IMG/VR virus record: IMGVR_UViG_3300010293_000027
Coordinates: 1 to 30,790 of that record
DNA from: a virus
DNA length: 30,790 nt
Reading direction: 5' to 3' (one strand)
Part shown: piece by piece, positions 1-30,790 of the stretch
Numbering within the stretch: position 1 is the stretch's first letter
How the letters are laid out: every line of letters begins with the position of its first letter
Translations under genes and position numbers: made by a program
Notes under the pieces: generated by a model
What the model was told of the DNA's origin: nothing
The model's database searches: none
The model's input: only the letters and a program-made list of their open reading frames with translations

Positions 1-321
1 GACTGGGGCTGGGCACCAGATTATGTTAAGTACTACCACCGAATGTTACAGGTGTCCCCTTCTGATGATTATATCATTGCTACAGGAATGGATCATACCG
101 TTAAAGATCTTGTAGAGCTTGCTTTTTCCAGTGTTGGGCTTGATTGGAAAGGATATGTCTCGTACTCTGTGGATAATGTTAATGCTTCCACCGGGATAAT
201 CCCAATTGCTCTGGATACTACAAAGGCAAAAAATAAGCTTGGGTTCAAAGTAGATACCCTTTTTGAAGAGTGGGTCCCACTTATAGTACAGAATGAATTA
301 AAGGTGTGCAATGCAATATGA
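1..321 (+). CDS. gmd: GDP-mannose 4,6-dehydratase, C-terminal fragment (cut by window start)
   Basis: The reading frame is open from base 1 and begins with residues DWGWAPDYV, which match the conserved (R)DWGWAPDYV motif near the C-terminus of GDP-mannose 4,6-dehydratases (extended SDR family). Further family signatures follow: DDYIIATG, then VKDLVELAFSSVGLDW, then a closing KAKNKLGF segment. The enzyme converts GDP-mannose to GDP-4-keto-6-deoxymannose, the precursor of fucose, rhamnose, perosamine and related deoxysugars. Only about 106 residues are visible; the Rossmann NAD(P) site and the catalytic YxxxK lie upstream of the window. The region that normally reads RPAEVD is diverged here (NASTGI), so substrate use could differ. 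The stop overlaps the next start as ATGA. Family assignment is strong; activity cannot be judged from a fragment. Confidence 0.88.
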   Translation, partial: DWGWAPDYVKYYHRMLQVSPSDDYIIATGMDHTVKDLVELAFSSVGLDWKGYVSYSVDNVNASTGIIPIALDTTKAKNKLGFKVDTLFEEWVPLIVQNELKVCNAI

Positions 322-1250
322 GTAACATACTTTTTGTAAACCACCCCGAATCACAGTGCGGTGTATGGCAGATGGGAAGACGATTTTGTACCGCACTGCA
401 AAAGAGTTCCAGGTACGCCTTCCATTATGTAGAAGTCGGTGATCCGCATTGCGTATTGGGCTGTCCAAATCCACGAGCTGTAATATTCAATTATAGAAAT
501 ACCACACTACCACTTCATAAGGTAGAGCACATAAAGACACTGCTCCCAGGTCGTCCGTACATCAGCATAGTTCATGAGATACATGAAGGCTACCCATTTG
601 AACCGTCCTTCTCTCACTACCTTACGATAGATCCGACATATCCTGCGGATAATATACGAGTATTTAAAACTGTCCCTGAAATTCCTGCAGACTGCGGTAT
701 ACCGTACCAACCACCAGCAACGGACTCTGAAACTATAGTTGGTACATTTGGATTTGCAACTGATGGTAAGGGTTACGAGATAGTGTTGGAGGAGGTTGCG
801 AAGGAGTTTCCGGGTGCTACGTTCAGGCTACATATTCCCTTTGCAACTTATGGGGATGCTGACGGTTACAGGGCAAAGACCTGGAGTGAGTGGTACGCAA
901 ATCGGTGCGTCGAGGTAGGGATTAAACCAGAAATTACGCACGACTACCTGCCCAGCAGTGACCTGGTAAGAAGGTTGGCTGAGAACCACCTGAACTGTCT
1001 ATTTTATGGTGAGCATGCTGGTAGAGGGGTTAGCGGTGCTGCCGAGTACTGTCTTGCGGCCAGACGCCCACTCCTGATCTCCAGGTCTAAAATGTTCAGA
1101 CATATCACCGATAAGGTATGTGTCTGGCCTGATGTGTCGCTACGTGAGGCTTTAATTACCGGCCCTTTGCGTGTAAAAGAAATTGCGGACAGCTGGACTG
1201 CTGATCGGGTCTATCTGGATACGGAGTATATGCTTGACTCCATTATATAA
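318..1250 (+). CDS. Glycosyltransferase, GT-B-like (family uncertain)
   Basis: The predicted protein has 310 residues and looks like a phage GT-B-fold glycosyltransferase that would move a sugar from a nucleotide donor to an unknown acceptor. The N-terminus MSNILFVNHPESQCGVWQ resembles the first Rossmann strand and loop of this fold. The second half has a typical GT-B donor domain: a GTFGFATDGKGYE turn, and late in the protein GEHAGRGVSGAAEYCLAAR followed by RPLLIS and a MFRHI segment, similar to glycan genes of other phages. An in-frame ATG lies 12 bases upstream at 306. I chose 318 because it overlaps the dehydratase stop as ATGA and an AAAGGTG ribosome site sits about 12 bases before it. 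Donor and acceptor are unknown. Confidence 0.7.
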   Translation: MSNILFVNHPESQCGVWQMGRRFCTALQKSSRYAFHYVEVGDPHCVLGCPNPRAVIFNYRNTTLPLHKVEHIKTLLPGRPYISIVHEIHEGYPFEPSFSHYLTIDPTYPADNIRVFKTVPEIPADCGIPYQPPATDSETIVGTFGFATDGKGYEIVLEEVAKEFPGATFRLHIPFATYGDADGYRAKTWSEWYANRCVEVGIKPEITHDYLPSSDLVRRLAENHLNCLFYGEHAGRGVSGAAEYCLAARRPLLISRSKMFRHITDKVCVWPDVSLREALITGPLRVKEIADSWTADRVYLDTEYMLDSII

Positions 1251-2001
1251 GATATCCGGTGGAAGTGGATGCACCATAGAGGTTTTTCCTGGACATGTAA
1301 GGAAAATATCCCCATCCATAGAATATAACCACAGGCTACTGGCCCAGATGAATAAGCAAAAATCATGGACGATGTACAAAGTTCCAGAAGTATTTGGAAC
1401 CGGTATTATACGTACATTAGCTTATATGGATATGGAGAGGATTAGTGGCAAAAGGTTTTCGCGTAGTATATTTGATTACTCACTAAACACAGCTTTTGAT
1501 ACATTGTGTAGTATCATCCCCCCTGCTGAGTCGGTAGTACTATGTAACGTAACAGATATTGTAATAGAAAAAGTGGAATCAATAGTAAGCAAAACCCAAA
1601 GTAAAGCAGTTATTACACTTGCGGAACGTATATTAGACGCGGATTGGACACAGTTTCCCACAGGTATATCACACGGTGACCTGACACTTGAAAATATACT
1701 TGATACTAAAGATGGGCCTGTGGTTATCGACTTTCTGGACACCGCTATAAATAGCTTTATAATAGATATTGCAAAATTGCTACAGGATACCGAGCTATTC
1801 TGGTCATACAGATTTGATGGTATACCTGATCCGATGCTTCTAAAGGCGCTATCAGCCTTGCTACGTCGGCAGGCTATGGGGTATAGTGAGCTGCTTGATC
1901 AAATACTGTGGTTTAATACACTTAGAATTCTGCCTTATATAAAGGACGGAACTACTGAAACCTGGCTCATTGGTACGCTGAGGCTGTGGGGTATAGGATG
2001 A
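1234..2001 (+). CDS. APH/choline-kinase-fold phosphotransferase
   Basis: This 255-residue protein carries the catalytic signature of the aminoglycoside phosphotransferase/choline kinase fold. HGDLTLEN sits at residues 147-154, with the likely catalytic base Asp149 and metal-binding Asn154. The metal-binding Asp of the DFLD motif is at residue 166. A glycine-rich N-terminus (KISGGSG, then VRKIS) fits the ATP-binding lobe. The open frame extends upstream to an ATG at 1183, but that puts 68 bases inside the previous gene. The TTG at 1234 has a GGAG seven bases before it and begins the protein at MTPLYKISGGSG, so I prefer it. The next gene encodes a nucleotidyltransferase and is ATGA-coupled, which suggests this kinase phosphorylates a sugar or small alcohol that is then nucleotide-activated, as LicA and LicC do for choline. 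The substrate is inference. Confidence 0.75.
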   Translation: MTPLYKISGGSGCTIEVFPGHVRKISPSIEYNHRLLAQMNKQKSWTMYKVPEVFGTGIIRTLAYMDMERISGKRFSRSIFDYSLNTAFDTLCSIIPPAESVVLCNVTDIVIEKVESIVSKTQSKAVITLAERILDADWTQFPTGISHGDLTLENILDTKDGPVVIDFLDTAINSFIIDIAKLLQDTELFWSYRFDGIPDPMLLKALSALLRRQAMGYSELLDQILWFNTLRILPYIKDGTTETWLIGTLRLWGIG

Positions 2002-3035
2002 CTACTTTAGTTATTCCGTGTGCGGGGCAGTCCACGCGATTCCCAAATATGCGCCCCAAGTTTTTACTTACCCATCCTGATGGCGCATTAATGGTTGAAA
2101 AGATCTTACAGGCAGAAGAACATAATAAATACGACAGAGTAGTTGTTACAATAACAAGAGCACAGGAAAAGCATGACGCGTTGTTGATTTTACAACAGCT
2201 GCAACATCAGTACAGTTTTGAGGTGTGCTTACTTGACGGCCCAACAAAACATGAGCCGGAAACAATTATGAAAACCATCGAGGTAATGAGCATAACAGGC
2301 GGAATTGTAGTACATGATGTTGATAGTTATGTAGTGTACCAGAAGCCTACAAAAGAAGCTTCTTTTGTTGTTGGGGTGGATATGCACGAGCTGCCTGACC
2401 CAGAGGTATTGAATAAAAGCTATATCGTATTACATAACGACACTAGTATCGTTAAGAAAGTAATTGAAAGGAGAGTTGTATCTTCTATTATTTGTACCGG
2501 TGTCTATGGATTTGCATCTGTGGATAGATTTTTTCAGACATACATAGACTGTGAGAACCTGTACCTTAGCAATATGATTTCGACTGTTGCTGATTTAGAT
2601 CGTGTTCATTTTATTAAATGTAGTGAGTATGAGGATTGGGGTACATTAGCCAGATGGAATAAGTACAAAAAGAAGCACCGTACATTTTTCGTAGATATCG
2701 ATGGGGTTGTTGTAGTAAATCGTGGTAAGTACGGTAAAGCTACGTGGGATGCTCCACCTATAGTCCTGGAAAAAAACGTACAGATTCTACAAGATCTTGA
2801 GCGTAACGGGGCAAAAATTGTATTCACAACAGCACGTCCGCAGGAATTAAAAGATGTAACAGAAACGTTCTTAACTACTATTGGGTTTAAACACCCCGTG
2901 GTGGTATATGGTTGTACACATGCTGAAAGGATATTGGTCAACGATTTTGCAACGAGTAATCCATATCCAAGCTGTGTCGCAATACCCATCCCCCGTGATG
3001 GTAACCTCTGGGAGTATTTGGACTGCAATGATTAA
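1998..3035 (+). CDS. Bifunctional nucleotidyltransferase / HAD-type phosphatase
   Basis: This 345-residue protein has two domains. Residues 1 to about 225 form a sugar-nucleotidyltransferase (MobA/RfbA-like) Rossmann domain. The signature is LVIPCAGQSTRF at 4-15 with Lys21 in RPKFLL, and VVHDVDSY later as the metal-binding Asp motif. Residues from about 230 form a HAD-superfamily domain: FVDIDGV with nucleophile Asp233 and Asp235, motif II Thr in FTTARP at 276-281, and VNDFA at 314-318 followed by NPYPSC. That ending resembles HAD domains found in surface-polysaccharide loci. The chemistry would be transfer of a nucleotide to a phosphorylated sugar or alcohol plus a dephosphorylation step. 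An upstream in-frame ATG at 1986 is less likely than 1998, which overlaps the kinase stop as ATGA. The product identity is unknown. Confidence 0.78.
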   Translation: MTTLVIPCAGQSTRFPNMRPKFLLTHPDGALMVEKILQAEEHNKYDRVVVTITRAQEKHDALLILQQLQHQYSFEVCLLDGPTKHEPETIMKTIEVMSITGGIVVHDVDSYVVYQKPTKEASFVVGVDMHELPDPEVLNKSYIVLHNDTSIVKKVIERRVVSSIICTGVYGFASVDRFFQTYIDCENLYLSNMISTVADLDRVHFIKCSEYEDWGTLARWNKYKKKHRTFFVDIDGVVVVNRGKYGKATWDAPPIVLEKNVQILQDLERNGAKIVFTTARPQELKDVTETFLTTIGFKHPVVVYGCTHAERILVNDFATSNPYPSCVAIPIPRDGNLWEYLDCND

Positions 3036-3089
3036 AGTTGTCCAGTAGTTATCACACCGGGGGTTTTACTGACACATTAAGTTTTTCGT

Positions 3090-3206
3090 ATGCACCCACA
3101 TGAATTAGGAACACTGGTAATAAACGCAAATGGTAAACTTAATATAATGTATAATGGTTATTATTACCGCACAAAGATAATCCTATACACTACCAGCTTA
3201 GTATAG
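3090..3206 (+). CDS. Possible 38-residue small protein
   Basis: An ATG-started frame of 38 codons (MHPHELGTLVINANGKL at the start, then NGYYYRTK) fills most of the gap between the nucleotidyltransferase and the WavE-like gene. The alternating hydrophobic pattern with Gly/Asn turns looks like a beta-hairpin, so it could be a real small protein or the remnant of a beta-rich one. No good ribosome site precedes the ATG (upstream bases are T-rich), and no family is recognised. It could equally be a chance frame in an untranslated leader. Confidence 0.25.
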   Translation: MHPHELGTLVINANGKLNIMYNGYYYRTKIILYTTSLV

Positions 3207-3207
3207 G
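3182..3207 (+). promoter_or_regulatory. Inverted repeat overlapping a ribosome binding site
   Basis: CCTATAC at 3182-3188 is perfectly complementary to GTATAGG at 3201-3207, giving a 7 bp stem with a 12-base loop. The right arm contains the first bases of the AGGTGAG ribosome site (3205-3211) of the WavE-like gene, so pairing would partly hide it. This may control translation, but a 7 bp stem can also arise by chance. Confidence 0.3.
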
Positions 3208-3217
3208 TGAGTTGGTC

Positions 3218-3994
3218 ATGATTACCGCAATAGTACAGGGACAACCGTATCCGCAAACCGAAGCTATCCTTAACCATCTCTCCAATGTAGCCGTAATATC
3301 TGAGATTCTTGTAGTTACCTCAACCACGGATAGGTCAGTCGTTTTACCTGCAGATGCTCGCCAGATTCGCATTGATGAAAGTAACCTATTTCCAGGAGTA
3401 GGTAATAGAAATAGACAGATAGCAAAATCTCTGGCAGGTGTACAGCAAGCAACCAATCCCATAACCATTAAAATGCGAAGCGATCAGGTATTTACTGCTT
3501 ACACCTTGAATAATATGATTTCATGGTATATGGATAACAAGCAACTGCCTACCACCGGTAGAAATGGGAAGTCCTTAAATCCAATATATACGCTTGGAAA
3601 CTATTCCACATTTCCATTTCATCCGCGAGATCATTTATTTATGGGGAAGACGGAAGATATTCTACTATTGTTTGACATTCCATTGGATACCATTGCTGCT
3701 CCTGCAGACTATACCGTAGTAGTACGAAGCGAGACGTACATCGGTCAGTTTTATATGAACAGGTTTATTGATATAGATAGGATGATACGATCTCCGACAA
3801 GCTATTTAACCGATTTGGCTCCTTGTCGTAATGAGGCAATGGTATTAAATGCAAAGCATATCGATACTGTATTTAAGCCCTTTCCCAAAGTAGATTTTGA
3901 GTGGCCCAATAAAGGACTCAGTAACTACTATTTTGATTTTGTGGCGGGGCATGGACAATACTGGAGCCCCGGGTTCATTGGTAAATCAGGATAA
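3218..3994 (+). CDS. WavE-like lipopolysaccharide glycosyltransferase
   Basis: The 258-residue protein shows the pattern of the WavE family, named from Vibrio LPS core synthesis. It begins with a hydrophobic strand (MITAIVQGQ). Then comes a strand ending VVTSTT at 32-37, NRNRQIAKSLAGVQQA at 63-78 (the family's NxRQI...G motif) and the KMRSDQ box at 85-90, which carries the Asp expected to bind the donor nucleotide sugar. The ATG at 3218 has an AGGTGAG ribosome site seven bases upstream; an in-frame TTG six bases earlier at 3212 would leave almost no spacing. The protein probably adds a sugar to a polysaccharide or to a phage structure. The next gene follows after 63 bases. Confidence 0.68.
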   Translation: MITAIVQGQPYPQTEAILNHLSNVAVISEILVVTSTTDRSVVLPADARQIRIDESNLFPGVGNRNRQIAKSLAGVQQATNPITIKMRSDQVFTAYTLNNMISWYMDNKQLPTTGRNGKSLNPIYTLGNYSTFPFHPRDHLFMGKTEDILLLFDIPLDTIAAPADYTVVVRSETYIGQFYMNRFIDIDRMIRSPTSYLTDLAPCRNEAMVLNAKHIDTVFKPFPKVDFEWPNKGLSNYYFDFVAGHGQYWSPGFIGKSG

Positions 3995-4057
3995 GTTCCA
4001 CAGAGGATCACGCGTATCTATCTATGGAATAGAAAGATTAGAGAGGAATACTAAACT

Positions 4058-4888
4058 GTGCCCAACGTACTATTCACCTGCCCAGGTCAAATAGGCGACG
4101 ATCTATTTCGATTTCCTATTGCATATCAGTATGCGAAACAACGCAGTATAAAAATCGATATTGCTCTGTGGGAAGGTTCCAAAACCCTGTTAAGTCTGCT
4201 AACCGATGAGCCGTGGGTAGATAACGTATTTACTTCTCCAGGGATTACAGGCCTTCCGCTTGGTGGACAGCCGTGGGATTTTGGGAGAGACGCTGAGTGG
4301 CGAACACAGTATACGCACGTATACCATCTTGGATACAGGCGGTACCCATACCCAAGAATTAATAACACACTGGAGTGTTTAGAGACTTCTGAAACCCCTA
4401 TAAATATTGATAGTCTTCTTACTGAGCCATGCCTGACAAAACATACGCATAAATCAACTAAGAATTTAGCAGTGCATTTTGATGCTAGTTGTGAGATGCG
4501 TAATAGCACAAGTTTTCAAACTGTTGCCCCACTATTTGATAATCTCAGGGATATGTTTACTACCTGCTTTTTACTTGGTATCAGATTTGACCGCCCACAG
4601 TATACTGCTATAATAGCGCGGTATGGTAATTGGGTTGTTCCTATATCGGATAGTGGCGATTGGAACGTTACAGCTAAGGTACTTGAAGAGTGCGTTTTAG
4701 TAGGTACCTATGGTAGTATGTGGGCGCTAATGAACTGCATGAAAGGGCCACAAGTCGTAATAATGGATACTGATTTTATACGAGACAAGGGAAATAAAAT
4801 CTCCTTCCCAGAAGTAGAAAGGCTGGTAGTTGTCGGTGATTCTACCGGTGTTTTAAATAATACTATTGAGTTGGTGAATCGTGGATAA
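4058..4888 (+). CDS. Glycosyltransferase-like protein (GT9/heptosyltransferase-like, uncertain)
   Basis: The 276-residue product begins NVLFTCPGQIGDDLFRFPIA, which resembles the glycine-rich first loop (GxxGD) of GT-B enzymes such as the LPS heptosyltransferases of family GT9. The C-terminal half has strands and a GTYGSMWALMNCM segment where GT9 proteins bind the sugar nucleotide. The match is to general fold features only. The start is a GTG at 4058 with GAGAGG about 11 bases upstream, and no ATG precedes the conserved strand. It lies between two other glycosyltransferase-like genes and overlaps the next start by 8 bases. It could instead be a non-enzymatic GT-B relative. Confidence 0.55.
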   Translation: MPNVLFTCPGQIGDDLFRFPIAYQYAKQRSIKIDIALWEGSKTLLSLLTDEPWVDNVFTSPGITGLPLGGQPWDFGRDAEWRTQYTHVYHLGYRRYPYPRINNTLECLETSETPINIDSLLTEPCLTKHTHKSTKNLAVHFDASCEMRNSTSFQTVAPLFDNLRDMFTTCFLLGIRFDRPQYTAIIARYGNWVVPISDSGDWNVTAKVLEECVLVGTYGSMWALMNCMKGPQVVIMDTDFIRDKGNKISFPEVERLVVVGDSTGVLNNTIELVNRG

Positions 4889-5540
4889 TACAATAATCCT
4901 ATCTCAGTGGTACAGAGAGTCAGAGTTGTATACGTGGGGGTACAGAGAAGTTTTCTGCCCGTTATGGAGGCACGCACTGGAACTATGCGCTCCAGGTATT
5001 CCTATATTGGTTTGTGATAATGGTGGTGAGGTACGCCAACCTCATAGAGGTGTTGAAGTAGTGAACCTTGTTAATCCGTTACCACATGGGCGCGGTACTG
5101 AGGGCCATTACAGTAACTGTTGGAAAGCAATAAGGCAGCTAATAAACATAGCAATAAACCGTAACTTTGAAGTTGGTGTGTTTGTAGGGCAGAATAATCT
5201 TGTAGGGGTCCCATTTATTGATGCGGTTACTGCTGGATTAAACACTGCTGATATACTTTGTAGTACCGGTTGGTCTACCGCTAATGGGTGCCATACTGAG
5301 ATAATGGCATTTAATCTGAAAAGGTGCGCCGGATTACTAAAGAAGGAATATGCATTTCCACTAGAGGTATCTATGACAGGGTGGGCAGGAGAGTTAGGTC
5401 TTGTTATCGCTGAGTGCGCCGAACTGTATCACAAGTGCAACTGGCCTAATTTAGATATTGATACCGTAACCTGCGGAAGAAGCCCACTATCGTATCAAGT
5501 ACAGTTTGCAGAAAGGCACGGATTACTTAGAGATGAATAA
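4881..5540 (+). CDS. Putative glycosyltransferase, family not recognised
   Basis: The protein has 219 residues with a GT-A-like feel. It opens with a strand (TIILSQWYRESE), then a PILVCDNGGE segment near residue 41, much like the strand-plus-acidic loop at the start of nucleotide-sugar-binding domains. A GVFVGQNNLVGVPFIDA segment follows, and then TEIMAFNLK. No DxD motif is evident, so catalysis is unproven. The start is GTG at 4881, overlapping the preceding stop by 8 bases. No signal peptide or membrane helix is seen. The role is inferred mainly from position between a glycosyltransferase-like gene and a sugar methyltransferase. Confidence 0.5.
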   Translation: MDNTIILSQWYRESELYTWGYREVFCPLWRHALELCAPGIPILVCDNGGEVRQPHRGVEVVNLVNPLPHGRGTEGHYSNCWKAIRQLINIAINRNFEVGVFVGQNNLVGVPFIDAVTAGLNTADILCSTGWSTANGCHTEIMAFNLKRCAGLLKKEYAFPLEVSMTGWAGELGLVIAECAELYHKCNWPNLDIDTVTCGRSPLSYQVQFAERHGLLRDE

Positions 5541-6744
5541 CAAATGCAGGTTAGATAATACTGAGCTTATCCCGGTAGTAGATATGGGTAATCTCTTTGT
5601 TTCAGATTTTGTAGATAGGGTTGGTGCTGGTGAACAATTTCCAGTTATGCTTGGAAGATGTCCAGCGTGTGGACTTACACAATTAGCAGACAGCTACTCC
5701 CCAGAAAAGATGTACCGCCACTACTGGTACCGTTCCGGTACTAATGAGCAAATGCGACAGGATTTACAAGACGTTGTAGAATCCGCTGAGAAGTGGGTGA
5801 CACTGAACCCACGAGATTATGTATTGGATATCGGCGCTAATGACGGAACAATGCTCAGCTTCTTTCCAAGAGATGTCGTTAAAGTTGGCATAGATCCATC
5901 GCAACTCATAGTAGAAGAGGCACCTAAGAATGTACCGGAGCCAAATGTACTGATCAGAAACTTCTTTAGTAAGTATTCTGTACCAGATACCGAGTATAAG
6001 GTAATTACCTCTATAGCAATGTTCTATGATATAGAATCTCCGCTAAAGTTTACTGAAGATATTTATGATATTTTGAGCGATGATGGGGTGTGGATTGTAC
6101 AACTATCATACACCCCGCTAATGGTAAAACAAAATGCCTGGGATAATCTTGGCCACGAGCATATTATGTACTATACACTTAGCTCTATTATCAAAGCAAT
6201 TGATAATAGGTTCAGACTTGTAGACGTAGAGCTTAATAACGTCAACTGCGGATCGTTTAGACTATACTTTACAAAGAACCGACCGAATGTACCTGGACAT
6301 GAGTTAGTACTTGGTAATTTACGCATAGACTCCCTTGCCGCGTATGAGATGAATAACCAGTATGAGAATGGCTTGATTTATGATAACTACTTTGCTGGTA
6401 ATGTTAAACAGTCCAGAGAAGAGCTGGTACAGTTCTTATCCCAGAATGCTGGTAAAGTTTACGGATTAGGTGCATCTACTAAAGGCAATACTCTTCTGCA
6501 GTATTGTGGAGTAACCCCCGAAATTATGCCAGCAATTGCTGATAGACAACCACAAAAACACGGGCTATTAACAGCCGGTACGTGGATTCCAATTATAAGT
6601 GAAGAAGAGCTTAGAAAGATTAAACCCGAATACGCTCTAATTCTTCCGTGGACATTTTCAAACAATATTATAGCAAGAGAGAAGGAACTCAGGAGTACCG
6701 GTACAAAGTTCGTGGTACCACTACCAAAGCTGCATATTTTGTAA
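5533..6744 (+). CDS. Sugar C-methyltransferase (SAM-dependent, TylC3-like)
   Basis: This 403-residue protein has the three-part layout of NDP-hexose C-methyltransferases. There is an N-terminal zinc-type region (Cys5, then RCPACGLTQL with Cys43 and Cys46), a class I SAM-binding domain with VLDIGANDG at 97-105, and a C-terminal domain beginning VYGLGASTKGNTLLQY, a family hallmark. The enzymes put a methyl group on a ring carbon of a keto-deoxy sugar nucleotide, so it could act on a product of the dehydratase upstream. The usual first CxxC is CRLD here, so one of four zinc cysteines is replaced by Asp8. The ATG at 5533 overlaps the previous stop; another in-frame ATG at 5506 would start before the Cys motif by nine residues. 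Confidence 0.82.
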   Translation: MNNKCRLDNTELIPVVDMGNLFVSDFVDRVGAGEQFPVMLGRCPACGLTQLADSYSPEKMYRHYWYRSGTNEQMRQDLQDVVESAEKWVTLNPRDYVLDIGANDGTMLSFFPRDVVKVGIDPSQLIVEEAPKNVPEPNVLIRNFFSKYSVPDTEYKVITSIAMFYDIESPLKFTEDIYDILSDDGVWIVQLSYTPLMVKQNAWDNLGHEHIMYYTLSSIIKAIDNRFRLVDVELNNVNCGSFRLYFTKNRPNVPGHELVLGNLRIDSLAAYEMNNQYENGLIYDNYFAGNVKQSREELVQFLSQNAGKVYGLGASTKGNTLLQYCGVTPEIMPAIADRQPQKHGLLTAGTWIPIISEEELRKIKPEYALILPWTFSNNIIAREKELRSTGTKFVVPLPKLHIL

Positions 6745-6760
6745 TCCAGGAGGTTTAACT

Positions 6761-7177
6761 ATGACTAGAGATGCGATGAAGAAGCTGGTTCTTCCTGAAA
6801 TCTGTCTGGACAAATTAACTGCTAACGAACTCCATACCGTCTTTAGTATCCCAGACTATGATAGAGATAAGGTAGATATAAAACTGCATGACGTGATTCA
6901 GATATGCCTCGCCAGTGGGGAGGGGGTACTCAAGGCATTTGGACTTGGGGAAGTAGCCGCTATAAAATCCTGCGCACTGATTGATGTTTCGCCTGAAGAT
7001 ATTAAACATGGGCCGGAGGTAGTAAAAACAAAGAAAGACCTGGCAGGGATGCTACGTGAAAACTACCCGGAGTATAAAGCAGATATAGTCGCACGTACCC
7101 CCATAAACGTCACAACCGTCAGGAGGTTTGATTACGATCTTGGAAGACTCCGCCAATTCGTTAAAGTCCCGAAGTAG
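6761..7177 (+). CDS. Hypothetical protein, 138 residues
   Basis: I do not recognise a family. The product is soluble and mixed-charge (MTRDAMKKLVLPEICLDK at the start), with no membrane helix or signal peptide. A LGEVAAIKSCALIDVSPEDI segment and a basic C-terminus (VTTVRRFDYDLGRLRQF) are the only notable parts. The ATG at 6761 has a strong CCAGGAGG ribosome site seven bases before it, so it is likely expressed. It opens a new translational unit after the methyltransferase, 16 bases downstream, and overlaps the zinc-ribbon gene at its 3' end. Confidence 0.7.
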   Translation: MTRDAMKKLVLPEICLDKLTANELHTVFSIPDYDRDKVDIKLHDVIQICLASGEGVLKAFGLGEVAAIKSCALIDVSPEDIKHGPEVVKTKKDLAGMLRENYPEYKADIVARTPINVTTVRRFDYDLGRLRQFVKVPK

Positions 7178-7568
7178 GTGTAGAATTTGCGGGGCACCAT
7201 ATTACGCGCGTGGGTTATGTAAGAGTTGTTACAACACCGAATATTATTCTAAACATAATACCCGCGTAAACAAAAACTGGGCCAGAAAATACAGCAAATG
7301 TATAAAATGCAAATCAACAAGATACAGACATGTCGGCCACGGACTTTGCACCGCGTGCTACATAAAGAAGAAGTACAAGACTAAGATAAAATACCAACCC
7401 AGAACCAGGTGGGCCAGATACTTTGATTGCTGCGAAAGGTGCGGGACAACTTCTACAAAGCACAGGTCAAGTGGTTTATGCCTTACCTGCTACCAGAGCA
7501 CCAAGAGACAGCCAAAATTAAACTTCTTGAAAATTACAAAAACCATGCCCCAGGTTCTCCCCTCTTAA
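7140..7568 (+). CDS. Small protein with three zinc-ribbon-like repeats
   Basis: The product, about 142 residues and strongly basic, contains three similar zinc-binding units. Each reads CxxC followed by a Gly-Leu-Cys-x-x-Cys-Tyr box: CRICGAPYYARGLCKSCYN, then CIKC with HGLCTACY, then CERC with SGLCLTCY. The gap between Cys pairs is 9, 12 and 12 residues. Such RGLCxxCY knuckles occur in phage DNA-binding and HNH-associated proteins, but no HNH catalytic motif is visible. The start is unclear: AGGAGG at 7121-7126 is one base before a TTG at 7128 and 13 bases before the TTG at 7140, which I use. It probably binds nucleic acid or stabilises a structure. Confidence 0.65.
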   Translation: MEDSANSLKSRSRCRICGAPYYARGLCKSCYNTEYYSKHNTRVNKNWARKYSKCIKCKSTRYRHVGHGLCTACYIKKKYKTKIKYQPRTRWARYFDCCERCGTTSTKHRSSGLCLTCYQSTKRQPKLNFLKITKTMPQVLPS

Positions 7569-7589
7569 CTATGGGGGAAGTGTAACAAC

Positions 7590-10190
7590 ATGCGAACTCA
7601 ATATGTTCCGCCAGACTCGCAGGCAGATTTAAGACATCTCGCCCGCCCGTTTTCGGTACATGCCACCGGACTGAATAGAAATCAAACAGGAGTAGCCATT
7701 GCATCTGCTATCAATTCCTCGATAGACAGTCTATCTATTCCTGTAAGTGGTTTCTATGAGTTTAATGTCAAAACTTATGGCGCTTCTGGCGATGGTGTAA
7801 CAGATGATACGGTTGCACTTCAGCACACATTTGACGTTATGGTCGCTTCCGGGGAGCGAAACATATTACGCATACCCCCAGGAATTTATAAGTTTACCCA
7901 ACCATTAGTTTGGGTTACTAACAGTACGCCGTTTAATATACTAGCAGAAGGGTCTATTTTATACTATTGCGCGGATGATCCGGTTACTGCTGTAACTATT
8001 GGCGCCACTGGTGCAGTTATTGATAGATGTTTCTTTGTGGGGCTGGATGTTTATAAAGAAACCCGAAACTGGAGCGTTGCTTCATCGGGTGTAGAGTTTG
8101 TTAACATCTTTGCCTGCCAGGTCCAGGACTTTTCAGTCACCAGTTTCAAGTCGGGATTTATACTTAACGGGTATAATAAAGGTAACACATACAATAGATT
8201 TACGTTGAACCGTATACGCGGTAATCAGTATGGTTTGTCCCTTAAACGATCTGGCGCTGGTGGGTATGTTACCCAGCAACTATTCATTGGCGGGTCGTGG
8301 AATAGCGGAACAGTAGAGATAGCCACATACGATCACTACGGGCATGTCTGGTTTCCAGAAGCCAGTTCTGCTTACGGAACTTTTCACTTTGATTACTGTG
8401 CCTTTGAGGGTGGGTTTGATTACTACAGCGTGGCAACTACTGGTTATGCGTTTAATGTAAATGTAAACAACGTCATCTTTAACCAGTGCAGATTCGAGTT
8501 TGTCATAGGTAGTGGTGCGCACTACCCTGCATACGGGATACTTGGTTCTTCCAGTTCTTTTTGTACCGTCCATCATGTGCATTCTACCAGCAACATAATC
8601 TTTCATAACGCTGGAACATATAACCAGATATGGTATGCCGATAGGATGAATACGGTAGAAATATCCTCCGGTATATTCAGACCTATTACTAATGGAAGAA
8701 TCGGGTTCAACACATACAACGCAGTCAACTATGGACTGCATGTTATGTATGATGCGTACAAAACTGAAGCGGAGATAGGTAGTAGTGGCATTATGCAGGT
8801 GGGCGAGTTAAGTGCTACACTTGCTTCTACTGCACTTTCAGTCTACACCGGAACTGGTACTGGCTTGTACGTGGGAACGTTTACCGGTACACCAATCTCC
8901 TCCACCGTAACTAACCTGTCTCCCAACAGTCACAACACAGTACTCACAGTAGCCCACGCACTATCTGGTGGAATGAACCCAACCGCCGGTTCTTTTGGTT
9001 CTGCTATCTCGTTTAGAAGCGCATTACAGGATACTGCAAGTCTCGGGGCTATGGGACTTATCTACTGTACTTCTGATGATGTGACCCTGGAAAACAAGCG
9101 CGGTAGATTCAGATTTATTACCTATGGCGGCAGCGGTACATTCACTTCTCTTCAACTCGGTAACACCGGATTTGAAGGGGAGTCTACTCTAGGATTCTTC
9201 GGAAACACCCCGACCACCAAGCCTACAGTCTCTGGATACACCCTCGGAACGGGGGTATCTTCCCTGCTTTCAGGGCTGGAGGACCTTGGACTTCTTGTCG
9301 ATTCTACTGAAGATATGACTTATCTTTACCTTCTTTGGTCGGCTGCAACATCCGGAGATAGCCTCTACAAACTGCGCGTGGGTAGTAATAACGCCTTAAA
9401 CAGTCAGACTGCAGGTTTCTTTGAGTCCGGTAGTAGTTATGCCCTCTGGGCGCAAACCAGAACCGGTACCCCGATCTACGGATCAATACTTGGTTCCAGT
9501 GCTACTGCAGACCCTTCTGCTCTTATATTATCAAACCTTGGAAATGGGGTCATTACCCCTGCCGCCGGGTTTGGTACCAGCGTCGTATTTAATGCCGTAC
9601 TTACTGGTGGTGGTACTGGTAGACAATTCTTTATCAGAAACACCTGGGTCGACGCTAATACTGCTTCTTATAAAAGCCGCTGGAGAATGCACGCACACGA
9701 TGCGGCTTCTTCATCTACCGGTAGAGAGATATTAAGAGGAGAGGCCAGCGGAACCGCTGGTATGATAGGGTTCCTCGGATCTAATGCTTCGCCGACTATT
9801 GCAGTATCCGGGCATACCGGGGATGGAAGTTATCAGATAGCCCTTGGTAATGCTATTAAGACCTTCGGGTTAATAACCTCCACCATAGCATCCAGCGGCG
9901 AAAGTCACAGGTTTACTATAGCCTGTACTGCAGGTACTTCAGGGTTTGTAACTTTAAGTATTGGGAGTAGCGACGTAATCTTTGCTGATGGGTATGCTGA
10001 GATAACTCTTCCAGCCGCCGCCGGTTGCTCTGGTAAGACTTTTACAATAAAACGGCGCGGAACTGATTTAGTAGTAGCAATACCACCAGGTGCGGAAACA
10101 ATAGACGGGGCGGCAACAAAAGAACTAACTACTCAGTATGAACTTGTTAAAGTAATGAGCGACGGAACAAACTGGAACATAATAGGTTAA
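7590..10190 (+). CDS. Tail spike with pectate-lyase-fold (beta-helix) domain
   Basis: The 866-residue protein starts with a short virion-attachment-like region. It then shows VKTYGASGDGVTDDTVALQ at 60-78, the signature opening of the pectate lyase 3/glycoside hydrolase 55-type beta-helix in phage tail spikes, followed by beta-helix sequence to about residue 400. From about 410 to 790 two similar modules of roughly 196 residues occur in tandem: TGTGLYVGTFTGTPI matches YALWAQTRTGTPI, and STLGFFGN matches MIGFLGSN. The end (ETIDGA, then SDGTNWNIIG) is typical of phage fibre tips. Such spikes often bind or cleave host polysaccharide; catalytic residues were not located. GGGGGAAG precedes the ATG by ten bases. 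Confidence 0.8.
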   Translation: MRTQYVPPDSQADLRHLARPFSVHATGLNRNQTGVAIASAINSSIDSLSIPVSGFYEFNVKTYGASGDGVTDDTVALQHTFDVMVASGERNILRIPPGIYKFTQPLVWVTNSTPFNILAEGSILYYCADDPVTAVTIGATGAVIDRCFFVGLDVYKETRNWSVASSGVEFVNIFACQVQDFSVTSFKSGFILNGYNKGNTYNRFTLNRIRGNQYGLSLKRSGAGGYVTQQLFIGGSWNSGTVEIATYDHYGHVWFPEASSAYGTFHFDYCAFEGGFDYYSVATTGYAFNVNVNNVIFNQCRFEFVIGSGAHYPAYGILGSSSSFCTVHHVHSTSNIIFHNAGTYNQIWYADRMNTVEISSGIFRPITNGRIGFNTYNAVNYGLHVMYDAYKTEAEIGSSGIMQVGELSATLASTALSVYTGTGTGLYVGTFTGTPISSTVTNLSPNSHNTVLTVAHALSGGMNPTAGSFGSAISFRSALQDTASLGAMGLIYCTSDDVTLENKRGRFRFITYGGSGTFTSLQLGNTGFEGESTLGFFGNTPTTKPTVSGYTLGTGVSSLLSGLEDLGLLVDSTEDMTYLYLLWSAATSGDSLYKLRVGSNNALNSQTAGFFESGSSYALWAQTRTGTPIYGSILGSSATADPSALILSNLGNGVITPAAGFGTSVVFNAVLTGGGTGRQFFIRNTWVDANTASYKSRWRMHAHDAASSSTGREILRGEASGTAGMIGFLGSNASPTIAVSGHTGDGSYQIALGNAIKTFGLITSTIASSGESHRFTIACTAGTSGFVTLSIGSSDVIFADGYAEITLPAAAGCSGKTFTIKRRGTDLVVAIPPGAETIDGAATKELTTQYELVKVMSDGTNWNIIG

Positions 10191-10193
10191 AAC

Positions 10194-10958
10194 ATGGCAG
10201 AATCATTTGATATAGCGGTAGAACGCGCAAAAGAGCGGCTAATGAAAAAGCCGCTGGTAATATGTTGGAGGGGGTACCTCAAGAAAGTATTTGACGGTAG
10301 CCCACATTTCCGCATCCCAGAATCTGGAATGACCCCACTGCAAAAGTCTAAATACTTACCATGGACAGTCAAAGAACTTCGGGCGGTAGAACCCCAGCTT
10401 ACTATCTCTACTACTCTACCTATTGAATGTAAGGGTGAAGATTGTGTATTTGCCGATAGTTGTCCGCTGGTTAAGCATGACGTAGTTAGCAGAGCACTGG
10501 GTAACCCTTGCCCCATAGAGTGTGTAGATGCCTTCAGATATTTTTCAGGGTATGTGACAGATCTGGGAGTAAAACCCACAGATTTTACTGACTTGCAGAT
10601 GATTAACGACCTTGTCAGATTGCAGATTATGATTAACAGATGCGATAAATTCTTACAAAAAGAGGACCCGTTTGAAGTAACAGTTGCTGGGGTGGATGCC
10701 AGGACCAGTTTATCCCATAATGCTCGGGCGCCACATGCCTTAGTCCACCAGCAGAAGATGCTCAGACAGGATATGGATAAAATATATCAACGACTACTGG
10801 CTTCCAGGGATGCTAAACTAAACACAACAGCCAAACCACAGGGTATGCTTCAAAACCTCGGAGCAATAATCGAGGCGGCCAGAAAGAAGAGACAGGAAGA
10901 GAGTGACCAGCTCCCAAGATTTGAAGAGGAACTGGTAGGAGATGAACTATTATTATGA
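10194..10958 (+). CDS. Cys-rich protein, candidate small terminase subunit
   Basis: The 254-residue protein has a cluster of cysteines at 79, 84, 90, 106 and 110 (IECKGEDC, then DSCPL, then NPCPIEC), which could bind zinc or an iron-sulfur cluster. A helical region follows (NDLVRLQIMINRCDK and KMLRQDMDKIYQRL), then an acidic tail. The middle and end resemble small terminase subunits, which recognise the packaging site. Its place upstream of the large terminase gene fits, but about 1.9 kb of other genes lies between. The stop overlaps a possible 17-codon ORF as ATGA. The terminase assignment is inference; the cysteine cluster is directly seen. Confidence 0.5.
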   Translation: MAESFDIAVERAKERLMKKPLVICWRGYLKKVFDGSPHFRIPESGMTPLQKSKYLPWTVKELRAVEPQLTISTTLPIECKGEDCVFADSCPLVKHDVVSRALGNPCPIECVDAFRYFSGYVTDLGVKPTDFTDLQMINDLVRLQIMINRCDKFLQKEDPFEVTVAGVDARTSLSHNARAPHALVHQQKMLRQDMDKIYQRLLASRDAKLNTTAKPQGMLQNLGAIIEAARKKRQEESDQLPRFEEELVGDELLL

Positions 10959-11008
10959 GTAAGTGCGGCAGTAAAAAGAAAAAGAGTAAGAAACAAGAGG
11001 TGAATTAA
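10955..11008 (+). CDS. Possible 17-residue Lys-rich micro-ORF
   Basis: An ATG overlapping the previous stop as ATGA opens a frame of 17 codons (MSKCGSKKKKSKKQEVN) that ends one base before the next ATG. The peptide is almost all basic and polar. AGGAG lies about 13 bases upstream. It may be a real basic micro-protein or only a coupling frame that delivers ribosomes to the next gene. Confidence 0.3.
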   Translation: MSKCGSKKKKSKKQEVN

Positions 11009-11009
11009 T

Positions 11010-11159
11010 ATGAGAAAACCGTGGGTAAAACCAGCAGGGCTACCATCAAACCAGGTGCCCAGTACTATCAAACCAACCAGACCGGTTAATGTAAAGATAG
11101 ACCCAGCACTTACCAGTGTCCCCGGCTACGTGCCTACAGACACTAAGAAGAGTAAGTAG
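11010..11159 (+). CDS. Small Pro-rich hypothetical protein, 49 residues
   Basis: The frame encodes a 49-residue peptide (MRKPWVKPAGLPSNQVP at the start, then a proline-rich stretch ending DTKKSK). A GAGGTGA ribosome site sits about six bases before the ATG, and the downstream gene has its own AGGAGG overlapping this stop, so the gene is probably real. No domain or membrane helix is seen. It is likely a short flexible structural or regulatory peptide of the packaging block. Confidence 0.55.
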   Translation: MRKPWVKPAGLPSNQVPSTIKPTRPVNVKIDPALTSVPGYVPTDTKKSK

Positions 11160-11170
11160 GAGGTAGAGAT

Positions 11171-11605
11171 ATGGCATCACTGACAGGTATGTTAGCCGCT
11201 AATTACGCTAGAACACTTAACAATTGGGATAGTGCAGGTGGGTTTTTTAGCAAGGCTACACCAGCCAAGATGATCTTAGGTATGTCCAAGTGGGGCATTA
11301 TGCGTGGACCAGGTGCTGCTACGGCTACTCTTGCCGGTGGTATATACGGCGGGTATAGTGGTTATCGTAGAGAAGGTACAATATGGGGTGGTGCTAAAGG
11401 CGCTATGTTTGGTTCTGTATATGGAAGAGCGGGTGTAGGCGCGTTTAGGTATGGCCGTGGGTTGTATAGTAAGTTCCCAGAAGCACATAAGTTTGTTGCT
11501 AAGAGTGGGGTGGATGCGTTAAAGAGAAGTATGAGTCCGTTAAAGAAAAGTGGGGACGTTCCCCCCTCGACGCATTGGTACATGTACCCCGGGTGGGGGA
11601 CATAA
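11171..11605 (+). CDS. Gly/Ala-rich hypothetical protein with glycine-zipper-like segment
   Basis: This 144-residue basic protein is rich in glycine and aromatic residues. Residues about 49-97 alternate small and aromatic residues (AGGIYGGYSGYRREGTIWGG, then AKGAMFGSVYGRAG), like the glycine zippers of membrane-associated proteins. A TAGGAGG ribosome site lies just upstream of the ATG. The stop is followed with no gap by the GTG of the next gene. No enzyme motif is seen. It may be a virion or membrane-inserting protein, but the function is unknown. Confidence 0.65.
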   Translation: MASLTGMLAANYARTLNNWDSAGGFFSKATPAKMILGMSKWGIMRGPGAATATLAGGIYGGYSGYRREGTIWGGAKGAMFGSVYGRAGVGAFRYGRGLYSKFPEAHKFVAKSGVDALKRSMSPLKKSGDVPPSTHWYMYPGWGT

Positions 11606-12154
11606 GTGTCTCCACTACTTCAACGACTAGGACAATTCATTAGTAGAACTGCAGCGGCTGTTTCCCAAGCCGCGCCTGGTGCTGCATCTAACCTTGGACA
11701 AAGGGCCTCTAATTTAGGTATGGGATTTGCTGGGTATGCGAGAACTGTAACTGATGATGTACTACTCGGCGGTAAGCCACTGTTTTATGAAAAGGCAAAT
11801 CGTGAGTTTATAAAGTGGAGAAACGCTGGCAGGGCTGGTACATTAAAACCGCGTAAGAAATTTGGTATCTTTGGTCCTACAATAGACAGGCAGGCAGAGT
11901 ACAATACATGGTCTCAACTGAAACCATCAGAAAGATATAAGAAGTCTCCAGTCCCACCAAGGATAATAACCTTCAACGAGTCACTAAGAAAGAAATTATA
12001 CGCTGGAGCCTATCTGTATGCCGGAGTTTCTGCTGCCTCAGCAGCCGCGTACCACCAGGACCCAAGCATTCCAGTAGTTGACCTGAGCGATAAATCTATG
12101 GACTATGGGGCCACCGGTGAGTATGTACTTTCTTCGTATTATAATAATAGGTAA
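11606..12154 (+). CDS. Ala-rich hypothetical protein, 182 residues
   Basis: The start is a GTG directly after the previous stop, so translation is probably coupled. The N-terminus is amphipathic and Ala/Gln-rich (LGQFISRTAAAVSQAAPG), the middle is basic (GTLKPRKKFGIFGPT), and an Ala/Tyr-rich helix (AGAYLYAGVSAASAAAY) precedes a short tail ending SSYYNNR. It forms a trio with its neighbours of similar size and composition. I do not recognise the family. A head-internal or membrane-associated role is possible. Confidence 0.62.
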   Translation: MSPLLQRLGQFISRTAAAVSQAAPGAASNLGQRASNLGMGFAGYARTVTDDVLLGGKPLFYEKANREFIKWRNAGRAGTLKPRKKFGIFGPTIDRQAEYNTWSQLKPSERYKKSPVPPRIITFNESLRKKLYAGAYLYAGVSAASAAAYHQDPSIPVVDLSDKSMDYGATGEYVLSSYYNNR

Positions 12155-12161
12155 ATAAGAC

Positions 12162-12596
12162 ATGGCTGGAATAGGCGCGTTTAGAAGTTTAGGTATAGTA
12201 GCAGGTGTAGCCGCGTTTAGCGTTCCTTCTGTTTTGAATGACATGAAGACCGCTGAGCAGGAGCACAAATCTAAACTATGGGCTGGTACTAAATCAGCCG
12301 TAGCCTATAACTGGCAGAACGTTGCTATGATTGGCTGGGGCGGGTTCAAACAGTTAAGAGGTATGGTTTGGTTGGGTGTTCTTAGCGCTGCTGCCCCGAT
12401 TACTTCAGGTATTCTAACTGCTACAGGCGCAAGGAACCGGTGGATAAGGCAGGCCGCCACTCCGTTTTCCCACTCTTTTCAGATGTCAGATTGGGCGGCA
12501 GCATCTCAACAGAGAGGAATGCAAACTATAACAGGCGTTCGCTCACTAATCGGTAGCGAAGCCGCTTCGCTAAATGCGAGGTACGGGAGACGGTAA
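12162..12596 (+). CDS. Hydrophobic/basic hypothetical protein, 144 residues
   Basis: The protein opens with a hydrophobic segment (GIGAFRSLGIVAGVAAFSV) and has a second one in the middle (MVWLGVLSAAAPITSGIL), so it may insert in a membrane. The C-terminus is a Gln/Ala/Arg-rich helix (AAASQQRGMQTITGVRS) ending NARYGRR. It follows the preceding gene after seven bases with only a weak ribosome site, so it is likely coupled. It is third in the Gly/Ala-rich trio; function unknown. Confidence 0.62.
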   Translation: MAGIGAFRSLGIVAGVAAFSVPSVLNDMKTAEQEHKSKLWAGTKSAVAYNWQNVAMIGWGGFKQLRGMVWLGVLSAAAPITSGILTATGARNRWIRQAATPFSHSFQMSDWAAASQQRGMQTITGVRSLIGSEAASLNARYGRR

Positions 12597-12597
12597 T

Positions 12598-12615
12598 CTA
12601 CTATAATCATAGTAG
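12598..12615 (+). promoter_or_regulatory. Perfect 7 bp hairpin before the holin-like gene
   Basis: CTACTAT (12598-12604) and ATAGTAG (12609-12615) are exact complements around a four-base loop AATC. It lies just upstream of the GAGGGAG ribosome site of the holin-like gene. There is no T-run after it, so a classic terminator is unlikely. It may affect mRNA stability or translation start. Confidence 0.35.
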
Positions 12616-12632
12616 AGGGAGAATATAAGAAA

Positions 12633-12857
12633 ATGAAACGAGTTTTCCTTAAAGGAGTACTCTGGGCAGTCGGGACTTTTCTTGGCGTATTCGGTCCTGC
12701 GCTTGCCGCGTTGAGTCAGGCAGGTCCTGTAACTAAAGAGGGCCTTGGACTCGCGGTTATGTCAGCCACCGCCGCAACAGTAACCGGGCTGGCACAGTAC
12801 ATAGACAAGACAGTAGCCAACGAATTCCTGAAACAAAACGAGATAGTCATTAAGTAA
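12633..12857 (+). CDS. Holin-like small membrane protein, 74 residues
   Basis: The 74-residue product has two hydrophobic segments, about 7-30 (LKGVLWAVGTFLGVFGPALA) and 37-57 (GLGLAVMSATAATVTGLA), joined by a short polar turn, with a charged C-terminal tail ending NEIVIK. Two-helix proteins of this size are typical of phage holins, which permeabilise the inner membrane at lysis. No lysozyme-type gene is next to it in the window, and it lies right before the large terminase. GAGGGAG is 12 bases from the ATG. Holin is a topology-based guess. Confidence 0.5.
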   Translation: MKRVFLKGVLWAVGTFLGVFGPALAALSQAGPVTKEGLGLAVMSATAATVTGLAQYIDKTVANEFLKQNEIVIK

Positions 12858-12861
12858 CTAA

Positions 12862-14511
12862 ATGCTAGACATAGACAACCTTACCCCTGAGGATATGCTG
12901 GAAATATCCAAAATCCTCGGACTAAAAAATCTGGATGTAGAAGACGTATCTGAGATTATAGATATACTTAGCAGCCCGCTGAGGTGGGCTGAAGCGTTTC
13001 TACATGACCCCAATACCGATAAACTGTTTAAGGCGAACTATGTCGAGCAGCAAATCCTGACTGCGAAAGGACCGTGGGTAGTTATTCGTGTACCCCGGCG
13101 GCAAGGTAAAAGTTACTCTCTATCTGTTCTTTGTCTCTGGGCAATGGCGGTCCATAGTAATTACACCATTCTAATTCTGGCCCCAGAAGAAGGACATGTT
13201 GCTGAGTTCTTTGATTACATCCGAAACTTTTTGAGTGTAAATCCCGAACTAGCCTGCGAGATTAAAGAGAATACAAAAAGTCCTCATAGGATAAAGTTTA
13301 AGAACAACTCTGTTATCAAAGGTAAAACTACCGGCGCAGCATCAAGCCGTAATACCAGCGGTATTCGTGGTAAGGGTGGGGACTTAATCATATTAGACGA
13401 GGCTGCGTATCTCAAAGATAGTGACTTCGGACAGATTCTTCCTATTGTAACCAACGACATTTATAAAGATGAAGTCCTAATTTATGCCGCGTCCACGCCA
13501 ACTGCCGATCATAATCGCTACTATACCTGGTGTACGGCACCAGATTCCCAGTGGGAACAGATACATATTCCTATTACTGAGATACCAGAGATAACCCCCG
13601 AGCGCCTTGCTATGATTAAGTCCCTCCATACTGAAATGGAGTGGATAGTAGAAGACCTTGCAGAGTTTCCGGACATTGGGGATAATGTATTTCGTAATAG
13701 TGATATTGATAAAGCAAAGGGTCGTTATACTTATTCATTGGATGGGCTCGCGGATTCTACTAAAAAGATTATAGGAGTAGACTGGGATAAGCATAGTTGC
13801 GGAGTTACTATTGCGCTGGTAGAGGCTATTCCAGGAACTAATAATGTAAGACTAATCTACCGAGAAGAGATTCCGCGCGGGCAGTATACTCTTACAAACG
13901 CGGTTAATAGAATAATCGGATTGAATGAACTTGTTAAACCCGATTTTATATATGTCGATAGGGGGTATGGGGAAGCACAGATTGAGTTGTTGAAGTTGTA
14001 TGGAAAAGAAAATCCGAGTTCAAAGTTACATGAAAAGGTAATAGGTATCCAATTTGGACAGGATGTTTCTATACAGGATCCCATAACCGGTAAAGAGATT
14101 AAGAAACAGTTCAAGTCGGTTATGATTAACACCATCTCAAGAATGTTAGAAGATGGGTTGTTCCAGTTCAGCGACAAGGATAGTAGGTTTGATAAGCAAT
14201 TACGCGGGTATAAAATCGTAGGACTATCCTCAGACAGGATACAAACCACCCGTAAGAATGAGCATATCATAGACGCCGTTGGGCTGGCACTATATGGAAT
14301 GCATACCCACTTCTATGATAGGCTAAAGTTTAAACCAGCAACTAAAGTTGTAATCAGGCCCCAGCCTATACCAGTAAAATCAAAGCGGGCTAAAGAGGAA
14401 GATAAGAGATTATTCTCTTCAAAGAACTCTGTGTTTGTTGATAGAATGTTCACTAAAGGATTACAAAGGGGTACATTGATGCACAAAGTACCGGGTCGGT
14501 CAAGGTTTTAA
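12862..14511 (+). CDS. terL: Terminase large subunit
   Basis: This 549-residue protein is the packaging motor and nuclease. Its ATPase domain has a variant Walker A at 79-84 (RRQGKS, after VIRVP) and Walker B LIILDEA with Asp179 and catalytic Glu180. The RNase H-like nuclease domain shows three acidic residues in order: Asp307 in IGVDWD, Asp366 in YVDRGYG, and Asp471 in IIDAVGLALYG. All key motifs of the family are present and the length is normal. No clear ribosome site is seen; the ATG is 4 bases after the holin-like stop, suggesting coupling. Portal and head genes follow downstream. Confidence 0.93.
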   Translation: MLDIDNLTPEDMLEISKILGLKNLDVEDVSEIIDILSSPLRWAEAFLHDPNTDKLFKANYVEQQILTAKGPWVVIRVPRRQGKSYSLSVLCLWAMAVHSNYTILILAPEEGHVAEFFDYIRNFLSVNPELACEIKENTKSPHRIKFKNNSVIKGKTTGAASSRNTSGIRGKGGDLIILDEAAYLKDSDFGQILPIVTNDIYKDEVLIYAASTPTADHNRYYTWCTAPDSQWEQIHIPITEIPEITPERLAMIKSLHTEMEWIVEDLAEFPDIGDNVFRNSDIDKAKGRYTYSLDGLADSTKKIIGVDWDKHSCGVTIALVEAIPGTNNVRLIYREEIPRGQYTLTNAVNRIIGLNELVKPDFIYVDRGYGEAQIELLKLYGKENPSSKLHEKVIGIQFGQDVSIQDPITGKEIKKQFKSVMINTISRMLEDGLFQFSDKDSRFDKQLRGYKIVGLSSDRIQTTRKNEHIIDAVGLALYGMHTHFYDRLKFKPATKVVIRPQPIPVKSKRAKEEDKRLFSSKNSVFVDRMFTKGLQRGTLMHKVPGRSRF

Positions 14512-14514
14512 AGT

Positions 14515-15735
14515 ATGTTAGAACGACTTATTAAAAAGCCGGTATTAAAAGAAGAGATAGATCAGGCGCTGCCTGAAGAAGTGATTGTATCTGATTCACA
14601 GGCAGTATTGGATACGGGTACATCTGAGCAGATATCTCTTGCGGGGAATATACAGGATGAGATAGAAGAGTATGACACGCTGATTGATAGGATAGAGGCA
14701 AACGTTCCCCCTGCTGAGGTTGATCCGGAAGAAACCGGCGGGATTAGTCTGATAACTCCTACTATTCTATCTGCTGCTCTATCTACCGGAAATCCTGCGT
14801 ACTCTGATTATGCTACTGCGTGGACCTCGGCACACTACAGGGACACTGGAAACATAGAAGCGATAGCCCTGCCCATAATCCGTCAGATAAGGAATGAGTT
14901 GCTGCATACACTTAATTTCGTAGAACTTGTTCCAAAAGAAGATGACTCCAATAAAGCCAGTAACACAGAAGAAAACAAACTGAGTACAGAACTTTTAGAT
15001 CTTGCAAAGAGTGAAACTAAGAAGGCGTCAGAGTATAGAAAGAAACTGGAGCGTATATTTCAGGACTCAAAGAAAAAACTTGAGATATGTATGGCCCAGA
15101 ATCTATTATTATGGGTCACCTCCAAAAATCCGGGTGCTGGAATACCAAAAGCAAACTCTATTGTTAATAACTCCCAGAAACTGGAGGATATAAGGAAAAC
15201 TATTACTTCCCTGCGCGCGGTTCTAAAACTGTATATTATATCTCGGATTGGAAAGATAGAAGATTTAACCAGACGGCTTACTAACAGACTTGAGGATTTG
15301 GCAACCAGACAACTCCTCTATGAACTGTATAAGCATTTTGGAATGTTGGAATCAAAGTTAGTCGCCCCGTTTGCTGATATGCTGGATGAGTTGTTTGATT
15401 TGAGTAATGAAAACTATTGCGGGGCGTTTGATGAGTTTATCCGATTGATAGAGGATGAACTCTATGGGGTACGGTCGAAGTATTTGAATGTTCTTTATGA
15501 GCACGAAAACGGGTTAACTAAAAAATATCTTGCGCGTGAGAATTTGATGGATTTTGCGGTGTCAAGAGTTACTGTAGAAAAACAACTTGTGCTTCTGGAT
15601 AAGATACTTGAGCTTCTTGAGGTGGTGTCAAGCACTGGTGAGCTTGATGAACGAACCATCGAATGGGCGAAAGAGCAAGTTAAATACACCAAGACACATA
15701 CAAAACCAGGACCCGAGAAAGGCGGTAATCCTTAG
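14515..15735 (+). CDS. Helical hypothetical protein between terminase and portal
   Basis: The 406-residue protein has an acidic N-terminal third (EEIDQALPEEVIVSDSQ, then DEIEEYDTLIDRIE) followed by long helices rich in Leu, Glu and Lys that look coiled-coil-forming (LAKSETKKASEYRKKLERIF, then RLTNRLEDLATRQL). It starts 4 bases after the terminase stop and lacks a good ribosome site, so it is probably coupled to it. No family is recognised. Position suggests a packaging or head assembly factor. Confidence 0.65.
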   Translation: MLERLIKKPVLKEEIDQALPEEVIVSDSQAVLDTGTSEQISLAGNIQDEIEEYDTLIDRIEANVPPAEVDPEETGGISLITPTILSAALSTGNPAYSDYATAWTSAHYRDTGNIEAIALPIIRQIRNELLHTLNFVELVPKEDDSNKASNTEENKLSTELLDLAKSETKKASEYRKKLERIFQDSKKKLEICMAQNLLLWVTSKNPGAGIPKANSIVNNSQKLEDIRKTITSLRAVLKLYIISRIGKIEDLTRRLTNRLEDLATRQLLYELYKHFGMLESKLVAPFADMLDELFDLSNENYCGAFDEFIRLIEDELYGVRSKYLNVLYEHENGLTKKYLARENLMDFAVSRVTVEKQLVLLDKILELLEVVSSTGELDERTIEWAKEQVKYTKTHTKPGPEKGGNP

Positions 15736-15737
15736 AA

Positions 15738-16211
15738 ATGGTTGATCATCGGCAACCGGGGAAATGTCCAGTGTTAAAGCGATTGATGATATATCTTTCG
15801 GACATAGTACACCTGAAACTTTTGGGCGGCTCAAAAATAAAAAAAGAACATATCGACCGTACCCAAAAATTTATTCTTAAAATAACAAAAATACTGCCCC
15901 AAGACCACCCTTATGTGATTGAGGGGAAATGGAAATGGTGCATGACAAATGATGGAATAATGCCATCCCTTACGCTCGTCTACCCTCAGTTAGGCTTCGT
16001 TTGCGTATATTGGGGTCCAGAAGTTGGGGATTGGAAAACTTCCAGACAATTCTGCAAAAATAAATCTGCCTGGGAGTTAGCAAATAGAATTGCATCAACT
16101 GTAGAAGTTAAATGTAAAGAGTTCGGGTTTCACTATCTTAGTGTTAAATGGGGTGATCCGGTTGATGAGGAAAGCTTGAAATTAAAACTTTCTGAGTTAT
16201 TAGATACATGA
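15738..16211 (+). CDS. Hypothetical protein, 157 residues, upstream of portal
   Basis: The product is a small alpha/beta-type protein with a Lys-rich first part (GSKIKKEHIDRTQKFILKIT) and a Trp/Cys-containing middle (GKWKWCMTNDGIMP, then VCVYWGPEVGDWK). It starts two bases after the preceding stop and its end overlaps the portal ATG as ATGA. The first half of the DNA is unusually A-rich compared with its neighbours, which may hint at later acquisition. No known domain is seen. Confidence 0.6.
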   Translation: MVDHRQPGKCPVLKRLMIYLSDIVHLKLLGGSKIKKEHIDRTQKFILKITKILPQDHPYVIEGKWKWCMTNDGIMPSLTLVYPQLGFVCVYWGPEVGDWKTSRQFCKNKSAWELANRIASTVEVKCKEFGFHYLSVKWGDPVDEESLKLKLSELLDT

Positions 16212-17998
16212 TAATCCATAAGGATGAGGTAACACCACAAACCGGAATATCCCTTCCGTATAGTTCGCACAATAGGCTTCGGCGCGCGTTGGACCTTGGG
16301 CGCGTCATCAACCCTATTATAAAAGACCTTGCCAGAAAGTACGACACACCAAGTAGAGCCTTAAAGTCCATACCTTTTGATATAAATAGCGTCCAGGTTG
16401 GGTATCTAACCGACGGCCATATCCACCAAGGCGTAGATAAGTACGTAGAACTTTTACTTAAAGAAGGTTGGAGACTGGTAGGAAGAGACGATCCTGTTGA
16501 ATATCTTACAAAGCGGTTCAAACTCATGGGATATATGTCAGACCCATCTGAACCCTGGGAACTGGTAGTAACTAACATAGTTCGCGACTTTGTAAAATAT
16601 GGAAACAGTTTCCTGGTTCTTCGCCGATCACCATATCTTCAAAAAGCTACAAACGGTAAGATAGTCGGGTTGAATGGTAAACCTCCAATCGGCGCGTACT
16701 TCCCTCTGCCAGTTTCCCAGCTCAGTCCTGACTCCGATAAAGATGGAAACGTTCGGAGCTGGAGACAAAAGGCAAACGGTAAAGAGAAGACGTTTAACGC
16801 CGGGGATGTTTTACACTTCACCTATTGCAGAGAGCCCAGTGAAGTCTGGGGAACCCCATTCCTCCTTCCTGTTATTGAGGATGTCAGGGCCCTTCGTCAA
16901 ATCGAAGAGAGTATCCTGAAGCTAATCTACAAACACCTGAACCCACTTATCCATCAGGAAGTCCCAGATGTTACTGGAACCGGTGAAGGTAGACAGGAAG
17001 ATATTGATGACGCCGCGAATGCACTGACTACTATGGCAGTTGATGGGTATATCATTACCCCACCTGGCCATAAGATAAATGTAATAGGAGCGGAGAGTCA
17101 GGCAATCCGTGCGGAAGGGTATGTAAAACTTTTCAAGCAGCGTATATTCTCAGGACTGGGAATGTCCGCGCTGGCAATGGGTGAAGCAGAAAGTGCGGCA
17201 ATAGGAACAGCTGAAAGCCTTACTTTGCAGATGCACAACAAAGCGCGCATTTTTCACTACCTTCTTTCCCAGTATATTACCCACTACATAATTAATGAAC
17301 TGCTTATGGAAGGTGGATATAATCCTGTACTGAATGAAGAAGATGCAGTAATCTTCACCTGGAATGAGATAGAAATAGACCGCCGAATAAAGGAACAGAC
17401 TCACTACTTGAATATGTGGTCAATGAACGGAATCGGCGCGGAAGAGTTTAGAAAACTAGCACGGCTTCCAATAGGCGCACCAAGTTGGGAAGATTATTAT
17501 GTACACCAGGTACAGATCCCACAGGTAGTTGCCGCGAAACATGGGGTTGACCCAATACTGATACCTGATGCTGACTTAAAGAAAGTATTTGATAATAACC
17601 TCGCGATCGCTACAAAAGATAAACCAAAGAAAGATAGTATCGCAGGTCAGGGCGGGGATGCCTCGCCACCAAGTAACCAGCACACGCCGAAGACTGGCGG
17701 TAAGAAGACGCAAAGCCTCACTCGTGATGTTGATTATTTTACAGAGACCTGTGAAAAAGTACTTTTACTGGTTCCGTCTGTATTTGAAGACAGGCTAACA
17801 GTAGCAGATATTTCCAATACACTTAGAGTACTTATTCCTGAGTATATGGCTACACCGCTGGCTAATACCCTGTATAACGATATAAAGGAAAGCCAGGATT
17901 GTAATGAGGCCATTGCAAAAGTAAACGCCAGATTAGCCAACGAGAGAGTAGTCATTCTTGCCTTGCTGGAAGGAGATAGAAATGACAGCCTTTCGTAA
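16208..17998 (+). CDS. Portal protein
   Basis: This 596-residue protein has the sequence pattern of phage portals, the dodecameric ring at the head vertex through which DNA passes and which docks terminase. Recognisable parts are the crown-to-wing region VVTNIVRDFVKYGNSFLVLR, the DVLHFTYCREP segment before a long helix with VIEDVRALRQIEESIL, and the stem helix region with QRIFSGLGMSALAMGEAESA. The last ~110 residues after a Lys/Pro-rich linker (DKPKKDSIAG) form an extra helical tail. Position directly downstream of the terminase block and upstream of the protease supports it. The ATG overlaps the previous stop. Confidence 0.9.
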   Translation: MIIHKDEVTPQTGISLPYSSHNRLRRALDLGRVINPIIKDLARKYDTPSRALKSIPFDINSVQVGYLTDGHIHQGVDKYVELLLKEGWRLVGRDDPVEYLTKRFKLMGYMSDPSEPWELVVTNIVRDFVKYGNSFLVLRRSPYLQKATNGKIVGLNGKPPIGAYFPLPVSQLSPDSDKDGNVRSWRQKANGKEKTFNAGDVLHFTYCREPSEVWGTPFLLPVIEDVRALRQIEESILKLIYKHLNPLIHQEVPDVTGTGEGRQEDIDDAANALTTMAVDGYIITPPGHKINVIGAESQAIRAEGYVKLFKQRIFSGLGMSALAMGEAESAAIGTAESLTLQMHNKARIFHYLLSQYITHYIINELLMEGGYNPVLNEEDAVIFTWNEIEIDRRIKEQTHYLNMWSMNGIGAEEFRKLARLPIGAPSWEDYYVHQVQIPQVVAAKHGVDPILIPDADLKKVFDNNLAIATKDKPKKDSIAGQGGDASPPSNQHTPKTGGKKTQSLTRDVDYFTETCEKVLLLVPSVFEDRLTVADISNTLRVLIPEYMATPLANTLYNDIKESQDCNEAIAKVNARLANERVVILALLEGDRNDSLS

Positions 17999-18404
17999 CT
18001 GGCTCAGCAGAGTCGAACATCTCTTCTATGATGCAGTTTACAAATACGATACCAAACTCTATGAATTGTTTATTGGTTTAGTATTACTACTTTACGGAGC
18101 CTTTCTGTTTATCCCAGGGATGTCTACAATCCTCCACAAGATTAGCGCCCTATCCTGCTGCTCATATATCTTTGGATTTGTAGCGCTACTCAGCAGTTAT
18201 CTCATACTCTACGGATTGCTTGGGAATGGAGATGTAAAAAGGCAAAAATGTAGAAAACTTGGCGCTATGTTGGGGTTTCTATTCTTCTCCTGCGGTGCAG
18301 TTGCTGCAATGATAAAGCCATCTACGGCTCTTGCAGTATTTCTACCAGCCGTGATTACCACTGCTGCAGTTTATCTTAGGATAACTCCTAATATGGAGGA
18401 ATAG
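17982..18404 (+). CDS. Four-helix membrane protein, possible holin or antiholin
   Basis: The 140-residue protein shows four hydrophobic segments: LYELFIGLVLLLYGAFLF, YIFGFVALLSSYLILYGLL, LGAMLGFLFFSCGAVAAMI and ALAVFLPAVITTAAVYL. Short charged loops separate them. An ATG at 17982 has GGAAGGAG with ideal spacing, whereas an in-frame ATG at 17958 lies deeper in the portal gene, so 17982 is chosen; it overlaps the portal end by 17 bases. A membrane protein between portal and protease is unusual. It could act in lysis or anchor prohead assembly to the membrane. Confidence 0.65.
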   Translation: MTAFRNWLSRVEHLFYDAVYKYDTKLYELFIGLVLLLYGAFLFIPGMSTILHKISALSCCSYIFGFVALLSSYLILYGLLGNGDVKRQKCRKLGAMLGFLFFSCGAVAAMIKPSTALAVFLPAVITTAAVYLRITPNMEE

Positions 18405-18408
18405 AAAC

Positions 18409-18855
18409 GTGAGCGTATCAGAGTGGTTTCCTCTAGTCTTTTCAGCAGTTAACGGAGTTCTTCTTATTGTCCTGAACCAGAGATATAAGAGATATGAGGA
18501 TGCAAAGAAAGCAGACGCTTCTGTACACATCAAAGAGATGGATGACAGAAAGGTCCTGACTGAGCAGATAATGTCCGAACTTAAGGAAGCAAAAGAAGAG
18601 CGTACTGTAGCCTATGCTGAGATCCAACTTTTAAATCAGAAGTTAATCGCGGCAGAACGAAGGAATGTAGAACTGACTATTCAACTTGAACAAGTAAGAG
18701 ACGAACTAACCAGACTAAAAGAAATAATGGTCCAGATAGACCCAACGGTCGTATCAAAAGGTTGTAAGTTATTTGGAACGAACGAGTGCCCGTTTACAAA
18801 AGCAAAAAATAGTTACGTGGCAACCATCGGGGGAGTAGGGAATGAGACTAATTGA
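18409..18855 (+). CDS. Membrane-anchored coiled-coil protein
   Basis: The 148-residue product has one N-terminal hydrophobic helix (WFPLVFSAVNGVLLIVL) followed by a long heptad-rich region (EQIMSELKEAKEERTVAYAE, then ERRNVELTIQLEQVRDELT) and a Cys-containing tail (GCKLFGTNECPF). The topology is like an inner-membrane spanin or other membrane-tethered coiled coil. GTG at 18409 has GGAGGA upstream, with only four bases between the previous stop and this start. Its end overlaps the protease start by 14 bases. It may act with the four-helix protein just before it. Confidence 0.62.
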   Translation: MSVSEWFPLVFSAVNGVLLIVLNQRYKRYEDAKKADASVHIKEMDDRKVLTEQIMSELKEAKEERTVAYAEIQLLNQKLIAAERRNVELTIQLEQVRDELTRLKEIMVQIDPTVVSKGCKLFGTNECPFTKAKNSYVATIGGVGNETN

Positions 18856-20980
18856 AACTGTAACGTTTTCGAGCCCTGAGCAGGCCATAGTCGGTAAACT
18901 TGAAGAAGCACTTAGTGGTGACACCCCGGATGTTCTCTACCCAGAAATCAGAGCAATCACTGCTGACAAGGTTACGCGCAATAGAACCTTCTACCCTGTA
19001 GAGTTTCTTCGTGGTGACTCGAAAACTAACCGTGGAGTTGTTTCCTGGCTTTACCCTTACGCGAAGCCGATTATCAAGGACCACGCAACCGGCGGTGGAT
19101 TTTTCGGCGGGGCAAGTAGTGAAATTTACGGAAGAGTTAAGTACGCTAAAGTAGTAGAGAAGACCAGAAAACTACCGGCCTATGTTTCCGTAGTCCCGGA
19201 GATAACGGATAAGGATGCCATAGAAAGAATCCTGACCGGACGGTTTCTTACCGTTTCCATTGGGATAGAAGCAGACGAGGTACGCTGTTCGATATGTAAA
19301 GTTAATATTGCCGAAGCGATGTGTGACCATATCAAGGGGCAGATGTACGAAGTAAAAGGTAAGGAGAAGATGTGCTACTGGGAGATTGGCCCGCTCCAGT
19401 TTGAGGAGTTGAGTTTTGTAACAGTCCCCAGTGATGATGAGGCTATGGTAGTTAATCCCAATACTGAAGGTGTAACAGAGTCGTTCCGTATTTTCGGCGG
19501 TAGAAAAACTAATCTAGGAGAATTTATACTGGATGGTACCCTCCAAGAATACGCGAGTATACAGGAATATACTACTAAACTAATAGAATCTGCTGAAGGG
19601 GACGACGAACCCTGCACATTAGGTGATTTATACGGGCTGGGGGATGATGACCCAGACTACAATGAGCCTGATACTGATAGCGAAGAAGAGGCTAAACTAA
19701 CTAAGAAGAAGAGAGATGCTCTACCAGATAGCGCCTTCTGCGGACCCTCCAGATCGTTTCCCGCCAACGACTTGACCCACGCAATTCAAGGCTTGCGCAT
19801 GCTGGGAAGATATAAAGGTCCTGGTAACAAAGCAAAGATTAAGTCCTGTCTACTAAGAAAAGCAGCCGCGTTTAGAAAGAGGGGTGATAAACTCTCCGCG
19901 CCTGGTTATCTAGTAGATATTACAAATGCGGTGGAATTCCCAGTATTTCCTATTATAGATAATCGAGTTAATGATGCACTGGAAGCAATACAAACCAGCA
20001 ACTTCATCGAAGAGCAGAAGAAGAATATGTGCTCCGCACTTGCAAAGTATTGCGACGACAACAAACTACCACGACCAGATGCTCTGAAGGAAGTGGAGTG
20101 CGGTGATCCTGTAACGGTCCCGCTAGATAAAAGTACGTATCCATTGCTCTATTCAATAATCGAAGCTATGGAAGCGTACATTCTGGAGGTCTCTATGAGC
20201 GAAGAACTCACGAGTACCGATATGGTAAAAGAAGAAGTTTCTAATGAAACTGAAAAGACAATCGATACTGAAGCGTCAAAACTAACTGTAGAAGAGTCTA
20301 CTGAAAACCCGGTAACTGAAAAACTTGACTACGAAAAACCTGAAGTCAAGATTCTACCAGAAGTAAAGGAACCAGTAAAGACAGAAGAACCAGTAAAGAC
20401 TGAACAGACAGAAGAGCCTGTAAAAACTGAGCCCGAATCAGAAGTTAAAGAAGACGAAGTATCAGCCCTACAGGATACCCTCTCCCAGAGATACACCGAA
20501 AACCTGGCACTTACGGCGGCTCTGTTAATGAAAACAACCGGGCGCGTATCAGCGAAAGACAAGACAGTTAATGAACTATGCGAAATGCTAAAGGGTCGGT
20601 CCAAGGAATCACTGGAAGATACGATCAATGATCTTCGTAGTGAACTAAATGAACTGACACCAGAACAGCCCACCCAGAATACCGAAGATAATAAGTCAGA
20701 AGCCAACGAATCTCTTGATAGTTTGGATGTTAAAGAAGTAGAAAAGGTTGAGAACCCAACTATTATCCAGGAGTACCAACTAAAATCTGGTGATGGAAGA
20801 GATGTTTCTAAGTATGGTTTCGTTACACAGCCTACAGATCTAGAAGAAGACGCAGATGAAGTACCGCATGACCCGATAAGATCCTTAACGGGCATGGACA
20901 TTCAGAAACTCAACAAGAGGGCAGCAGAAATCTATAAGGGGCTAACCCCAACTGCTGTCAATATCTCAAGCTCTAAGTAG
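18842..20980 (+). CDS. Prohead protease fused to acidic scaffold-like region
   Basis: The 712-residue protein begins with a prohead-protease domain. His81 (IIKDHATGG) and Ser139 (LTVSIG) are the likely catalytic pair, in the order seen in the herpesvirus assemblin-like phage proteases. Inside it, Cys149, Cys152, Cys161 and His163 form a probable zinc knuckle. Residues 292-345 carry a separate module beginning ALPDSAFCGPSRSFP that also occurs in other phage proteins. From about 450 on the sequence is acidic and helical with EPVKTE repeats, like a scaffold. The protease would mature the head by cutting the scaffold and itself. GGGAGTAGGGA precedes the ATG. Confidence 0.8.
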   Translation: MRLIETVTFSSPEQAIVGKLEEALSGDTPDVLYPEIRAITADKVTRNRTFYPVEFLRGDSKTNRGVVSWLYPYAKPIIKDHATGGGFFGGASSEIYGRVKYAKVVEKTRKLPAYVSVVPEITDKDAIERILTGRFLTVSIGIEADEVRCSICKVNIAEAMCDHIKGQMYEVKGKEKMCYWEIGPLQFEELSFVTVPSDDEAMVVNPNTEGVTESFRIFGGRKTNLGEFILDGTLQEYASIQEYTTKLIESAEGDDEPCTLGDLYGLGDDDPDYNEPDTDSEEEAKLTKKKRDALPDSAFCGPSRSFPANDLTHAIQGLRMLGRYKGPGNKAKIKSCLLRKAAAFRKRGDKLSAPGYLVDITNAVEFPVFPIIDNRVNDALEAIQTSNFIEEQKKNMCSALAKYCDDNKLPRPDALKEVECGDPVTVPLDKSTYPLLYSIIEAMEAYILEVSMSEELTSTDMVKEEVSNETEKTIDTEASKLTVEESTENPVTEKLDYEKPEVKILPEVKEPVKTEEPVKTEQTEEPVKTEPESEVKEDEVSALQDTLSQRYTENLALTAALLMKTTGRVSAKDKTVNELCEMLKGRSKESLEDTINDLRSELNELTPEQPTQNTEDNKSEANESLDSLDVKEVEKVENPTIIQEYQLKSGDGRDVSKYGFVTQPTDLEEDADEVPHDPIRSLTGMDIQKLNKRAAEIYKGLTPTAVNISSSK
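20195..20980 (+). CDS. Nested in-frame scaffold protein (internal start)
   Basis: Inside the protease gene an in-frame ATG at 20195 (residue 452) follows GGAGGT at 20185-20190 with four bases between, a strong ribosome site. It would produce the acidic C-terminal 261 residues alone, beginning MSEELTSTDMVKEEV, with EPVKTE repeats and a coiled-coil stretch. Lambda makes its scaffold Nu3 from the protease gene C in the same way. This is inferred from sequence; a strong Shine-Dalgarno can also occur by chance in Glu/Gly-rich codons. Confidence 0.5.
   Translation: MSEELTSTDMVKEEVSNETEKTIDTEASKLTVEESTENPVTEKLDYEKPEVKILPEVKEPVKTEEPVKTEQTEEPVKTEPESEVKEDEVSALQDTLSQRYTENLALTAALLMKTTGRVSAKDKTVNELCEMLKGRSKESLEDTINDLRSELNELTPEQPTQNTEDNKSEANESLDSLDVKEVEKVENPTIIQEYQLKSGDGRDVSKYGFVTQPTDLEEDADEVPHDPIRSLTGMDIQKLNKRAAEIYKGLTPTAVNISSSK
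20369..20431 (+). repeat. EPVKTE codon repeat in scaffold region
   Basis: Two adjacent 18-base units at 20369-20386 and 20387-20404 and a third, more diverged, at 20414-20431 each encode EPVKTE. The nine bases between units 2 and 3 encode QTE. This looks like slippage-type expansion in a disordered linker of the scaffold. Confidence 0.65.
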
Positions 20981-21000
20981 CCTGAGAAGGGAGACACAAA

Positions 21001-22251
21001 ATGCCGTACATTGGATCACAGGTTTCAGCTACCGAGCGGTGGAATCCAGGCGTCGTAGTTTCAGAGGGCGTTGGCGAACCGTTCGAAGAATGGGAAGTTT
21101 ATGATCTTCTTCCTGCGCTGGGGAACGACCCTCGGCGTACTTCAGACCTTATCGTAATCCCTGCTGGAAGGCTTATTGGTATCTATCCTGATAGCGTTTC
21201 GGTTACAACTCGCGCCAAGCTAACCCTTGCTGATGGTGTGACTGTTAAGCCCAGCGGTTTTGCGCGGACTAACTTCTACCAGAAGGCACCTAATAAGGCT
21301 CAGTGGGCTCCGTTACTGTCCCGCGCTTGTGTTATTGAGGTTCCTTACGTTGCCGCAGTTAACGCTGCCTACGGCGCTCTAGCTGGTGGTATGCCTGTTA
21401 CTGCTTATTTTGGCGACACAGACTCTACTGTTCAGACTCCTAATGACGTTGGTAAGATTGTAAAGTGGATCGGTAAGACTGTATACCATAAGAACCAGAG
21501 TGCTAATGTTGCTTGTACGCTAACCTCTGCTGCACTTCCTGCCTTTACCCCGGTTATTCTTATGGCATGGAACGCCGGTACTGTACTCGCCTCCGGCGCT
21601 AGCTGCACTCCAGCCTGGGATACTGGTACCGATACCTGGATCGCGACTTTTGGCAACCAGGTTACGGATGTTCTCTATACTTATGGTCAGGGTCCAGAAA
21701 TGATTGCTGGTGAAGTAATTCGCATTGAGCCTATTACTACATCTCATGAACTCAGCGGCTGGTTGAAGTGGGTTACTGTGGATATGAGCGATCCTATGAC
21801 CGCTTCAATGATTACTCGTGTACCTGTTACATCCGTATCCACGGAAACTCCGGCTGCTGTTTCTACTGGCGTATATCGGCTTGCTTACTACCCGGTTGCT
21901 GCATGGAAACCCATCACTGTTACAGTTACCGGCTCGCTTGTTGGTAGGGATGGTACCGTAACTACACTGACTTCTACTGAGATGTCTGCCGCGTCTCTAC
22001 CATACACAGACTATACCCGTGGTGCATGGTATACCATTGACTCACTTACTGGCTATCTGAGGTTCCCGAGTAACGTTACTGTTTCCTCAGTTACCGTTAG
22101 TTACTACTACGAGACTTCGTATCGCCAGGGTAAAGCGTGGGGTCAGGGTATTCCTGGTCTTACCGACGGTCAGTATACTGGCGTTCCTGGAACACCTGGC
22201 AGTCTGGAAGTTTCCGGCTGCGTCGGTTCTCTAAGGTGCCTTATCTATTAA
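21001..22251 (+). CDS. Probable head decoration / structural protein
   Basis: The 416-residue protein is rich in Ser, Thr, Val and Gly with few charges, typical of beta-structured virion proteins. It begins MPYIGSQVSATERWNPGVVV and contains Thr/Val-rich strands throughout (VTSVSTETPAAVSTGVY, then VTVSSVTVSYYYETSY). It sits between the protease/scaffold and the major capsid gene, where many phages encode a decoration or stabilising protein. GAAGGGAG precedes the ATG and a GC-rich hairpin follows the stop. No named domain is recognised. Confidence 0.6.
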   Translation: MPYIGSQVSATERWNPGVVVSEGVGEPFEEWEVYDLLPALGNDPRRTSDLIVIPAGRLIGIYPDSVSVTTRAKLTLADGVTVKPSGFARTNFYQKAPNKAQWAPLLSRACVIEVPYVAAVNAAYGALAGGMPVTAYFGDTDSTVQTPNDVGKIVKWIGKTVYHKNQSANVACTLTSAALPAFTPVILMAWNAGTVLASGASCTPAWDTGTDTWIATFGNQVTDVLYTYGQGPEMIAGEVIRIEPITTSHELSGWLKWVTVDMSDPMTASMITRVPVTSVSTETPAAVSTGVYRLAYYPVAAWKPITVTVTGSLVGRDGTVTTLTSTEMSAASLPYTDYTRGAWYTIDSLTGYLRFPSNVTVSSVTVSYYYETSYRQGKAWGQGIPGLTDGQYTGVPGTPGSLEVSGCVGSLRCLIY

Positions 22252-22277
22252 TCCGTAAGGATTAGTAAAGACGAAAC

Positions 22278-22296
22278 GGGGGCGCTTAGCGCCCCC
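22278..22296 (+). terminator. GC-rich hairpin before the major capsid gene
   Basis: GGGGGCGC (22278-22285) pairs perfectly with GCGCCCCC (22289-22296) over a three-base loop TTA. There is no T-run, so it is not a standard Rho-independent terminator. It could be a partial terminator, an RNA processing site or a stabiliser for the capsid transcript. Confidence 0.45.
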
Positions 22297-22299
22297 ACG

Positions 22300-22312
22300 T
22301 AAACAGGAGATA
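22300..22312 (+). promoter_or_regulatory. Shared capsid/tube leader with ribosome site
   Basis: The 13-base string TAAACAGGAGATA includes the AGGAG ribosome site of the capsid gene and recurs exactly at 29778-29790 before the tube gene. Both sit just after a GC-rich hairpin, which suggests a common design for highly expressed virion genes. Confidence 0.6.
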
Positions 22313-22319
22313 TAAGAAG

Positions 22320-23483
22320 ATGTCAACACCATTCAGTGAAGTCTACTCAAAGTACCAGGAGAGTGCCCAGGCGGAAATCCTGAAAGGCTTCGATACTACA
22401 CCAGAAGCGTTCGCAAAGAATGTAGCTATTCTCGAAGCTTTAATGAGCCGCAATGCTCCGATCTATGGACCACGGCTGGCTATGTCTGAAGCGTTAATGT
22501 CTGCCGACGCCAGCATTCTCTTCCCCCGCGTGTTTAGCGATGTTCTACTTCGCCCACGCGAGCCCCTTATGATAGGACAGTCGCTCCTATCGCGTACGAT
22601 TAATGTCGATGTACCAATATTCCAGTTCCCTGCTATGGGCGCTTTGCGAGCTTTCGATGTTTCTGAAGGTGGGAAGTACAAGGAACAATACGCAAGCTTC
22701 ACCGAAAACCATACGGAAATCAAGGTCGGTAAGACCGGTCTGATTGTCGGAGTTACTGATGAAGTAGTTCAGGATAGTATGTGGGATATCCTTGCCCTGT
22801 ATGTCGAAGCCGCTGGTTTTGCAATGATGAGGCTTAAGGAAGAGAAGATCTTTACAGAGTTCTCGACCTATGGTCACGTAGTATTCGACAACAACCTGGA
22901 ATCTACTGCTTCGTGGACTGGTGGTAAGGCGTATGCCCAAACCCGCAACTTCACCGTTACCTTCGACGATCTGATTGATACCATGGGTACCCTTGTTGCT
23001 CATGAGTATATTCCTACCGATATCGTAGTTCATGCTATGTCCTGGCCGATAATTGCAAAGGATCCTGTTCTTCGCAATATTGCCTACCACCAGGGTGCGC
23101 TTGGTCAGGGTGGTTGGACAGCCGTTCCTAACTTCAACCAGCAGATGAACCTGCCATGGGCTATCAACTACCAGATCTCCCCGTTCATTCCTTACAATGC
23201 CAGTAATACACTGACTTCAAGCCAGGCTTCCGGTCTTACTGCCTGCGGTATTACTGATATGTATATCCTTGACCGAAACAATGCTTGTCTCGTTCTTCAG
23301 CGCACACCAATGGGTGTTGAAGATTTCCGCGATCCGTCGCGCGATATCCAGAACATGAAGGTTAACGAGCGGTACGGCGTTGGTGTTCTTAATGCTGGTA
23401 AGGGTATCTGTGTTATCAAGAATGTCCGTGTTGATCAGAACTGGGCTCCACATCAGGTCATTGCTTCTGTCACACCTTCCTAA
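22320..23483 (+). CDS. Major capsid protein (HK97 fold)
   Basis: The 387-residue protein fits an HK97-type major head protein in size, position and composition. After a helical N-terminal region of about 50 residues comes SILFPRVFSDVLLRPREP. Then follow MGALRAFDVSEGGKYKEQ and a spine-helix-like stretch VTDEVVQDSMWDILALYVEA. The C-terminal half shows alternating strands with EHEYIPTD-like loops, typical of the A domain, and ends CVIKNVRVDQNWAPH. It would form the icosahedral shell after scaffold-directed assembly and proteolysis. Hairpins lie on both sides of the gene, and the strong AGGAG leader fits high expression. Confidence 0.85.
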   Translation: MSTPFSEVYSKYQESAQAEILKGFDTTPEAFAKNVAILEALMSRNAPIYGPRLAMSEALMSADASILFPRVFSDVLLRPREPLMIGQSLLSRTINVDVPIFQFPAMGALRAFDVSEGGKYKEQYASFTENHTEIKVGKTGLIVGVTDEVVQDSMWDILALYVEAAGFAMMRLKEEKIFTEFSTYGHVVFDNNLESTASWTGGKAYAQTRNFTVTFDDLIDTMGTLVAHEYIPTDIVVHAMSWPIIAKDPVLRNIAYHQGALGQGGWTAVPNFNQQMNLPWAINYQISPFIPYNASNTLTSSQASGLTACGITDMYILDRNNACLVLQRTPMGVEDFRDPSRDIQNMKVNERYGVGVLNAGKGICVIKNVRVDQNWAPHQVIASVTPS

Positions 23484-23499
23484 TTGATTTATCAATTAG
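23480..23499 (+). promoter_or_regulatory. 9 bp inverted repeat over the capsid stop codon
   Basis: CTAATTGAT (23480-23488) and ATCAATTAG (23491-23499) are exact complements with a TT spacer. The capsid stop codon TAA lies in the left arm. The AT-rich stem could protect the 3' end of the capsid message from exonucleases. Confidence 0.45.
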
Positions 23500-23516
23500 A
23501 AGTTGTCTATTAGTAC

Positions 23517-23537
23517 GGGGGGTGCCAAGCACCCCCC
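23517..23537 (+). terminator. GC-rich hairpin after the major capsid gene
   Basis: GGGGGGTGC (23517-23525) pairs with GCACCCCCC (23529-23537) over a CAA loop, a perfect 9 bp stem. No T-run follows. Together with the hairpin at 22278 it brackets the capsid gene, and it sits only ten bases before the next ATG. Confidence 0.5.
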
Positions 23538-23547
23538 AACATAAAAT

Positions 23548-25077
23548 ATGAATTTATCTTCATTCTTTCCTACGGTTGTAGGCTATGAACCTAATATCGA
23601 AACCGAAGAGGTAGATTCACTACCTCTTATTGAGATACGTTTCAGCGTTGATCTGGATTCGTCCCAGATTAATACTGATGCAAAACTTGCTGGATTCATT
23701 ATACTTACGGAGGAAGTAACCGAGAGTACAATTGCGGTTGAGTATGTTGATTACGCTAATCGAGTTCTAAGTTTCAAACCGGCTACTGCACTAACTGAAG
23801 GTAACTACTACAGAGTAACGGTTATGCGTGGTATCCCATCGTTTGATGGGCGTACCATGCAATTTAACCATGTATTCGTTTTTAAGGTAACTGCAAACGA
23901 CATACCTGCTCCGGTACTGATGCTGCCGGGAAACGATACATCCCACACTACTAACCCAACGTTTCAGTGGTACCCAATAACCTATACTACCGACCAGATT
24001 TTAAATTACCACGTACAGGTTGATACAAGTACAGGTTTTAATACTATCGGTGAGAGTGGTTGGGAAACTACTTCTATAGCCTGCACCGGTATGCCGGGAA
24101 CAGCGCTAACCCAGGACACTTCTTATTATTGGAGAGTTCGCGCTGAGTTAGTATCTGGTAGTATTACTTATTATGGCGATTGGTCCGAGGTCAGAACCTT
24201 CTACCTTGGGACATCTCTTCAGCCAAGTCTGTCTGTTCAGCAAACCTATGCAGAAGCAGATTCTTTCCACCTCGATGTGGGAAGTATAGACGACGGGCTT
24301 TCACACCAGACTACATTTCCCAGTTTATGGTTTATGTTCTCAGGGACTGTAAACTCTTCTACTCTTGGCGCCGTTTCTATGGTCAGAGAATCAGTAGATG
24401 GCTACCCATCTTCTGCCCAGACAGCCGTTTCAATTACTGCTACATGTACTGATAGTACAGTTACTATTACAGTTAACGACGCAATAGTACAGAATAATAA
24501 ATACACCATAACTTTTTCTACTACTCTTGCTGATACATCTGGTAATGCACTGTCAGAGAAGGTAACCACCTACTTTACTTCTACATACTCACCATTATAT
24601 GTTGCAGCGATAGTTCTTCGCGCAGATTTTGGATCGTTTTTGGTAGATTATCCGGATGATCTGCTAAACTTCTACCTTTATAGAACAAGTCTGGAGTTAA
24701 ACAGATATGTTCTGACTTATACAGATCAGGACCCATCAGAAGATTCCATAAGAACCGATGCTATTACCCTGACCGCCCCGATGTTACGGTGGATGGAGCA
24801 CAAAACGGCGGCCAAACTGCTTACCATGCGGTTCTATGAGCTGCTGGAAGATGCTGATAGATTACGTAAACTTGGTGATTATACTGAGCAAAGAGGATCT
24901 GCTGTTCTTGGTGCTATCCAGGCGGCTAGAAAGAAAGAGGAACAAGAAGCACAGTACTGGTTCTCACAATTCTCACTACGAAGAGCCCGACCACGCCCGG
25001 TAGTAAAGAGCGCAAACTGGGATCCTAGTTTTAAGTATGCGGATAATTCGTTCCAACATCTCATTAGAGATTTTTAG
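23548..25077 (+). CDS. Ig-like/Fn3/Ig-like protein with connector-like C-terminus
   Basis: The 509-residue protein contains three beta-sandwich domains. Residues about 25-112 and 230-345 look like bacterial Ig-like domain 5 (Big_5) units, each ending with a strand such as VFVFKV or TTYFTS. Between them, at about 117-220, is an Fn3-like domain (PTFQWYPI, then YYWRVRAE with GDWSEVRTF). From about 350 the protein becomes helical (RTSLELNRYVLTYTDQD, then HKTAAKLLTMRFYELLEDA), like a head-tail adaptor. Its place right after the capsid gene suits a neck protein with surface-exposed domains. No ribosome site is seen before the ATG. Confidence 0.68.
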   Translation: MNLSSFFPTVVGYEPNIETEEVDSLPLIEIRFSVDLDSSQINTDAKLAGFIILTEEVTESTIAVEYVDYANRVLSFKPATALTEGNYYRVTVMRGIPSFDGRTMQFNHVFVFKVTANDIPAPVLMLPGNDTSHTTNPTFQWYPITYTTDQILNYHVQVDTSTGFNTIGESGWETTSIACTGMPGTALTQDTSYYWRVRAELVSGSITYYGDWSEVRTFYLGTSLQPSLSVQQTYAEADSFHLDVGSIDDGLSHQTTFPSLWFMFSGTVNSSTLGAVSMVRESVDGYPSSAQTAVSITATCTDSTVTITVNDAIVQNNKYTITFSTTLADTSGNALSEKVTTYFTSTYSPLYVAAIVLRADFGSFLVDYPDDLLNFYLYRTSLELNRYVLTYTDQDPSEDSIRTDAITLTAPMLRWMEHKTAAKLLTMRFYELLEDADRLRKLGDYTEQRGSAVLGAIQAARKKEEQEAQYWFSQFSLRRARPRPVVKSANWDPSFKYADNSFQHLIRDF

Positions 25078-25079
25078 TT

Positions 25080-25664
25080 ATGACAGATCCGTTCAGGCTG
25101 ACCACTACTTCCGGATCAGACAGATTCGGCCTCGTATCACGTCGCAAGATGCGATCCGGGTTTAACGACTTAATAAACGACCATCCACACTTCTTAATTT
25201 ATGTGCGGAGGAACTTAAAATATCCGCATGGAGATTGTTTTCTAAGCGACACTAAATCACCAAGTCCAGATTGTAGCACCTGTTTTGGTACTGGTTACAA
25301 AGTCCAGTATGAGAAGCATAAATGCAGACGAGTATTAAACGCTAAAAGTACTCAAGAACAACTTATGGACCCTGGGTATATGTCAAAGTACCAGGTGATA
25401 ATCTATACCCCAAGGTACTACTACCCAAGAGCAGGAGACTTATATCTCGAAGTAGAGTGGGATGTTAGTATCCCCTACATCGAAAGTATAGGGAGGCCGG
25501 TTAACGTTATAAAAGTTCACAGAGTGGACGATGCTGTAGCGATGATGGAAGATGAGGTAACTTATTTTGCGGTTGGTGCAATACCATATAACTTTGACGG
25601 TAAGAACCTGGAGAACTGGTTACTAACTGTTCAAAGAACCTGGACGGAGAAGGTAGTAAATTGA
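25080..25664 (+). CDS. Probable neck / head-closure protein with zinc-type cysteines
   Basis: The 194-residue protein has Cys53, Cys65 and Cys68 in a DCSTCFGTGY box plus Cys82, a probable zinc site seen in several phage neck proteins. A beta-rich part follows (QVIIYTPRYYYPRAGDLYLE, then VNVIKVHRVDD). It starts two bases after the previous stop and its end overlaps the TTG of the sheath-like gene. Position between the adaptor-like protein and tail genes supports a stopper or joining role. Confidence 0.6.
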   Translation: MTDPFRLTTTSGSDRFGLVSRRKMRSGFNDLINDHPHFLIYVRRNLKYPHGDCFLSDTKSPSPDCSTCFGTGYKVQYEKHKCRRVLNAKSTQEQLMDPGYMSKYQVIIYTPRYYYPRAGDLYLEVEWDVSIPYIESIGRPVNVIKVHRVDDAVAMMEDEVTYFAVGAIPYNFDGKNLENWLLTVQRTWTEKVVN

Positions 25665-27091
25665 AGTTTGCTGATGTACTCTTAATAGGATTGGCTGATG
25701 ATGGCCCCGCAGGGGTTGCAGTACAGCCAGAATCCTGGCAAGAAGCACAGGAAATCTTTGGGTGGTGGACCCAGGAGATACACACTATTTCTGCCTCTGG
25801 TACGTCCACAGTACTCCAAAATATAGCAAACTCCAATGAGTGGTATATCTACCAGGTATTGAATAATAGACTATACTCAAATCCGCTATATCTTCCAAGC
25901 CTTGACTCAGTTACCTTCAGTTTTGGCAGCCCAGGAACAAGCGGAACATATGCTTTTAGATATGTACGAGAACATCCTGAAAATTCATTACTACCTGGAC
26001 TGAATGCTTTTCTTAAAACTGGGGCGCCGATGCCCCTTGTTTGGAGATTATCTGGCGTAAAAGCCTCTGCCCAGATAGGTGGTATATCCTTTACTGCAAA
26101 GTATTGTGGAACGAGATATAATGATATCTCTATATCTTATGACGGCGCTACTTTAACAGTAACTACTCCCCACGCTGCAAAGCACGCAACTGTTAGTTAT
26201 ACCGTAACAACAACTTCTGACTTTGTAGCGAAGTTCAATCATGAATCCGGACGTGGTAAACATGCAGTAGAAGTTAGTATGCCACCGTCCAATACTTTTG
26301 ATTTACCAGTAGGGACGTGGGCATTAACCGGTGGAACTGACGCTTCGTTTACTGAGGAAAGTATACTCGCTGCTCTTAGTAATATAGATCTCAGTGGAGT
26401 AGGGTTAGTCGTATTGTGTGGTGGTGCAACTTCTGGGATAGTATCCTCTGCTGTCTCTTACGTAGAGAGTCAGACTAACTCTACGTGCATCGTGGTGGGG
26501 TCGCCGGTGGAGTATAAGGCTTGGGATCAGGGTGTTTACGAGTCATACTTAAACGCTTTACCGTTTACATCCAACCAACTTATATACACGGCTGGGTGGG
26601 GAAGACAGATAGCACAGGATTCAGACTATCTATACTGGACCTCTCTTGCTCCAGTTTTTGCCGGTGTGTTCGATCTTTATTCAACACCGCCTACGCACAA
26701 ACCAACGGGATTAATAGATACATCTCCGACATGGACCGCCGCCCAGTTATCAAATCTTGGAAGTAAGTATGCAGTAGCGACCAGGTTTATCCAAACTGGT
26801 ATAGGGTTCTTCAGGTCCTACCCAACGGGCGGAAGAAGTGCTGTAGCAGTTAAAGTATTACATGATATAGTAAGTAGATTATGGAGCGCACTTGATAGGT
26901 ATATCGGGGAGCCTTCTATAGATATCAAAACTGCGGAGGGAATAGTAGGGGACGCGCTGGAAGGTATAGAAAATGTAAGAGAGCTATCTTATGAATGCTA
27001 TCTCAGCGAGTATACACTAACAGTAAAAATTACTGTTCTGGTGGTCGGTGAAGTCCAAACTATATCCTTTGATGTAGTAACAAACAAGTAA
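25661..27091 (+). CDS. Tail sheath-like protein (paralogue of the main sheath)
   Basis: This 476-residue protein aligns by eye with the main sheath encoded at 28041. LLIGLADDGPAGVAVQ followed by EAQEIFG matches LLIIGNALDGPVNTPI followed by EAEAVFG. Next, GLNAFLKTGAPMPLVWRLSG matches GLYEALIGGAGNVVLVRSGG, and LTGGTDASFTEE matches FAGGTNGTEAPQ. The C-terminus (DIVSRLWSALDRYIGEPS) matches the sheath's C-terminal helix-strand unit. The start is TTG at 25661 in a TTGA overlap, with GGAGAAGG upstream. It may form a distinct collar or end ring rather than the main contractile tube. Confidence 0.72.
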   Translation: MKFADVLLIGLADDGPAGVAVQPESWQEAQEIFGWWTQEIHTISASGTSTVLQNIANSNEWYIYQVLNNRLYSNPLYLPSLDSVTFSFGSPGTSGTYAFRYVREHPENSLLPGLNAFLKTGAPMPLVWRLSGVKASAQIGGISFTAKYCGTRYNDISISYDGATLTVTTPHAAKHATVSYTVTTTSDFVAKFNHESGRGKHAVEVSMPPSNTFDLPVGTWALTGGTDASFTEESILAALSNIDLSGVGLVVLCGGATSGIVSSAVSYVESQTNSTCIVVGSPVEYKAWDQGVYESYLNALPFTSNQLIYTAGWGRQIAQDSDYLYWTSLAPVFAGVFDLYSTPPTHKPTGLIDTSPTWTAAQLSNLGSKYAVATRFIQTGIGFFRSYPTGGRSAVAVKVLHDIVSRLWSALDRYIGEPSIDIKTAEGIVGDALEGIENVRELSYECYLSEYTLTVKITVLVVGEVQTISFDVVTNK

Positions 27092-27113
27092 ATAATACTC
27101 GGTATACAAATAA

Positions 27114-28004
27114 ATGAAAACCCAGGCAGAGAGACACTTTGATCCAAAATACCATAGCCCTATTAGCGTATATACTGTACCCTTATTGATCTGGGATGTA
27201 CTGGAAAATTCGTGGGGCCCAAAAAGAGTAGAGTTTACTCAGGCATTCCCAACTGAAAAAATGATCGGCGGGCCCAGAATAGTCTGGAAAGTATATAGAA
27301 GAATACCAGGAAGAGAGGGACTTGAAACCCTTAAACCCAGAGCCAGAACAGCCACTAGAAGTGCTGCTAATCCTGATGCTTATATTGATGTCTGGGGGCA
27401 GTGGCATACCGTAATCTACCAGTTCGATATATTCGCAACTGATAATAATACGGCTAATGACCTGGTAGTACAGTTTGAAGACCTTATGTTCCAGATAACC
27501 TCCACACTAAAATCGGCTGGGGTTATAGACTGGTTTTTTGATGAACAACTAATAGATACTGAAACACAGGCCACCTTTTCTCAGCAACTCTGCCGAAGGA
27601 CACTGCGATATCGTTGCATTCTAGATAAGAGATATACAAGGCAACTACCATCCTTCAAGAGTATCTGGATACGCCCGATTGCGGGGGATATCTTAGTTAC
27701 AAACGAAGAGGTTACCAGATCTACTGTTGCAGGGCAAACATATGATGCTTTAGCCAACTCGTGGGTAAGTTCAATCCTCGCGGTGGATATAGTTCCCGTA
27801 ACCAGTACGGCCAGCAGCGGATGTTACTTTGAGAATGTTGACTTTGTGTTTGAGGTAGATTTAACACTCGGCGAAGGTAGAATCTCGTGGATTTCAGGCG
27901 CCAAACACCCACAACCAACTGAGAAGTATTATGTAACGTACACCTATTCTGATGAATCAACTTCGGTTGAGGTGGCTGACCCGCCAAGGTCCGCAACTTC
28001 TTGA
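27114..28004 (+). CDS. Probable tail terminator / completion protein
   Basis: The 296-residue product has a core reading GQWHTVIYQFDIFATDNNTA, then LVVQFEDLMFQI and later RTLRYRCILDKRY. That order of a strand pair, helix and closing strands is seen in phage tail terminators that cap the tube and meet the head. The N-terminal part (PRIVWKVYRRIPGREG) and a separate beta-rich C-terminal part of about 100 residues extend it beyond the usual length. It sits between the two sheath-type genes. No clear ribosome site precedes the ATG. The assignment is moderate. Confidence 0.5.
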   Translation: MKTQAERHFDPKYHSPISVYTVPLLIWDVLENSWGPKRVEFTQAFPTEKMIGGPRIVWKVYRRIPGREGLETLKPRARTATRSAANPDAYIDVWGQWHTVIYQFDIFATDNNTANDLVVQFEDLMFQITSTLKSAGVIDWFFDEQLIDTETQATFSQQLCRRTLRYRCILDKRYTRQLPSFKSIWIRPIAGDILVTNEEVTRSTVAGQTYDALANSWVSSILAVDIVPVTSTASSGCYFENVDFVFEVDLTLGEGRISWISGAKHPQPTEKYYVTYTYSDESTSVEVADPPRSATS

Positions 28005-28012
28005 CCCAGTTC

Positions 28013-28026
28013 GCGCCACTAGGCGC
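28013..28026 (+). promoter_or_regulatory. Short GC hairpin before the sheath ribosome site
   Basis: GCGCC (28013-28017) and GGCGC (28022-28026) form a 5 bp stem over ACTA, two bases before the AGGAG (28029-28033) of the sheath gene. It is short but repeats the hairpin-then-AGGAG arrangement of the capsid and tube genes. Confidence 0.35.
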
Positions 28027-28040
28027 ACAGGAGAACAACA

Positions 28041-29738
28041 ATGGCAAACCAGCAACTCCCAGGTTTCAGGACAACTATTCGTGACGGTGGTTTAGTTGCA
28101 ATAACCCCTGAACCAACGACAGAACGTCTGCTTATCATAGGTAACGCTCTAGATGGTCCCGTAAACACCCCTATCCGCATTCGGAGTCTTACTGAAGCAG
28201 AGGCTGTTTTCGGCCCACTAACCTACACCAAGGGATATGTAGATCCTGTTTCCACTACGGAGAGTGGGAAGTGGGCATATAACTCACTTGTTAATGGTCT
28301 GTATGAAGCACTAATCGGAGGCGCAGGCAACGTTGTCCTGGTACGCTCCGGTGGTACTCTGGCGACGGCTACCCAAACAGCATCAGGGAATGTGGCGCTC
28401 ACCCTAACCGCTATAGCCCCAGGTAGGATTTATAATGGTGTTGTAGTAGGAGTTACCAGGGCGTCCACTAACACGACTGTAACTATAGGTCAACCTGCAG
28501 TTAAAGGTGGTATAATAGGATTGACAGTATCTGATACTTCCACTACTCTGCAAGAACTGTGCGACCTGTTAAACTCTGACTCCCGCAACCGTACTGTTAT
28601 CTTCAGTGTAGGTGCTGTCTCAGGTTCGCTCTATACCTCAGTACTTACTGCTTCAGCAAGTGGTACATTCGCAGGTGGTACCAACGGAACAGAAGCCCCG
28701 CAGGAAGATTACTACTCAAGCAAGGTTGGCTACTACACCAAACTTACGGAATCTAATGGTACGTTTGATAACCTGGTAGATAGAGAGTTTAATGTCTGCT
28801 TACTAACTGGAATCTGGGCGGACGATCAGGTGGCCTCAAATACAACTACTACTATAGCCCAGGCTTTTGCGGAATTCTTACACAAGACTACGTACGAAAC
28901 TCTACCATGTCACGGTGTTCTTGGTCTACGTCCAATCGGAAAGAGTACACCCACTGAACTGAAGGCGTATGCAGACGGTTCTCTACTCGCTACTGCTTCA
29001 GGCTACTACGGTAATGAAGTTGAGCGCCGAATAAAGTTCGGGTACTTTATGAGCACCGGATTTACTTATGTTGATGCAAACTCCGGTCAGAATGTGGACA
29101 TTGGTCGATATATCTCAGTAGTTGCTGGACCGGATGTTGTGCTGTCAAGCAAAGAGCGCGGCAGGTACTACACAAACGGTGCGGCTGTATACGCAGGTAT
29201 GATTACTAACCTACCATCTCATCGGGCCACTTCTAACAAACCTCTTGGTTCTACTGGTTCACTGCTTGGCAACTTCCCGAAGGCAACACTTGAACAACTC
29301 GTTCAGGGTGTAGGGTACGATGAGTCAACCAATGCTGCGGGTGGTGGTGGATACGTAGTAATACGTACTAATCCTCTCCGTGGTCTTCCTATAGTCATTC
29401 AGGATAACACCTGCGCTCTGCGGACCAGCGATTATAAAACCCTGCAGATATTCCGTATCGTTAACCTCGCTGTGTCGATGGTAAAGGATGTTCTTTATCC
29501 GTATCTTGGCGAGTCGTCCTCGGTCGAAGCTCTGATGGCAATGCAGACGCAGGTTAGATCTGAACTGAGTAAACTGTCAGAAGCCGGTGCATTACTTGGC
29601 GATGATAAGGTTGGCTATGACTTTGCAATTACATCGGACCAGATAGATAGTACCTTCACTAAAGTAACTGTAACTCTGAAGCTGCGACCTGCACTACAGA
29701 TTAAGTACATTCTAGTTGATGTGTCCGTCAGCTACTAA
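28041..29738 (+). CDS. Tail sheath protein
   Basis: The 565-residue protein is the contractile sheath that marks this phage as myovirus-like. The N-terminus has GFRTTIRDGGLVAITPEPTT followed by the ring-forming strand LLIIGNALDGPVNTPIRI and EAEAVFG. A central domain with Gly/Thr-rich strands follows. The C-terminal domain has GGGGYVVIRTNPLRGLPI, then TLQIFRIVNLAVSMVKDVLY and a final strand TLKLRPALQIKYILVDVSV, the conserved end of sheath proteins that joins neighbouring subunits. CAGGAG lies seven bases before the ATG. A GC-rich hairpin follows the stop. Confidence 0.9.
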   Translation: MANQQLPGFRTTIRDGGLVAITPEPTTERLLIIGNALDGPVNTPIRIRSLTEAEAVFGPLTYTKGYVDPVSTTESGKWAYNSLVNGLYEALIGGAGNVVLVRSGGTLATATQTASGNVALTLTAIAPGRIYNGVVVGVTRASTNTTVTIGQPAVKGGIIGLTVSDTSTTLQELCDLLNSDSRNRTVIFSVGAVSGSLYTSVLTASASGTFAGGTNGTEAPQEDYYSSKVGYYTKLTESNGTFDNLVDREFNVCLLTGIWADDQVASNTTTTIAQAFAEFLHKTTYETLPCHGVLGLRPIGKSTPTELKAYADGSLLATASGYYGNEVERRIKFGYFMSTGFTYVDANSGQNVDIGRYISVVAGPDVVLSSKERGRYYTNGAAVYAGMITNLPSHRATSNKPLGSTGSLLGNFPKATLEQLVQGVGYDESTNAAGGGGYVVIRTNPLRGLPIVIQDNTCALRTSDYKTLQIFRIVNLAVSMVKDVLYPYLGESSSVEALMAMQTQVRSELSKLSEAGALLGDDKVGYDFAITSDQIDSTFTKVTVTLKLRPALQIKYILVDVSVSY

Positions 29739-29744
29739 GTAGTT

Positions 29745-29765
29745 GGGGCCCGTTTTTCGGGCCCC
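29745..29765 (+). terminator. GC-rich hairpin after the tail sheath gene
   Basis: GGGGCCCG (29745-29752) pairs with CGGGCCCC (29758-29765) around a TTTTT loop, a perfect 8 bp stem. The T-run is in the loop, not after the stem, so normal Rho-independent termination is unlikely. It separates the sheath and tube genes. Confidence 0.5.
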
Positions 29766-29777
29766 CTACCTCGGACA

Positions 29778-29790
29778 TAAACAGGAGATA
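29778..29790 (+). promoter_or_regulatory. Shared capsid/tube leader with ribosome site (second copy)
   Basis: This is the exact second copy of TAAACAGGAGATA found before the capsid gene at 22300. Its AGGAG is eight bases from the tube ATG. Confidence 0.6.
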
Positions 29791-29795
29791 GCAAA

Positions 29796-30497
29796 ATGTC
29801 TAATGTATTCGAACGATCAAAAGTAAAGGCCCTCGAAGAAACGACCGAAGAGTTCGCAGCGTATTCAGGTTGCGATATGGTTGTTTATATGGGGCATAGG
29901 CGAGTAGCTGCTATTCAGGGATTAACGGTATCCATTGTTCGCGAACTCGTTCCAGTGTACATAGCAGGAAGAGTCGGCCCCGCTAACTTCATAAAGGGTA
30001 AGCGTGCGATCTCTGGAAATATCGTATTCACCCAGTTCGACCGCCACGCTCTTCTAAAGGCCGCCCAAGCATTTCGTGATAAACGTAAAATAGAAGACTT
30101 GTGGGATGGTAAAGATTACATTGTTCCAGTAACAGTAGACGATGTATTTGGTAAGTCTTCAACTAATCCTAAACTTGCGGAAATTGGTAACGAATGGGTG
30201 GATAAGCTTAACGCCCAAATGAAGACCGTGAAAAACTTAGTAGGGGCTAGACCTCTTCGGTTTAGCGATCAGATTCCTCCGTTTGATATTACTGTAACCT
30301 TTGTCAGTGAAGACCAAGCTGTTTCTTCATTCGGATTGTTTGGTGTACGGTTAGGTAACGAAGCATACGGTTGGACGCTGGATGACGTGAACTCTGAAAT
30401 GGCCGCTACATATGTGGCTCTGGATATTCTTCCGCTTGATCGGCATGATAAGGATAATCCCAATACAGTCTTTGCCCTTCCTTCGTCAGTAACGTAA
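29796..30497 (+). CDS. Tail tube-like virion protein
   Basis: The 233-residue protein follows the sheath gene, the normal place for the tube. Residues 25-80 contain GCDMVVYMGHRRVAAIQGL, then PVYIAGRVGPANFIKGKRAI and SGNIVFTQFD. This pattern of paired strands with a GKRxIxGxIxF box is shared by phage tube-type structural proteins. The C-terminal part adds FDITVTFVSEDQA and a final strand VALDILPL. It probably forms the inner tube around which the sheath contracts. It is related to the truncated protein that follows. Confidence 0.68.
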   Translation: MSNVFERSKVKALEETTEEFAAYSGCDMVVYMGHRRVAAIQGLTVSIVRELVPVYIAGRVGPANFIKGKRAISGNIVFTQFDRHALLKAAQAFRDKRKIEDLWDGKDYIVPVTVDDVFGKSSTNPKLAEIGNEWVDKLNAQMKTVKNLVGARPLRFSDQIPPFDITVTFVSEDQAVSSFGLFGVRLGNEAYGWTLDDVNSEMAATYVALDILPLDRHDKDNPNTVFALPSSVT

Positions 30498-30515
30498 TAT
30501 ATATATCTGGGATAA

Positions 30516-30790
30516 GTGTCTACCTTAAATAACGAGTTTCAATACAGCCGTGCCTGGGAAACAGAGGAAGTTTACACCTCCGCGAACGCTCCTCTGTTTC
30601 CTGAGGCCAGCTCAAAGGACCAGCAACTCGGCTCGCCTAAACTATTCTCAGCCGTAGATATGGTCGCATACGTAACCCTGCCTACCAAGAAGACATATAA
30701 ACTTGGTAACTTAGCTACGTTATCTATATCCTCCCACCGCGATAAGTTTCCAGTTACTGGTATGGGATCTATTAAGATACGCGGAACAAC
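30516..30790 (+). CDS. Second tube-like virion protein (cut by window end)
   Basis: A GTG at 30516, with GGGAT just upstream, opens a frame that runs off the window after about 91 codons. The visible end, FSAVDMVAYVTLPTKKTYKL followed by GNLATLSISSHRDKFPV and a GSIKIRG turn, aligns with residues 23-70 of the preceding tube-like protein. It is likely a paralogue with the same fold, perhaps a tube-end or baseplate-hub protein. Only the N-terminal part is available. Confidence 0.62.
   Translation, partial: MSTLNNEFQYSRAWETEEVYTSANAPLFPEASSKDQQLGSPKLFSAVDMVAYVTLPTKKTYKLGNLATLSISSHRDKFPVTGMGSIKIRGT

Follow-up and report, generated by a model that had tools for sequence, protein, structure and literature searches.

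A candidate surface-glycan gene cassette beside the tail spike gene of a phage contig

Introduction

Phage glycan gene sets are already known, but the enzyme combination described here was not found in the literature searched. On the bacterial side, HAD-like, kinase-like and nucleotidyltransferase genes stand with WavE in LPS-core loci of Ferrimonas and its order relatives; V. cholerae has a cluster of this type, named wav. The capsular/LPS clusters of P-SSM2-type jumbo cyanophages contain an NAD-dependent sugar epimerase/dehydratase, a PfkB-type sugar kinase, a nucleotidyltransferase of the HIGH superfamily and several glycosyltransferases; their proposed role is to change the host surface so as to counter other phages (PMC7824862). 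Pelagimyophages carry LPS-type genes with the same proposed role in their tail-fibre hypervariable region, together with host-recognition genes; there, GT8 is the best represented transferase family and rfaE and UDP-glucose dehydrogenase are the sugar genes (PMC7029224). The Synechococcus phage DSL-LC02 (OR032571; PMC10611076) gathers a GDP-mannose 4,6-dehydratase (GMD), a C-methyltransferase and several glycosyltransferases in one run. A phosphatase-kinase-nucleotidyltransferase route is established in the MupP-AmgK-MurU salvage of Pseudomonas, where a HAD phosphatase, an anomeric kinase and a nucleotidyltransferase act in series (PMC5371407).

Results

Layout of the cassette

The window, i.e. 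the whole stretch of 30,790 bp that was analysed, opens with eight + strand ORFs (g1-g8) in unbroken succession from position 1 to 6744, as had been claimed in an earlier note on this DNA. As the cassette stands at the contig start, its left end lies outside the record. The features discussed below are:

1..321, +, g1, GMD-type C-terminus of 106 aa, proposed for donor A (PF16363, TIGR01472)
318..1250, +, g2, GT-B fold glycosyltransferase, putative transferase for donor A (model, Foldseek, locus context)
1234..2001, +, g3, APH-fold small-molecule kinase (PF01636, 21-sequence alignment)
1998..2678 (border approximate), +, g4 N-terminal domain, MobA/IspD/MurU-like nucleotidyltransferase (motifs, model)
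2679..3035 (border approximate), +, g4 C-terminal domain, small HAD phosphatase (sub-threshold profiles, motifs)
3218..3994, +, g5, WavE-family LPS-synthesis protein, putative transferase for donor B (PF07507)
4058..4888, +, g6, protein without recognised family, coding-like codon use
4881..5540, +, g7, protein without recognised family, coding-like codon use
5533..6744, +, g8, NDP-sugar 3-C-methyltransferase-like, proposed for donor A (PF08484, PF13489, PDB matches)
6761..7177, +, g9, small phage gene at the right border of the cassette (homologues in sister phage loci L109, L111 and L112)
7128..7568, +, g9b, zinc-ribbon ORF also present in L111 and L112, codon score not coding-like
7590..10190, +, pectate-lyase-fold tail spike (PF12708, 34.7 bits; PHROG tail spike)

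Neighbouring genes overlap at five of the seven junctions. The several ATGA overlaps noted earlier come down to two exact ones, g1/g2 (318-321) and g3/g4 (1998-2001); the other overlaps measure 17 nt at g2/g3, given a g3 start at TTG 1234, and 8 nt at both g6/g7 and g7/g8. The remaining gaps are 182 nt between g4 and g5, given a g5 start at ATG 3218, and 63 nt between g5 and g6. In-frame codon scores ranged from 0.14 to 0.31 for g1-g8 and from 0.15 to 0.23 for g9, the spike gene and the gene after it, with g9b differing. Rfam and tRNA scans returned no match, nor did PADLOC among 10 proteins; a megablast search of phage records with the first 25,000 bases was likewise negative.

Functions were supported for six of the eight genes, g1 among them as a fragment only. 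A dehydratase (the g1 fragment), a kinase (g3), a nucleotidyltransferase (g4) and two transferases (g2 and g5) thus stand in one run, as in a phage surface-polysaccharide cluster. The full activation-plus-transfer set announced by the earlier note was too strong a description: GMD is cut off, two of the transferases are unsupported, and GDP-mannose synthesis, 4-ketoreductase, flippase, polymerase and ligase were all unrecognised among the 19 window ORFs scanned. On comparison with related loci, the genes resolve into two donor-plus-transferase modules, A (g1, g8, g2) and B (g3, g4, g5).

Module A: a C-methylated deoxyhexose

The reading frame of g1 is open at the contig start; 106 C-terminal residues are present and the catalytic N-terminal Rossmann part lies outside the window. 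The dehydratase expected here could be specified as GMD-type by Pfam PF16363 (56.1 bits, cut-off 27), in the form of a truncated C-terminus; the NCBIfam gmd model TIGR01472 gave 59.8 bits on this fragment, far below the 415 that it requires. The predicted C-methylation agrees with g8, which passed the cut-offs of PF08484 (Methyltransf_14, 130.1 bits) and PF13489 (45.3 bits). For PF08421, the N-terminal domain of the PF08421-PF13489-PF08484 architecture, the match reached 28.2 bits, under the cut-off of 31.3. The protein matched 3-C-methyltransferases over nearly its full length, with D-mycarose 3-C-methyltransferase (9e-37) and TcaB9 among the PDB entries, and the HEH motif is present.

No meaningful Pfam match was obtained for g2. 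Its AlphaFold2 model (pLDDT 91, pTM 0.88) shows two Rossmann-like domains, and Foldseek against the PDB returned SenB as the best match (TM 0.72, E 8.8e-12), then GlgM, HepE and BshA, all of which we take to be GT-B enzymes; the fold of g2 is assigned to GT-B on these grounds. The protein is 29% identical to a region of DSL-LC02 annotated 'glycosyltransferase family 4 protein'. IMG/VR relatives were retrieved by alignment queries for g4, TerL and g2. A C-methyltransferase was present in 30 of the 33 viral loci retrieved by g2, at most 1 kb from the g2 homologue and on the same strand in 19 of them, and g3 or g4 homologues were found in none of the 33.

Module B: kinase, nucleotidyltransferase-phosphatase fusion and WavE

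The phosphorylation and the nucleotide activation plus dephosphorylation proposed earlier find support in g3 and g4. The longest g3 ORF begins at 1183, and the TTG start at 1234 agrees with the homologues. The protein matched PF01636 (APH) with 39.0 bits (cut-off 23.2), and in an alignment of 21 sequences HGD...N and D183 were invariant and the DFLD motif was conserved. The AmgK model NF045759 gave 13.9 bits against a cut-off of 550, which places g3 outside AmgK; this model matched 5 of the 21 aligned sequences at E <=0.01, the best at 3e-4.

In g4, Pfam matches to IspD/NTP-transferase and HAD families were all sub-threshold, including Acid_phosphat_B for the C-terminal part, whose homologues match HAD families. 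Conserved motifs are GxSxR...PK and DxD, then the HAD signatures DxDG, T278 and ND, invariant in 34 sequences; we take the motifs of g3 and g4 to be catalytic. The g4 model (pLDDT 88) is nearest to the solved fold of a V. cholerae NDP-sugar pyrophosphorylase (4evw, TM by target 0.73). MurU and LicC folds match likewise (0.67-0.72), the likeness to MurU being one of fold only; MurU models found no match in g4. By analogy, module B may act like MupP-AmgK-MurU, outside those families. The g3-g4 pair could also perform a choline-type activation, LicC being among the fold matches, or a heptose-type bisphosphate route, in line with the match of phrog_1238 (named phosphoheptose isomerase) to the HAD part.

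The g5 protein passes the gathering cut-off of WavE PF07507 (30.6 vs 27 bits), the match spanning only positions 79-174 of 305. Four glycosyltransferase-like steps had been counted; those of g2 and g5 are supported by fold model and family, and those of g6 and g7 found no match. These two proteins matched nothing in Pfam, PHROGs or NCBIfam, nothing in the 50,697 phage records searched by tblastn, and no confirmed relative in single-sequence IMG/VR scans; neither was assigned to a glycosyltransferase family. By eye only, the N-terminus of g6 faintly resembles GT9. A GT9 assignment of g6 was rejected, as hhalign against three GT9-like proteins was negative (probability 0.4%).

Distribution of the gene pairs

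Homologues of g3 and g4 overlap in the same order in all 61 viral loci showing both (longest-ORF starts). A kinase was found in 60 of the 63 IMG/VR g4 loci, and in the other three the match starts <=171 bp from the contig end; single-sequence IMG/VR scans with g4 and TerL gave no confirmed relative. A same-strand kinase also accompanies g4 in 24 of 25 bacterial or archaeal loci, at <=150 bp in 21 of the 25 (the kinase ORF of L083 being split) and at 1.1-2.9 kb in three (L090, L097, L101). The two-gene module occurs in several bacterial phyla, on one archaeal contig and on phage contigs outside this lineage. When plasmids were searched with g4, two partial, weak matches emerged; the Acetobacter plasmid locus L256 has the nucleotidyltransferase and an annotated HAD gene, and none of six genes tested there matched kinase or WavE profiles.

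WavE homologues are present in 17 of the 63 viral g4 loci. Across 21 distinct viral g4 groups, WavE occurred in 6, GMD in 4 and a C-methyltransferase in 2; the corresponding counts for the 25 cellular loci were 3 by profile (7 by BLAST clustering), 4 and 1. Modules A and B seldom co-occur across the g4 and g2 loci, so A plus B is no fixed combination: the suggestion that the set might travel together applies to two separate sub-modules and not to the whole. Some of the glycan-carrying phage contigs also encode an SLH-domain protein (two by Pfam, 9 of 64 by pattern), and two other records encode Phage_OMP.

When WavE was searched independently of g4, it turned up in 17 of the 295 Ferrimonas-order genomes. 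A g4-type nucleotidyltransferase lay within 1.5 kb on either side of it in 12 of these (11 of 16 excluding the seed genome) and was absent from this interval in 5. Four of the 12 loci were opened: three pair WavE with nucleotidyltransferase, HAD-like and kinase-like genes, although profiles detected neither the HAD nor the kinase gene in L258, and the fourth, L260, has the two-gene g3-g4 form. Pfam recognised a Kdo transferase in both loci tested (L257, L258), and a Kdo kinase and heptosyltransferases in L257. The Ferrimonas locus L105 reads heptosyltransferase, kinase-g4-WavE-WavE, SIS isomerase. The module-gene activities adjoin WavE in gamma-proteobacterial LPS-core loci. On a mobilizable Citrobacter plasmid, two WavE genes are accompanied by genes for a HAD protein, a 514-aa protein that matches the kinase weakly, a nucleotidyltransferase and an ABC transporter. 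A literature search, mainly of open papers and with 'wave' being a common word, retrieved nothing that described the g3-g4 pair or named the WavE donor.

Spike, phage backbone and insertion

The spike begins 845 bp downstream of the end of g8, close to the 850 bases first estimated, with the small ORFs g9 and g9b in between. The virion gene region reported there is indeed present, with terminase, portal, major capsid and two sheath proteins downstream, which identify the contig as phage. The nearest named relatives infect Moorella, Bacillus and Acinetobacter. Gene-order comparison showed that the genes flanking the spike are direct neighbours in the sister phages L111 and L112. As a control, none of the 80 phage loci retrieved by terminase (1.14 Mb) carries any of the six cassette families. 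Terminase relatives lack the cassette and, in the closest ones, the spike is missing from that position as well, which suggests an accessory insertion in both cases. A g4 search of 17 related phage records, made without a positive control, found nothing; for 12 of these 17 the result was again negative when three known carriers, included as controls, did match. In the g4 tree the window falls within a bacterial clade (support 99/95) on a long branch (1.5). The tree requires at least three viral/bacterial changes; one gain and two losses also fit.

Discussion

We propose, with a probability of roughly 0.6, that a large myophage acquired a bacterial surface-glycan cassette with which it makes and transfers two unusual residues and remodels the surface of its host. 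In module A, GMD (g1) would yield GDP-4-keto-6-deoxymannose, g8 would methylate it at C3, a reductase supplied by the host or encoded beyond the contig would complete the sugar, and the GT-B enzyme g2 would transfer the C-methylated 6-deoxyhexose. In module B, the HAD domain of g4 would dephosphorylate a sugar phosphate (or alcohol phosphate) of the host, g3 would put a phosphate back where activation is to occur, the nucleotidyltransferase domain of g4 would form the NDP-donor and g5 (WavE) would transfer the donor residue. The acceptor is most likely the LPS core, O-chain or capsule of the host during infection, and the altered surface would block re-adsorption and rival phages. The phage's own spike probably attacks a surface glycan. 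Reaction order, substrates, acceptor and benefit are what we infer from the locus.

Virion, DNA and host surface had all been offered as acceptors, and the host surface is favoured among the three because the relatives' genes lie in LPS-core and capsule loci; with nearest named relatives infecting such different hosts, an LPS acceptor is not assured. Glycosylation of the spike, sheath or capsid by these transferases, for shielding or altered binding, would agree with the position of the cassette next to the spike and the virion block, and capsid and tail-tube glycans of mycobacteriophages are reported (PMC12619734). We nevertheless hold it unlikely: the module genes have homologues in LPS-core and capsule loci, sister phages retain their virion genes without the cassette nearby, and two donor pathways with several transferases would better fit a lipid-borne oligosaccharide. 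It is similarly improbable that the cassette rebuilds or alters the very glycan degraded by the spike, both having been acquired together. They do flank g9-g9b and are both missing at these positions in L111 and L112, but the adjacency is seen in one contig only and two separate insertions are equally possible.

Very little weight can be given to hypermodification of phage DNA, in which one or more transferases would attach sugars to modified bases. Certain phage glycosyltransferases are reported to act on DNA, and the T4-type DNA alpha-glucosyltransferase is among the GT-B matches of g2, at a lower TM of 0.56. Against this, base-modification genes were unrecognised in the 19 window ORFs scanned against PHROGs, and the relatives sit in envelope-glycan loci. 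To our knowledge, neither C-methylated deoxyhexose nor WavE modules have been linked to DNA before. A chimeric assembly, in which a bacterial glycan locus was joined artificially to a phage contig at its left end, is very unlikely too: the cassette does lie at a contig end, the g4 protein groups with bacteria and no second contig spans the junction, yet the phage gene g9 begins 16 bp past g8 on the same strand, the codon scores of g1-g8 resemble those of g9, of the spike and of the gene that follows it, and comparable cassettes are frequent among other phages.

Remodelling of the host surface thus remains our preferred reading. We suggest, much more tentatively, that g3-g4 might be an undescribed, self-contained, WavE-specific route with three activities, captured repeatedly by unrelated phages to exclude competitors and coupled here to a newly acquired spike and a C-methylated sugar. 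Such a route would move a phosphate and then activate the residue specifically for WavE transferases, and one residue added to LPS core or capsule would shut the infected cell to competitors. The analysis resolves a loosely defined phage glycan cassette into two modules, each pairing donor synthesis with a transferase and having named partners, and provides the WavE family with a testable activation pathway. Should this reading be correct, a receptor-binding spike would be linked to a cassette altering the receptor layer.

Compared with the P-SSM2-type clusters, which hold the same kinds of activities, this locus comes from a lineage with relatives among Moorella and Bacillus phages and has an APH kinase, a MobA/IspD-type nucleotidyltransferase-HAD fusion, WavE and a C-methyltransferase. 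It resembles the pelagimyophage region in its proximity to host-recognition genes and differs in its sugar and transferase genes. DSL-LC02 shares GMD, the C-methyltransferase and a g2 homologue; it is a Kyanoviridae cyanophage with a GDP-fucose synthase, and no match was found to g3, g4 or g5 in the 25 kb examined, nor to g4 or g5 by tblastn of the whole record. The MupP-AmgK-MurU series has the kinds of activities predicted for g3 and g4, whereas here the AmgK cut-off is missed and HAD and nucleotidyltransferase are fused; the substrate of module B is probably different, because its relatives sit in LPS/capsule loci with WavE. In wav-type loci the three activities are encoded by separate genes in three of the four opened, and the fused form seen in the phage recurs in L105 and L260.

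Gene content of the cassette

The eight genes (g1-g8) described in the earlier note were borne out as a closely packed run on the + strand, and the assignments of dehydratase (a fragment), kinase, nucleotidyltransferase-phosphatase, WavE and C-methyltransferase were kept.

1-6744, + strand: cassette; g1, C-terminal fragment of GDP-mannose 4,6-dehydratase (GMD); g2, putative transferase; g3, APH kinase; g4, nucleotidyltransferase-HAD phosphatase fusion; g5, WavE; g6 and g7, no family; g8, C-methyltransferase
3036-3217: g4-g5 interval, 182 bp lacking any gene although the rest of the run is packed; Rfam gave no match
7128-7568: g9b, small ORF after g9, with a zinc-ribbon match and weak HNH-endonuclease PHROG matches
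7590-10190: pectate-lyase-fold spike
12.9 kb onward: head and tail genes of myovirus type (terminase, portal, major capsid protein, two sheath proteins)

Four glycosyltransferase-like steps had been claimed, two of which stand: WavE, and g2, which had no meaningful Pfam match and is a GT-B transferase by predicted fold. The other two, g6 and g7, matched nothing in any search made (families, phage records, IMG/VR scans and, for g6, GT9-like proteins). The g8 product aligned with sugar 3-C-methyltransferases across almost its entire length. The in-frame codon score of g9b was negative, differing from those of its neighbours.

A conserved kinase-g4 pair and its WavE partner

We analysed g1, g8 and g2 as module A and g3, g4 and g5 as module B. 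IMG/VR was scanned with an alignment of g4 and one marine phage homologue; 128 stretches fitted a pattern and 63 of these encoded a relative, giving 63 loci. The 61 full-length viral g4 proteins, the marine phage included, formed 21 groups at 80% identity. The kinase gene lay immediately upstream of g4 and overlapped it in all 61 viral loci showing both (starts being those of the longest ORFs), and in the three IMG/VR loci without a kinase the g4 match began at most 171 bp from the contig end. Scanning cellular genomes with g4 yielded 45 stretches fitting a pattern and 25 loci, from Proteobacteria, Bacteroidota, Bacillota, Cyanobacteria and Melainabacteria, Nitrospirota, Verrucomicrobia, Acidobacteriota, candidate phyla and a Woesearchaeote. 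A same-strand kinase was found in 24 of them. In 21 it lay no more than 150 bp from g4, a figure that includes L083, where the kinase is split and extends to g4; in L090, L097 and L101 the distance was 1.1 to 2.9 kb. L089 had none within its 880 bp upstream of g4. Motifs were conserved in the kinase, nucleotidyltransferase and HAD domains alike. In the marine single-cell phage AG-345-E15 (Marine virus, L003), sugar genes, read mostly by eye, extend in a very long series around the pair at about 14.4-38.8 kb.

Of the viral g4 loci, 17 of 63 carried WavE genes, spread over 6 of the 21 groups; among the 25 cellular loci, 3 did so by profile and 7 by BLAST clustering. In order to remove the bias of starting from g4, we searched for WavE independently in 295 genomes of Ferrimonas' order. 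It was present in 17, of which 12 (11/16 without the seed genome) had a g4-type nucleotidyltransferase within 1.5 kb on either side and five had none in that interval. Four of the 12 positive regions were examined in detail: in three, WavE lay beside separate genes for a small HAD-like protein, a 527-530-aa kinase-like protein and a nucleotidyltransferase. Matches for the kinase and HAD genes were weak there, and in L258 profiles detected neither; the fourth region, L260, carried the two-gene g3-g4 form beside WavE. Pfam identified a Kdo transferase in both loci tested, L257 and L258; L257 also has a Kdo kinase and a pair of heptosyltransferases, so these regions are LPS-core territory. In Ferrimonas (L105), a heptosyltransferase and a SIS isomerase surround a kinase-g4 pair with two WavE genes. 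The capsule locus of a Citrobacter plasmid (NZ_CP056344) combines HAD, kinase-like and nucleotidyltransferase genes, an ABC transporter and two WavE genes; the plasmid is a mobilizable IncR element and IS transposases flank this locus.

Module A and its separability from module B

The IMG/VR scan for module A used g2 homologues as its query and left the methyltransferase out of it. The 33 loci returned include at least two query-building contigs (L226, L253) and some near copies. Thirty encoded a C-methyltransferase, on the same strand within 1 kb in 19 and on the opposite strand in four; L251 had GMD without a C-methyltransferase, and L241 and L249 had neither. Synechococcus phage DSL-LC02 carries GMD, C-methyltransferase, GDP-fucose synthase, transferases and a g2 homologue in a single cassette. 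One of two in silico routes proposed for virenose combines GMD with C3-methylation, as outlined in PMC3539893, and a virenose-like sugar is on this analogy a fair guess for the product of module A. No reductase was recognised among the 19 window ORFs scanned. A 735-kb phage (LR756501) has two C-methyltransferase homologues in surroundings that by eye are rich in transferase-like genes.

As to whether the gene set travels together, partners pair inside each module, but g2 never accompanied g3 or g4 in the fetched loci (g3 and g4 in 0/33 g2 loci, g2 in 0/63 viral g4 loci). The modules are thus separable. GMD, C-methyltransferase, g3, g4 and WavE do occur together in L040 and in Magasanikbacteria (L086), so joining of parts of both recurs without a fixed combination.

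Origin of the cassette and spike

The 30,790-bp record is catalogued as virus, and its first 25,000 bases had no megablast match among 50,697 phage records. Its portal shares 36% identity with the portals of Moorella phage MTATph1 and Bacillus phage KLEB27-3, whose gene order the record follows, and 29% with the one of Acinetobacter phage ME3. The six cassette families were absent from the best 80 of 408 terminase-related phage loci (1.14 Mb). Neither g4 nor C-methyltransferase was found in two named phages and 10 larger terminase-related records, which may be fragments; positive controls gave g4 in 3/3 and methyltransferase in 2/3, the third not being expected to carry it. In the sister loci L111 and L112, which carry the same ORFs in the compared region and retain g9b, a homologue of the window's post-spike gene follows g9b after 3 bp, and in L109 about 300 bp separate it from g9. 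Spike and cassette thus both look inserted, on either side of g9-g9b. The 841-aa terminase ORF of L111 and L112 (8459-10984) aligns to the window terminase in two segments separated by about 0.9 kb and therefore contains an insertion, possibly an intein; the annotated KLEB27-3 terminase is likewise long.

A tree of 46 g4 proteins placed the window inside a bacterial clade (99/95), apart from a 20-member viral clade, its exact position being unsure because its branch is long. The tree requires at least three viral/bacterial changes, explicable either by three captures or by a single gain with two losses.

Acceptor and comparison with known systems

Nothing in the sequence fixes the acceptor, and the relatives stand in a context of outer-envelope glycan synthesis. 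Pfam confirmed two SLH and two Phage_OMP proteins in loci of some module-sharing phages, and SLH was found by pattern in 9/64 viral g4 loci; such proteins near the modules point to the envelope. SLH-domain proteins of glycan-cluster phage contigs resemble cyanobacterial outer-membrane proteins, and those at L040:2837-3727 and L008:4985-5869 have by eye signal-peptide-like starts. A role at the host surface has been put forward for similar phage clusters in two comparative studies (PMC7824862, PMC7029224). We rank host-surface remodelling first, virion decoration second and DNA modification a distant third.

The published work searched held no description of this enzyme set or of its occurrence in this phage lineage; phage-borne surface-polysaccharide clusters as such are already known. 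In the MupP-AmgK-MurU pathway, as described in PMC5371407, a sugar phosphate is dephosphorylated, phosphorylated at the anomeric position and then activated. The corresponding activities are present in module B and by the same logic would act in series: dephosphorylation by the HAD phosphatase domain, rephosphorylation by the kinase and activation by the nucleotidyltransferase. LicC-like alcohol activation also fits the predicted g4 fold. Proteins g3 and g4 fall outside the AmgK and MurU families, and we infer a resemblance to MupP-AmgK-MurU in mechanism, not in family membership.

Follow-up and report, generated by a model that had tools for sequence, protein, structure and literature searches.

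The window analysed here, an IMG/VR virus record of 30,790 bases, is a fragment whose right edge falls inside the second of its tail-tube genes. Its right end carries a structural module ordered from head to tail (Table 1), in which the gene for an Ig-domain protein lies between those for the major capsid and an adaptor-like neck protein. Two genes further along, SH1 and SH2, encode candidate tail sheath proteins on either side of a terminator-like gene, and the adaptor-like gene is directly 5' of SH1 and overlaps its start by 4 bases. The terms "adaptor" and "terminator" are used throughout as labels by position, neither protein having been matched by homology to a solved protein. Searches with the terminator-like gene reached the tail terminator family phrog_78 only at E 0.18 and gave no confirmation from a solved structure; we take its identity from its position. 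The first tail-tube paralogue bears the PHROG label "major head protein", which seems to be a misnomer.

Table 1. Genes and features of the structural module, with positions in the window.
Feature	Position	Strand	Remarks
Terminase-like gene	12862-14511		phrog_2, E 1.4e-26
Portal gene	16208-17998		phrog_9232, E 2.5e-44
Major capsid gene	22320-23483		
Adaptor-like neck gene	25080..25664	+	phrog_38102 "virion structural protein"; conserved Cys motif
Shine-Dalgarno-like GGAGAAGG	25646..25653	+	7 nt 5' of the SH1 TTG; duplex energy -9.0 kcal/mol
SH1, N-terminally short tail-sheath paralogue, 476 aa	25661..27091	+	TTG start
SH1 residues 132-226, outer β-sandwich domain (Phage_sheath_domII-like), GGT box at end	26054..26338	+	PF17481, E 0.03, below the curated cut-off
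SH1 residues 388-476, gp25-like C-terminal handshake domain and terminal strand	26822..27088	+	VIA-align to T4 gp25
Terminator-like gene, 296 aa	27114..28004	+	phrog_20284; extra C-terminal DUF4815-like domain
SH2, main tail-sheath candidate, 565 aa	28041..29738	+	ATG start; phrog_16991, E 1.7e-46
SH2 residues 1-29, N-terminal segment ahead of the core, conserved LPGF start	28041..28127	+	
Tail-tube paralogue 1	29796..30497	+	Family E 3e-52 with KLEB27-3 tail tube proteins
Tail-tube paralogue 2, cut at record end	30516..30788	+	Family E 1e-12

The claim that this module holds two tail sheath paralogues came from a sequence-only reading, and it is borne out by sequence profiles, a tree and structure comparison. 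Both reading frames are present as described, and the elements they were said to share can all be located. The LLIGxxxDGP start appears as LLIGLADDGP at residues 7-16 of SH1 and as LIIGNALDGP near residues 31-40 of SH2, the GLxxxL...LVxRxxG strand is GLNAFLKTGAPMPLVWRLSG in SH1, which pairs with GLYEALIGGAGNVVLVRSGG in SH2, the GGT box reads LTGGTDAS in the first and FAGGTNGT in the second, and both proteins end in a helix-strand-strand-strand unit. Direct comparison of the two by BLASTP gives a weak match (E 3e-4 over 32 residues). Alignment by hhalign of family profiles, built from relatives of each protein, spans 433 columns, which is the full length, with a probability of 99.9% and E 1.2e-36; to judge by these profiles the likeness is beyond chance. 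Known sheaths are matched by both proteins. SH1 hits the tail sheath family phrog_279 (E 1.5e-10, with relatives of SH1 reaching 1e-24), and SH2 hits phrog_279 at E 2.2e-15 as well as phrog_16991, also a tail-sheath family. The SH1 family profile matches the solved phi812 sheath (5li2, E 7e-10), the SH2 family likewise matches solved sheaths, and Afp3 is weakly matched by both profiles.

The AlphaFold2 model of SH1 is of low confidence (mean pLDDT 50, pTM 0.39, from an 11-sequence alignment), its best-predicted part being blocks 141-220 (pLDDT 65-83). The 16 best Foldseek matches of this model are sheaths or contractile-tail entries (best E 2.5e-10, with a TM of only 0.34), and the top 15 chains by Z in VIA-align are again sheaths or contractile-tail chains (Z 13.8-10.0). 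The phi812 sheath aligns with Z 13.8 over 256 residues at 3.5 Å, well above unrelated rows, and T4 gp18 and P1 give Z 12.1 and 11.1, respectively. The possibility that SH1 has no sheath fold at all was checked in this way; the model, at pLDDT 50, does match the sheath fold, so the claim of a second sheath protein stands and a tail sheath fold for SH1 is supported by a low-confidence prediction. SH1 residues 388-475 align with T4 gp25 (5iw9, Z 8.3) and relatives (5iv5 7.8, 2ia7 7.3), against a background in which pantothenate synthetases reach Z 7.6 for this stretch, and SH1 appears to hold a gp25-like C-terminal handshake domain with a free terminal strand. The model of SH2 (pLDDT 40, pTM 0.30) is too poor for the two predictions to be superposed; Foldseek returned no match for it under E 0.001, and the best of its weak matches are sheaths.

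The families differ at the N-terminus. An LPG-type start ([LIV][PS]G[VIF]) is found in 18/18 paired SH2 proteins, at residues 6-9 (LPGF) in the window, and in 0/19 SH1 proteins. Ahead of the first core strand there are 29-38 residues in SH2 proteins, about 20-35 in solved sheaths and 5 in window SH1, whose core runs from residue 6, against residue 20-36 in solved sheaths. Since model residues 1-5 align with residues 22-36 of the solved chains, window SH1 begins at the start of the core and has no N-terminal arm ahead of it, a feature that bears on function and is not required for calling the sheath fold. Is this short start real? It is credible, because the TTG has GGAGAAGG 7 nt upstream of it and overlaps the preceding stop, and no other common start is in frame. 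An upstream start that would restore the arm was sought and rejected, since the 19 codons between the TTG and the stop upstream contain no other ATG, GTG or TTG. Most other SH1 proteins, with starts picked by ribosome-binding site, have roughly 19-27 residues ahead of the core and may still possess a short arm, lengths of this order being found in some single sheaths as well (T4 22, AFP 20). L052-type SH1 proteins carry an N-terminal extension of ~130 aa in place of the arm. The armless form is thus particular to the window copy; SH1 proteins in general have a shorter N-terminus that has lost the LPG start.

No relatives turned up in IMG/VR when SH1, SH2, the window capsid or the SH2 of Moorella phage MTATph1 served as a single query, and tblastn of SH1 against a phage collection gave no match. 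An alignment of three capsid proteins, from the window, MTATph1 and Bacillus phage vB_BauM_KLEB27-3, led to 80 IMG/VR loci and 3 genome loci, and SH1 and SH2 are both present wherever a contig found by its capsid reaches far enough. Family HMMs were used to order 18 genomes gene by gene (the window, MTATph1, KLEB27-3, L009, L034, L036, L042, L052, L118-L125, L127 and L128; L118-L128 are 11 loci from larger records). The succession of adaptor, SH1, terminator-like, SH2 and tube genes is identical in all 18, with SH1 on the neck side of the module and its frame open in every case, and three tube genes follow SH2 wherever the DNA is long enough. In a 19th locus, L029, the DNA stops after the terminator-like gene, and up to that point the order is the same. 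L126 is apparently near-identical to L121 and was excluded from the tree and the counts; L040, L050, L054 and L055 have the same order and were left uncounted as close copies of members already included. Related circular elements of 200-240 kb from Bacillus and Paenibacillus are listed in PLSDB as non-mobilizable plasmids, and the same order was found in the two that were checked. SH1 is open and annotated "hypothetical protein" in the B. licheniformis plasmid (L129), and is split over two frames in the B. velezensis plasmid pAD3 (L130).

Among named phages, MTATph1 and KLEB27-3 are like the window in gene order and in having two genes, annotated "tail sheath" in both phage records, although their sheath proteins are only about 21-29% identical to those of the window; window SH2 and the MTATph1 tail sheath share 29.7% identity over 77%. 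A literature search found no paper on either phage. Acinetobacter phage ME3, of the ME3/Bacillus phage 0305phi8-36 lineage, has a related major capsid (24% identity), a terminator-like gene, an SH2-type sheath and three tube paralogues. Unlike the window, ME3 has no SH1 at the corresponding place and its sole sheath gene is of the SH2 type, so that it either lost SH1 or branched off before the duplication.

A tree of 19 SH1 and 19 SH2 proteins contains a single SH1/SH2 split (support 96/96; 0/500 shuffles). Several SH1 rows, window SH1 included, are long branches, and the branching order within SH1 is therefore unsure. When the 18 genomes are compared pair by pair, identity between SH1 copies correlates with identity between SH2 copies (r 0.93, 0/2000 permutations). 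In 153/153 genome pairs SH1 has the lower identity (mean 25% vs 36%), so that by this measure it is the faster-evolving protein. The sizes are often very different (median about 375 aa for SH1 vs 922 aa for SH2). Given the single split and this co-divergence, the pair seems to descend from one old duplication that was kept and passed on vertically.

What might a second sheath protein do? Phages XM1 and P1 show how sheath subunits interlock: the N-terminal strand of one subunit forms a pair with the C-terminal strand of the next subunit in its ring, and together the two strands augment a C-terminal hairpin in the adjacent ring, which is the lower ring in XM1 (PMC10457771, PMC10304247). The tail terminator caps the top sheath ring by a like augmentation, using its C-terminus only in XM1 and Milano (PMC10457771, PMC10491603) and both termini in P1. 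A literature search returned no virion proteomics, micrograph, copy-number or location data for any member of the present group, and for this reason we infer the location and copy number of SH1. Our favoured reading, which we hold to be just on the probable side, is that SH1 makes up a single special ring or a small number of them, most likely where the SH2 stack meets the neck, and that SH2 forms the long contractile sheath. The role of SH2 is suggested by the usual N-terminal segment and stronger sheath matches of its family. Head-proximal SH1 rings would be specialised ones; window SH1, having kept the gp25-like domain in the absence of an N-terminal arm, could dock onto the SH2 ring below via its C-terminal strand, like the XM1 and Milano terminators, and its own hairpin would face up to the terminator or neck. 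An armless SH1 could not make the usual in-ring handshake, which speaks for a ring at the end of the sheath more than for a long tube, and a handshake domain without an arm, taken with the neck-side gene position, makes a neck-end ring the likeliest role. The suggestion, made from the sequence at the outset, that SH1 could form a specialised terminal disc or collar is in keeping with its position between adaptor-like and terminator-like genes, its fast evolution, its altered N-terminus and the ancient retention of both copies. Several points run against a special ring: the armless start occurs in the window copy only, the SH1 model is of low confidence and the SH2 model poor, the predicted Shine-Dalgarno strength of SH1 gives no sign of a low copy number, and pAD3 SH1 is split in two frames.

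Tails with several sheath proteins are already known, and they offer other models for the pair. Pseudomonas phage PaBG, like the window, encodes two sheath-fold proteins (gp76 and gp213), both of which are in the virion proteome (PMC7412058). By analogy with the proposal for PaBG, SH1 and SH2 might co-assemble as one mixed sheath over the whole tail, and both are indeed kept in every paired genome. However, the PaBG genes lie far apart (76, 213) and their products are of similar size and 38% identical, the result of a late duplication within one group (PMC7412058). SH1 and SH2, in contrast, flank one gene and differ at the N-terminus, and the 96/96 split, the often large size gap and the divergence of SH1 set them apart from recently duplicated, similar-sized sheath proteins. 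The faster evolution of SH1 and the incapacity of an armless SH1 for the standard in-ring handshake (PMC10457771) also argue against mixing, which we regard as unlikely.

The extracellular contractile injection systems (eCIS) are a second precedent, with several sheath paralogues, three each in PVC and AFP (Pvc2/3/4, Afp2/3/4), and tube paralogues besides, in one operon (PMC6748792, PMC8894135). Some eCIS sheath paralogues are thought to form the first, baseplate-proximal sheath ring, and Pvc3 is modelled with 6 chains in the baseplate entry 6j0n. The gp25-like domain that SH1 is predicted to have kept would suit such a ring, but a first ring should require both arms for gripping the gp25 platform. 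Moreover, eCIS are head-less particles, whereas the window has a complete head-to-tail phage module, with the extra sheath gene 5' of the main one, at the neck end, where it is flanked by the adaptor-like and terminator-like genes. A baseplate ring is thus decidedly doubtful.

A still slimmer chance attaches to SH1 having departed from the sheath altogether, its fold reused as a neck connector or collar that does not stack on SH2. The ~130-aa extension of L052-type SH1, the neck-like gene neighbours and divergence faster than that of SH2 would all agree with this, but the C-terminal handshake domain and terminal strand that SH1 keeps would not. That SH1 is a redundant or decaying duplicate without a distinct role, as its rapid divergence, the truncated start in the window and the split pAD3 copy could imply, is very improbable for a gene that is open at the same place in 18/18 ordered genomes and whose divergence has run parallel to that of SH2 from before the time when the group split.

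In 2022, a survey of how sheaths evolved mentioned genomes with two copies, only one of which was retained in each case for the analysis (PMC9230969), and sheath pairs were overlooked as a consequence. As far as our searches show, an ancient, group-wide and differentiated pair flanking a terminator-like gene is new. Its recurrence in large phages and phage-plasmids suggests that there are contractile tails in which a second kind of sheath ring has a specialised place, probably next to the neck. The wider form of the neck-end ring proposal is more tentative and falls a little short of probable: throughout a large group of contractile-tailed phages, Bacillus and Paenibacillus plasmid-like elements included, a dedicated second sheath protein, fixed before the group diversified, would form the neck-end ring or rings and lock the contracting sheath to the neck. 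How the contracting sheath is attached to the neck is an unsettled question; the sheath of phage G lets go at the neck, and a missing upper anchor has been proposed (PMC8570332). A conserved sheath paralogue encoded beside the neck genes could naturally serve as such an anchor, a role that can be tested in the isolated phages MTATph1 and KLEB27-3.

Lower expression of SH1 was also considered and drew no support from Shine-Dalgarno energies, the predicted strengths for SH1 and SH2 showing no significant difference (p 0.15). As the SH1 site is not significantly weaker, nothing in these signals points to a low SH1 copy number. The start overlaps the preceding stop in 13/18 genomes for SH1 and in 3/18 for SH2.

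In Bacillus and Paenibacillus, large circular elements (loci L119, L129 and L130) also carry a phage tail module with both SH1 and SH2, the shorter sheath paralogue and the main sheath candidate. PLSDB lists these elements as non-mobilizable plasmids and, because they carry a phage tail module, they look like phage-plasmids. Within the plasmid-like group (L118:5049-7817 and others) SH2 comprises 922-974 residues vs 335-394 for SH1, the latter approximating a bare sheath core. In Bacillus velezensis pAD3 SH1 is split into two overlapping frames of 283 and 240 residues (L130:2935-4433), unlike SH2, which is an open frame; a broken gene, a sequencing error and programmed frameshifting are all candidate readings of this split.

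In nearly all relatives (L002, L003, L009, L118 and others) SH2 is followed by three consecutive tail-tube paralogues. The PHROG label of these proteins, "major head protein" (phrog_9206), looks like a misannotation.

Features of the window outside the two sheath genes
Feature	Position	Context or match
Sugar or glycan genes	1986-6744	upstream of packaging genes
866-residue protein	7590-10190	upstream of terminase; pectate-lyase-like segment, tail-spike PHROG matches
DUF4815-like C-terminal beta domain	residues about 189-287 of terminator-like gene (27114-28004)	PF16075, E 1.6e-7, just above cut-off
Tail-tube paralogues	29796-30788	downstream of SH2

The terminator-like gene, so labeled by position, carries this extra C-terminal domain, which is lacking from its versions in Moorella phage MTATph1 and Bacillus phage KLEB27-3. 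By eye, similar domains are seen in MTATph1 SH2 and at window positions 21001-22251. Among the sugar or glycan genes, one encodes a C-methyltransferase (PF08484, E 8.4e-38) and another a WavE-like protein (PF07507, E 2.7e-7); a third, by a weak match, encodes a nucleotidyltransferase-HAD-like fusion.
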